Source of the DNA: Pteria penguin
Lineage: Eukaryota; Mollusca; Bivalvia; Pterioida; Pteriidae
NCBI GenBank assembly: GCA_035048485.1
Contig: CM068584.1
Coordinates: 70,013,407-70,077,406 of the forward strand
Length of the DNA: 64,000 nucleotides
Direction of reading: 5' to 3'
Made by a program: the position numbers and the translations under genes. Shown piece by piece: positions 1 through 64,000 of the stretch (within the stretch, counting starts at the first letter, position 1; every line of letters starts with the position of its first letter). Below the pieces are notes generated by a model. It was not told the origin of the DNA. It made no database searches and was given only the letters and a program-made list of their open reading frames with translations.

Positions 1-13
1 CCTCTAACTCCAT
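1..13 (-). CDS. E0: first codons of a fourth E gene copy, cut by the window edge
   Basis: The complement of the first 13 bases encodes M-E-L-E, the same start as the other three E copies at 11928, 24219 and 36838. The flank beyond it matches their upstream regions. A candidate leader intron (complement) runs 27-415 with a GTAAGA donor and a CTGTAG acceptor, as in the other copies. Only the first codons are visible, so the condition of the gene is unknown. Confidence 0.7.
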
Positions 14-1045
14 TGTGTATGACAATCTACAGAAAGAAGAAACACACTGTTCAAGGGCATGTATTTGAAACATGACAATAATGAAATCGAAAAATCACAA
101 AAATAATCGATTGTTTTAGACTTACGATACCGACTGCATTTGGAAAATTTTGATTGTACTAGAGTTACGGTGCCGACTTTGGACGGTCAATTAATATTAA
201 AAACGCAACTTAATTGCAGCGGTTAAAAACAAAAATCGAAAGTAACTGGTTTCACATAGTCGTGGCTATAACCACAATATAAGGAACAATTCAAATTCTT
301 TCCCCTTTTTATAATGTCTAATTTTACATTGCAATCCAAAAAGACATTTAAAATGCATCACACCCAAAGAGAAAACTGGTTAAATAAAGATATTTATATC
401 ATAGTTTTATCTTACCTTTTTTGTGATAATAATATTAACAATATTGTTATTACTATCTTTAAATCCATAGACTAAATGAACAGAGAATTCACATAAGATG
501 ATTTCCAAAGATATAAACTTTTAAATTCATTGAATAATTGATATGAACACATGTTATCAACGAGAGCCTCAGTCGTATACACAGATTTGGACTAAAAACG
601 ACAACAAAGACGAATTTTCGAGTAAGGGTTAACCGGTTTAAACCAGGGTTAAACCGGTTGAACCTGGGTTAAACCGTTTTATCGGTTTAAACATTTGTGA
701 TCATTTGGATCATAACAAAGTGCAAAAAATTATAAAATGGAGCAAGAAACAATACAAGATTAGACGTTTTGCATCCAAACTGGCGTAATATTTCATATAG
801 AATTTATCATTAATACATGAGAAGGAGGATATTTGTAGGCCTACAAAATGAGACAAAGTTCAAATAAATTGGTTCACAAATTAAAAAGATACAGCCCATT
901 CAGATATGAATTTACTACACAAATCTTATGAGAACATTCTGGTCACGTGATATCTATTTTAGAAAAATTCTCTTCTCTTCCCGCAAAATGCCTATACCCT
1001 AACGTGATATCTATTTTAGAAAAATTCTCTTCTCTTCCCGCAAAA
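14..1045 (-). promoter_or_regulatory. E0 upstream region with leader intron and AACCGGTT-rich segment
   Basis: It is nearly identical to the regions upstream of E1, E2 and E3. It holds the candidate leader intron (27-415), a block of AACCGGTT/TTTAAACC-like words at 628-690 and, nearest the telomeric tract, the E-box TCACGTGA with the E2F-like word GCGGGAAG (complement). The GCGGGAAG segment is partly duplicated here. No other gene is seen. Confidence 0.55.
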
Positions 1046-1052
1046 TGCCTAT

Positions 1053-1122
1053 ACCCTAACCCTAACCCTAACCCTTCCCGCAAAAATGCCTATACCCTAA
1101 CCCTAACCCTAACCCTAACCCT
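1053..1122 (+). repeat. Interstitial telomeric tract (CCCTAA), interrupted
   Basis: Two short CCCTAA runs (about 1053-1075 and 1095-1122) are separated by a partial copy of the flanking box (TTCCCGCAAAAATGCC). The CCCTAA orientation on the + strand implies that the distal side is to the left. Confidence 0.9.
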
Positions 1123-1657
1123 GCTTTGTATACCATACACATTTCAAACCATCAAGCAAATAATAACAAAGAGCAATTGGAAAAAAATGTTTACAACACG
1201 TTAAAAATATCAAAATCAATATTGCCACAATTTTTAAAGCATAACATTGAAATAGTTGATATCAGGTACAATTTTTACTAATATACAAACATTACACATA
1301 ATAATAAAAAAAAAACATAAAAAAAGCAAACATCATGTATACTTTTTGTATATCATAGTGATTTCAACAATTCAAACACAAAATAACAAAGTAAGGAATA
1401 TATAAAGCGATTGGAAATATATTTTCACAACAGTTTAAAAATATCAAAATCAAGATTGCACAATTATTAAAGCATAATATTGCATGGTTATCAACATATC
1501 AGGTGAAATTTTCACAAATAAACAAACATTACACATAATAATATAAAAATAAAAAAAAAATAACATAAAACAAAGCAACATCATGCATAACTTTTTGTAT
1601 ATCATGGTGATTATAATCATCAAGAAATTAGAATCGGCAGTCCAGATTCAATCACAT
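1123..1657. other. 3' flank of coiled-coil copy A, AT-rich, about two repeat copies
   Basis: There are two imperfect ~240-bp tandem copies, each containing words such as ACACATAATAATA and GATATACAAAAAGT. They lie between the gene's stop and the telomeric tract. No gene is seen. The same duplicated flank follows copies B and C. Confidence 0.6.
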
Positions 1658-1715
1658 TTACATTTGTAACAGCGCATCGTCATTACCCAACATGCTTTCC
1701 AGTTCCTCCATGCGT

Positions 1716-2840
1716 TTACTCATTCCGTTGTTTCCTTTTCAGGGCCTTTATCTTTTCAACCAGGTAAGACAGGAAGCCGTTGGAAAACTCGCAGGTATCA
1801 TGCCTATCCCACATGCCGTCCCTTATTCCGTCTCGGAACAGGTCCTCGGCCCCTGAATTGGTGGAGCTGGCTGTAAATGAATTGTTACTTTATAATGCAA
1901 TATATAATGATATATTATATGTTTATACAATAAAAATAGAATGTGCCTTCTACGGATTATAAACGAGACATTAGCACAATATGAAAGTTACTGGTGTAAC
2001 ATGACAATGGCACTAACAACATTGTACCACAGCGGACGTTCACAGACCCCTGAAATTCAGATGAAGGACAAGATGCACTGGAATCAATTCTAATCAATTA
2101 TGAAATTGAAACCTTCAAATTGTTAATCCGGATACAAATTTCTCCTTATGAGGTTCCCTGATGTCAGAATCGAAAACTCTATTGCCTAAAAATACAAAGT
2201 TATAAGGTGTGGCATTTAAAGTGTCGAAAATAGATTAACAGACGAACAAACAAACACACGGAAAACATCCCATGTGCAACGTAAGTGGTGCTATGTTTCG
2301 CAGATGACACAACACATGCGCAACTGAAATGATAAATGAATATCAATGAACGGTATGTGTACTATCTAGATGAAGTTTTTATTTCATAGTAATGCATTGC
2401 TACATATCAAAAATAACTTAATATTTACCTATAGAATCTTGATTTTCCTCAAACCATCTGAGGATGTACATCTGTTGTACTTTTGTACACTTCTCCCTCT
2501 TGTGAGTTTTAACTCTTGTTTCGTAAGGAGCTAGTTGTTCCTTTAGTTGAGGGGAAACATCCCCGAGCTCCTTTGGGGCTACAAATCCATCTTTGGTTGG
2601 GGTAGCCAATTCCTGACTCCTGTGTCTAAGGCACTGCTTCTCATTTTCCAATATTCTTATCTTCGCCCCCATTTGTTCACCTTTCTCTTCTAACTCCTCC
2701 ACTTTCCTCTTTAATGACTCCACCTCCTGTCTCTCATTACTTGCGGTTTTCGCCATCTCTTCGCCAAACGCCTTCAGTTTATTTATAACAAAACTTTCCA
2801 ACGCCTCCATTCGTTCTTCAACGTCCATCTGATCTTCCAT
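1716..2840 (-). pseudogene. Coiled-coil gene copy A, two coding exons, frameshifted in exon 2
   Basis: Exon 1 is the complement of 2429-2840. It begins at ATG immediately after an AG acceptor and ends at a GTAAAT donor. Exon 2 begins at 1870 after TTTACAG. The product matches copy B: an acidic N-terminus, a heptad-rich coiled coil (about residues 5-75), then a conserved C-terminal region. In exon 2 copy A has one extra base near 1722 (CGGAATGAG where B has CGGATGAG), which gives a premature stop at 1716-1718; the ancestral stop position is 1658-1660. The promoter is at 6162-6169. The product family is not recognised. The extra base could be a real lesion or a sequencing error. Confidence 0.75.
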
Positions 2841-2879
2841 CTGAAATGTTACAATGCATGTCAAATAAATATGAATCAA

Positions 2880-3240
2880 AATCTTAAATTTCTTAAATCG
2901 ATGTCAATGAATTATCTAAAGTAATGCCTTTAAAAACTCTTACATTGTAATTGCATATAAAACAAAATAAACTTTAAAAAGACAAGAAAAAGAAAAACAC
3001 AAAGTAATGTAAACCGAGACTTCGAACAAGATGTATACACCATCCTAAATCGGGTTAAGAAAGAAAGGACTGAAATGAATATACAAAAGAATAAATTGTA
3101 CATGACAGAATAGAGAAATAAAGAAACATATAGCGACTATAACGAGGAAAGGAAATTAAAAATACAATGCCAGAAATATTCTAAGTTCTTACTTTCTTGC
3201 GCTTTGTACTTCTAAAACGTGAGAAACATATGTCAATTAA
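2880..3240. other. AT-rich intron sequence of coiled-coil copy A
   Basis: This lies between coding exon 1 and the TTAACCC array. It contains no open frame of note and no recognisable element. It reads as part of the long leader intron of the minus-strand gene. Confidence 0.4.
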
Positions 3241-3259
3241 TATATAAGCCACTAGGATT

Positions 3260-3530
3260 AGGTAACCCTTGGGGTAAACAGTTTGAATTGGTTTGAACTT
3301 TTTAACCGTTTTAACCCAGGGTTAAACCGTTTTAACCCAGGGTTAAAAAAGTTTTTAACCCAGGGTCAACCCAGGGTTTAACCGTTTTAACCCAGGGTTA
3401 CACCGTTTTAACCCAGGGTTAACCCAGGGTTAAAAAGGTTTAAACCCAGGGTTAAAACTGGTAACTCTAACTCAGGGTTAAACCGTTTAAAACGGTTTAA
3501 CCCTGGGTTTAAAACAGGTATAACTAAGGG
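3260..3530. repeat. TTTAACCCAGGG-type degenerate minisatellite
   Basis: Short units of TTAACCCAGGG and AACCGTTTTAACCC alternate, with many self-complementary words such as AACCCTGGGTT. A lone GGTTAGGGTTAAC follows at 3540-3552. Equivalent arrays lie at 33340-33580 and 45265-45500. Confidence 0.85.
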
Positions 3531-3577
3531 ATGACCGTAGGGTTAGGGTTAACACGTGTCAAACTAAGTAAAAAAAC

Positions 3578-3796
3578 ATGGCGGAATCTCACGACTTCCT
3601 TCCAATGTTTCTGATGATATTTGATGATTCATCTGACTTTCCTATCGTCGAGGAATATATTAGCAACAGGTTTATAGATGCCTGCACAATCAATATATAT
3701 GGACACTCAGGTTTCGGATTTTGGTCACACAATGATTATCAACAAGTCTTGAGCTTCTGTAGGAGTAAATTGATTATCACGAAATCCTACTGTTAG
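3578..3796 (+). CDS. Small ORF F (copy A), antisense to the coiled-coil gene
   Basis: This is a 72-codon ORF starting with M-A-E-S-H-D-F. It lies in the leader intron of the coiled-coil gene on the opposite strand. The ATG is inside AAACATGGCGG, a YY1-like start motif, and an E-box CACGTG lies 20 bp upstream. The stop TAG directly abuts a strong donor (TAG|GTAAGT at 3797). A TTTCAG acceptor at 4192-4199 precedes a further short open segment. The ORF is conserved intact in copies at 33075-33293 and 44989-45207, but so is most flanking DNA. No family is recognised. Expression is unproven. Confidence 0.35.
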   Translation: MAESHDFLPMFLMIFDDSSDFPIVEEYISNRFIDACTINIYGHSGFGFWSHNDYQQVLSFCRSKLIITKSYC

Positions 3797-3850
3797 GTAA
3801 GTTGACTTTAATACTTTCTTTCATCTTTCCTTTCATAAATTCATTTACTA

Positions 3851-3851
<1 letters not shown>

Positions 3852-3896
<45 letters not shown>
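3852..3896 (+). repeat. (TTGA)n microsatellite
   Basis: About eleven TTGA/TGAT units run in tandem. The homologous sites at 32988-33020 and 44903-44932 are shorter, so the length is variable. Confidence 0.95.
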
Positions 3897-3899
3897 ATT

Positions 3900-4780
3900 T
3901 TTCTTTAAATGTGTTTTTTTATCTATTGGTGTTATTCTTTATAGTAAAGAGGATGGTTTTTCATAAAAATAAGTCTCTGTATATGGGGATATATTTACAC
4001 ATATTTAAATGTGCCTTTAATCAATTTACACTGTTCGCACGATAGATTTGGGGTGGGGTGGCACCGTAAATAAGTTAATTTCACCATTTGCGTGACTCAG
4101 TAATTGTCGTTGTCAATACAAAAACGGTACTGTGAATGCATTTCATCATAGTAAGCTATATCTAGAGATATGAGACCTTTGGCACATTCTGATTTCAGGA
4201 TGACGAGGCTATGTACTTGATAGCATGCAGGGACAACACTAAGGATATAATAAAGAATGGTGTAAAATCCTGAGAATGTTCTTTATAGGAAAGAACTCTT
4301 GCTAATTAAAGATTGCACATATCAGACAGTTGTTATGACTTTTTATATGATATTGACGGGATAGTTGCTATATTAAAAAGGTTTGAAACATATAAACAGC
4401 TCCTTTTACATTATTTAAGCAAAATACGAAAGTAGCTTATATCACATGACTGTTGCGATCTAAAGCCCAATAATGTATCGAGACAATAAATTATAAGCTT
4501 TAGTGGCTGGGGCTTGGTTGGGCTGAGGCTTTGGCTTAGGCGTGTGCTTAGACGTAAGTTGTGTCTTAAGTTGGTGCTATCTGCCAAAGATCTAACTTAC
4601 TTCTGAGAGCCTCATCAAGATACTTTATGTGTACTTATTTTAGCGGGATTCATATTTTAATCGAAAGAGCGCTTCCGAAATTGCGGTTAATTTAAAGCTT
4701 CTCTAAATAATTATTCTTTTATAGATACTTATGGAAAATAAGATAAGTGTACTAATTTATGAGTACGCTAATACGCCATT
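3900..4780. other. Intron-like AT-rich DNA, no clear gene
   Basis: Apart from the possible second exon of F (from 4200, ending in-frame at TGA near 4270) nothing is recognised. Sequence at 4496-4580 is a short GGCTTGG/TTAGGC-rich stretch. Confidence 0.4.
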
Positions 4781-4869
4781 TGGCATTTTAGCTATGCTTC
4801 CACTAAAATTTGGTTGCGCTAAAATAAGTACACGTATGGTAGTTTGTTTTTTTTGCTACCAAACAAATT

Positions 4870-5370
4870 AATACTTACTTGAGTTTACGCCATAGCGGGC
4901 TGCATTTTACGCATAGATTCACTTATGTAGACTTACCCTATGAATCTATGATCTGTCATCTTCTTCTCAAAATTACCGTCAGAGATAAGCTCTAAGAATG
5001 GGCATTGGGATGGGTCATGGAATGGGCCAGAGAAAGGGAGGGGCTGAAGGAAATAAACAACACAATCTGTAGATTCACCCGTGAACCACAGGGAAAATCG
5101 ACAAAAATCGACATATACTCACCATTTCTGCTTTGCGGGCTGCATATCTCTATCTTCTTTAGGTTCATGCAACAATAATATACAACAAAGAACACGGGGT
5201 GGTGGGTAAGGTTAGAGTGGGGCATGGGATTGGGGATAAAGTTCAAACAACATCAAATTAACAACACAATCTGTTGATTCACCGGTGAACTACAGAAAAA
5301 ATCGACAAAAATCGAAATATACTCACAAATATTTCTGCTTTGTGTGCTACATCTTCTTATCTTCATGAAA
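4870..5370 (-). repeat. Tandem leader-exon repeat (copy A)
   Basis: There are three imperfect ~230-bp repeats, read on the complement. Each has GCAGCCCGCAAAGCAG-like sequence followed by a donor (GTGAGTATAT or GTAAGT), then TTTTTGTCGATTTT, a T-rich CTGTAG-like acceptor and the palindromic TTCACCGGTGAA. The pattern suggests a 5' leader exon duplicated together with its splice sites. Equivalent blocks precede copies B, C and D. Confidence 0.5.
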
Positions 5371-5484
5371 AAAACTCGAACCCATTCTTAAACACCATAA
5401 TATTATAAAGGACAAAGGACCAGTCATAGGAAAAGGTTGAAACAGCACCCCCTCCCCGCGCGCGATATATATTAATATCTATCT

Positions 5485-5512
5485 ATCTATCTAATTATCT
5501 ATCTATATCTGC
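5485..5512 (+). repeat. (TATC)n microsatellite
   Basis: Short tandem ATCT/TATC units follow a GCGCGCGATATATAT stretch. They are repeated on the other strand at 31400-31450 and 43300-43345. Confidence 0.9.
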
Positions 5513-5564
5513 ATAAAATAAAGTTAAAGTGAAATCTTAATGCATTCAATGCATAAGGTATGAC

Positions 5565-5955
5565 AGCTTTCTTTCGTATTTAACATGACAGAGATGATAA
5601 AAAAAAAACATTGTTCACTTAAACATAAACTTAAACTTAAATCTGTTCCAATCTCTATTATAAAACATACTCCAGATTTAATTTCTTTCGTATTTCACAT
5701 GACATATCGGATCCAATAAATTCTAACAACTTAAATCTGAGTCAATTTATAGTCTGATAGAATATTCCATACTCGACTCTTTTCGTATTTTACATAGAAA
5801 AAAAAAAAACTTTCGTATTTCACATGACAGACCGGATTAAAAAAAAGAAAGAAAGAAAAAAAATGCCAACAATGTAAAATTTCTGTCAATTTACAACATT
5901 CAGATAGAATATTCCAAATTCTATTCCTTTCGTATTTTACATAATAAAGAAAAAC
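5565..5955 (-). repeat. TTTCGTATTTCACATGACA repeats downstream of promoter A
   Basis: At least five dispersed copies of CTTTCGTATTTnACAT occur between the promoter and the leader repeats, each in poly-A/T-rich spacer. They form a tandem series of about 100-120 bp units. No coding potential is supported. Confidence 0.6.
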
Positions 5956-6083
5956 CAAAAAAAATTTTTTAAAGAATTTAAATTAAAATTAAACCTTATC
6001 ACAATGTAAATAAATAATAAAATTAATTAATTATTAACCTTTCATTTAAATTTACATGATAATAAAATATAAATGAAACTTAC

Positions 6084-6169
6084 CTACTCAGAGCGAATAA
6101 TTTTCCAACCACACACAGTAAATCCCAACGCATGAATGACTGGTAGCGCGTCAACCGCTTCCTTTTATA
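6084..6169 (-). promoter_or_regulatory. TATA promoter and first exon of coiled-coil copy A
   Basis: On the complement, TATAAAAG (6162-6169) is followed about 30 bp later by a likely start region and a short noncoding exon ending at 6084 with donor GTAAGT (6078-6083). The same TATA, spacing and donor occur at 30741-30826 and 42642-42727, and a diverged version serves gene D. The exact start site is inferred. Confidence 0.75.
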
Positions 6170-6189
6170 CTCAGGAGCGGATCGAAAAT

Positions 6190-7140
6190 TTCAACTAATT
6201 TGCACAAATTGGATTTGGAAAATGAGCCATCTTTAACGGATGATATCTCAGTAACTATAATAGGTAAAAATTTATAATTGATATCCATATTTAGAGGATT
6301 TCAAGACCTTTCTAATGATGTATAGAATATTAATATTAGTAAAGGATTTCTGATAGAAATTGTGTGTTTAAAATAGGTGTGTTATTGGAAATGCATCGGA
6401 ATTAAGAGGTAATCAATTTGCTTCAATTGGATGTAAAGGTGAGCCATATGCCTCAGTGAATATCTTAGCGATTATTATAGATAGAATGTTTAAATTTATA
6501 TCGATATTTAGAAGAAATCTTGACCTTTTCAATGGTGTATAGCACATTGATATAAGTAAAGTATTTCTAATAGAAACATCGTGTTGAAAATTAGGATGTT
6601 ATAGGGTATAATTCGGAATTAAGGTATAATCAATTTGCTTCAATTGGATGTAAAACTGGGTGATACACCTCGGTAAATATCTCAGTAAGTATTATAGATA
6701 AAAAAAATTTAATTTATATGGATATTTAGAAAAGATCAAGACCTTTCCAATGATATATAACACTTTGATATTGATAAAGAATTTCTTATAGGAACATGCT
6801 TTTAAAAATAGGTATGTAATTAGGTATAAATCGGAATTATGGTGTAATCAATTTGCTTCAATTGGATGTAAAACGGGTTGATACGCCTCAATAAATATCT
6901 CAGTAAGTATTATCGATAGAATTTTTAGATTTATATGGATATTTAGAAGAGATCAAGACCTTTCCAATGATATATAACACTTTGATATTGATAAAGAATT
7001 TCTTATAGGAACATGTTTTTAAAAATAAGTATGTTATTAGATATAAATCGGAATTAAGGTTTAATCAATTTGCGTCAATTGGATGTAAAAGTGAATCTTA
7101 TGTCTCAGTCAATATCTCAGTAAGTATTATAGATACAATT
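6190..7140. repeat. ~217-bp tandem repeats upstream of promoter A
   Basis: About five tandem units share words such as CAATTGGATGTAAA, CCTTTCCAATGATATA and GAATTTCTTATAGGA. The last unit runs into the promoter. The period was measured in the mirrored copy from CATCC positions 29826, 30043, 30261 and 30478. Confidence 0.85.
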
Positions 7141-7154
7141 TTGTTATTCATGTA

Positions 7155-7199
7155 GGATCACTGATGAGGGTTTTTACCCGAAACATACATGTCTGGTCC
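7155..7199 (+). ncRNA. Type I hammerhead ribozyme (copy A)
   Basis: All conserved elements are present in order: helix I 5' strand GGATCA (7155-7160), core CTGATGA (7161-7167), helix II GGGT-TTTT-ACCC (7168-7179), GAA (7180-7182), helix III ACAT/ATGT with a two-base loop (7183-7192), cleavage-site C at 7193 in a GTC triplet, and helix I 3' strand TGGTCC (7194-7199). Helix I forms six pairs, one of them G-U. Helix I is the open helix, as in type I hammerheads of animal retroelements. A degenerate copy follows 222 bp later. The copies at 29712-29756 and 41613-41657 are identical in the core. Confidence 0.88.
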
Positions 7200-7375
7200 A
7201 TATAGTCAATTATATCCGTTGTTTATGGTGCATATCTCTTTGAAATTTCGATGCTTTTGTATTACTTGGTAAATGTCACTGCTGGTGGACTGTTAGCACC
7301 CGAGGGCACATAAAGCCAAGTTTCACGGTAAAGTTCCGTTGATGTATTACTTTTTAGAGTTTTCCAAATCCTCAG

Positions 7376-7421
7376 ATTTCAAAGTTATTGGTTTTTTACC
7401 CGAAAAATGCATGTCTGGTCC
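7376..7421 (+). ncRNA. Degenerate hammerhead ribozyme, second unit of a 222-bp dimer
   Basis: Its 3' half (ACCCGAAA, ATGCATGTC, TGGTCC) matches the intact ribozyme, with GTC at 7413-7415, exactly 222 bp after GTC at 7191-7193. The CTGATGA core and the helix I 5' strand are lost, so cleavage is not expected. Confidence 0.65.
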
Positions 7422-7712
7422 TTATTGCCAATTATATCCGTTGTTCATGGTGCAACTCTCTTTGAAGTCTCGATACATAAGTCATGTCATACTTTGAATT
7501 ATAGGTGTTATTAAAGATTAATACTGGACTTCACTTGGTCAAGCTCATGTGTGACTCTTCTCGACTGTGTACAATATCTTTGTGGTGTCATTTTATGTCT
7601 ACATTTTACTTGCTATCCTGTTGTGTTTAATGTCCTAAGACTTAGTCAGTTGTCTTTGCCCTTTCTCATCTATTTTTAGAAAATTCGCTTCTCAAGGTGC
7701 ATAATGCCCTTA

Positions 7713-7734
7713 TCCTAACCCTAACCCTAACCCC
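7713..7734 (+). repeat. Interstitial telomeric tract (CCCTAA), M2/M3 border
   Basis: About three CCCTAA units lie between the flanking box (TAGAAAATTCGCTTCTCAAG, 7677-7696) and the TTAACCCC array. The box resembles the one next to the tract at 12913, which shares GAATTTTTCTAAAATAGAT-like sequence on the complement. Confidence 0.85.
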
Positions 7735-8640
7735 AATTTAACCCCAAGGGTTAAAAAGGGTCAAACTTTTTAACCCCAATTTAACCCCAAGGGTTAAAAA
7801 GGGTCAAACTTTTTAACCCCAATTTAACCCCAAGGGTTAAAAAGGATCAAACTTTTTAACCCCAATTTAACCCCAAGGGTTAAAAGGGTCAAACTTTTTA
7901 ACCCCAAATTAACCCGAAGGGTTAAAAAGGGTCAAACTTTTTAACCCCAATTTTACCACAAGTGTTAAAAATGGTCAAACGTTTTAACCCCAATTTAACC
8001 CCAAGGGTTAAAAAGGGTCAAATTGTTTAACCCTAATTTAACCCAAAGGGTTAAAAAGGGTCAAACTTTTCAACCCCAATTTAACCCCAAGAGTTAAAAA
8101 GGGTCAAACTTTTTAACCCCAATTTAACCCCGAGGGTTCAAAAGGGTCAAACTTTTTAACCCCAATTTAACCCCAAGAGTTAAAAAAGTTAAAACTTTGT
8201 TAACTCCAATTTTACCCCAAGGGTTAAAAAGGGTCAAATTGTTTAACCCTAATTTAACCCAAAGGGTTAAAAAGGGTCAAACTTTTCAACCCCAATTTAA
8301 CCCCAAGAGTTAAAAAAGTTAAAACTTTGTTAACTCCAATTTTATCCCAAGGGTTAAAAAGGGTCAAATTTTTTAACCCCAATTTAACCCCAAGGGTTAA
8401 AAAGGGTCAAACTTTTTAACCCCAAGGGTTAAAAAGGGTCAAACTTTTTAACCCCAAGGGTTAAAAAAGGATCAAACTTTTTAACCCCAATTTGACCCCA
8501 AGGGTTAAAAAGGGTCAAACGTTTTAACCCCAAGAGTCAATTTTTTAACCCAAAGTGTTAAAAATGTTGAAACCGTTGGAAACATTTTGAACCCAAGGGT
8601 CAACATTTTTAACCCCGAAGGTCAAACTTCAAGGGTTAAA
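7728..8640. repeat. TTAACCCC minisatellite (E1 3' side), ~43-bp units
   Basis: Units of TTTTTAACCCCAATTTAACC plus CCAAGGGTTAAAAAGGGTC repeat with scattered variants. Each unit contains an inverted repeat (TTAACCCC near GGGGTTAA-type words), so single strands could fold into hairpins. Homologous arrays are about 1.65 kb (27500-29176) and about 1.0 kb (40085-41079), so length varies between copies. Confidence 0.9.
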
Positions 8641-9242
8641 AATAACTGTAACCATCGCTTAAATTTCTTTTTCATATGTGATATTTGCTTTCGAGTTCCG
8701 GGGAATACTTCTAATATCCTGCTTAAACCCTTTCTCAAACTCTTGATACACACAGGCTACATTTGGTATGTCTATTGTTAAAGTCCTCTTTTGATGAAGT
8801 CAGTGCATAAAGAGATAAAGAATGGATTTCGTAAAGGTTATGTCTGACATTACATCTCAGCATTGGTCCTTTTTCATCTTAAGTTGGTATCCTCCTTAAA
8901 GCTGTATATCCCGTTAATAATTATTTCATAAACCTTGCCTTGAATCAATGTCATCTGTATTAAATTTAATCATAGAAGTATAAAAGGTAAACACCAGATG
9001 TGTATTATAATATTAATATAACTACTAGAACTTACATTGATTCAAGTAAAGATTGACGAAATACATATATCATTCCTTTATAGATATTAATCAAAACACA
9101 GATATCGATACCATACTAATTGTATTATAGTTCAAACAATTACTACAATCGTGCTAAAATTCTTAAAGTCAAATATCATTTATCTAAACTTTATACAGCT
9201 TCAATTGAAAGGATTTAAATGTCCTGAATGGAATGTTTTCAG
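8641..9242. other. 3' flank of E1, no gene seen
   Basis: This AT-rich, single-copy-looking segment is conserved after E2 (26903-27500) and E3. On the gene strand there is an ATTAAA possible poly(A) signal, equivalent to 27175-27180 after E2. Confidence 0.45.
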
Positions 9243-11928
9243 TCATACATTTATCACGATATACATTATACATCTCTTTATGTGTACGATTTTAACCAGT
9301 TTTATCTTCTTCACAATGTCAATTTCTGCTTCACTCCATTTTGTGCTACGATTTATTCTAATCGGTCTGCATGTTGCTTCTCGTCTTGGAGCGATGTCTT
9401 GGTCTTCATGAATATGTTCATCACTGAATTTAAGAGTATTCTCCTCTTGTAACTCGTAGTTAGGGACCTCGCGGTTTTGAATCCTCAATTTGATCCCGTT
9501 TCGTTTCAACGGTACGCTCTTGGATCAACTTGTGTGGTATGGTCCAATGTAGGCGGTATAATGTCAGTTGGGTGTCTCGAATGGATTGCAATACCTTACC
9601 TGACAGTATTTCATGTTTTTGCAATTGCTTGGCAGACAAAGGCACTTCACGCATCAATTTAGGAAAACTATCAAAGTTGACAAACCATCCATCCATCATA
9701 AAAGCAATGCAGCTTACAAACGTCAAAGTGGTGACGGTCAGGTCTAGAGAAAGATTTTTTGTCTTGAGCTTTCGTAAACAGACGTCTAACCACGGTAACT
9801 GGACTGTTATTTTTTTCAACTTGCTCACATAGATTAAGTCTCTTTTCTGGAGATCTCCTTTGACAAGATTATATATCATATCAAGGGTTTGGCTGTTGAC
9901 TAGTTCGATTCTTTTGTCGTTAATAATTTTCCAATAATTATTTTTGTAGGTCCAAGTTAGTGTTGCGTCTTTTCCGGTGGTAAGTGTAAGAGCAGGAAAA
10001 TAAACAAGTCCAAGTTCTTCAAGGCCCGCAGACAATATTTCAAAGAGGTTTAGATTATGATTCTCTATCATTAAACACAATTTCGGATAAACCATTTTGG
10101 TGTCAGTCCTTCTCCTATACGTCAGAGTGTCACATAAGTTTTCTTTGGTGATGGAACCTACTACAGGGTATCTAGTGTTAACACTCTGTAACTGATACAA
10201 GAACTGGTCGTATGATGAGAATATTTTGGCCTTTCCTAAGTCGTGAAAGTCTTGAAGTAATGCTGTTATGAGACGCCTACCAATCACACTGTAGCTGGAA
10301 TCTATATAATCATCAAACCCGGCGGCTCGTTTGATGCTTAAACAAACGTCTGGGGAACATGTCCATATTGCAAGTGGTGGCAAGGTAGATTCGGTTTCGG
10401 TTGCGGTTCTGGGATTGCTTAATGCCAAAAATCCGAGCTGATCAGTGAGGCTTTTCGAGTTTCCTAATACGCCTGGCCCTAAAGGCGTAGAATAGTGATT
10501 GCTTCTCCAACATAATGGATGACCCCAGAGAAGTTTCTCTATTGCTAGCTCAAATTGGTAAGCCTGCCATGTTGCCCCAATGTTAACGGTGCGTTTCTTT
10601 TCACTAAAAATGTTTCGAAGTTCATCTAGTAAACCTATGGCAATTTCTCGAACTTTCTGAATCACAATTCTCGGTATAGGGACTATCATGGCCTGTTCTT
10701 GTAACAGATTTGTCAATTTTGTAAAGTCTATGAAATCTGAGGCATCTAAATGATTAATGGTCGGAATGGATTCTACAACTATTTCTAATCGGCATGAACT
10801 TTTTTGAAGACATAACAAAGAACTGCCTATTGCTGACAGGTATAAGTCTGCATCACGCATGAGGGCCCGTGCTGAATTAGGATGCATGCATGTGCTGGCT
10901 AGAATGCCCCCTGACACCGGATGGTATCGACCTGGGGGCCTTCTGTGCGGAATGTCTGCATAAAGTTGAACGAATCTTAACTTAGCCGCACTAACCTCGC
11001 GTAAGATTGGAGATATATCCATTGGTCGTCCATCCAGGTTGGATTGAAAGTTTGCACAATCGTTGAACGAAAGACAGGTACCTAGGATTCCTCTCCTGCC
11101 TGACACATTATTCAAACCGTCCAAGGACCACAGAAGTTCAATACCGTCACATTGTGATTTTATCTGAACGGCTGCATGCACAGTAGCCTTTGTGATGAGG
11201 CTTAAGTCAAATCCAGCAAGTGAAAGTCCATTTGACATTTTCTCCCCAAAGCGAAAGGTGAAAATAATAGGACGAAAGGATCCAATTGTTATGTTGGCAA
11301 TAGCTCGTTGAAGAGCTAAAAGAATCATGCTTCTATCGTCTGGTAAAACAAAAAGTTTATGCACATCATTCAAGTCATGTTTGGCCAGAGTTTGTATGCA
11401 TATTCCGTTGGTGGCTAATTCCAATAGTTCTGAACGAAAGTCTCGTTTCATCCCCGCAAAGGCATCGAATGTTATTTTCCTTATCACATCGTTCGGATAC
11501 ATAACACTTCCACCTGCTGGAATAAGAGCTATCCAACCTTCCCAACCGCCTTCATAGAAAATTTGAAATCCAAGGGAGTTGTTAAAATTCTTTAAGTCAA
11601 CCTTTGAGAATAATGTTAGATCCAAGTGTTTTTTTAACATATCTTTCACTGGTCTAAGGCTAAAATTATCCTTGTTCATAAGCGTCAAATGTCTTAGAGG
11701 CAATGATATTGCATGGACTCCTCGGAGTTCCAAAACACACCCATCAATGTCATTACAAAATTCTAACCACGTATCCTGTTCGGATGGCGTTAGAGTAGTG
11801 GATCTCATATAAATTTTACCATCTTGCCGTTTCAAGAATGCTTGTGTTGAGTTATAACGTCTCACTTTTTCAACAAATGACAGGTTTTCAAAGACGGTAT
11901 CCTCAAACGTCTGTTCCTCTAACTCCAT
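9243..11928 (-). pseudogene. E1: copy of the large unknown gene E, frameshifted near its C-terminus
   Basis: The reading frame starts at ATG 11928 (M-E-L-E-E-Q), 13 bases after a CTGTAG acceptor, and stays open for more than 800 codons without introns. One extra A in a run near 9477 (AAAA where E2 and E3 have AAA) shifts the frame to a stop at 9460-9462. The ancestral stop is at 9243, giving an intact length of about 894 codons. No known domain is recognised in the body; there is no YxDD reverse-transcriptase box and no Walker motif. The tail has R-S-T-K-W-S-E-A-E-I-D, reminiscent of the first helix of Myb/SANT-like domains. Compared with E2 and E3, nine transversions cluster at 9567-9620, where E1 carries CAG|GTAAGG. 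The function is unknown. Confidence 0.8.
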
Positions 11929-11941
11929 TGTGTATGACAAT

Positions 11942-12912
11942 CTACAGAAAGAAGAACACACTGTTCAAGGGCATGTATTTGAAACATGACAATAATGAAA
12001 TCGAAAAATCACAAAAATAATCGATTGTTTTAGACTTACGATACCGACTGCATTTGGAATATTTTGATTGTACTATAGTTATGGTGCCGACTTTGTACGT
12101 TCAATTAATATTTATAACGCAACTTAATTTCAGAGTTTTAAATCATAAATAGAAAGTTACTGGTTTCACATAGTCTTTGCTATAACCACAATATTAGTAA
12201 CAATTCAAATTCTTTCCCCTTTTTATAATGTCTAATTTTACATTGCAATCCAAAAAGACATTTAAAATGCATCACACCCAAAGAGAAAACTGGTTAAATA
12301 AAGATATTTTTATCATAGTTTTATCTTACCTTTTTTGTGATAATAAATATTAAACAATATTGTTATTACTATCTTTAAATCCATAGACTAAATGAACAGA
12401 GAATTCACATAAGATGATTTCCAAAGATATAAACTTTTAAATTCATTGAATAATTGATATGAACACATGTTATCAACGAGAGCCTCAGTCGTATACACAG
12501 ATTTGGACTAAAAACGACAACAAAGACGAATTTTCGAGTAAGGGTTAACCGGTTTAAACCAGGGTTAAACCGGTTGAACCTGGGTTAAACCGTTTTATCC
12601 GAATTAAACATTTGTGATCATTTGGATCATAACAAAGTGCAAAAAATTATAAAATGGAGCAAGAAACAATACAAGATTAGACGTTTTGCATCCAAACTGG
12701 CGTAATATTTCATATAGAATTTATCATTAATACATGAGAAGGAGGATATTTGTAGGCCTACAAATGAGACCAAGTTCAAATAAATTGGTTCACAAATTAA
12801 AAAGATACAGCCCATTCAGATATGAATTTACTACACAAATCTTATGAGAACATTCTGGTCACGTGATATCTATTTTAGAAAAATTCTCTTCTCTTCCCGC
12901 AAAATGCCTATA
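11942..12912 (-). promoter_or_regulatory. E1 upstream region: leader intron, TATA-like box, telomere-side box
   Basis: The candidate leader intron is the complement of 11942-12329 (donor GTAAGA, acceptor CTGTAG). A TATAAAAAG lies at 12219-12227, so transcription could also begin inside that interval. The AACCGGTT-rich segment is at 12545-12600. Next to the telomeric tract are TCACGTGA (12861-12868) and GCGGGAAG. Between 12057 and 12210 this copy differs from the other three by many transversions to A or T, although the flanks are almost identical. Confidence 0.5.
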
Positions 12913-12955
12913 CCCTAACCCTAACCCTAACCCTAACCCTAACCCTAACCCTAAC
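12913..12955 (+). repeat. Interstitial telomeric tract (CCCTAA)x7, M1/M2 border
   Basis: A perfect CCCTAA run is joined directly, without spacer, to the M1 terminal repeat (AACTCAGTAA at 12953). The mirrored tract is 23186-23235. Confidence 0.95.
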
Positions 12956-13190
12956 TCAGTAACTAGCCTTTCAATCTTCATAAAACTTTGTATCTAAGTC
13001 ATAAATTATACCAATAACAATACCAAAACAGTATATTACCACCAAAATAGAATTACTAATACCTACATCAGTTATAAGACTTACATCTACATTAGAACGT
13101 CAAAGGGATATAACTCTGTAATTTTCTATTACATCAGGTTTAAAATTGATGTGTCAGTCCCAGACTATGCACTTAACAATATAACATGGA
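12953..13190. repeat. M1 terminal direct repeat, distal copy (238 bp)
   Basis: It is nearly identical to 16881-17118, and the two flank the M1 satellite block in direct orientation. This copy touches the telomeric tract. It carries AAAATAG where the other copy has AATCTAG (two changes to A). Confidence 0.85.
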
Positions 13191-15075
13191 ACAAGATGGC
13201 CTATGAAATTGCATAAAGTACAGTCTTATCATAGATGAAAGTCTGATTATTTTAGAATGGTAATCATATAATTCTATGGTATTGTTTGATATATAGTTCA
13301 TGACTTACATGCAAAGTTTTATTAATATGAAATGATTATTTACTGAGTAATGACCCTTAGAAATCTTGCAATATGGTCTATATTTTATATGCCAAAGTAG
13401 AATACATAAAACATTTCAGACAACTGTTATAAAAGTAAAGATATGATTGGACAAATACAATCTATGATAAACACGCTAAGTTTGATTAAAATTGAATGAT
13501 TATTTATTTAGTAATGACCCTTAGACATCTTAGAATATGGACCATAATGATTTTGTGCTCGCTGAATTTGAGACATGCATGCACAGTTTCATACAATTAG
13601 CATATATAACAACTAAGATATGTCCATTTAGAATGTTAAGAATAAGGGTTCTATATTTCTGTCATTTTTCCATTGTATGCTTCTTTGCAAGCAAAGAAGC
13701 CTTCCAAAATTGCTAGATGATGACACATAATCAGCCGTTCACAGATCGTTGTAAAATATAAAGATATACAGTAATGAAGTATAGACCAAAATCGTAATTC
13801 ATGTAGGTCTTTAATCTAAGAATAAGAATAAAGCTAATCAATATTTCATATCTAAGAAAGATACCATGTTCTCTCAACATTAAATAAACTCGTTGATGAT
13901 ATATAAACATTTTAATACAAATTTCATATTATCGATGCTTTGATTAATTTCATAAAACCCGAATATTATGAAAATATATAATATATTATTGGCATAAAAC
14001 TAAGGCATATAACTCTTACAAATTTCGATACTGAATTTAGTGGTATATTTCACTATAGCAAAGCAAAATGGTTAGTTATTCAGTTATGACCCTTAGAAAT
14101 CTTAGAATATGGCCTATAAAAGTGCATAATAGTACATATAATAACTAAGTTATGACCACTAAGAATGTTAAAAATGAGTGTTCTTTATTTCTGTATTTTT
14201 TCCATTGTATGCCTCTTTGCAAGCAAAGAAGACTTAAAAAAATGTCTTGGCATTTGTAAACATATATACATATATACATAAATAGATATATCACAGCGTT
14301 CGCTTTGAGATAGGAAGACAACGATGTAATATAAATATATAAATATATAAATATATATTTCCCTGAGGTAGAATGTTGTAAAATAGAAAGATATTCAATG
14401 ATGAAATATAGACAAAAGTGTTAATTCACTTGGGTATTACATCTTAGAATAAGAATAAAGCTAATCAATATTGAAATCTAGGGACGATGCCATGCCCTCG
14501 ACACATTAAATTAACTCGTTGATAAATAATGAAAATTCTAATACAAACTACAAAGAAATTGTGCTTTCATTAATTTCATCAAACCCGATATTATGAAAAT
14601 ATATTACTAGCATAAAACAACGGAGAATAACTCTTACAAATGCTTTGAATTGAAAGTTGGGTACTGAATTTAGGGTTATATTTTACTTGGTAACGTCTTT
14701 GACGTCCGCGAAGCCCCACAATATGGCTGCAAAGCCCCACAATGTGGCTGCAAAGTCGAACTATTGGCTGCATGTCAAGCCCCAGAATATGCCTGCAGAG
14801 CCCAAGTATTGGCTGCAGATCTCCAGTATTGGCTGCATGACAAGCCCCACAATATAGCTGCAGAGCCCAAGTATTGGCTGCACAGCCCCATATTTTAGCT
14901 GCACTGGATATCCACATTCTGAAGGGGCTTAACTCTGTCATTAATGAAGCTATCTATATGATGGTTTGCATGTTAGTCATTAACTCTGTGTTATCTAATG
15001 ATGCAGTTAACAATACCATTAACATTATAGTACTACTTCTGTAAAATGACTGCACTTCATGCAATTTCATAAAAA
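13191..15075. repeat. Diverged satellite part of M1
   Basis: Diverged copies of the ~180-bp satellite are recognisable by GTAATGACCCTTAGAAATCTT-like words, mixed with AT-rich DNA. Near 13680-13701 is a perfect hairpin, GCTTCTTTGC-AA-GCAAAGAAGC, with an imperfect second copy near 14208-14232. No gene is seen. Confidence 0.6.
14700..14925. repeat. TTGGCTGCA/GCCCCA minisatellite inside M1
   Basis: Units of about 24-30 bp contain AATATGGCTGCA and AGCCCCA. A 116-codon ORF on the complement is explained by the repeat and is not called as a gene. The mirror is at 21240-21440. Confidence 0.75.
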
Positions 15076-16880
15076 CTTTCTATGGGTCATAACTCAGTAA
15101 ATAACCATTCAATCTCACTAAAACTTTGTGTGCAAGTCATGAATTGAATAATAAACAATATTATAAACATTATACTACTATTACTCAAAAATAACTGAGA
15201 CCTAACCCTGTTATAAGACTGTATTACATGCATTTCTCATAGGCAATTTTCTAAGATATATGGTGGTCATTACTCAAAAAATAACCATTCAATCTTACTA
15301 AAACTTTGTCTGCAAGTCAACAATTATGTAATGAACAATACCATAAATATTATAGTACTACTATTCTAAAATAAATTAGACCTAAACTTGTCATAAGACT
15401 GTCCTTCATATATTTTCAGAGACCATATTATAAGATTTCTTGGGGTCATAACTCAGTATATAACCATTCAATCTTACTCAAACTGTGTGGGCAAATCATG
15501 AACTATATAAAAGACAACTTTATGAACATTATACTACTATTAATCTAAAATAGCTAAGACCTAACCCTGTTATAAAACTGTATAACATGCATTTTTCATA
15601 AGCAATTTCCTAAGATATATGGTGGTCATTACTCAGAAAATAACCATTCAATCTTGCTAAAATCTTGTCCTCAAGTCATCAATTATATAATAAACAATAC
15701 TATAAACAGTATAGTACTTCCACTCTAAAATAAATAAGATCCAGACCTGTATGAGGACTGTACTTTATGCATTTCTCATAAGCAATATTCTAAGTTTTCT
15801 AGGGGTCATAACTTGGTAACTAGTCATTTAATCATTATGAAACGTGTTGTGTAGGTAATCAATTATGTAATTAATAATAACATGAAATTATATTACTATC
15901 ATTGTAACTTTAGTTAGATCTACACCTGTTATAAGACTGTACTATAAGCATTTTGAAAGGTAATTTTCTAAGTTTTCTAATGGTCATAAATCAGTAACTA
16001 GCCATATTATCCTCTTAGAACTCTGTGTGCAAGTCATTAATTATGTAATTAACAATACCATAAACATTATAGTACTTCTACTCTAAAATAATTAAGAATA
16101 CACTTGTCTGAAGACTGTACTTTATGCATTCCTTATAAGCAATATTTTAAGATTTCTAGAGGTCATAACTCGGTAACTAGCCATTCAATCTTTATGCAAT
16201 TTTGTGTGCAGGTCGTCCATTATGTAATTAATTATATTGTGGCATTTTATTACTACCACTCTAGATTTAGATAGACCTAGATCTGAAATAAGACTGTACT
16301 TTATGCATTTCTCATAAGCAATATTCTAAGTTTTCTAGGGGTCATAACTTGGTAACTAGTCATTTAATCATTATGAAACGTGCTGTGTAGGTCATCAATT
16401 ATGTAATTAATAATAACATGAAATTATATTACTATCATTGTAACTTTAGTTAGATCTAGACCTGTTATAAGACTGTACTATAAGCATTTTGAAAGGTAAT
16501 TTTCTAAGTTTTCTAATGGTCATAACTCAGTAACTAGCCATATTATCCTCTTAGAACTTTGTGTGCAAGTCATTAATTATGTAATTAACAATACCATAAA
16601 CATTATAGTACTTCTACTCTAAAATAAGTAAGACCTACACTTGTCTGAAGACTGTACTTTATGCATTCCTTATAAGCAATATTTTAAGATTTCTAGAGGT
16701 TATAACTCGGTAACTAGCCATTCAATCTTTATGCAATTTTGTGTGCAGGTCGTCCATTATGTAATTAATTATATTGTGGCATTATATTACTACCACTCTA
16801 GATTTAGATGGACCTAGATCTGTAATAAGACTGTACTGTATGCATTTTTACAGGTAATTTTAAAGTTTTCTAATAGTCAT
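15076..16880. repeat. ~180-bp satellite array of M1 (left arm)
   Basis: About ten tandem units each begin near GGTCATAACTCAGTAAC. Starts fall near 15077, 15256, 15435, 15615, 15797, 15975, 16156, 16340, 16519 and 16700, a period of 178-184 bp. Some non-adjacent units are more alike than adjacent ones, suggesting a higher-order repeat. Confidence 0.9.
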
Positions 16881-17118
16881 AACTCAGTAACTAGCCTTTC
16901 AATCTTCATAAAACTTTGTATCTAAGTCATAAATTATACAAATAACAATACCAAAACAGTATATTACCACCAATCTAGAATTACTAATACCTACATCAGT
17001 TATAAGACTTACATCTACATTAGAACGTCAAAGGGATATAACTCTGTAATTTTCTATTACATCAGGTTTAAAATTGATGTGTCAGTCCCAGACTATGCAC
17101 TTAACAATATAACATGGA
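16881..17118. repeat. M1 terminal direct repeat, proximal copy (238 bp)
   Basis: This is the second copy of the 12953-13190 sequence. It ends with the same ACATGGA word before unrelated DNA begins. Confidence 0.85.
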
Positions 17119-17381
17119 TAACATTCCTATTCATCAAAACATTTACTACCCCAAGGCAAACTTCACTTATTTTATATGTAAATTTAATCATGTACTACAA
17201 TAGCTATATCGTACCACAATAGCTGTATGGTACAAGACTAATAGCTATTGATGGTACACAAACACCTATCTACTGTACCAAAGTACTTATAAGGTACCAC
17301 AGTACCTACCTGGTACCAAAACTACACCTATCGCGTAGCCAAATAGCTACCGAGACCGTACCAGGGTCACTAAGACCCTGG
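17119..17381. repeat. GGTACC/AGCTAT short-unit repeat
   Basis: There are about ten irregular 20-24 bp units around TAGCTAT, GGTACC and GTACCA, many of them self-complementary. They lead into the telomeric tract through TACCAGGGTCACTAAGACCC. Equivalent DNA is at 18759-19020 and 61542-61800. Confidence 0.75.
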
Positions 17382-17438
17382 CCCTAACCCTAACCCTAAC
17401 CCTAACCCCTAACCCTAACCCTAACCCTAACCCTAACC
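17382..17438 (+). repeat. Interstitial telomeric tract (CCCTAA), minisatellite/M1 border
   Basis: About nine CCCTAA units, one with an extra C, lie between the GGTACC repeat and the CAGCCC minisatellite. Confidence 0.95.
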
Positions 17439-17730
17439 AAACTCCAGCCCCAGCCCCAGCCCCGGCCCCAGCCCCAGCACCAACCCTAGCCCAAGCCCCA
17501 GCCCCAATTACAGCCCCGACTTCAGCCCCAGCCCCAGCCTAAACTATAGACCAAGTCCCAGCTCAGTCCTGTCACAGTCCCGACTCCACTCCCAGCCCCA
17601 GCACCGGCCCCACCCCCAGCCCCAGCCCCGGCCCCAGCTCGATCTCCATCTCCAGCCCCGGCCCCAACCCCCGCCCCAGCAAGAACCCCAGCCCAAATAC
17701 CCAGCATAATCTCTTCACCCAACTCTGACC
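17439..17730. repeat. CAGCCC minisatellite, block 1
   Basis: Degenerate CCAGCC/CCCCAGC hexamer-like units; the complement is a G-rich GGGGCT strand with many runs of four G. It matches 18439-18707 (inverted) and 61215-61468. ORFs across it encode Pro/Ala or Gly/Ala dipeptide runs and are not called as genes. Confidence 0.9.
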
Positions 17731-18110
17731 CCCGCCTTTCAAAGACGAGGTAAAAATAAAAGTACCGATAAATAATAAAAGTCTCACCTATAATTAATTA
17801 GCTTTAATTATTCCAGTATGAGGTACGAAGCATATAACACAGTGATATATCTTGGTTAGATAGAACATACCTCTTCCACGAAACACACAAAAAAATTTAA
17901 TATTAATTTGCCGTTATTTATCATTAAAATTTTTTCATAATAAAGTCACTAGTTACAAAACAAATGTTTCAAAGTAATTGTTAAACCATATAATGAAAGA
18001 GTACTAAACCAACAACTTACCAAATATCGCAAATCTACATTCCAACTTAATTACACGTGTTCAAACATGGCGGCAGGAAATCATATAATTACCCATAATA
18101 CAATGTGGAA
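17731..18110 (-). promoter_or_regulatory. Promoter-like spacer unit: YY1 motif, E-box, splice donor (left copy)
   Basis: The + strand has CACGTG at 18054-18059 and AACATGGCGGC (YY1-like) at 18064-18074. On the complement a strong donor GTAAGT lies at 18015-18020, directed toward the telomeric tract. The unit recurs at 59370, 60109 and 60836. Promoter activity and its direction are inferred. Confidence 0.45.
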
Positions 18111-18430
18111 TGTGGAGCCCCAACTCCAGCCCCAGCCCCAACTCCAGCCCCAGCCCCAGCCCCAACTCCAGCCCCAACTCCAGCTCCAGCCCCAGCCCCG
18201 GCCCCAGCCTCAGCACCAACCCTAGCCCAAGCCCCAGCCCCAATTACAGCCCGGACTTCAGCCCCAGCCCCAGCCCAAACTATAGACCAAGTCCCAGCTC
18301 AGTCCTGTTACAGCCCCGACTCCACTCCCAGCCCCAGCACCGGCCCCAGGCCCAGCCCCGGCCCCAGCTCGATCTCCAGCCCCGGCCCCAGCCCCGGCCC
18401 CAGCATGAACCCCAGCCCAAATCCCCAGCA
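18111..18430. repeat. CAGCCC minisatellite, block 2
   Basis: This second hexamer-like array is related to the block at 60520-60830. It ends at the inversion centre. Confidence 0.9.
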
Positions 18431-18461
18431 TAAACTCTTGCTGGGGATTTGGGCTGGGGTT
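18408..18461. repeat. Centre of the large inverted repeat
   Basis: AACCCCAGCCCAAATCCCC.. on the left is followed by its exact reverse complement on the right, with only the eight bases TAAACTCT (18431-18438) between the arms. Beyond it, the left arm has an extra spacer unit and block (17731-18430). After that, both arms match through M1, E and M3. Confidence 0.9.
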
Positions 18462-18706
18462 CATGCTGGGGCCGGGGTTGGGGCCGGGGCTGGAGATGGA
18501 GATCGAGCTGGGGCCGGGGCTGGGGCTGGGGGTGGGGCCGGTGCTGGGGCTGGGAGTGGAGTCGGGACTGTGACAGGACTGAGCTGGGACTTGGTCTATA
18601 GTTTAGGCTGGGGCTGGGGCTGAAGTCGGGGCTGTAATTGGGGCTGGGGCTTGGGCTAGGGTTGGTGCTGGGGCTGGGGCCGGGGCTGGGGCTGGGGCTG
18701 GAGTTT
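18439..18706. repeat. GGGGCT minisatellite, right of the inversion centre
   Basis: It is the inverted counterpart of 17439-17730, sharing the diagnostic GGAGATGGAGATCGAG order. It is G-rich on the + strand. Confidence 0.9.
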
Positions 18707-18758
18707 GGTTAGGGTTAGGGTTAGGGGTTAGGGGTTAGGGTTAGGGTTAGGGTTAGGG
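18707..18758 (+). repeat. Interstitial telomeric tract (TTAGGG)
   Basis: About eight TTAGGG units, two with an extra G, mirror 17382-17438. Confidence 0.95.
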
Positions 18759-19021
18759 CCAGGGTCTTAGTGACCCTGGTACGGTCTCGGTAGCTATTTG
18801 GCTACGCGATAGGTGTAGTTTTGGTACCAGGTAGGTACTGTGGTACCTTATAAGTACTTTGGTACAGTAGATAGGTGTTTGTGTACCATCAATAGCTATT
18901 AGTCTTGTACCATACAGCTATTGTGGTACGATATAGCTATTGTAGTACATGATTAAATTTACATATAAAATAAGTGAAGTTTGCCTTGGGGTAGTAAATG
19001 TTTTGATGAATAGGAATGTTA
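18759..19021. repeat. GGTACC/AGCTAT short-unit repeat (right arm)
   Basis: This is the reverse complement of 17119-17381. Confidence 0.75.
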
Positions 19022-22000
19022 TCCATGTTATATTGTTAAGTGCATAGTCTGGGACTGACACATCAATTTTAAACCTGATGTAATAGAAAATTACAGAGTT
19101 ATATCCCTTTGACGTTCTAATGTAGATGTAAGTCTTATAAATGATGTAGGTATTAGTAATTCTAGATTGGTGGTAATATACTGTTTTGGTATTGTTATTT
19201 GTATAATTTATGACTTAGATACAAAGTTTTATGAAGATTGAAAGGCTAGTTACTGAGTTATGACTATTAGAAAACTTTAAAATTACCTGTAAAAATGCAT
19301 ACAGTACAGTCTTATTACAGATCTAGGTCCATCTAAATCTAGAGTGGTAGTAATATAATGCCACAATATAATTAATTACATAATGGACGACCTGCACACA
19401 AAATTGCATAAAGATTGAATGGCTAGTTACCGAGTTATAACCTCTAGAAATCTTAAAATATTGCTTATAAGGAATGCATAAAGTACAGTCTTCAGACAAG
19501 TGTAGGTCTTACTTATTTTAGAGTAGAAGTACTATAATGTTTATGGTATTGTTAATTACATAATTAATGACTTGCACACAAAGTTCTAAGAGGATAATAT
19601 GGCTAGTTACTGAGTTATGACCATTAGAAAACTTAGAAAATTACCTTTCAAAATGCTTATAGTACAGTCTTATAACAGGTCTAGATCTAACTAAAGTTAC
19701 AATGATAGTAATATAATTTCATGTTATTATTAATTACATAATTGATGACCTACACAGCACGTTTCATAATGATTAAATGACTAGTTACCAAGTTATGACC
19801 CCTAGAAAACTTAGAATATTGCTTATGAGAAATGCATAAAGTACAGTCTTATTTCAGATCTAGGTCTATCTAAATCTAGAGTGGTAGTAATAAAATGCCA
19901 CAATATAATTAATTACATAATGGACGACCTGCACACAAAATTGCATAAAGATTGAATGGCTAGTTACCGAGTTATGACCTCTAGAAATCTTAAAATATTG
20001 CTTATAAGGAATGCATAAAGTACAGTCTTCAGACAAGTGTATTCTTAATTATTTTTAGAGTAGAAGTACTATAATGTTTATGGTATTGTTTAATTACATA
20101 ATTAATGACTTGCACACAGAGTTCTAAGAGGATAATATGGCTAGTTACTGATTTATGACCATTAGAAAACTTAGAAAATTACCTTTCAAAATGCTTATAG
20201 TACAGTCTTATAACAGGTGTAGATCTAACTAAAGTTACAATGATAGTAATATAATTTCATGTTATTATTAATTACATAATTGATTACCTACACAACACGT
20301 TTCATAATGATTAAATGACTAGTTACCAAGTTATGACCCCTAGAAAACTTAGAATATTGCTTATGAGAAATGCATAAAGTACAGTCCTCATACAGGTCTG
20401 GATCTTATTTATTTTAGAGTGGAAGTACTATACTGTTTATAGTATTGTTTATTATATAATTGATGACTTGAGGACAAGATTTTAGCAAGATTGAATGGTT
20501 ATTTTCTGAGTAATGACCACCATATATCTTAGGAAATTGCTTATGAAAAATGCATGTTATACAGTTTTATAACAGGGTTAGGTCTTAGCTATTTTAGATT
20601 AATAGTAGTATAATGTTCATAAAGTTGTCTTTTATATAGTTCATGATTTGCCCACACAGTTTGAGTAAGATTGAATGGTTATATACTGAGTTATGACCCC
20701 AAGAAATCTTATAATATGGTCTCTGAAAATATATGAAGGACAGTCTTATGACAAGTTTAGGTCTAATTTATTTTAGAATAGTAGTACTATAATATTTATG
20801 GTATTGTTCATTACATAATTGTTGACTTGCAGACAAAGTTTTAGTAAGATTGAATGGTTATTTTTTGAGTAATGACCACCATATATCTTAGAAAATTGCC
20901 TATGAGAAATGCATGTAATACAGTCTTATAACAGGGTTAGGTCTCAGTTATTTTTGAGTAATAGTAGTATAATGTTTATAATATTGTTTATTATTCAATT
21001 CATGACTTGCACACAAAGTTTTAGTGAGATTGAATGGTTATTTACTGAGTTATGACCCATAGAAAGTTTTTATGAAATTGCATGAAGTGCAGTCATTTTA
21101 CAGAAGTAGTACTATAATGTTAATGGTATTGTTAACTGCATCATTAGATAACACAGAGTTAATGACTAACATGCAAACCATCATATAGATAGCCTCATTA
21201 ATGACAGAGTTAAGCCCCTTCAGAATGTGGATATCCAGTGCAGCTAAAATATGGGGCTGTGCAGCCAATACTTGGGCTCTGCAGCTATATTGTGGGGCTT
21301 GTCATGCAGCCAATACTGGAGATCTGCAGCCAATACTTGGGCTCTGCAGGCATATTCTGGGGCTTGACATGCAGCCAATAGTTCGACTTTGCAGCCACAT
21401 TGTGGGGCTTTGCAGCCATATTGTGGGGCTTCGCGGACGTCAAAGACGTTACCAAGTAAAATATAACCCTAAATTCAGTACCCAACTTTCAATTCAAAGC
21501 ATTTGTAAGAGTTATTCTCCGTTGTTTTATGCTAGTAATATATTTTCATAATATCGGGTTTGATGAAATTAATGAAAGCACAATTTCTTTGTAGTTTGTA
21601 TTAGAATTTTCATTATTTATCAACGAGTTAATTTAATGTGTCGAGGGCATGGCATCGTCCCTAGATTTCAATATTGATTAGCTTTATTCTTATTCTAAGA
21701 TGTAATACCCAAGTGAATTAACACTTTTGTCTATATTTCATCATTGAATATCTTTCTATTTTACAACATTCTACCTCAGGGAAATATATATTTATATATT
21801 TATATATTTATATTACATCGTTGTCTTCCTATCTCAAAGCGAACGCTGTGATATATCTATTTATGTATATATGTATATATGTTTACAAATGCCAAGACAT
21901 TTTTTTAAGTCTTCTTTGCTTGCAAAGAGGCATACAATGGAAAAAATACAGAAATAAAGAACACTCATTTTTAACATTCTTAGTGGTCATAACTTAGTTA

Positions 22001-23189
22001 TTATATGTACTATTATGCACTTTTATAGGCCATATTCTAAGATTTCTAAGGGTCATAACTGAATAACTAACCATTTTGCTTTGCTATAGTGAAATATACC
22101 ACTAAATTCAGTATCGAAATTTGTAAGAGTTATATGCCTTAGTTTTATGCCAATAATATATTATATATTTTCATAATATTCGGGTTTTATGAAATTAATC
22201 AAAGCATCGATAATATGAAATTTGTATTAAAATGTTTATATATCATCAACGAGTTTATTTAATGTTGAGAGAACATGGTATCTTTCTTAGATATGAAATA
22301 TTGATTAGCTTTATTCTTATTCTTAGATTAAAGACCTACATGAATTACGATTTTGGTCTATACTTCATTACTGTATATCTTTATATTTTACAACGATCTG
22401 TGAACGGCTGATTATGTGTCATCATCTAGCAATTTTGGAAGGCTTCTTTGCTTGCAAAGAAGCATACAATGGAAAAATGACAGAAATATAGAACCCTTAT
22501 TTTTAACATTCTAAATGGACATATCTTAGTTGTTATATATGCTAATTGTATGAAACTGTGCATGCATGTCTCAAATTCAGCGAGCACAAAATCATTATGG
22601 TCCATATTCTAAGATGTCTAAGGGTCATTACTAAATAAATAATCATTCAATTTTAATCAAACTTAGCGTGTTTATCATAGATTGTATTTGTCCAATCATA
22701 TCTTTACTTTTATAACAGTTGTCTGAAATGTTTTATGTATTCTACTTTGGCATATAAAATATAGACCATATTGTAAGATTTCTAAGGGTCATTACTCAGT
22801 AAATAATCATTTCATATTAATAAAACTTTGCATGTAAGTCATGAACTATATATCAAACAATACCATAGAATTATATGATTACCATTCTAAAATAATAAGA
22901 CTTTCATCTATGATAAGACTGTACTTTATGCAATTTCATAGGCCATCTTGTTCCATGTTATATTGTTAAGTGCATAGTCTGGGACTGACACATCAATTTT
23001 AAACCTGATGTAATAGAAAATTACAGAGTTATATCCCTTTGACGTTCTAATGTAGATGTAAGTCTTATAACTGATGTAGGTATTAGTAATTCTAGATTGG
23101 TGGTAATATACTGTTTTGGTATTGTTATTGGTATAATTTATGACTTAGATACAAAGTTTTATGAAGATTGAAAGGCTAGTTACTGAGTT
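19022..23189. repeat. M1 satellite module, right arm, with 238-bp terminal repeats
   Basis: The reverse complement of 12953-17118, with the terminal repeats at 19022-19259 and 22952-23189. It contains the ~180-bp array, the TTGGCTGCA minisatellite (21240-21440) and the hairpin near 22439-22460. The left and right arms differ by only scattered substitutions and one-base indels. Confidence 0.88.
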
Positions 23190-23235
23190 AGGGTTAGGGT
23201 TAGGGTTAGGGTTAGGGTTAGGGTTAGGGTTAGGG
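23186..23235 (+). repeat. Interstitial telomeric tract (TTAGGG)x8
   Basis: A perfect run joined directly to the M1 terminal repeat on the left and to TATAGGCATTTTGCGGGAAG on the right. Confidence 0.95.
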
Positions 23236-24218
23236 TATAGGCATTTTGCGGGAAGAGAAGAGAATTTTTCTAAAATAGATATCACGTGACCAGAATGTTC
23301 TCATAAGATTTGTGTAGTAAATTCATATCTGAATGGGCTGTATCTTTTTAATTTGTGAACCAATTTATTTGAACTTGGTCTCATTTTGTAGGCCTACAAA
23401 TATCCTCCTTCTCATGTATTAATGATAAATTCTATATGAAATATTACGCCAGTTTGGATGCAAAACGTCTAATCTTGTATTGTTTCTTGCTCCATTTTAT
23501 AATTTTTTGCACTTTGTTATGATCCAAATGATCACAAATGTTTAAACCGGATAAAACGGTTTAACCCAGGTTCAACCGGTTTAACCCTGGTTAAAACCGG
23601 TTAACCCTTACTCGAAAATTCGTCTTTGTTGTCGTTTTTAGTCCAAATCTGTGTATACGACTGAGGCTCTCGTTGATAACATGTGTTCATATCAATTATT
23701 CAATGAATTTAAAAGTTTATATCTTTGGAAATCATCTTATGTGAATTCTCTGTTCATTTAGTCTATGGATTTAAAGATAGTAATAACAATATTGTTAATA
23801 TTATTATCACAAAAAAGGTAAGATAAAACTATGATATAAATATCTTTATTTAACCAGTTTTCTCTTTGGGTGTGATGCATTTTAAATGTCTTTTTGGATT
23901 GCAATGTAAAATTAGACATTATAAAAAGGGGAAAGAATTTGAATTGTTCCTTATATTGTGGTTATAGCCACGACTATGTGAAACCAGTTACTTTCGATTT
24001 TTGTTTTTAACCGCTGCAATTAAGTTGCGTTTTTAATATTAATTGACCGTCCAAAGTCGGCACCGTAACTCTAGTACAATCAAAATTTTCCAAATGCAGT
24101 CGGTATCGTAAGTCTAAAACAATCGATTATTTTTGTGATTTTTCGATTTCATTATTGTCATGTTTCAAATACATGCCCTTGAACAGTGTGTTCTTCTTTC
24201 TGTAGATTGTCATACACA
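23236..24218 (+). promoter_or_regulatory. E2 upstream region: telomere-side box, TATA-like box, leader intron
   Basis: In order: GCGGGAAG (E2F-like) and TATCACGTGACC (E-box) right after the telomeric tract; AACCGGTT-type words at 23545-23610; a donor AAAAAAG|GTAAGA at 23817/23818; TATAAAAAG at 23920-23928; and an acceptor CTGTAG ending at 24205. Two start models fit: a leader intron of 23818-24205, or TATA-driven initiation near 23950 with short upstream ATGs (for example 24174). Transcript data would decide. Confidence 0.5.
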
Positions 24219-26902
24219 ATGGAGTTAGAGGAACAGACGTTTGAGGATACCGTCTTTGAAAACCTGTCATTTGTTGAAAAAGTGAGACGTTATAACTCAA
24301 CACAAGCATTCTTGAAACGGCAAGATGGTAAAATTTATATGAGATCCACTACTCTAACGCCATCCGAACAGGATACGTGGTTAGAATTTTGTAATGACAT
24401 TGATGGGTGTGTTTGGAACTCCGAGGAGTCCATGCAATATCATTGCCTCTAAGACATTTGACGCTTATGAACAAGGATAATTTTAGCCTTAGACCAGTGA
24501 AAGATATGTTAAAAAAACACTTGGATCTAACATTATTCTCAAAGGTTGACTTAAAGAATTTTAACAACTCCCTTGGATTTCAAATTTTCTATGAAGGCGG
24601 TTGGGAAGGTTGGATAGCTCTTATTCCAGCAGGTGGAAGTGTTATGTATCCGAACGATGTGATAAGGAAAATAACATTCGATGCCTTTGCGGGGATGAAA
24701 CGAGACTTTCGTTCAGAACTATTGGAATTAGCCACCAACAGAATATGCATACAAACTCTGGCCAAACATGACTTGAATGATGTGCATAAACTTTTTGTTT
24801 TACCAGACGATAGAAGCATGATTCTTTTAGCTCTTCAACGAGCTATTGCCAACATAACAATTGGATCCTTTCGTCCTATTATTTTCACCTTTCGCTTTGG
24901 GGAGAAAATGTCAAATGGACTTTCACTTGCTGGATTTGACTTAAGCCTCATCACAAAGGCTACTGTGCATGCAGCCGTTCAGATAAAATCACAATGTGAC
25001 GGTATTGAACTTCTGTGGTCCTTGGACGGTTTGAATAATGTGTCAGGCAGGAGAGGAATCCTAGGTACCTGTCTTTCGTTCAACGATTGTGCAAACTTTC
25101 AATCCAACCTGGATGGACGACCAATGGATATATCTCCAATCTTACGCGAGGTTAGTACGGCTAAGTTAAGATTCGTTCAACTTTATGCAGACATTCCGCA
25201 CAGAAGGCCCCCAGGTCGATACCATCCGGTGTCAGGGGGCATTCTAGCCAGCACATGCATGCATCCTAATTCAGCACGGGCCCTCATGCGTGATGCAGAC
25301 TTATACCTGTCAGCAATAGGCAGTTCTTTGTTATGTCTTCAAAAAAGTTCATGCCGATTAGAAATAGTTGTAGAATCCATTCCGACCATTAATCATTTAG
25401 ATGCCTCAGATTTCATAGACTTTACAAAATTGACAAATCTGTTACAAGAACAGGCCATGATAGTCCCTATACCGAGAATTGTGATTCAGAAAGTTCGAGA
25501 AATTGCCATAGGTTTACTAGATGAACTTCGAAACATTTTTAGTGAAAAGAAACGCACCGTTAACATTGGGGCAACATGGCAGGCTTACCAATTTGAGCTA
25601 GCAATAGAGAAACTTCTCTGGGGTCATCCATTATGTTGGAGAAGCAATCACTATTCTACGCCTTTAGGGCCAGGCGTATTAGGAAACTCGAAAAGCCTCA
25701 CTGATCAGCTCGGATTTTTGGCATTAAGCAATCCCAGAACCGCAACCGAAACCGAATCTACCTTGCCACCACTTGCAATATGGACATGTTCCCCAGACGT
25801 TTGTTTAAGCATCAAACGAGCCGCCGGGTTTGATGATTATATAGATTCCAGCTACAGTGTGATTGGTAGGCGTCTCATAACAGCATTACTTCGAGACTTT
25901 CACGACTTAGGAAAGGCCAAAATATTCTCATCATACGACCAGTTCTTGTATCAGTTACAGAGTGTTAACACTAGATACCCTGTAGTAGGTTCCATCACCA
26001 AAGAAAACTTATGTGACACTCTGACGTATAGGAGAAGGACTGACACCAAAATGGTTTATCCGAAATTGTGTTTAATGATAGAGAATCATAATCTAAACCT
26101 CTTTGAAATATTGTCTGCGGGCCTTGAAGAACTTGGACTTGTTTATTTTCCTGCTCTTACACTTACCACCGGAAAAGACGCAACACTAACTTGGACCTAC
26201 AAAAATAATTATTGGAAAATTATTAACGACAAAAGAATCGAACTAGTCAACAGCCAAACCCTTGATATGATATATAATCTTGTCAAAGGAGATCTCCAGA
26301 AAAGAGACTTAATCTATGTGAGCAAGTTGAAAAAAATAACAGTCCAGTTACCGTGGTTAGACGTCTGTTTACGAAAGCTCAAGACAAAAAATCTTTCTCT
26401 AGACCTGACCGTCACCACTTTGACGTTTGTAAGCTGCATTGCTTTTATGATGGATGGATGGTTTGTCAACTTTGATAGTTTTCCTAAATTGATGCGTGAA
26501 GTGCCTTTGTCTGCCAAGCAATTGCAAAAACTTGAAATACTGTCATGTTATGTATTGCAATCATTTCGATTCAACCAACTGACATTATACCGCCTACATT
26601 GGACCATACCACACAAGTTGATCCAAGAGCGTACCGTTGAAACGAAACGGGATCAAATTGAGGATTCAAACCGCGAGGTCCCTAACTACGAGTTACAAGA
26701 GGAGAATACTCTTAAATTCAGTGATGAACATATTCATGAAGACCAAGACATCGCTCCAAGACGAGAAGCAACATGCAGACCGATTAGAATAAATCGTAGC
26801 ACAAAATGGAGTGAAGCAGAAATTGACATTGTGAAGAAGATAAAACTGGTTAAAATCGTACACATAAAGAGATGTATAATGTATATCGTGATAAATGTAT
26901 GA
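24219..26902 (+). pseudogene. E2: copy of the large unknown gene E, frameshifted near its N-terminus
   Basis: The frame starts at ATG 24219. One T is missing from a run near 24413 (GTTTGG where E1 and E3 have GTTTTGG), so the first frame ends at 24452 and the main frame (open from 24407) runs to TGA at 26900-26902. Otherwise the ~894-codon gene is open and complete at its 3' end. The body is a mixed sequence without a family I recognise. The C-terminal ~90 residues are charged and end in a K-W-S-E-A-E-I-D segment resembling a Myb/SANT first helix. Neighbours are a telomeric tract 1 kb upstream and the TTAACCCC array downstream. Confidence 0.82.
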
Positions 26903-27500
26903 CTGAAAACATTCCATTCAGGACATTTAAATCCTTTCAATTGAAGCTGTATAAAGTTTAGATAAATGATATTTGACTTTAAGAATTTTAGCACGATTGT
27001 AGTAATTGTTTGAACTATAATACAATTAGTATGGTATCGATATCTGTGTTTTGATTAATATCTATAAAGGAATGATATATGTATTTCGTCAATCTTTACT
27101 TGAATCAATGTAAGTTCTAGTAGTTATATTAATATTATAATACACATCTGGTGTTTACCTTTTATACTTCTATGATTAAATTTAATACAGATGACATTGA
27201 TTCAAGGCAAGGTTTATGAAATAATTATTAACGGGATATACAGCTTTAAGGAGGATACCAACTTAAGATGAAAAAGGACCAATGCTGAGATGTAATGTCA
27301 GACATAACCTTTACGAAATCCATTCTTTATCTCTTTATGCACTGACTTCATCAAAAGAGGACTTTAACAATAGACATACCAAATGTAGCCTGTGTGTATC
27401 AAGAGTTTGAGAAAGGGTTTAAGCAGGATATTAGAAGTATTCCCCGGAACTCGAAAGCAAATATCACATATGAAAAAGAAATTTAAGCGATGGTTACAGT
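26903..27500 (+). other. 3' flank of E2, with possible C-terminal extension and poly(A) signal
   Basis: From about 26868 the next frame reads on to TAG at 26959-26961 and includes Y-N-V-Y-R-D-K-C and I-P-F-R-T-F-K-S-F-Q-L-K-L, which look like helices 2 and 3 of a SANT-type fold. A one-base shift shared by E1, E2 and E3 separates it from the annotated frame. ATTAAA at 27175-27180 may serve polyadenylation. Otherwise nothing is seen. Confidence 0.4.
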
Positions 27501-29176
27501 TATTTTTAACCCTTGAAGTTTGACCTTCGGGGTTAAAAATGTTGACCCTTGGGTTCAAAATGTTTCCAACGGTTTCAACATTTTTAACACTTTGGGTTAA
27601 AAAATTGACTCTTGGGGTTAAAACGTTTGACCCTTTTTAACCCTTGGGGTCAAATTGGGGTTAAAAAGTTTGATCCTTTTTTAACCCTTGGGGTTAAAAA
27701 GTTTGACCCTTTTTAACCCTTGGGGTTAAAAAGTTTGACCCTTTTTAACCCTTGGGGTTAAATTGGGGTTAAAAAATTTGACCCTTTTTAACCCTTGGGG
27801 TAAAATTGGAGTTAACAAAGTTTTAACTTTTTTAACTCTTGGGGTTAAATTGGGGTTAAAAAGTTTGACCCTTTTTAACCCTCGGGGTTAAATTGGGGTT
27901 AAAAAGTTTGACCCTTTTTAACTCTTGGGGTTAAATTGGGGTTGAAAAGTTTGACCCTTTTTAACCCTTTGGGTTAAATTAGGGTTAAACAATTTGACCC
28001 TTTTTAACCCTTGGGGTAAAATTGGAGTTAACAAAGTTTTAACTTTTTTAACTCTTGGGGTTAAATTGGGGTTAAAAAGTTTGACCCTTTTGAACCCTCG
28101 GGGTTAAATTGGGGTTAAAAAGTTTGACCCTTTTTAACTCTTGGGGTTAAATTGGGGTTGAAAAGTTTGACCCTTTTTAACCCTTTGGGTTAAATTAGGG
28201 TTAAACAATTTGACCCTTTTTAACCCTTGGGGTTAAATTGGGGTTAAAACGTTTGACCATTTTTAACACTTGTGGTAAAATTGGGGTTAAAAAGTTTGAC
28301 CCTTTTTAACCCTTCGGGTTAATTTGGGGTTAAAACGTTTGACCCTTTTTAACCCTTGGGGTCAAATTGGGGTTAAAAAGTTTGATCCTTTTTTAACCCT
28401 TGGGGTTAAAAAGTTTGACCCTTTTTAACCCTTGGGGTTAAATTGGGGTTAAAAAATTTGACCCTTTTTAACCCTTGGGGTAAAATTGGAGTTAACAAAG
28501 TTTTAACTTTTTTAACTCTTGGGGTTAAATTGGGGTTAAAAAGTTTGACCCTTTTGAACCCTCGGGGTTAAATTGGGGTTAAAAAGTTTGACCCTTTTTA
28601 ACTCTTGGGGTTAAATTGGGGTTGAAAAGTTTGACCCTTTTTAACCCTTTGGGTTAAATTAGGGTTAAACAATTTGACCCTTTTTAACCCTTGGGGTAAA
28701 ATTGGAGTTAACAAAGTTTTAACTTTTTTAACTCTTGGGGTGAAATTGGGGGTAAAAAGTTTGACCCTTTTGAACCCTCGGGGTTAAATTGGGGTTAAAA
28801 AGTTTGACCCTTTTTAACTCTTGGGGTTAAATTGGGGTTGAAAAGTTTGACCCTTTTTAACCCTTTGGGTTAAATTAGGGTTAAACAATTTGACCCTTTT
28901 TAACCCTTGGGGTTAAATTGGGGTTAAAACGTTTGACCATTTTTAACACTTGTGGTAAAATTGGGGTTAAAAAGTTTGACCCTTTTTAACCCTTCGGGTT
29001 AATTTGGGGTTAAAAAGTTTGACCCTTTTAACCCTTGGGGTTAAATTGGGGTTAAAAAGTTTGATCCTTTTTAACCCTTGGGGTTAAATTGGGGTTAAAA
29101 AGTTTTACCCTTTTTAACCCTTGGGGTTAAATTGGGGTTAAAAAGTTTGACCCTTTTTAACCCTTGGGGTTAAATT
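27500..29176. repeat. TTAACCCC minisatellite, expanded copy
   Basis: The same ~43-bp units as at 7728-8640, but about 1.65 kb long. Internal multi-unit blocks are repeated, for example the variants GGAGTTAACAAAGTTTTAAC and TTAGGGTTAAACAATTTGAC recur several times in the same order. This indicates tandem expansion of a higher-order unit. Confidence 0.9.
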
Positions 29177-29198
29177 GGGGTTAGGGTTAGGGTTAGGA
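29177..29198 (+). repeat. Interstitial telomeric tract (TTAGGG)x3, M2/M3 border
   Basis: Short TTAGGG run followed by ATAAGGGCATTATGCACC, as in the mirrored 7713-7734 and at 41080-41099. Confidence 0.85.
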
Positions 29199-29483
29199 TA
29201 AGGGCATTATGCACCTTGAGAAGCGAATTTTCTAAAAATAGATGAGAAAGGGCAAAGATAACTGACTAAGTCTTAGGACATTAAACACAACAGGATAGCA
29301 AGTAAAATGTAGACATAAAATGACACCACAATGATATTGTACACAGTCGAGAAGAGTCACACATGAGCTTGACCAAGTGAAGTCCAGTATTAATCTTTAA
29401 TAACACCTATAATTCAAAGTATGACATGACTTATGTATCGAGACTTCAAAGAGAGTTGCACCATGAACAACGGATATAATTGG
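29199..29483. other. M3 proximal unique segment, no gene seen
   Basis: A telomere-flanking box (AGCGAATTTTCTAAAAATAG) followed by AT-rich single-copy-looking DNA without supported genes. Confidence 0.4.
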
Positions 29484-29489
29484 CAATAA

Positions 29490-29535
29490 GGACCAGACAT
29501 GCATTTTTCGGGTAAAAAACCAATAACTTTGAAAT
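29490..29535 (-). ncRNA. Degenerate hammerhead ribozyme (copy B dimer partner)
   Basis: On the complement it keeps ACCCGAAA, ATGCATGTC and TGGTCC but lacks CTGATGA. It is the mirror of 7376-7421. Confidence 0.6.
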
Positions 29536-29711
29536 CTGAGGATTTGGAAAACTCTAAAAAGTAATACATCAACGGAACTTTACCGTGAAACTTGGCTTTA
29601 TGTGCCCTCGGGTGCTAACAGTCCACCAGCAGTGACATTTACCAAGTAATACAAAAGCATCGAAATTTCAAAGAGATATGCACCATAAACAACGGATATA
29701 ATTGACTATAT

Positions 29712-29756
29712 GGACCAGACATGTATGTTTCGGGTAAAAACCCTCATCAGTGATCC
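29712..29756 (-). ncRNA. Type I hammerhead ribozyme (copy B)
   Basis: On the complement: GGATCA, CTGATGA, GGGT-TTTT-ACCC, GAA, ACAT/ATGT, C (29718), TGGTCC. All core residues and helices are preserved. It sits between the degenerate copy and the ~217-bp repeats, on the strand opposite to the coiled-coil gene. Confidence 0.88.
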
Positions 29757-29769
29757 TACATGAATAACA

Positions 29770-30715
29770 AAATTGTATCTATAATACTTACTGAGATATT
29801 GACTGAGACATAAGATTCACTTTTACATCCAATTGACGCAAATTGATTAAACCTTAATTCCGATTTATATCTAATAACATACTTATTTTTAAAAACATGT
29901 TCCTATAAGAAATTCTTTATCAATATCAAAGTGTTATATATCATTGGAAAGGTCTTGATCTCTTCTAAATATCCATATAAATCTAAAAATTCTATCGATA
30001 ATACTTACTGAGATATTTACTGAGGCGTATCAACCCGTTTTACATCCAATTGAAGCAAATTGATTACACCATAATTCCGATTTATACCTAATTACATACC
30101 TATTTTTAAAAGCATGTTCCTATAAGAAATTCTTTATCAATATCAAAGTGTTATATATCATTGGAAAGGTCTTGATCTTTTCTAAATATCCATATAAATT
30201 AAATTTTTTTTATCTATAATACTTACTGAGATATTTACCGAGGTGTATCACCCAGTTTTACATCCAATTGAAGCAAATTGATTATACCTTAATTCCGAAT
30301 TATACCCTATAACATCCTAATTTTCAACACGATGTTTCTATTAGAAATACTTTACTTATATCAATGTGCTATACACCATTGAAAAGGTCAAGATTTCTTC
30401 TAAATATCGATATAAATTTAAACATTCTATCTATAATAATCGCTAAGATATTCACTGAGGCATATGGCTCACCTTTACATCCAATTGAAGCAAATTGATT
30501 ACCTCTTAATTCCGATGCATTTCCAATAACACACCTATTTTAACACACAATTTCTATCAGAAATCCTTTACTAATATTAATATTCTATACATCATTAGAA
30601 AGGTCTTGAAGTCTTCTAAATATGGATATCAATTATAAATTTTTACCTATTATAGTTACTGAGATATCATCCGTTAAAGATGGCTCATTTTCCAAATCCA
30701 ATTTGTGCAAATTAG
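29770..30715. repeat. ~217-bp tandem repeats upstream of promoter B
   Basis: CATCCAATTGAAGCAAATTG-type words start at 29826, 30043, 30261, 30478 and near 30695, so the period is 217-218 bp. The last, most diverged unit abuts the TATA promoter, so the promoter lies at the edge of the array. Confidence 0.9.
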
Positions 30716-30740
30716 TTGAAATTTTCGATCCGCTCCTGAG

Positions 30741-30826
30741 TATAAAAGGAAGCGGTTGACGCGCTACCAGTCATTCATGCGTTGGGATTTACTGTGTGTG
30801 GTTGGAAAATTATTCGCTCTGAGAAG
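30741..30826 (+). promoter_or_regulatory. TATA promoter and first exon of coiled-coil copy B
   Basis: TATAAAAG at 30741-30748, probable start near 30771 (TCATTC), and a noncoding exon ending GAGAAG|GTAAGT at 30826/30827. The arrangement is identical in copies A and C and is matched by the diverged gene D. The spacing fits a Pol II core promoter. Confidence 0.78.
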
Positions 30827-30954
30827 GTAAGTTTCATTTATATTTTATTATCATGTAAATTTAAATGAAAGGTTAATAATTAATTAATTTTATTATTTAT
30901 TTACATTGTGATAAGGTTTAATTTTTAATTAAGTTCTTTAAAAAATTTTTTTTG

Positions 30955-31345
30955 GTTTTTCTTTATTATGTAAAATACGAAAGGAATAGAATTTGGAATA
31001 TTCTATCTGAATGTTGTAAATTGACAGAAATTTTACATTGTTGGCATTTTTTTTCTTTCTTTCTTTTTTTTAATCCGGTCTGTCATGTGAAATACGAAAG
31101 TTTTTTTTTTTCTATGTAAAATACGAAAAGAGTCGAGTATGGAATATTCTATCAGACTATAAATTGACTCAGATTTAAGTTGTTAGAATTTATTGGATCC
31201 GATATGTCATGTGAAATACGAAAGAAATTAAATCTGGAGTATGTTTTATAATAGAGATTGGAACAGATTTAAGTTTAAGTTTATGTTTAAGTGAACAATG
31301 TTTTTTTTTTTATCATCTCTGTCATGTTAAATACGAAAGAAAGCT
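30955..31345 (+). repeat. ATGTGAAATACGAAAG repeats downstream of promoter B
   Basis: Several copies of TCATGTGAAATACGAAAG or TGTAAAATACGAAAG spaced about 70-130 bp apart, with poly-T tracts. No gene. Confidence 0.6.
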
Positions 31346-31539
31346 GTCATACCTTATGCATTGAATGCATTAAGATTTCACTTTAACTTTATTTTATGCA
31401 GATATAGATAGATAATTAGATAGATAGATAGATATTAATATATATCGCGCGCGGGGAGGGGGTGCTGTTTCAACCTTTTCCTATGACTGGTCCTTTGTCC
31501 TTTATAATATTATGGTGTTTAAGAATGGGTTCGAGTTTT

Positions 31540-32035
31540 TTTCATGAAGATAAGAAGATGTAGCACACAAAGCAGAAATATTTGTGAGTATATTTCGATT
31601 TTTGTCGATTTTTTCTGTAGTTCACCGGTGAATCAACAGATTGTGTTGTTAATTTGATGTTGTTTGAACTTTATCCCCAATCCCATGCCCCACTCTAACC
31701 TTACCCACCACCCCGTGTTCTTTGTTGTATATTATTGTTGCATGAACCTAAAGAAGATAGAGATATGCAGCCCGCAAAGCAGAAATGGTGAGTATATGTC
31801 GATTTTTGTCGATTTTCCCTGTGGTTCACGGGTGAATCTACAGATTGTGTTGTTTATTTCCTTCAGCCCCTCCCTTTCTCTGGCCCATTCCATGACCCAT
31901 CCCAATGCCCATTCTTAGAGCTTATCTCTGACGGTAATTTTGAGAAGAAGATGACAGATCATAGATTCATAGGGTAAGTCTACATAAGTGAATCTATGCG
32001 TAAAATGCAGCCCGCTATGGCGTAAACTCAAGTAA
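31540..32035 (+). repeat. Tandem leader-exon repeat (copy B)
   Basis: Three ~200-240 bp repeats with CTGTAG-like acceptors (one at 31615-31620), TTCACCGGTGAA palindromes, GCAGCCCGCAAAGCAG and donors (GTGAGT at 31788, GTAAGT near 31974). An 84-codon ORF inside crosses these splice signals and is not called. Confidence 0.5.
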
Positions 32036-32988
32036 GTATTAATTTGTTTGGTAGCAAAAAAACAAACTACCATACGTGTACTTATTTTAGCGCAACCAAA
32101 TTTTAGTGGAAGCATAGCTAAAATGCCAAATGGCGTATTAGCGTACTCATAAATTAGTACACTTATCTTATTTTCCAGAATAATTATTTAGAGAAGCTTT
32201 AAATTACCGCAATTTCGGAAGCGCTCTTTCGATTAAAATATGAATCCCGCTAAAATAAGTACACATAAAGTATCTTGATGAGGCTCTCAGAAGTAAGTTA
32301 GATCTTTGGCAGATAGCACCAACTTAAGACACAACTTACGTCTAAGCACACGCCTAAGCCAAAGCCTCAGCCCAACCAAGCCCCAGCCACTAAAGCTTAT
32401 AATTTATGTCTCGATACATTATTGGGCTTTAGATCGCAACAGTCATGTGATATAAGCTACTTTCGTATTTTGCTTAAATAATGTAAAAGGAGCTGTTATA
32501 TGTTCAAACCTTTTTAATATAGCAACTATCCCGTCAATATCATATAAAAAGTCATAACAACTGCTGATATGTGCAATCTTTAATTAGCAAGAGTTCTTTC
32601 CTATAAAGAACATTCTCAGGATTTACACCATTCTTTATTATATCCTTAGTGTTGTCCCTGCATGCTATCAAGTACATAGCCTCGTCATCCTGAAATCAGA
32701 ATGTGCCAAAGGTCTCATATCTCTAGATATAGCTTACTATGATGAAATGCATTCACAGTACCGTTTTTGTATTGACAACGACAATTACTGAGTCACGCAA
32801 ATGGTGAAATTAACTTATTTACGGTGCCACCCCACCCCAAATCTATCGTGCGAACAGTGTAATTGATTAAAGGCACATTTAAATATGTGTAAATATATCC
32901 CCATATACAGAGACTTATTTTATGAAAAACCATCTCTTTACTATAAAGAATAACACCAATAGATAAAAAAACACATTTAAAGAAAAAT

Positions 32989-33022
<34 letters not shown>

Positions 33023-33060
33023 TAGTAAATGAATTTAGAAAGGAAAGATGAAAGAAAGTA
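32036..33060. other. Intron-like DNA; holds (ATCA)n at 32988-33020
   Basis: AT-rich, no convincing gene. On the complement a TTTCAG acceptor near 32690 could begin a second exon of ORF F. Compared with copy C, copy B lacks about 15 bases near 32176. Confidence 0.4.
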
Positions 33061-33074
33061 TTAAGTCAACTTAC

Positions 33075-33293
33075 CTAACAGTAGGATTTCGTGATAATCA
33101 ATTTACTCCTACAGAAGCTCAAGACTTGTTGATAATCATTGTGTGACCAAAATCCGAAACCTGAGTGTCCATATATATTGATTGTGCAGGCATCTATAAA
33201 CCTGTTGCTAATATATTCCTCGACGATAGGAAAGTCAGATGAATCATCAAATATCATCAGAAACATTGGAAGGAAGTCGTGAGATTCCGCCAT
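33075..33293 (-). CDS. Small ORF F (copy B), antisense to the coiled-coil gene
   Basis: The same 72-codon ORF as at 3578-3796. The ATG is embedded in AAACATGGCGG and the stop abuts a GTAAGT donor. In this copy the frame is also open upstream to an earlier ATG at 33338, but that part is telomere-repeat-like, so the conserved downstream ATG is preferred. Function unknown. Confidence 0.35.
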   Translation of the reverse strand: MAESHDFLPMFLMIFDDSSDFPIVEEYISNRFIDACTINIYGHSGFGFWSHNDYQQVLSFCRSKLIITKSYC

Positions 33294-33339
33294 GTTTTTA
33301 CTTAGTTTGACACGTGTTAACCCTAACCCTACGGTCATC

Positions 33340-33580
33340 CCTTAGTTATACCTGTTTTAAACCCAGGGTTAAACCGTTTTAAACGGTTTAACCCTGAGTT
33401 AGAGTTACCGTTTTAACCCTGGGTTAAACCTTTTTAACCCTGGGTTAACCCTGGGTTAAAACGGTGTAACCCTGGGTTAAAACGGTTAAACCCTGGGTTG
33501 ACCCTGGGTTAAAACTTTTTTAACCCTGGGTTAAAACGGTTTAACCCTGGGTTAAAACGGTTAAAAAGTTCAAACCAATT
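33340..33580. repeat. AACCCTGGGTT-type degenerate minisatellite (copy B)
   Basis: Mirror of 3260-3530, with the same self-complementary units. Confidence 0.85.
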
Positions 33581-34023
33581 CAAACTGTTTACCCCAAGGG
33601 TTACCTAATCCTAGTGGCTTATATATTAATTGACATATGTTTCTCACGTTTTAGAAGTACAAAGCGCAAGAAAGTAAGAACTTAGAATATTTCTGGCATT
33701 GTATTTTTAATTTCCTTTCCTCGTTATAGTCGCTATATGTTTCTTTATTTCTCTATTCTGTCATGTACAATTTATCTTTTGTATATTCATTTCAGTCCTT
33801 TCTTTCTTAACCCGATTTAGGATGGTGTATACATCTTGTTCGAAGTCTCGGTTTACATTACTTTGTGTTTTCTTTTTCTTGTCTTTTTAAAGTTTATTTT
33901 GTTTTATATGCAATTACAATGTAAGAGTTTTTAAAGGCATTACTTTAGATAATTCATTGACATCGATTTAAGAAATTTAAGATTTTGATTCATATTTATT
34001 TGACATGCATTGTAACATTTCAG

Positions 34024-35201
34024 ATGGAAGATCAGATGGACGTTGAAGAACGAATGGAGGCGTTGGAAAGTTTTGTTATAAATAAACTGAAGGCGTTTGG
34101 CGAAGAGATGGCGAAAACCGCAAGTAATGAGAGACAGGAGGTGGAGTCATTAAAGAGGAAAGTGGAGGAGTTAGAAGAGAAAGGTGAACAAATGGGGGCG
34201 AAGATAAGAATATTGGAAAATGAGAACCAGTGCCTTAGACACAGGAGCCAGGAAGGGGCTACCCCAACCAAAGATGGATTTGTAGCCCCAAAGGAGCTCG
34301 GGGATGTTTCCCCTCAACTAAAGGAACAACTAGCTCCTTACGAAACAAGAGTTAAAACTCACAAGAGGGAGAAGTGTACAAAAGTACAACAGATGTACAT
34401 CCTCAGATGGTTTGAGGAAAATCAAGATTCTATAGGTAAATATTAAGTTATTTTGATATGTAGCAATGCATTACTATGAAATAAAACTTCATCTAGATAG
34501 TACACATACCGTTCATTGATATTCATTTATCATTTCAGTTGCGCATGTGTTGTGTCATCTGCGAAACATAGCACCACTTACGTTGCACATGGGATGTTTT
34601 CCGTGTGTTTGTTTGTTCGTCTGTTAATCTATTTTCGACACTTTAAATGCCACACCTTATAACTTTGTATTTTTAGGCAATAGAGTTTTCGATTCTGACA
34701 TCAGGGAACCTCATAAGGAGAAATTTGTATCCGGATTAACAATTTGAAGGTTTCAATTTCATAATTGATTAGAATTGATTCCAGTGCATCTTGTCCTTCA
34801 TCTGAATTTCAGGGGTCTGTGAACGTCCGCTGTGGTACAATGTTGTTAGTGCCATTGTCATGTTACACCAGTAACTTTCATATTGTGCTAATGTCTCGTT
34901 ATAATCCGTAGAAGGCACATTCTATTTTATTGTATAAACATATAATATATCATTATATATTGCATTATAAAGTAACAATTCATTTACAGCCAGCTCCACC
35001 AATTCAGGGGCCGAGGACCTGTTCCGAGACGGAATAAGGGACGGCATGTGGGATAGGCATGATACCTGCGAGTTTTCCAACGGCTTCCTGTCTTACCTGG
35101 TTGAAAAGATAAAGGCCCTGAAAAGGAAACAACGGATGAGTAAACGCATGGAGGAACTGGAAAGCATGTTGGGTAATGACGATGCGCTGTTACAAATGTA
35201 A
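34024..35201 (+). CDS. Coiled-coil gene copy B, the only fully open copy (two coding exons, 207 aa)
   Basis: Exon 1 is 34024-34435: ATG directly after TTTCAG, donor G|GTAAAT. Exon 2 is 34990-35201: acceptor TTTACAG, stop TAA 35199-35201. The join is phase 1 and reads through as ...Q-D-S-I-A-S-S-T. Residues about 1-75 are acidic and basic heptads (V-E-S-L-K-R-K-V-E-E-L-E-E-K), a probable coiled coil. Residues about 97-137 contain V-S-P-Q-L and Q-M-Y-I-L-R-W-F. Exon 2 has R-D-G-M-W-D-R and a basic K-I-K-A-L-K-R-K helix. The same C-terminal blocks occur in gene D. The family is not recognised; a DNA-associated or structural role is only a guess. No AATAAA or ATTAAA is seen between the stop and the telomeric tract at 35728. 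Confidence 0.82.
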
Positions 35202-35727
35202 ATGTGATTGAATCTGGACTGCCGATTCTAATTTCTTGATGATTATAATCACCATGATATACAAAAAGTTATGCATGATGTTGCTTTGTTTTATGTTATT
35301 TTTTTTATTTTTATATTATTATGTGTAATGTTTGTTTATTTGTGAAAATTTCACCTGATATGTTGATAACCATGCAATATTATGCTTTAATAATTGTGCA
35401 ATCTTGATTTTGATATTTTTAAACTGTTGTGAAAATATATTTCCAATCGCTTTATATATTCCTTACTTTGTTATTTTGTGTTTGATTGTTGAAATCACTA
35501 TGATATACAAAAAGTATACATGATGTTGCTTTTTTTATGTTTTTTTTATTATTATGTGTAATGTTTGTATATTAGTAAAAATTGTACCTGATATCAACTA
35601 TTCAATGTTATGCTTTAAAAATTGTGCAATATTGATTTTGATATTTTTAACGTGTTGTAAACATCTTTTTCCAATTGCTCTTTGTTATTATTTGCTTGAT
35701 GGTTGAAATGTGTATGGTATACAAAGC
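35202..35727 (+). other. 3' flank of copy B, ~240-bp tandem duplication
   Basis: Two copies of a segment beginning ATGATATACAAAAAGT (about 35252 and 35500), with a third start truncated at the telomeric tract. No canonical poly(A) signal and no gene. Confidence 0.6.
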
Positions 35728-35797
35728 AGGGTTAGGGTTAGGGTTAGGGTTAGGGTATAGGCATTTTGCGGGAAGGGTTAGGGTTAGGGTTAGGGTA
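35728..35797 (+). repeat. Interstitial telomeric tracts (TTAGGG) with nested box
   Basis: Two TTAGGG runs (35728-35755, 35774-35795) separated by TATAGGCATTTTGCGGGAAG. A partial box then restarts at 35848 after TATCACG. The nested pattern suggests repeated joining at this box. Confidence 0.9.
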
Positions 35798-36837
35798 TAG
35801 GCATTTTGCGGGAAGAGAAGAGAATTTTTCTAAAATAGATATCACGTTAGGGTATAGGCATTTTGCGGGAAGAGAAGAGAATTTTTCTAAAATAGATATC
35901 ACGTGACCAGAATGTTCTCATAAGATTTGTGTAGTAAATTCATATCTGAATGGGCTGTATCTTTTTAATTTGTGAACCAATTTATTTGAACTTGGTCTCA
36001 TTTTGTAGGCCTACAAATATCCTCCTTCTCATGTATTAATGATAAATTCTATATGAAATATTACGCCAGTTTGGATGCAAAACGTCTAATCTTGTATTGT
36101 TTCTTGCTCCATTTTATAATTTTTTGCACTTTGTTATGATCCAAATGATCACAAATGTTTAAACCGGATAAAACGGTTTAACCCAGGTTCAACCGGTTTA
36201 ACCCTGGTTTAAACCGGTTAACCCTTACTCGAAAATTCGTCTTTGTTGTCGTTTTTAGTCCAAATCTGTGTATACGACTGAGGCTCTCGTTGATAACATG
36301 TGTTCATATCAATTATTCAATGAATTTAAAAGTTTATATCTTTGGAAATCATCTTATGTGAATTCTCTGTTCATTTAGTCTATGGATTTAAAGATAGTAA
36401 TAACAATATTGTTAATATTATTATCACAAAAAAGGTAAGATAAAACTATGATATAAATATCTTTATTTAACCAGTTTTCTCTTTGGGTGTGATGCATTTT
36501 AAATGTCTTTTTGGATTGCAATGTAAAATTAGACATTATAAAAAGGGGAAAGAATTTGAATTGTTCCTTATATTGTGGTTATAGCCACGACTATGTGAAA
36601 CCAGTTACTTTCGATTTTTGTTTTTTAACCGCTGCAATTAAGTTGCGTTTTTAATATTAATTGACCGTCCAAAGTCGGCACCGTAACTCTAGTACAATCA
36701 AAATTTTCCAAATGCAGTCGGTATCGTAAGTCTAAAACAATCGATTATTTTTGTGATTTTTTCGATTTCATTATTGTCATGTTTCAAATACATGCCCTTG
36801 AACAGTGTGTTCTTCTTTCTGTAGATTGTCATACACA
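35798..36837 (+). promoter_or_regulatory. E3 upstream region
   Basis: Equivalent to 23236-24218: GCGGGAAG and TCACGTGA next to the telomeric tract, AACCGGTT words, donor at 36434/36435, TATAAAAAG at 36537-36545, acceptor ending 36824. The first ~50 bases of the box are duplicated. Confidence 0.5.
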
Positions 36838-39483
36838 ATGGAGTTAGAGGAACAGACGTTTGAGGATACCGTCTTTGAAAACCTGTCATTTGTTGAAAAA
36901 GTGAGACGTTATAACTCAACACAAGCATTCTTGAAACGGCAAGATGGTAAAATTTATATGAGATCCACTACTCTAACGCCATCCGAACAGGATACGTGGT
37001 TAGAATTTTGTAATGACATTGATGGGTGTGTTTTGGAACTCCGAGGAGTCCATGCAATATCATTGCCTCTAAGACATTTGACGCTTATGAACAAGGATAA
37101 TTTTAGCCTTAGACCAGTGAAAGATATGTTAAAAAAACACTTGGATCTAACATTATTCTCAAAGGTTGACTTAAAGAATTTTAACAACTCCCTTGGATTT
37201 CAAATTTTCTATGAAGGCGGTTGGGAAGGTTGGATAGCTCTTATTCCAGCAGGTGGAAGTGTTATGTATCCGAACGATGTGATAAGGAAAATAACATTCG
37301 ATGCCTTTGCGGGATGAAACGAGACTTTCGTTCAGAACTATTGGAATTAGCCACCAACGGAATATGCATACAAACTCTGGCCAAACATGACTTGAATGAT
37401 GTGCATAAACTTTTTGTTTTACCAGACGATAGAAGCATGATTCTTTTAGCTCTTCAACGAGCTATTGCCAACATAACAATTGGATCCTTTCGTCCTATTA
37501 TTTTCACCTTTCGCTTTGGGGAGAAAATGTCAAATGGACTTTCACTTGCTGGATTTGACTTAAGCCTCATCACAAAGGCTACTGTGCATGCAGCCGTTCA
37601 GATAAAATCACAATGTGACGGTATTGAACTTCTGTGGTCCTTGGACGGTTTGAATAATGTGTCAGGCAGGAGAGGAATCCTAGGTACCTGTCTTTCGTTC
37701 AACGATTGTGCAAACTTTCAATCCAACCTGGATGGACGACCAATGGATATATCTCCAATCTTACGCGAGGTTAGTACGGCTAAGTTAAGATTCGTTCAAC
37801 TTTATGCAGACATTCCGCACAGAAGGCCCCCAGGTCGATACCATCCGGTGTCAGGGGGCATTCTAGCCAGCACATGCATGCATCCTAATTCAGCACGGGC
37901 CCTCATGCGTGATGCAGACTTATACCTGTCAGCAATAGGCAGTTCTTTGTTATGTCTTCAAAAAAGTTCATGCCGATTAGAAATAGTTGTAGAATCCATT
38001 CCGACCATTAATCATTTAGATGCCTCAGATTTCATAGACTTTACAAAATTGACAAATCTGTTACAAGAACAGGCCATGATAGTCCCTATACCGAGAATTG
38101 TGATTCAGAAAGTTCGAGAAATTGCCATAGGTTTACTAGATGAACTTCGAAACATTTTTAGTGAAAAGAAACGCACCGTTAACATTGGGGCAACATGGCA
38201 GGCTTACCAATTTGAGCTAGCAATAGAGAAACTTCTCTGGGGTCATCCATTATGTTGGAGAAGCAATCACTATTCTACGCCTTTAGGGCCAGGCGTATTA
38301 GGAAACTCGAAAAGCCTCACTGATCAGCTCGGATTTTTGGCATTAAGCAATCCCAGAACCGCAACCGAAACCGAATCTACCTTGCCACCACTTGCAATAT
38401 GGACATGTTCCCCAGACGTTTGTTTAAGCATCAAACGAGCCGCCGGGTTTGATGATTATATAGATTCCAGCTACAGTGTTTCACGACTTAGGAAAGGCCA
38501 AAATATTCTCATCATACGACCAGTTCTTGTATCAGTTACAGAGTGTTAACACTAGATACCCTGTAGTAGGTTCCATCACCAAAGAAAACTTATGTGACAC
38601 TCTGACGTATAGGAGAAGGACTGACACCAAAATGGTTTATCCGAAATTGTGTTTAATGATAGAGAATCATAATCTAAACCTCTTTGAAATATTGTCTGCG
38701 GGCCTTGAAGAACTTGGACTTGTTTATTTTCCTGCTCTTACACTTACCACCGGAAAAGACGCAACACTAACTTGGACCTACAAAAATAATTATTGGAAAA
38801 TTATTAACGACAAAAGAATCGAACTAGTCAACAGCCAAACCCTTGATATGATATATAATCTTGTCAAAGGAGATCTCCAGAAAAGAGACTTAATCTATGT
38901 GAGCAAGTTGAAAAAAATAACAGTCCAGTTACCGTGGTTAGACGTCTGTTTACGAAAGCTCAAGACAAAAAATCTTTCTCTAGACCTGACCGTCACCACT
39001 TTGACGTTTGTAAGCTGCATTGCTTTTATGATGGATGGATGGTTTGTCAACTTTGATAGTTTTCCTAAATTGATGCGTGAAGTGCCTTTGTCTGCCAAGC
39101 AATTGCAAAAACTTGAAATACTGTCATGTTATGTATTGCAATCATTTCGATTCAACCAACTGACATTATACCGCCTACATTGGACCATACCACACAAGTT
39201 GATCCAAGAGCGTACCGTTGAAACGAAACGGGATCAAATTGAGGATTCAAACCGCGAGGTCCCTAACTACGAGTTACAAGAGGAGAATACTCTTAAATTC
39301 AGTGATGAACATATTCATGAAGACCAAGACATCGCTCCAAGACGAGAAGCAACATGCAGACCGATTAGAATAAATCGTAGCACAAAATGGAGTGAAGCAG
39401 AAATTGACATTGTGAAGAAGATAAAACTGGTTAAAATCGTACACATAAAGAGATGTATAATGTATATCGTGATAAATGTATGA
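36838..39483 (+). pseudogene. E3: copy of the large unknown gene E with two lesions
   Basis: Starts at ATG 36838. A one-G deletion near 37312 (GCGGGATG where E2 has GCGGGGATG) ends the first frame at 37317; the second frame runs to 38549. A 38-bp deletion at 38479/38480 relative to E2 then moves it to a third frame, which ends at 39483. The total of 2646 bases equals the 2685-base intact length minus 1 minus 38. It shares with E2 the nine clustered transversions near the C-terminus. Product unknown, as for E1 and E2. Confidence 0.82.
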
Positions 39484-40084
39484 CTGAAAACATTCCATTC
39501 AGGACATTTAAATCCTTTCAATTGAAGCTGTATAAAGTTTAGATAAATGATATTTGACTTTAAGAATTTTAGCACGATTGTAGTAATTGTTTGAACTATA
39601 ATACAATTAGTATGGTATCGATATCTGTGTTTTGATTAATATCTATAAAGGAATGATATATGTATTTCGTCAATCTTTACTTGAATCAATGTAAGTTCTA
39701 GTAGTTATATTAATATTATAATACACATCTGGTGTTTACCTTTTATACTTCTATGATTAAATTTAATACAGATGACATTGATTCAAGGCAAGGTTTATGA
39801 AATAATTATTAACGGGATATACAGCTTTAAGGAGGATACCAACTTAAGATGAAAAAGGACCAATGCTGAGATGTAATGTCAGACATAACCTTTACGAAAT
39901 CCATTCTTTATCTCTTTATGCACTGACTTCATCAAAAGAGGACTTTAACAATAGACATACCAAATGTAGCCTGTGTGTATCAAGAGTTTGAGAAAGGGTT
40001 TAAGCAGGATATTAGAAGTATTCCCCGGAACTCGAAAGCAAATATCACATATGAAAAAGAAATTTAAGCGATGGTTACAGTTAT
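39484..40084. other. 3' flank of E3, no gene seen
   Basis: Near-identical to 26903-27500, including ATTAAA. Confidence 0.45.
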
Positions 40085-41079
40085 TTTTAACCCTTGAAGT
40101 TTGACCTTCGGGGTTAAAAATGTTGACCCTTGGGTTCAAAATGTTTCCAACGGTTTCAACATTTTTAACACTTTGGGTTAAAAAATTGACTCTTGGGGTT
40201 AAAACGTTTGACCCTTTTTAACCCTTGGGGTCAAATTGGGGTTAAAAAGTTTGATCCTTTTTTAACCCTTGGGGTTAAAAAGTTTGACCCTTTTTAACCC
40301 TTGGGGTTAAAAAGTTTGACCCTTTTTAACCCTTGGGGTTAAATTGGGGTTAAAAAATTTGACCCTTTTTAACCCTTGGGGTAAAATTGGAGTTAACAAA
40401 GTTTTAACTTTTTTAACTCTTGGGGTTAAATTGGGGTTAAAAAGTTTGACCCTTTTGAACCCTCGGGGTTAAATTGGGGTTAAAAAGTTTGACCCTTTTT
40501 AACTCTTGGGGTTAAATTGGGGTTGAAAAGTTTGACCCTTTTTAACCCTTTGGGTTAAATTAGGGTTAAACAATTTGACCCTTTTTAACCCTTGGGGTAA
40601 AATTGGAGTTAACAAAGTTTTAACTTTTTTAACTCTTGGGGTTAAATTGGGGTTAAAAAGTTTGACCCTTTTGAACCCTCGGGGTTAAATTGGGGTTAAA
40701 AAGTTTGACCCTTTTTAACTCTTGGGGTTAAATTGGGGTTGAAAAGTTTGACCCTTTTTAACCCTTTGGGTTAAATTAGGGTTAAACAATTTGACCCTTT
40801 TTAACCCTTGGGGTTAAATTGGGGTTAAAACGTTTGACCATTTTTAACACTTGTGGTAAAATTGGGGTTAAAAAGTTTGACCCTTTTTAACCCTTCGGGT
40901 TAATTTGGGGTTAAAAAGTTTGACCCTTTTAACCCTTGGGGTTAAATTGGGGTTAAAAAGTTTGATCCTTTTTAACCCTTGGGGTTAAATTGGGGTTAAA
41001 AAGTTTGACCCTTTTTAACCCTTGGGGTTAAATTGGGGTTAAAAAGTTTGACCCTTTTTAACCCTTGGGGTTAAATTGG
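40085..41079. repeat. TTAACCCC minisatellite (E3 3' side)
   Basis: ~43-bp units as after E1 and E2; about 1.0 kb here. Confidence 0.9.
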
Positions 41080-41099
41080 GGTTAGGGTTAGGGTTAGGA
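41080..41099 (+). repeat. Interstitial telomeric tract (TTAGGG)x3
   Basis: M2/M3 border, identical context to 29177-29198. Confidence 0.85.
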
Positions 41100-41612
41100 T
41101 AAGGGCATTATGCACCTTGAGAAGCGAATTTTCTAAAAATAGATGAGAAAGGGCAAAGACAACTGACTAAGTCTTAGGACATTAAACACAACAGGATAGC
41201 AAGTAAAATGTAGACATAAAATGACACCACAAAGATATTGTACACAGTCGAGAAGAGTCACACATGAGCTTGACCAAGTGAAGTCCAGTATTAATCTTTA
41301 ATAACACCTATAATTCAAAGTATGACATGACTTATGTATCGAGACTTCAAAGATTTTAGCAACATGAACAACGGATATAATTGGCAATAAGGACCAGACA
41401 TGCATTTTTCGGGTAAAAAACCAATAACTTTGAAATCTGAGGATTTGGAAAACTCTAAAAAGTAATACATCAACGGAACTTTACCGTGAAACTTGGCTTT
41501 ATGTGCCCTCGGGTGCTAACAGTCCACCAGCAGTGACATTTACCAAGTAATACAAAAGCATCGAAATTTCAAAGAGATATGCACCATAAACAACGGATAT
41601 AATTGACTATAT

Positions 41613-41657
41613 GGACCAGACATGTATGTTTCGGGTAAAAACCCTCATCAGTGATCC
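41613..41657 (-). ncRNA. Type I hammerhead ribozyme (copy C)
   Basis: On the complement the sequence is identical to copy B: CTGATGA core, GGGT/ACCC helix II, GAA, ACAT/ATGT helix III, cleavage C at 41619, TGGTCC/GGATCA helix I. The degenerate partner lies near 41391-41436. Confidence 0.88.
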
Positions 41658-41659
41658 TA

Positions 41660-42620
41660 CATGAATAACAAAATTGTATCTATAATACTTACTGAGATAT
41701 TGACTGAGACATAAGATTCACTTTTACATCCAATTGACGCAAATTGATTAAACCTTAATTCCGATTTATATCTAATAACATACTTATTTTTAAAAACATG
41801 TTCCTATAAGAAATTCTTTATCAATATCAAAGTGTTATATATCATTGGAAAGGTCTTGATCTCTTCTAAATATCCATATAAATCTAAAAATTCTATCGAT
41901 AATACTTACTGAGATATTTACTGAGGCGTATCAACCCGTTTTACATCCAATTGAAGCAAATTGATTACACCATAATTCCGATTTATACCTAATTACATAC
42001 CTATTTTTAAAAGCATGTTCCTATAAGAAATTCTTTATCAATATCAAAGTGTTATATATCATTGGAAAGGTCTTGATCTTTTCTAAATATCCATATAAAT
42101 TAAATTTTTTTTATCTATAATACTTACTGAGATATTTACCGAGGTGTATCACCCAGTTTTACATCCAATTGAAGCAAATTGATTATACCTTAATTCCGAA
42201 TTATACCCTATAACATCCTAATTTTCAACACGATGTTTCTATTAGAAATACTTTACTTATATCAATGTGCTATACACCATTGAAAAGGTCAAGATTTCTT
42301 CTAAATATCGATATAAATTTAAACATTCTATCTATAATAATCGCTAAGATATTCACTGAGGCATATGGCTCACCTTTACATCCAATTGAAGCAAATTGAT
42401 TACCTCTTAATTCCGATGCATTTCCAATAACACACCTATTTTAACACACAATTTCTATCAGAAATCCTTTACTAATATTAATATTCTATACATCATTAGA
42501 AAGGTCTTGAAGTCCTCTAAATATGGATATCAATTATAAATTTTTACCTATTATAGTTACTGAGATATCATCCGTTAAAGATGGCTCATTTTCCAAATCC
42601 AATTTGTGCAAATTAGTTGA
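41660..42620. repeat. ~217-bp tandem repeats upstream of promoter C
   Basis: Near-identical to 29770-30715. Confidence 0.88.
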
Positions 42621-42641
42621 AATTTTCGATCCGCTCCTGAG

Positions 42642-42727
42642 TATAAAAGGAAGCGGTTGACGCGCTACCAGTCATTCATGCGTTGGGATTTACTGTGTGT
42701 GGTTGGAAAATTATTCGCTCTGAGAAG
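42642..42727 (+). promoter_or_regulatory. TATA promoter and first exon of coiled-coil copy C
   Basis: TATAAAAG 42642-42649; noncoding exon ends GAGAAG|GTAAGT at 42727/42728. Confidence 0.78.
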
Positions 42728-42854
42728 GTAAGTTTCATTTATATTTTATTATCATGTAAATTTAAATGAAAGGTTAATAATTAATTAATTTTATTATTTA
42801 TTTACATTGTGATAAGGTTTAATTTTAATTTAAATTCTTTAAAAAATTTTTTTT

Positions 42855-43245
42855 GGTTTTTCTTTATTATGTAAAATACGAAAGGAATAGAATTTGGAAT
42901 ATTCTATCTGAATGTTGTAAATTGACAGAAATTTTACATTGTTGGCATTTTTTTTCTTTCTTTCTTTTTTTTAATCCGGTCTGTCATGTGAAATACGAAA
43001 GTTTTTTTTTTCTATGTAAAATACGAAAAGAGTCGAGTATGGAATATTCTATCAGACTATAAATTGACTCAGATTTAAGTTGTTAGAATTTATTGGATCC
43101 GATATGTCATGTGAAATACGAAAGAAATTAAATCTGGAGTATGTTTTATAATAGAGATTGGAACAGATTTAAGTTTAAGTTTATGTTTAAGTGAACAATG
43201 TTTTTTTTTTATCATCTCTGTCATGTTAAATACGAAAGAAAGCTG
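42855..43245 (+). repeat. ATGTGAAATACGAAAG repeats (copy C)
   Basis: Same series as 30955-31345; poly-T lengths differ by single bases. Confidence 0.6.
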
Positions 43246-43439
43246 TCATACCTTATGCATTGAATGCATTAAGATTTCACTTTAACTTTATTTTATGCAG
43301 ATATAGATAGATAATTAGATAGATAGATAGATATTAATATATATCGCGCGCGGGGAGGGGGTGCTGTTTCAACCTTTTCCTATGACTGGTCCTTTGTCCT
43401 TTATAATATTATGGTGTTTAAGAATGGGTTCGAGTTTTT

Positions 43440-43935
43440 TTCATGAAGATAAGAAGATGTAGCACACAAAGCAGAAATATTTGTGAGTATATTTCGATTT
43501 TTGTCGATTTTTTCTGTAGTTCACCGGTGAATCAACAGATTGTGTTGTTAATTTGATGTTGTTTGAACTTTATCCCCAATCCCATGCCCCACTCTAACCT
43601 TACCCACCACCCCGTGTTCTTTGTTGTATATTATTGTTGCATGAACCTAAAGAAGATAGAGATATGCAGCCCGCAAAGCAGAAATGGTGAGTATATGTCG
43701 ATTTTTGTCGATTTTCCCTGTGGTTCACGGGTGAATCTACAGATTGTGTTGTTTATTTCCTTCAGCCCCTCCCTTTCTCTGGCCCATTCCATGACCCATC
43801 CCAATGCCCATTCTTAGAGCTTATCTCTGACGGTAATTTTGAGAAGAAGATGACAGATCATAGATTCATAGGGTAAGTCTACATAAGTGAATCTATGCGT
43901 AAAATGCAGCCCGCTATGGCGTAAACTCAAGTAAG
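43440..43935 (+). repeat. Tandem leader-exon repeat (copy C)
   Basis: Same three-unit block as 31540-32035, with donors GTGAGT and GTAAGT and the TTCACCGGTGAA palindrome. Confidence 0.5.
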
Positions 43936-44902
43936 TATTAATTTGTTTGGTAGCAAAAAAACAAACTACCATACGTGTACTTATTTTAGCGCAACCAAAT
44001 TTTAGTGGAAGCATAGCTAAAATGCCAAATGGCGTATTAGCGTACTCATAAATTAGTACACTTATCTTATTTTCCATAAGTATCTATAAAAGAATAATTA
44101 TTTAGAGAAGCTTTAAATTACCGCAATTTCGGAAGCGCTCTTTCGATTAAAATATGAATCCCGCTAAAATAAGTACACATAAAGTATCTTGATGAGGCTC
44201 TCAGAAGTAAGTTAGATCTTTGGCAGATAGCACCAACTTAAGACACAACTTACGTCTAAGCACACGCCTAAGCCAAAGCCTCAGCCCAACCAAGCCCCAG
44301 CCACTAAAGCTTATAATTTATGTCTCGATACATTATTGGGCTTTAGATCGCAACAGTCATGTGATATAAGCTACTTTCGTATTTTGCTTAAATAATGTAA
44401 AAGGAGCTGTTATATGTTCAAACCTTTTTAATATAGCAACTATCCCGTCAATATCATATAAAAAGTCATAACAACTGCTGATATGTGCAATCTTTAATTA
44501 GCAAGAGTTCTTTCCTATAAAGAACATTCTCAGGATTTACACCATTCTTTATTATATCCTTAGTGTTGTCCCTGCATGCTATCAAGTACATAGCCTCGTC
44601 ATCCTGAAATCAGAATGTGCCAAAGGTCTCATATCTCTAGATATAGCTTACTATGATGAAATGCATTCACAGTACCGTTTTTTGTATTGACAACGACAAT
44701 TACTGAGTCACGCAAATGGTGAAATTAACTTATTTACGGTGCCACCCCACCCAAATCTATCGTGCGAACAGTGTAATTGATTAAAGGCACATTTAAATAT
44801 GTGTAAATATATCCCCATATACAGAGACTTATTTTATGAAAAACCATCTCTTTACTATAAAGAATAACACCAATAGATAAAAAAACACATTTAAAGAAAA
44901 AT

Positions 44903-44936
<34 letters not shown>

Positions 44937-44988
44937 TAGTAAATGAATTTAGAAAGGAAAGATGAAAGAAAGTATTAAGTCAACTTAC

Positions 44989-45207
44989 CTAACAGTAGGA
45001 TTTCGTGATAATCAATTTACTCCTACAGAAGCTCAAGACTTGTTGATAATCATTGTGTGACCAAAATCCGAAACCTGAGTGTCCATATATATTGATTGTG
45101 CAGGCATCTATAAACCTGTTGCTAATATATTCCTCGACGATAGGAAAGTCAGATGAATCATCAAATATCATCAGAAACATTGGAAGGAAGTCGTGAGATT
45201 CCGCCAT
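44989..45207 (-). CDS. Small ORF F (copy C), antisense
   Basis: Identical in layout to the copies at 3578-3796 and 33075-33293. The ATG lies in AAACATGGCGG, the frame is 72 codons, and the stop abuts a GTAAGT donor. Unknown product. Confidence 0.35.
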   Translation of the reverse strand: MAESHDFLPMFLMIFDDSSDFPIVEEYISNRFIDACTINIYGHSGFGFWSHNDYQQVLSFCRSKLIITKSYC

Positions 45208-45264
45208 GTTTTTACTTAGTTTGACACGTGTTAACCCTAACCCTACGGTCATCCCTTAGTTATA

Positions 45265-45500
45265 CCTGTTTTAACCCAGGGTTAAACCGTTTTAAACGGT
45301 TTAACCCTGAGTTAGAGTTACCGTTTTAACCCTGGGTTAAACCTTTTTAACCCTGGGTTAACCCTGGGTTAAAACGGTGTAACCCTGGGTTAAAACGGTT
45401 AAACCCTGGGTTGACCCTGGGTTAAAACTTTTTTAACCCTGGGTTTAAAACGGTTTAACCCTGGGTTAAAACGGTTAAAAAGTTCAAACCAATTCAAACT
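45265..45500. repeat. AACCCTGGGTT-type degenerate minisatellite (copy C)
   Basis: As at 33340-33580, with small length changes. Confidence 0.85.
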
Positions 45501-45937
45501 GTTTACCCCAAGGGTTACCTAATCCTAGTGGCTTATATATTAATTGACATATGTTTCTCACGTTTTAGAAGTACAAAGCGCAAGAAAGTAAGAACTTAGA
45601 ATATTTCTGGCATTGTATTTTTAATTTCCTTTCCTCGTTATAGTCGCTATATGTTTCTTTATTTCTCTATTCTGTCATGTACACTTTATCTTTTGTATAT
45701 TCATTTCAGTCCTTTCTTTCTTAACCCGATTTAGGATGGTGTATACATCTTGTTCGAAGTCTCGGTTTACATTACTTTGTGTTTTCTTTTTCTTGTCTTT
45801 TTAAAGTTTATTTTGTTTTATATGCAATTACAATGTAAGAGTTTTTAAAGGCATTACTTTAGATAATTCATTGACATCGATTTAAGAAATTTAAGATTTT
45901 GATTCATATTTATTTGACATGCATTGTAACATTTCAG

Positions 45938-47116
45938 ATGGAAGATCAGATGGACGTTGAAGAACGAATGGAGGCGTTGGAAAGTTTTGTTATAAATAAA
46001 CTGAAGGCGTTTGGCGAAGAGATGGCGAAAACCGCAAGTAATGAGAGACAGGAGGTGGAGTCATTAAAGAGGAAAGTGGAGGAGTTAGAAGAGAAAGGTG
46101 AACAAATGGGGGCGAAGATAAGAATATTGGAAAATGAGAACCAGTGCCTTAGACACAGGAGCCAGGAAGGGGCTACCCCAACCAAAGATGGATTTGTAGC
46201 CCCAAAGGAGCTCGGGGATGTTTCCCCTCAACTAAAGGAACAACTAGCTCCTTACGAAACAAGAGTTAAAACTCACAAGAGGGAGAAGTGTAACAAAAGT
46301 ACAACAGATGTACATCCTCAGATGGTTTGAGGAAAATCAAGATTCTATAGGTAAATATTAAGTTATTTTGATATGTAGCAATGCATTACTATGAAATAAA
46401 ACTTCATCTAGATAGTACACATACCGTTCATTGATATTCATTTATCATTTCAGTTGCGCATGTGTTGTGTCATCTGCGAAACATAGCACCACTTACGTTG
46501 CACATGGGATGTTTTCCGTGTGTTTGTTTGTTCGTCTGTTAATCTATTTTCGACACTTTAAATGCCACACCTTATAACTTTGTATTTTTAGGCAATAGAG
46601 TTTTCGATTCTGACATCAGGGAACCTCATAAGGAGAAATTTGTATACGTATTAACAATTTGAAGGTTTAAATTTCATAATTGATAAGAATTGATTCCAGT
46701 GAATCTTGTCCTTCATCTGAATTTCAGTGGTCTGTGAACGTCCGCTGTGGTACAATGTTGTTAGTGCCATTGTCATGTTACACCAGTAACTTTCATATTG
46801 TGCTAATGTCTCGTTATAATCCGTAGAAGGCACATTCTATTTTATTGTATAAACATATAATATATCATTATATATTGCATTATAAAGTAACAATTCATTT
46901 ACAGCCAGCTCCACCAATTCAGGGGCCGAGGACCTGTTCCGAGACGGAATAAGGGACGGCATGTGGGATAGGCATGATACCTGCGAGTTTTCCAACGGCT
47001 TCCTGTCTTACCTGGTTGAAAAGATAAAGACCCTGAAAAGGAAACAACGGATGAGTAAACGCATGGAGGAACTGGAAAGCATGTTGGGTAATGACGATGC
47101 GCTGTTACAAATGTAA
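45938..47116 (+). pseudogene. Coiled-coil gene copy C, frameshifted in exon 1
   Basis: Exon 1 is 45938-46350 and exon 2 is 46905-47116, with the same splice sites as copy B. Exon 1 has one extra A near 46293 (TGTAACAAAAG where B has TGTACAAAAG), giving an early stop at 46328-46330 after the coiled coil and before the conserved C-terminal blocks. Exon 2 is otherwise open in the original frame. The intron carries six transversions against copy B between 46645 and 46730. Real lesion or assembly error cannot be told apart here. Confidence 0.75.
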
Positions 47117-47645
47117 ATGTGATTGAATATGGACTGCCGATTCTAATTTCTTGATGATTATAATCACCATGATATACAAAAAGTTATGCATGATGTTGCT
47201 TTGTTTTATGTTATTTTTTTTATTTTTATATTATTATGTGTAATGTTTGTTTATTTGTGAAAATTTCACCTGATATGTTGATAACCATGCAATATTATGC
47301 TTTAATAATTGTGCAATCTTGATTTTGATATTTTTAAACTGTTGTGAAAATATATTTCCAATCGCTTTATATATTCCTTACTTTGTTATTTTGTGTTTGA
47401 TTGTTGAAATCACTATGATATACAAAAAGTATATATGATGTTGCTTTTTTTTATGTTTTTTTTTATTATTATGTGTAATGTTTGTATATTAGTAAAAATT
47501 GTACCTGATATCAACTATTCAATGTTATGCTTTAAAAATTGTGCAATATTGATTTTGATATTTTTAACGTGTTGTAAACATCTTTTTCCAATTGCTCTTT
47601 GTTATTATTTGCTTGATGGTTGAAATGTGTATGGTATACAAAGCA
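47117..47645. other. 3' flank of copy C, ~240-bp duplication
   Basis: Same as 35202-35727. No gene, no AATAAA. Confidence 0.55.
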
Positions 47646-47753
47646 GGGTTAGGGTTAGGGTTAGGGTTAGGGTATAGGCATTTTGCGGGAAGGGTTAGGG
47701 TTAGGGTTAGGGTTTGGTTTGGGTTTGGTTAGGGTTAGGGTTAGGGTTAGGGA
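47646..47753 (+). repeat. Interstitial telomeric tracts with partial box
   Basis: TTAGGG runs at 47646-47672, 47694-47712 and 47729-47752, with TATAGGCATTTTGCGGGAAG between the first two and GGTTTGGTTTGGGTTTGG between the others. Confidence 0.92.
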
Positions 47754-47855
47754 TCTTTGACGAAATGCCCATGTCCAAATGCCCATTGTTGCCCAAAATG
47801 TGCAAAAATTGACATTTTGTAAACGGAAATACCTCATGTCCCATGGCAATCTGGT
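47754..47855 (+). repeat. Telomere-junction box J (copy 1)
   Basis: ATCTTTGACGAAATGCCCAT through CCCATGGCAATCTGG. Further copies begin at 49370, 49538 and 49630, each immediately after TTAGGG. The two middle-type copies are cut or extended differently. Confidence 0.8.
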
Positions 47856-48690
47856 TAGGGTTAATAGCATACCTTCCCTCTTGATCGGGGCTAGGATTGA
47901 TCCACTAATGTATTTTGTTACAGGTGAGTAATGCATTTTATGAGCTTCTTTCTGTTTGATGTACATTACTTGTGCAGACATTTGGCAGCCATTTTACATG
48001 TTGCTCGGAATATAGAATTATTTTAGGAAATGTACTGAATGAAAGGTAAGATCCAAGTATATTTGAAATGTTTTACTTTCATGACATATATTGATACTTA
48101 TTATTATCCAGATAGGTATAAAATAACATTGAATTAAATATATACATTTTATAATATACCGAATTCTTATATAAGCTCATGAATCATAAAACATAATTGA
48201 ATGTGAATAATTTGTGTATGTATGTTATTTTACGCATGCACGTGTATGTATACATGTAAGTGTGTGTCTCCATGTATGTATATATTTGTATATGTGGTAT
48301 GTATCAATGTAAGTTTGTACCGGTAAATGTGTATGCGTGTGTATAAATGTGAATGATAGTGTGTAATTGTAAATCCAAATAAGCTACGAATATTCGTTGT
48401 TTTGTAGAAATTACATATTTATATATGTACATATGTGAAGGAGCACGTTTTTTGACATATGGTAAAAAAACGTATTCACAATACGTTACAATTAAGTACG
48501 TGAACCCGTATTAGTATCTGAATACCGCTTTGCCATTATTATTATTAATATTATCTCTTTGCTATAATTCTTTGTACCTGCATCTGCCTGAGACTGCATA
48601 TGTACATGTTTATACGTATATTTGTATGTATATACATGTATTAATATATTGATGTCTATTTTCATTATAATGTCGGCCTGATATTATTGT
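47856..48690. other. AT-rich DNA, no gene seen
   Basis: Single-copy-looking sequence with TGTATGTATA-like dinucleotide-rich patches (48215-48350, 48595-48640). No open frame is supported. Confidence 0.4.
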
Positions 48691-48908
48691 ATAATATCAG
48701 CCCTTCTAACCTTTTTAGCCCCTTTAGACCCACCTAATGGCCCTTCTAACCCTTCTAGCCCCTTTAGACCTTCTAGCCCTTTAGACCCTTTAACCCCTTA
48801 AGCTCCTATAGACCCTTTACACCGTTTAGCCCTTTAGACCTTTCTAGCCCCTTTAGACCTTTTAGCCCCTTTAGACCCTCTAACCCTTGTAGCCTCTAAC
48901 CGTTGTAG
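48690..48908 (+). repeat. CTTTAGACC/CTTCTAGCC short tandem repeat
   Basis: About fifteen imperfect 11-15 bp units such as CCCTTTAGACCTT and CTAGCCCCTTTAG. Confidence 0.8.
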
Positions 48909-49121
48909 CTGGAGTTGGGCTGGGGCTGGGACTGGAGTTGGGGCTGGGGCTGGAGTTGGGCTGGGGCTGGGGCTGGGGCTGGAGTTGGGGCTGGGGCTGG
49001 AGTTGGGGCTGGGGTCGGGACTGGAGTTGGGGGCTGGAGTTGGGGCTGGGACTGGAGTTGGGGCTGGGGCTGGGGCTGGAGTTGGGGCTGGGGCTGGGGC
49101 TGGGGCTGGGGCTAGGGCTGG
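48909..49121. repeat. GGGGCTGGAGTTG minisatellite
   Basis: G-rich units as in 18439-18706, running straight into a telomeric tract. Confidence 0.9.
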
Positions 49122-49182
49122 AGGTTAGGGTTAGGGTTAGGGTTAGGGTTAGGGTTTGGGTTAGGGTTAAGGGTTAGGGTAT
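49122..49182 (+). repeat. Interstitial telomeric tract (TTAGGG)
   Basis: About eight units with two variants, followed by the E-type box. Confidence 0.92.
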
Positions 49183-49319
49183 AGGCATTTTGCGGGAAGA
49201 GAAGAGAATTTTTCTAAAATAGATATCACGTGACCAGAATGTTCTCATAAGATTTGTGTAGTAAATTCATATCTGAATGGGCTGTATCTTTTTAATTTGT
49301 GAACCAATTTATTTGAACT
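49183..49319 (+). promoter_or_regulatory. Orphan E-gene telomere-side box
   Basis: Matches the first ~137 bases upstream of E (GCGGGAAG, TATCACGTGACC, through GAACTTGG) and is then cut by a new TTAGGG tract at 49320. No E gene follows, so this is a truncated module. Confidence 0.8.
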
Positions 49320-49740
49320 TGGGTTAGGGTTAGGGTTAGGGTTGGGGTTAGGGTTAGGGTTAGGGTAAGGGATCTTTGACGAAATGCCCATGTCCAAATG
49401 CCCATTGTTGCCCAAAATGTGCAAAAATTGACATTTTGTAAACGGAAATACCTCATGTCCCATGGCAATCTGGTCTCTACTTCTCCGTGGGTCGTAATTT
49501 TTTTCATCTAGCGTTTAGGCCTGGGTTAGGGTTAGGGATCTTTGACGAAATGCCCATGTCCAAATGCCCATTGTTGGCCAAAATGTGCAAAAACTGACAT
49601 TTTGTAAACGGTTAGGGTTAGGGTTAGGGATCTTTGACGAAATGCCCATGTCCAAATGCCCATTGTTGGCCAAAATGTGCAAAAACTGACATTTTGTAAA
49701 CGGAAATAACCTCATGTCCCAAGGAAATCTGGTCTGAATA
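49320..49740 (+). repeat. Telomeric tracts alternating with box J (copies 2-4)
   Basis: TTAGGG runs at 49320-49369, 49524-49537 and 49612-49629. Each is followed by ATCTTTGACGAAATGCCC. Copy 3 is interrupted at TTTGTAAACGG by the next tract. Confidence 0.88.
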
Positions 49741-49849
49741 TGATTCAGCACTGTTAATGTAAATGAATGTGAACAAACACTGTATAAAGTGTCATAGCAA
49801 ACATACATGTTTGAGTCGCCTCTTGATAGTGTTTTTTGTTTTGTTTTCC

Positions 49850-49935
49850 TAACCCTAACCCTTACCCTAAACCCTGAGGTGGACTGCACCAGTCAACTCG
49901 GTCTTAGTCCAAGCCCTAGCCCTCACCCTAACCTT
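49850..49935 (+). repeat. Degenerate CCCTAA tract, head-to-head with the TTAGGG mosaic
   Basis: CCTAACCCTAACCCTTACCC, then scattered CCCTAACC and AGCCCTAGCCC. This is the opposite orientation to all telomeric tracts from 18.7 to 49.63 kb. Confidence 0.75.
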
Positions 49936-50610
49936 AAAATTATGTTTCCTTTGTAATGCAAAAAGATAACAAAACAACATAAAGAGGCGAAATATTTTAA
50001 TATGCCACGGTAACTAGAGATACAACAAAATATAGATTGGTTGTCCGTATCATTTTAGCTTATCCACCAACAACTGGCTGCTAAAACAGTTACAGAAATG
50101 TTTTTTTTTTCATGTCTTCTCAAAGAAGAATAGATTTTGCATCAGAAGCCTTAATCATATCAATTCATTCTACATTAAACAAGGAGACAATCTTCAATGA
50201 CAACGAATTAGCAAACGAAAATTTCAAATTTTCTTTGATTTCTGTTTTCTGTGATTATAATGATCTACAGTACACACACTTGTTATTTGTAAAATGAAAG
50301 AGTAATTGGGAAAATTTTATCAAGCGGTAGTGTAACTAACACCCATCATTCCATTCCAAAATAATCAAAGAGAATTCATACACATCCTATACATTTTGTT
50401 ATCAATTGAAGCATATAAACTCTTAATTAACATAGCAAATAAAAAAAACCTATTTGCTTTGTACCTTGTATAAATCACCAAAATGACACTGCAATGTGTG
50501 AAAAAAGAAGAATCAGGTAATTTCCACTTTTTCTAAAATGACTTATTTTGCACAATGAATCTTTTGTATCATTTAAAATATTATGTTTGTGTATAATAAT
50601 AATAAAAACA

Positions 50611-50663
<53 letters not shown>

Positions 50664-51088
50664 TGATGATGATGATCATGTTGATGATGATAAAATAATA
50701 ACTATTACCCTATATCAAGAAAATCAAGAAAACTAAAATTTAAAACGAGCTTCGCAGAAAACGGGGAAAATCCCAGTTTGTTTATGGAATAGAACGAAGT
50801 TTTAACCCAAACCCTTTCTTGAACAATTTACATATATGTTACAAAAGTCATGAAATAAAAAATAGTTACAATTTTAAAAATAGTTCAAATGGTACAGATA
50901 CATATTGAACATTCTGTTCATCATCTCAGCCATCATCATACTCATCATCATTACCATCAATATAATATGATTATGATATAATTTATAGCATCGTTTTTAC
51001 TATTCCAATTATTGTCAACATCATTATTTTTTCCGTGAACAATTTACATTCAAAAATCATGAAATTACAAATAGTTCCAATTTTCCAA
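49936..51088. other. AT-rich 3' side of gene D; (AAT)n/(GAT)n microsatellite
   Basis: Contains a pure AAT run (about 50610-50660) turning into GAT (50661-50690). An ORF across it encodes poly-Asn/Asp and is rejected. No other gene is seen. Confidence 0.5.
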
Positions 51089-53978
51089 TTACAGTAAACT
51101 GTTCAATTCTTGTTGAAGTTCTGCCTTTGCCTCCCTGGCTCTGTTCTTTCCAAAGATTTTCTTTACTTTGTCTCTTATTGTACCATGCAGGTCCATTTTG
51201 CCCTCCAGTGGCATATCTCTTCTCCAGATGCCATCGTGCTCCCCTTCCTCCAATAGTTGCCGCACACTGACACTGCCGTATATTGCAGCTCCTTTCTGAT
51301 AGTTTCTGAAAACAAATGTACATATATAAGTATATGAAGTATATCTACGTATACATATAGGATACCTGCTTAGATATCGCCAAATACACCATTTTTGTTA
51401 TAATATGCTATCAAGTTTATCTTGGATAGCTTTTGACATATTGTTGATAGTGCCATAGTCATGTTTAATCTGTTACTTTTTTGCTTGAACAATTGTATGT
51501 ATTGCTGATGTCTTTTATTTTCAATTAAAAGCAAATCCTGAAATATAAAGAAATTATAATTTATTTAATCAAGTCACATCCTCTACATAAAGTTTCCATA
51601 TACATGATTACCTGTCCACATACTGCCCAATGTACGCCATCTGCAGCTGATTCAGTATCTTAGAATTTGGACTGGTGTTGAGGAACGGCGTTATTTTCTG
51701 TTGAGTCTCCACGCTTAAATCTGCAGGTCATGCGGGAATCCTGAATGGACTCGCTTCTTCTAAATTAAGTTCACAGATTGGAATTCTTTTGACATATATT
51801 GAATATAAAATAAATGATTAACTATACGACATTAACCATGATTACTCATTTATTATTGCGAGTATGCTTGAGTGCTTATTTTACTGTTAGAATCCCACCC
51901 CATTTATGCTGACTCCTAGGTCATTTTCCTTAGTTGAGTGTTACACAATCCACCGAAACCCTCCAAAATAAATACATACCTTGATGATCTTGATGCAAAC
52001 CGGAATACCCGGCCTTCACACTCAGGAGTAGATGTTCTGAAACATATCGATTAATTTTAATTGTTTCTCATTTTATTTTAATTTTAAACGTCATTGATTT
52101 GAAAGTGTGAATTCCGAATATTATTGGTATTTTACAAAACATTACACTAACCTTTGGATCGTCTTTGAACCAAACTTATTGGATTCCCCTTGAATTGGAC
52201 TGGGGCATCTGCAAATAATGTTGCTAAATATGATAACTGTTCGAGTTATTATACAGTAATGTCTCATTCATCAGGGACTCAATGTTAAGCAATTAATACT
52301 AGTTTTCTCATGGGGAGATGTCTATATTTACTTTTACAAAATGACCCAATTATTCGAAGAATATACGTATTCATGACATAAACACGGTGCACAAAGATGT
52401 CAGGATTATTGAGACATCAATGCATTTGTTCGGATTATTGACAAATGAATAAATATTTAAAACATCATATTTCCATTCTTAATCTATATTAAAACAACAA
52501 TGGAAATGAAATATTATCAAAGTATCGTTATAGGAAAGATGTTATTGACCTTAATAAAGAAATATCATAGCAGGTCCACCATCTAAGATAAAAAAAAATT
52601 GCATTCTTGTGGGAAGAGGTTACATGGTAGAGAAAATGTATTACATACTGCGGATTTTCTTCCTCTTCATAATTCCTCTCTTTTTTCCTATAAAACGGAT
52701 AAATGGTATCATTGGTGGCAAATAAAAAGAGATTGAAAATAGTACAGCAGCATTAGCAACGGATACAATATGGACCATGCATGTATGATTCGGGTAATTA
52801 ACCCAAATCAGTGAAAATAACATGAATTTCTTTACGAGTGCATCATTTATTTATTACTAGCCGAAAAGAAAGAAGAAATCAATAGAAAAGTGATATTTCC
52901 TTTAGAATTATGTAAAACATACTTAGCTACTAGGCATTCAACTTTGTCTTTAAGAGAATTCCGATGTCAAATCACAACAATACTCACAATAATTATAATA
53001 AAGACATTGGAAACACACACTAACAGCAAGCTAGGGGCGAAGAATGATGCTGAAAGCGTATGGTCATCTCCTATTTGGCTAGCCAAACATATTGTCAATG
53101 TTCATGCATGGAAATGAATATAGGGAGGGGAATGCGAATAATGATAATAATATAATAATAATAATTGTAATAATAATAATAATCTTTGTGCAATATCCGA
53201 CACTACAAAACATGCAAATAATAAAGTAAGCGATAAACTTAAGACATAATGAGTTATAAAGATGAAGAGCTTAGAAAAATGTAAACAGAAAGGTCAGCTC
53301 ATTGCGATATCCCAATGTGATGCATTCTTGTGATACTTTAGCTTACCTTTTAATCTCCTCAAGTTCGCTTTTCAATCTCTTACTGTCCCTGTTGCACAAA
53401 AAAGAAGTACATGAAAGGCAATATAAACGTATGGTATCTTACAACATTTGCAACGAATTTCACAGAGAGATGATGTTATAAAAACCAATATAAAATGTCT
53501 AATCCTTACATTTTTTGTTCCTGGATATCCCGTTTCATGGAGTCCAGCGCACCCTCCAGTGCCTTGTTTCTCCTAGTTTAAAGAATTAAATAGAAGTAAA
53601 ATTAATCAGTCATTTGTACCAAATAGGGGGGGCATTTAAGATATTACAACACAAAACACAAATTCAAAGTGCAGAGACTATACAACAAATGCAACTGTTA
53701 GGTATCATTTGAATTATTATGTATTAGACACATGAAAGTATCAAAATATCTCGAGAAAACTATTGAAGTACATCGACAGAGAGCTAGCAATCTACTATAT
53801 AAAGGTTCTTTATATTTGTATACATTGGAATCAATATCCAATAACATATTTCCTGTGAATTGACAAAAATGAAATTGTATTATTGTTTGACTGACCTTTT
53901 TAGATCTCTCATCTCTGACAACACAAACTCTCTAATTGCTTCAAAGTTTGCTGTTAATTCAACTTCTAAATCTTCCAT
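51089..53978 (-). CDS. Gene D: eight-exon paralogue of the coiled-coil gene (about 234 aa), one base too many in exon 7
   Basis: Coding exons (complement) are 53896-53978, 53510-53572, 53347-53388, 52649-52687, 52152-52208, 51980-52036, 51612-51759 and 51089-51305. All introns are GT-AG and all seven joins are phase 2. It starts M-E-D-L-E-V-E-L, directly comparable to M-E-D-Q-M-D-V-E in copy B. Exons 1-3 encode a coiled coil, exons 4-6 a polar linker. Exons 7-8 share L-S/V-S, Q-M-A-Y-I (B: Q-M-Y-I), H-D-G-I-W-R-R (B: R-D-G-M-W-D-R) and a basic tail helix. Exon 7 is 148 bases where 147 would keep frame, so a one-base insertion lies around 51730. The family is not recognised. The promoter is at 57144-57152. 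Confidence 0.78.
52756..52812 (-). ncRNA. Degenerate hammerhead ribozyme in an intron of gene D
   Basis: On the complement: CACTGAT, a GGGTTAATTACCC helix II, GAATC, ATACATGCATGG and TGGTCC. The core (CTGATGA) and cleavage triplet (GTC) are altered, so it is presumably inactive, but it is clearly the same element as at 7155, 29712 and 41613. Confidence 0.55.
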
Positions 53979-54040
53979 AATCTGCAGATAAATTGAATAA
54001 AGCTACATTTCGTCCAAAACCAACCCCATTTACAACCCAA
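53979..54040 (-). other. Acceptor before the gene D start codon
   Basis: ATTTATCTGCAG ends at 53982, three bases before ATG, mirroring copy B, where the acceptor directly precedes ATG. The upstream exons are therefore noncoding leaders. Confidence 0.55.
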
Positions 54041-54970
54041 ACCCAAAGTTAACAAACTCGATCAAGTGGAAACGCTCTGAAATCCAAAATACAACACCAA
54101 TTCAAACACTTCAGCCCCAGAACCAGTTTGTAACTCGATATTTACCCCAGCCCCTGTCTCAGCACCAGTCTTAACTAGGTGTTAGCCCAAGCCCAGCCCA
54201 AGCCCCCAGCCCATAGTCCCGATTTTAGTCAAGCCTCAGCCCTAGTCTTAACAGTATTTTAAACAAAGCCCCAAGCCCGAGACCCACTCTAGCCCCAGCC
54301 CAAATCCAGTCCATCCCAGCTCCAGACCCAGCTCCAGCACCCGTCTTAACTTGGTCTTAGCTCAAGCCCCAGCTCCAGCTCCAGCCCCAGTCCCAGTTCA
54401 GCCCAGCCCCAGTCCTAGTCTCAACTTGGTCTTAGCCCAAGCCCAGCCCCAGCTCCAGCCTTAGCCCAAGCCCCTACTCCAGCCCCAGCCCCATCTCCAG
54501 CCCCAGTCCCAGTTAAGCACAGCCCATTCCAACTCTCAACTTGGTCTTAGCCCAAGCCCAGCCCCAGGCCCAAATCAAGTCCTAGCCCCAGCGCCAACTC
54601 CAACCCAGCCCCAGCCTAAGCCTCAGCCCCAACTCCAGCGCAGCCCAAATCCCAGTCCCAGCACCAACCCTAGCCCAAGCCCAAGTCCCAGCACCAGTCT
54701 TAACTTGGTCTTAGCCGAAGCCCAGACCCAGCCCAACTCGTACCAAGTCCAAGTCCCAACCCAAGCCAAAGCCCCAACCCGAACTCCAGCCCCAGTCCCA
54801 GTTCAACTCAACTCCAGCCCCAGTCTTAATAGTGTCATAACTAAGGCCAAGCCAAGCTCTAGCCCAGCCCAACTCCAGCCATAACCCAGCTCCAACCCAA
54901 CCCATCTCCAGCCAACAGCCTTAACTCAGTCTTAACGCCAGCCCCAGCCCCAACCCCAGCCCAAGCTTCA
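54041..54970. repeat. CCAGCC/CTTAACTTGGTCTTAGC minisatellite in the leader intron of D
   Basis: CAGCCC-type units mixed with a recurring TTAACTTGGTCTTAGCCCAA word at intervals of about 100-150 bp. No gene. Confidence 0.85.
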
Positions 54971-55004
54971 ACAAGCTCACCTATTATTTAACTTATGACT
55001 AAGA

Positions 55005-55440
55005 AAGGCTACATATTACTATAAAAATTATTGGAATCTGAATGTCAAAAATTTAGCATAAAATTAATTATTTGCGATTATCTAAAAGGGTTTTAAATCT
55101 GTGTTTCTTAAGATATCTCAATGATATTAACAGATGTAATGGATGTTGATATATACAAGACATTTGTGAAGTTCCATTAAGATAGGTTACCTTTATAATA
55201 GAATAAATATCATAATTTGCGATACCCTATAGGGGTATAAAATCTGTTTCTTGAGATATCTTAATGATATTTACATGTGTAGTAGATGCTAATGTATATT
55301 TGTGAAGTTTCATTAAGATAAGTTACCTATTTCTATAAAAACTTATAGTAATCCTATTGTCCAAAATTTAGCATAAAGGTCATTATTTGCTTTTACCGAA
55401 AGGAGTATGAAATGTTTGTTTCTTGACATATCTTTTGATA
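55005..55440. repeat. ~160-190-bp tandem repeat, three copies
   Basis: Shared words are ATTAAGATAGGTTACC, TTTAGCATAAA, TTTGCGAT and GTTTCTTGAGATATCT. No gene. Confidence 0.65.
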
Positions 55441-55444
55441 TTTT

Positions 55445-55775
55445 GTACATGTGTGTGTTAGGTGTGTATGTGTGTATATATGTATGTGTGTTGACGTATG
55501 TGTGTGTATTTTTGTAAGTAATGGTATATGTGTGTATGTGTTTGTATGTATGTGTATGTGTGGATATGTGTCTATGTGTGTGGATGTCTGTATGTGTGTA
55601 TATATACGCCTGTGTATGTGTGTAAGGGTGTGTAATGGTGCATATGTGTTTAGGTATATGTATATGTCTATATGTGTTCATGTGTGTTTATGTGTGTATA
55701 TGTGTATGTAAGTATGTGTGTCTATACATGTGTATTTGTGTGTATGTGTGTTGTGTGAAGGTTTTGTGTGTGTGT
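55445..55775 (+). repeat. (TGTGTATG)n low-complexity tract
   Basis: Long TGTGTATG/TATGTGTG-rich run. ORFs on both strands through it are Cys/Val/Tyr- or Thr/His-biased and rejected. Confidence 0.9.
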
Positions 55776-55799
55776 AAATCCAGTGTTTCAACAAGTTAT

Positions 55800-56340
55800 G
55801 ACTTACTTGACACGACTGCATTGCGGGCTGCACTTCATGCATAGATTCATTTATGTAGACTTACCCCATGAATCTATGATCTGTCATCTTCTTCTCAAAA
55901 TAAGCGTCAGAATTAAGCTCTAGGGTTTGGCATTGGGATGGGTCTGGGTCGGGTTAGGGGGATGTTAGAAAGTAAACAACACAGTCTGTTGATTCACCGG
56001 TGAATCACAGAGCAAATCGACAGAAATCGAAATATACTCACCAACCATATCTGCTTTGCAGGCTGCATCTTTCAATCTTCTTTAATATTATTTAAGAACA
56101 GTATGAAAATAAAGAACACAGGCTGTTGATGGGACTAGTGGTCGGGTAGCAGTGGGAGGGGATAAGTCATAACAACATAAAATAAACAACACGGTCTGTT
56201 GATTCACCGGTGAACCACAGAAATCGACAAAAATCGAAAAATACTCACCAACCATGTCTGCTCTGCGGGCTGCATCTTCTTGTCTTCATTAAAATGTCAC
56301 GAACCCATAAAATAACCCTAAACATTATCAGGAACAAATG
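55800..56340 (-). repeat. Tandem leader-exon repeat of gene D
   Basis: Three diverged copies of the block found upstream of A-C. On the complement each has GCAGCC(C/T)GCA(A/G)AGCAG, a GTGAGTAT donor or GTAAGT, and the TTCACCGGTGAA palindrome, so the leader organisation predates the split of D from A-C. Confidence 0.55.
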
Positions 56341-56587
56341 GGGATGATCAGGATAAAGCCAAAAGCAGCCCCTTCCCAGTCCGCGATAGCTTTTTCTAGA
56401 TGTTTCCAATTATATACATACTTATAATACATAAATACAATAAGATTTGATACTTTTCCTTTATCCATCCAAAATTTTGAAATTGAAACTATTTCGATAA
56501 ACATTCTTATGGAATTTTCTAAATTCTAATTCCTTCGTATTTTACATTGTGATAAAAACACAATTACAATAACTTCTACTACTTTAA

Positions 56588-56690
56588 TTAATGGTAAACA
56601 GTACTTACAATTCTCTTGTTCTATTCTGTTACACACGTCTTTCCTCTTCAACGACTTCCTTCTCAACTGACTGACAACAATAACTAAAAC
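56588..56690 (-). repeat. Second copy of the D first exon with donor
   Basis: Nearly repeats 57053-57127 (AGTACTTACAATTCTCTTG, CACACGTCTTTCCTCTTCAA, CAACTGACTGAC). It retains GTAAGT on the complement but no TATA box is seen next to it. Confidence 0.6.
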
Positions 56691-56799
56691 TAAATACAAT
56701 AACATTTGATAATTTTCCTTAATCCATTAAAATGGATTATAAAATATGGTTTACTATTCCTTTCGTATTTCACATGACAGAACAGAACAAATAACGGAA

Positions 56800-56910
56800 T
56801 ATAAATAAATATATAAATGAATAAATAAATAAATGAATAAATAAATAAATAAATAAATAATTTTCCTTAATCCATTAGAAACGGAATATAAATAAATAAA
56901 TAAATGAAAT
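56800..56910. repeat. (AAAT)n microsatellite
   Basis: AATA/TAAA units at 56803-56858 and 56888-56908. Confidence 0.9.
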
Positions 56911-57055
56911 TTAAAAATTGAAACTATACCGATAAACTTTCTTACAAAATTTTCTAAATTCGAATTATTTTCTATTTTATATTGTAATAAAAACAAAATT
57001 ACAATAAAGAAAAGAATAACTTAAACTTCTATTACTTTAATAAATGGTAAACAGT

Positions 57056-57152
57056 ACTTACAATTCTCTTGGTCTATTCTGCTACACACGTCTTTCCTCT
57101 TCAACGACTTCTTCTCAACTGACTGACAATGATTTCACCGTCTCCTTATATA
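57056..57152 (-). promoter_or_regulatory. TATA promoter and first exon of gene D
   Basis: On the complement TATATAAGG (57144-57152) is preceded by TTTCAATCCGCC, comparable to TTTCGATCCGCT before the B promoter. It is followed by a noncoding exon to donor GTAAGT (57056-57061). Confidence 0.7.
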
Positions 57153-57379
57153 CCCCCAGGCGGATTGAAATTTCCAACCAAACTGCAATGTAAATGGATT
57201 GGACAATTGTTAATGTTTGATAAATCATATCTCCACGTTTTATATGGAGTATAAATTTCGATATTTATATCGTTATTTAGAGGACTTCAAGTACTTTCCA
57301 ATGATATAAATTACATTAATGTCCGAATGATGTTTTCGTATAGAAAAACTATGTTGAAGTAAGGTATTTTTACTGTAAT

Positions 57380-58262
57380 CAAAAGAAAATTTGAGTCTTA
57401 TTCCAATGGTTTCACCCAACTTTAACACTCCAAATTATTGGAAAAAATTAATCGGATCAATAAGTGTTATACACCAATCGATTCGCCGCTCAAAATCATT
57501 TAAAAATCTGGGTATCACGAGGGGTCTAGGACTTGCGGTTGAAAAGTTATGTATTAATATATATTTAATTGTTTGCTAAATGATGCCAATTGTCTTTACC
57601 AATCAAAACCACTATAATTCCAGTTGATTCCAATGGTTTCATCCAACTTTAACATACCAAATTATTGGAAAAAATTAATCGGATCAATAAGTGTTATACA
57701 CCAATCGATTCGCCGCTCAAAATCATTTAAAAATCTGGGTATCACGGGGGGTCTACCACTTGCGGTTAAAAAGTTATGCATTGCTATATATTTAATTTTT
57801 TACTATATGATGCCAATGTTTTTACCAATTGAATCCACTATAATTCCAGTTGATTCCAATGGCTTAATCCAACTTTAACACACCAAATTATTGGAAAAAG
57901 TTAATCGGATTAACAAGTGTTATATACCAATCGATTCGTCTCTCAAAATCATTTGAAAATCTGGTTATCACGGGGGATCTACGATATGCGGTTAAAAAGT
58001 TATGTATTAATATACATTATTTTTTAATGTATGATATTAATGTTTTTACCAATTTAAACCACTATCATTCCAGTTGATTCCAATGGATTAATCCAACTTT
58101 AACATACCAAATTATTGAAAAAAGGTAATCTGATTAACAAGTGTTATACACCAATCGATTCGTCTCTCAAAATCATTTAAAAATCTGGGTATCACGGGGG
58201 GTCTGTGATTTACAGTTAAAAAGTTATGCATTAATATATATTTAATTGTTTGCTATATGAGA
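57380..58262. repeat. ~226-bp tandem repeats upstream of promoter D
   Basis: Four units marked by TCCAATGG at 57402, 57629, 57855 and 58079, with ACACCAATCGATTCG and AAAATCTGGGTATCACG. They hold the same position relative to the promoter as the 217-bp repeats of A-C but the sequence is different. Confidence 0.88.
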
Positions 58263-58299
58263 TTTGCTGTATCTAAATAAAAGTAAGAAAAGTTTTGAA

Positions 58300-58945
58300 T
58301 AGAGGATATTGGTGCAGGGGCTTTGGCTAGGGCAAAGTGAAAAGTTTAGGCTGGAGTTTGGGCTGGGGCTTGGGTTGGTGTTGGGGATGAGGCTGGGGCT
58401 GGGTTTAGAGCTAAGGCCGGGGCTGGCACTTGAGTTGGGGCTGGGAGAGGGTGGAACTGGGACTGGGTCTGGGGTTGGGGCTGGGGCTGGTGTTGGGCTG
58501 GAGTTGGGGCTGGGGCTGGGGTTAGGGTTGGTGCTGGGGCCAGGGTTGGTGCTGGGGCTAGGGCTGGGACTAGGACTGGAATTGAGGCTGAGACAGGGCT
58601 GAACTGAGACTGGGTCTGGAGTTGGGGCTGGGGCTGGGCTTGTTGCTGGGGCTGGGATTGGTGCTGGGGCCGGGACTGGGGCTGGGGCTGGGGTCGGGGC
58701 TGGGGCCGGGGCTGGGGCTGGGGCTGGGGCTGGGACTGGAGTTGGGACTGGGACAGGGCTGAACTGGGACTAGGTCTGGAGTTGGGACTGGGGCTGGTGC
58801 TGGAGTTGGGGCTGGGGCCGGGGTTGGTGCTGGGACTGGGGTTGGTGCTGGGACCGGGGTGGGGCTGGAGCTGAGGCTAGGGCCGGGGCTGGGGCTGGGA
58901 CTGGATTTGGAGCTGGAACAGGGCTGAACTGGGAATAGGTCTGGA
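58300..58945. repeat. GGGGCT minisatellite
   Basis: G-rich on the + strand, with a recurring AACTGGGACTAGGTCTGGAG-like word every ~150 bp. It flips to C-rich at GGGCCCCAGC (58952). Confidence 0.88.
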
Positions 58946-59370
58946 GTTCGGGCCCCAGCCCCAGCCAAAACCCCAGCCTAAACTCAGTTCCAGCCCCAAA
59001 CCCAGCCCAGCCTTGGCCCCAAATCGAACATTGCATTGTGGGTAATCAAGTTATTTCCTGTCTGCCATGTTGAGTACGTGGAATTAAGTTCAGGAATATA
59101 GATTATCGATATATTGTAAGTTTTTGCTTTACTACACTTTTATTATATTGTTTAAAAATTACTTTCAAATATCTGTAATAAGTGCTTTTCTTAGAAAACA
59201 ATACTAATTATAAGTATATGTAAATTAAGATTCAAATTTCTGATCATGCCTAATCAATCCCCAACCCAAATCCAGCCCACGTAACAGCCTTAGGCTCAGC
59301 CTTACCCCAGAACCAACATTAAAAACAAGCTCTTAACTCGGCCCTGGCCCCATTTCAAGCCCTAGCTCCA
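58946..59370. other. Inverted C-rich stretch and first spacer unit
   Basis: CAGCCC orientation at 58952-59030, then a diverged spacer unit with TGCCATGTTGAGTACGTGG and donor-like ATATATT|GTAAGT near 59117, then CAGCCC-like text at 59265-59370. Confidence 0.55.
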
Positions 59371-61215
59371 TATTCCACATTGTATTTTGGGTAATTATAT
59401 GATTTTCTGTCGCCATGATGAACACGTGCAATTAAGTTGGAATGTAGATTTGCGATATTTGGTAAGTTGTTGCTTTAGTACTCTTTCATTATATGGTTTA
59501 ACATTTACTTTGAAACATGTGTTTTGGAAATAGTGACATTAGAATGAAAAAATCTAATGATAACTACCGGCAAATTAATGTTAAGTTGTTTTGTGTGTTT
59601 CGTGGAAGAGGTATGTTTTAATCTACCCAAGATATATCACTGTGTTATATGTTTTGTATTTCATACTGGAATAATTAACGTTAATTAATCATAGGTGAGC
59701 ATTTTATTATTTATTGGTATTTTTTATTTTTACCTCGTCTTTGAAAAGGGGGGGGGGGGGATTGAGAGTTGGGTGAAGGGTTTATTCTGGGGGTTTGGGC
59801 TGGGGCTGGGGTTAATGCTGAGGGCCGGGGCTGGGGCCGAGGCTGGAGATGGAGCTGGGGCCGGGGCTGGGGCTGGGGCCTGGGCAGGGGCTGGGACTGG
59901 AATCGGGACTGTGACAGGACTGAGCTGGGACTTGGTCTATAGTTTGGGCTGGGGCTCAGGCTGGATTCGGGGCTGTAGTTGGGGCTGGGTCTTGGGCTAG
60001 GGTTGATGCTGGGGCCGGGGCTAGGGCTGGGATTGGGGCTTTGGCTGGGGCTGGAGTTTGGGCTGGGGCTGGAGTTGGGGCTGGGGCTGGAGTTGGGGCT
60101 CCACATCCCACATTGTATTTTGGGTAATTATATGATTTCCTGTCGCCATTTTGAACACGTGTAATTAAGTTGGAATGTAGATTTGCGATATTTGGTAAGT
60201 TGTTGGTTTAGTACTCTTTCATTATATAGTTTAACAATTACTTTGAAACATTAGTTTTGTAACTAGTGACTTTATTATGAAAAAGAATTAATGATAAATA
60301 ACGGCAAATTAATATTAAATTGTTTTGTGTGTTTCGTGGAAGAGGTATGTTTCTATCTAACCAAGATATATCACTGTGTTATATGTTTCGTATTTCATAC
60401 TGGAATAATGAACGTTAATTAATTATAGGTGAGACTTTTATTATTTATTCGGTACTTTCATTTTTACCTCGTCTTTGAAAGGGGGTGGGGCAGAGTTGGG
60501 TGAAGAGTTTATGCTGGGGATTTGGGCTGGGGTTCATGCTGGGGCCGGGGCTGGGGCCGGGGCTGGAGATCGAGCTGGGGCCGGGGCTGGGGCTGGGGCC
60601 GGTGCTGGGGCTGGGAGTGGAGTCGGGGCTGTAACAGGACTGAGCTGGGACTTGGTCTATAGTTTGGGCTGGGGCTGGGGCTGAAGTCGGGGCTGTAATT
60701 GGGGCTGGGGCTTGGGCTAGGGTTGGTGCTGAGGCTGGGGCCGGGGCTGGGGCTGGAGCTGGAGTTGGGGCTGGAGTTGGGGCTGGGGCTGGGGCTGGAG
60801 TTGGGGCTGGGGCTGGAGTTGGGGCTCCACATTCCACATTGTATTATGGGTAATTATATGATTTCCTGCCGCCATGTTGAACACGTGTAATTAAGTTGGA
60901 ATGTAGATTTGCGATATTTGGTAAGTTGTTGGTTTAGTACTCTTTCATTATATGGTTTAACAATTACTTTGAAACATTTGTTTTGTAACTAGTGACTTTA
61001 TTATGAAAAAATTTTAATGATAAATAACGGCAAATTAATATTAAATTTTTTTGTGTGTTTCGTGGAAGAGGTATGTTCTATCTAACCAAGATATATCACT
61101 GTGTTATATGCTTCGTACCTCATACTGGAATAATTAAAGCTAATTAATTATAGGTGAGACTTTTATTATTTATCGGTACTTTTATTTTTACCTCGTCTTT
61201 GAAAGGCGGGGGTAA
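59371..61215 (+). repeat. ~727-bp higher-order repeat: promoter-like spacer plus GGGGCT block, three units
   Basis: CACATTGTATT..GGGTAATTATATG starts near 59376, 60109 and 60836 (steps of ~733 and ~727). Each spacer carries CGCCATnnTG (YY1-like, reverse), CACGTG (59423, 60156, 60882) and a GCGATATTTG|GTAAGT donor (59462, 60195, 60921), then a GGGGCT block. The array reads toward the telomeric tract at 61468. Confidence 0.8.
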
Positions 61216-61467
61216 GAGTTGGGTGAAGAGATTATGCTGGGGATTTGGGCTGGGGTTCATGCTGGGGCCGGGGTTGGGGCCGGGGCTGGAGATGGAGATC
61301 GAGCTGGGGCCGGGGCTGGGGCTGGGGGTGGGGCCGGTGCTGGGGCTGGGAGTGGAGTCGGGACTGTGACAGGACTGAGCTGGGACTTGGTCTATAGTTT
61401 AGGCTGGGGCTGGGGCTGAAGTCGGGGCTGTAATTGGGGCTGGGGCTTGGGCTAGGGTTGGTGCTGG
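61216..61467. repeat. GGGGCT minisatellite next to the telomeric tract
   Basis: Matches 18439-18706 closely. Confidence 0.9.
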
Positions 61468-61541
61468 GGCTGGGTTTGGTTAGGGTTAGGGTTAGGGTTA
61501 GGGTTAGGGGTTAGGGTTAGGGTTAGGGTTAGGGTTAGGGC
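61468..61541 (+). repeat. Interstitial telomeric tract (TTAGGG)x11
   Basis: The longest run in the window, with one GGGG variant; same neighbours as 18707-18758. Confidence 0.95.
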
Positions 61542-61804
61542 CAGGGTCTTAGTGACCCTGGTACGGTCTCGGTAGCTATTTGGCTACGCGATAGGTGTAG
61601 TTTTGGTACCAGGTAGGTACTGTGGTACCTTATAAGTACTTTGGTACAGTAGATAGGTGTTTGTGTACCATCAATAGCTATTAGTCTTGTACCATACAGC
61701 TATTGTGGTACGATATAGCTATTGTAGTACATGATTAAATTTACATATAAAATAAGTGAAGTTTGCCTTGGGGTAGTAAATGTTTTGATGAATAGGAATG
61801 TTAT
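61542..61804. repeat. GGTACC/AGCTAT short-unit repeat (third copy)
   Basis: As at 18759-19021. Confidence 0.75.
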
Positions 61805-64000
61805 CCATGTTATATTGTTTAAGTGCATAGTCTGGGACTGACACATCAATTTTAAACCTGATGTAATAGAAAATTACAGAGTTATATCCCTTTGACGTTC
61901 TAATGTAGATGTAAGTCTTATAACTGATGTAGGTATTAGTAATTCTAGATTGGTGGTAATATACTGTTTTGGTATTGTTATTTGTATAATTTATGACTTA
62001 GATACAAAGTTTTATGAGATTGAAAGGCTAGTTACTGAGTTATGACTATTAGAAAACTTTAAAATTACCTGTAAAAATGCATACAGTACAGTCTTATTAC
62101 AGATCTAGGTCCATCTAAATCTAGAGTGGTAGTAATATAATGCCACAATATAATTAATTACATAATGGACGACCTGCACACAAAATTGCATAAAGATTGA
62201 ATGGCTAGTTACCGAGTTATAACCTCTAGAAATCTTAAAATATTGCTTATAAGGAATGCATAAAGTACAGTCTTCAGACAAGTGTAGGTCTTACTTATTT
62301 TAGAGTAGAAGTACTATAATGTTTATGGTATTGTTAATTACATAATTAATGACTTGCACACAAAGTTCTAAGAGGATAATATGGCTAGTTACTGAGTTAT
62401 GACCATTAGAAAACTTAGAAAATTACCTTTCAAAATGCTTATAGTACAGTCTTATAACAGGTCTAGATCTAACTAAAGTTACAATGATAGTAATATAATT
62501 TCATGTTATTATTAATTACATAATTGATGACCTACACAGCACGTTTCATAATGATTAAATGACTAGTTACCAAGTTATGACCCCTAGAAAACTTAGAATA
62601 TTGCTTATGAGAAATGCATAAAGTACAGTCTTATTTCAGATCTAGGTCTATCTAAATCTAGAGTGGTAGTAATAAAATGCCACAATATAATTAATTACAT
62701 AATGGACGACCTGCACACAAAATTGCATAAAGATTGAATGGCTAGTTACCGAGTTATGACCTCTAGAAATCTTAAAATATTGCTTATAAGGAATGCATAA
62801 AGTACAGTCTTCAGACAAGTGTATTCTTAATTATTTTAGAGTAGAAGTACTATAATGTTTATGGTATTGTTAATTACATAATTAATGACTTGCACACAGA
62901 GTTCTAAGAGGATAATATGGCTAGTTACTGATTTATGACCATTAGAAAACTTAGAAAATTACCTTTCAAAATGCTTATAGTACAGTCTTATAACAGGTGT
63001 AGATCTAACTAAAGTTACAATGATAGTAATATAATTTCATTTTATTATTAATTACATAATTGATTACCTACACAACACGTTTCATAATGATTAAATGACT
63101 AGTTACCAAGTTATGACCCCTAGAAAACTTAGAATATTGCTTATGAGAAATGCATAAAGTACAGTCCTCATACAGGTCTGGATCTTATTTATTTTAGAGT
63201 GGAAGTACTATACTGTTTATAGTATTGTTTATTATATAATTGATGACTTGAGGACAAGATTTTAGCAAGATTGAATGGTTATTTTCTGAGTAATGACCAC
63301 CATATATCTTAGGAAATTGCTTATGAAAAATGCATGTTATACAGTTTTATAACAGGGTTAGGTCTTAGCTATTTTAGATTAATAGTAGTATAATGTTCAT
63401 AAAGTTGTCTTTTATATAGTTCATGATTTGCCCACACAGTTTGAGTAAGATTGAATGGTTATATACTGAGTTATGACCCCAAGAAATCTTATAATATGGT
63501 CTCTGAAAATATATGAAGGACAGTCTTATGACAAGTTTAGGTCTAATTTATTTTAGAATAGTAGTACTATAATATTTATGGTATTGTTCATTACATAATT
63601 GTTGACTTGCAGACAAAGTTTTAGTAAGATTGAATGGTTATTTTTTGAGTAATGACCACCATATATCTTAGAAAATTGCCTATGAGAAATGCATGTAATA
63701 CAGTCTTATAACAGGGTTAGGTCTCAGTTATTTTTGAGTAATAGTAGTATAATGTTTATAATATTGTTTATTATTCAATTCATGACTTGCACACAAAGTT
63801 TTAGTGAGATTGAATGGTTATTTACTGAGTTATGACCCATAGAAAGTTTTTATGAAATTGCATGAAGTGCAGTCATTTTACAGAAGTAGTACTATAATGT
63901 TAATGGTATTGTTAACTGCATCATTAGATAACACAGAGTTAATGACTAACATGCAAACCATCATATAGATAGCCTCATTAATGACAGAGTTAAGCCCCTT
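61805..64000. repeat. M1 satellite module, third copy, cut by the window edge
   Basis: Begins with the 238-bp terminal repeat and continues with ~180-bp satellite units in the same order as 19022-21230. Differences are few (for example TCATTTTATTA near 63043 for TCATGTTATTA at 20260). Confidence 0.88.

Follow-up and report, generated by a model that had tools for sequence, protein, structure and literature searches.

The hammerhead ribozyme motif studied here probably belongs to a retrozyme-like dimer of two ~222-bp units, which is carried as a passenger in the subtelomeric sub-module M3a, close to the right end of contig C5 in Pteria penguin. The window, i.e., the whole stretch of 64,000 nucleotides analysed (C5:70013407-70077406), lies 52–116 kb from the C5 end in a region dense in TTAGGG tracts, with a 10.8-kb run of N directly to its left (features in Table 1). 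The dimer was copied along with M3a, and four near-identical copies of the module were found. Homologues of the dimer are dispersed through the genome (838 Mb in 49 contigs). The hammerhead is not needed to explain the modules, which are a separate subtelomeric system similar in layout to the Y' elements of yeast.

Table 1. Features of the window and their positions.
Feature	Position	Strand	Remarks
Minimal type I hammerhead, copy 1	7155..7199	+	exact 45-mer and strict descriptor
Hammerhead, copy 2 (same element, further copy of the module)	29712..29756	-	exact 45-mer
Hammerhead, copy 3	41613..41657	-	exact 45-mer
Degenerate second dimer unit, copy 1	7390..7474	+	87% over 85 bp; CTGATGA box lost
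Degenerate second dimer unit, copy 2	29437..29521	-	
Degenerate second dimer unit, copy 3	41338..41422	-	84% over 85 bp
Retrozyme-like dimer, approximate extent	7147..7540	+	homology to loci L034, L040, and L041; boundaries not exact
217-bp tandem array directly upstream of the hammerhead	6243..7142	+	
Decayed hammerhead core in the neighbouring module M4	52747..52827	-	75% over 88 columns
Large inverted repeat centred near 18420	1..36850		puts M3 copy 1 in reverse
CCCTAA tract bounding module	1054..1118	+	
CCCTAA tract bounding module	12913..12954	+	
Short internal CCCTAA tract	7719..7730	+	564 bp from hammerhead start
Shared motif at the end of sub-module M3a, leading into its CCCTAA tract	7668..7727	+	
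834-aa ORF (family usually ~926 aa)	9460..11964	-	antisense to hammerhead
834-aa ORF, second copy	24404..26902	+	first 76 residues at 24186-24413 in another frame
834-aa ORF, third copy	36802..39483	+	frame broken
161-aa coiled-coil-like ORF	2418..2903	-	copies at 33961-34446 and 45875-46330 (+)

The hammerhead and its copies in the modules

The hammerhead consists of stem I (GGATCA/TGGTCC, 6 bp), stem II (GGGT/ACCC, 4 bp, closed by a loop of four T), and stem III (ACAT/ATGT, 4 bp as written, with a 2-nt loop). In all four copies of M3, the upstream hammerhead has complete core bases, the GTC triplet, and three paired helices, and cleavage is predicted after C7193. The 45-bp sequence occurs exactly at three positions in the window (mean of 0.00 in 100 shuffles), and a fourth exact copy is located 7.8 kb to the right of the window (C5:70085215-70085259, minus strand). 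Even when up to three mismatches are allowed, these four copies on C5 are the only matches to the 45-mer in the genome. A strict type I descriptor matched three times in the window versus none in 200 dinucleotide shuffles, and a looser hammerhead pattern gave 7 overlapping matches at 3 places versus 0.24 expected. These results agree with the sequence-only reading, which had claimed an intact type I hammerhead at three positions and a degenerate partner about 222 bp from each; the partner was found 222 bp downstream without its CTGATGA box. The hammerhead copies are, with their modules, ~98–99% identical, and the three in the window are one element copied with the module rather than independent occurrences.

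An Rfam covariance-model match, which had been proposed as a check, was not obtained at the gathering threshold, and by that check the claim of a hammerhead would fail. Across the whole 64 kb, no hammerhead was among the 131 Rfam matches with E ≤ 10, and the only match in an 801-bp stretch was to the type III model (19.6 bits, E 0.26; gathering 48.5). We infer that the models are limited in recognizing hammerheads whose stem III is so short.

A dispersed hammerhead family

A search of the same genome with positions 7143-7700 as DNA query (40 of 124 candidates scored) returned at least 42 matches, four of them full-length and 38 partial. Among the matches listed, the full-length ones, and with them the full hammerhead region, are all on C5 near 70 Mb. 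The partial matches (at least 38) are 74–95% identical and spread over many contigs; of those listed, 30 include the hammerhead by their query ranges and 8 match the dimer elsewhere, and none of the 38 is within 150 kb of any contig end of known length.

The 26 dispersed loci that were fetched represent 24 distinct places (L039 overlaps L034, and L042 overlaps L040). The hammerhead is fully paired in 6 of the 26, and 23 dispersed places align with the hammerhead core. The core alignment itself has 23 rows, comprising M3 once (as L017) and 22 dispersed loci, with L039, L040, L042, and L044 excluded. Both CTGATGA and GAA are intact in 16 of the 23 rows including M3 (15 of the 22 dispersed loci), stem III is the perfect palindrome ACATGCATGT in 16 rows, and the cleavage position is A in 22 rows versus C in M3. 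Standard pairs occupy 92.4% of the helix cells (15 distinct rows), and no more than 41.9% after the partners are slid. No helix pair in the alignment changed on both sides, and each of 500 column shuffles attained the observed level of pairing, so that covariation support is absent. The family as a whole has no reading frame that stays open through the core, although six copies of the F1 subfamily have one open 36-codon frame there.

A chance match to the hammerhead pattern would be consistent with the lack of covariation and of an Rfam match at gathering. However, the strict descriptor found nothing in the shuffled sequences, and the core recurs at 23 dispersed places and keeps CTGATGA and GAA in 15 of the 22 loci retained, which leaves this explanation a vanishingly small probability.

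The family occurs in several genomic contexts. F1 has a common 5' boundary at five places whose flanks differ. Two of its copies, read to both ends, define a 4.2-kb element with 11-bp terminal inverted repeats (TAGTCCAGTCA, recognized by eye) and the hammerhead ~1 kb inside it. One hammerhead subfamily rides inside a DNA transposon with terminal inverted repeats (TIRs). The 4.2-kb transposon at L046 (3953-8151), with these inverted repeats and a hammerhead inside, has short ORFs without a Pfam match, and 3-bp flank duplications were seen by eye in two copies. Copies of F2 at L026 and L048 run on into tandem arrays of 71–75 bp. F3 comprises L034, L040, L041, and L043, with dimers among them. 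F1 and F2 have only ~110–120 bp of core in common with M3, so the mobile unit may be something other than the dimer. The decayed core in module M4 differs in place and orientation from that in M3 and is independent of the M3 copies.

In the M3 dimer, the units are spaced at 222 bp, the upstream unit being intact in sequence and the downstream unit decayed. Alignment with the internal dimer L034, whose units repeat at ~328 bp, gave 72% over 191 columns, and alignment with L040, whose units repeat at ~224 bp, gave 67% over 318 columns; in each of these three dimers the hammerhead of one unit is decayed or missing. M3, L040, and L034 resemble retrozymes in having tandem units of ~170–400 bp with hammerheads, and the family likewise is dispersed without coding capacity. 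No target-site duplication, exact insertion boundary, or empty site was established for the M3 dimer, and no mobilising enzyme was identified for the family.

Predicted folding and possible origin of the dimer

Stem III of M3 closes a 2-nt loop, and a lone molecule would therefore form only ~3 bp there. For the M3 monomer, the hammerhead fold (-8.8 kcal/mol) compares with a lowest-energy fold of -10.2 kcal/mol that is not a hammerhead. For the dispersed variant of L027 and L035, the lowest co-fold of two strands is exactly a double hammerhead, at -34.5 kcal/mol versus -10.1 kcal/mol for one strand, whereas two M3 strands do not adopt a double hammerhead as their lowest co-fold. With ACATACATGT, which is not palindromic, as its stem III and with a decayed partner, the M3 copy would probably be a weak or relict ribozyme.

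The dimer may have originated as follows. An ancestral tandem transcript would have cut itself after GUC or GUA, most efficiently as a double hammerhead because the palindrome ACATGCATGT can be shared by two units as a 10-bp stem III helix. The released unit RNA may then have been reverse-transcribed by the enzyme of another element and inserted.

That M3 is only a decayed relict of the hammerhead family with no present activity or role is unlikely as a full account. It would explain the decayed partner, the non-palindromic stem III with its co-fold, and the finding of only four near-identical copies from one segmental amplification, but the upstream core, GTC, and three helices have stayed intact in all four. 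As regards the M3 copy itself, the relict reading overlaps with that of a retrozyme-like passenger, which we prefer.

Telomere-bounded modules at the C5 end

The large inverted repeat, together with further direct copies, results in three copies of the ~12-kb module in the window. The inverted repeat, whose centre lies in GC-rich CCAGCC repeats, could be a real palindrome or an effect of assembly. CCCTAA tracts were found at the module borders, as had been claimed from the sequence alone. Of the 59 telomeric tracts at the C5 end (166 kb), 33 are preceded, on the C-rich strand, by one common end motif (27 on the minus strand and 6 on the plus strand); three of the six are in the inverted module copy and three in the reversed last stretch of the contig. 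Of the remaining 26, one of four additional fixed ends precedes 21, including 11 three-unit tracts of opposite polarity. Starting at the fixed end, 31 of the 33 common-end modules can be aligned with another module, and module copies are cut off at telomeric repeats at varied distances (e.g., 635, 1169, 5182, 5267, and 5945 bp).

The end of M3a has only its last ~60 bp in common with other module ends. With 40 of 103 candidates scored, this stretch was found at no fewer than 40 further places. Of the 40 listed matches, 39 are within 150 kb of a contig end, 38 of these 39 with the same polarity, and the fortieth is on C9, without a reference end distance. The ~60-bp motif (..TTTTTAGAAAA..AATGCC..CCCTAACCC) joins telomeric repeats to otherwise different subtelomeric modules. 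Segments related to M3a are also present at other contig ends (40 of 115 candidates scored), while matches to the full hammerhead region were confined to C5 (40 of 124 scored).

Several further observations concern the architecture of these regions. At 945-1060 of the window there are two exact 57-bp tandem copies of the common end, resembling extremely truncated modules. On C11 (46.38–46.43 Mb), 17 listed copies of a segment related to positions 5225-5385 are mostly ~3.12 kb apart. The last 10 kb of C5 (C5:70119407-70129407) have telomeric tracts in reverse polarity, with CCCTAA on the plus strand, so this end of the contig may be in the wrong orientation or may not represent the true end of the chromosome.

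Genes of the modules

The 834-aa ORF has at least 62 matches in the genome (54 of 109 candidates scored), with fragments of one gene counted apart. On C1–C14, 32 of the 36 listed matches are within 150 kb of an end and 4 are internal (C7 and C13). All but one of the 32 near-end matches point toward the telomere, the exception being the inverted copy in the window; 26 further matches on small contigs were excluded from this count. Among the matches listed, the family is found near 13 of the 28 ends of C1–C14, namely the right ends of C1, C2, C4, C5, C6, C12, and C13 and the left ends of C2, C3, C4, C6, C12, and C14. Relatives of ~930 aa occur in metagenomes, and partial ones occur in Dreissena, Mytilus, and a fish. 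The ORF matched no Pfam family above the cut-off, and searches of the PDB and viral libraries with a confident structure model of the protein gave no clear relative. The Pfam matches of the 161-aa ORF were all sub-threshold.

The modules may have spread either by recombination, as with Y', or by RNA-templated end attachment, as with Terminons or HeT-A. A more far-reaching proposal, which we regard as quite unlikely, is that the modules constitute a new class of animal chromosome-end mobile element, in which bodies of diverse content, all ending in the ~60-bp motif at the telomeric tract, would encode a telomere-pointing 926-aa protein without a recognized fold that assists their copying or attachment; a double-hammerhead retrozyme recruited on the opposite strand could cut C-rich telomere-derived transcripts.

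Relation to Terminons and Penelope-like elements

M3 could be a Terminon-like or Penelope-derived telomere element, in which the hammerhead would process the RNA ahead of annealing between its C-rich 3' end and the TTAGGG overhang. The polarity of the array fits, in that on the hammerhead strand CCCTAA follows the fixed end, while truncation at the opposite end varies. Head-to-tail copies truncated at telomeric repeats, as in Terminons, are also seen, irrespective of the hammerhead. Minimal hammerheads are reported in Penelope-like elements (PLEs) and Terminons (PMC7229834; PMC6431247). A reverse transcriptase (RT) family of the PLE type is, moreover, abundant in the genome, and its fragments are near four hammerhead loci (L025, L038, L047, and L048), with mixed strand and position and no consistent linkage. 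A Penelope-like RT family seen at L048 and L050–L052 and genome-wide is very abundant and ~97% identical. We take it to be Naiad-like, with an apparent N-terminal GIY-YIG-like stretch.

Against this origin, no Pfam RT was present in window ORFs of ≥120 aa, as the sequence-only reading had stated, and one PLE protein query found no Penelope-like RT inside the telomeric array of C5, the 10.8-kb N run excluded. As for a Penelope RT near TTAGGG, which the same reading suggested looking for, the PLE query gave a single one in the 166-kb C5 end, on the proximal side of the telomeric array. In all four copies, 564 bp separate the hammerhead from the tract, whereas in Terminons the telomeric stretch follows immediately downstream (PMC6431247). 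Furthermore, the module ORFs are antisense to the hammerhead, and the hammerhead family is found at internal loci and in a TIR transposon. Descent of M3 from a Terminon or Penelope element is not supported because the ribozyme core sits in unrelated internal contexts, including the transposon, and because of the distance from the tract. The Terminon reading retains the polarity argument but fails on where the hammerhead lies and, within the searches made, on the RT; we give it little credence. Of the interpretation first given for M3, the type I hammerhead in a tandem dimer and the telomere-bounded modules are supported, and the Terminon/Penelope descent is not.

PLE enzymes may nevertheless bear on the retrozyme-like family. 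For a PLE RT, PMC11167929 places the required RNA region within the first 172 nt of an ORF that starts inside the hammerhead. Recognition by a PLE RT may plausibly be a reason why the stretch 3' of the ribozyme has been conserved.

Comparison with known systems

Metazoan retrozymes are described as tandem units of 170–400 nt with type I hammerheads (PMC7229834). According to the same source, those of a mussel number ~5000 copies of 350–390-bp repeats and are without most of the nucleotides of the tertiary loop contacts, those of amphibians cleave better as dimers, and retrozymes mostly have canonical hammerheads, the minimal ones being found in Penelope-like elements. The M3 family is like these non-LTR retrozymes in its type I hammerhead, low GC, tandem units of 170–400 nt, dimers, and dispersal, but differs in its very short stem III, which resembles that of PLEs (PMC7229834). 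In addition, some relatives of this putative retrozyme family ride in other elements.

With the hammerheads of PLEs and Terminons (PMC11167929; PMC6431247), M3 shares the minimal type I architecture, and the modules share with Terminons their telomeric location and end polarity (PMC6431247). The M3 module differs from both in that no RT or GIY-YIG was found in it, the hammerhead is apart from the telomeric tract, and the ORFs are antisense.

In yeast, Y' modules are separated by internal telomeric repeats, have a fixed proximal border, and carry a gene reading toward the telomere. The M3 modules are similar in all three respects, although they are found in an animal genome and include many truncated and mosaic modules. 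In contrast to Y', the 834/926-aa protein gave no match to a helicase or any other known fold.

The modules with their telomere-pointing gene are the more unusual part of this region, rather than the hammerhead, which is of a known animal kind. The hammerhead family adds to the animal retrozymes a minimal type with a palindromic stem III that is predicted to form a natural double hammerhead, and a retrozyme-like element is seen here as cargo both inside subtelomeric modules and inside a DNA transposon. Beyond the ribozyme, the region draws attention to a system of modules at chromosome ends, with a telomere-pointing gene family, in an animal whose telomeric tracts are of the TTAGGG type.
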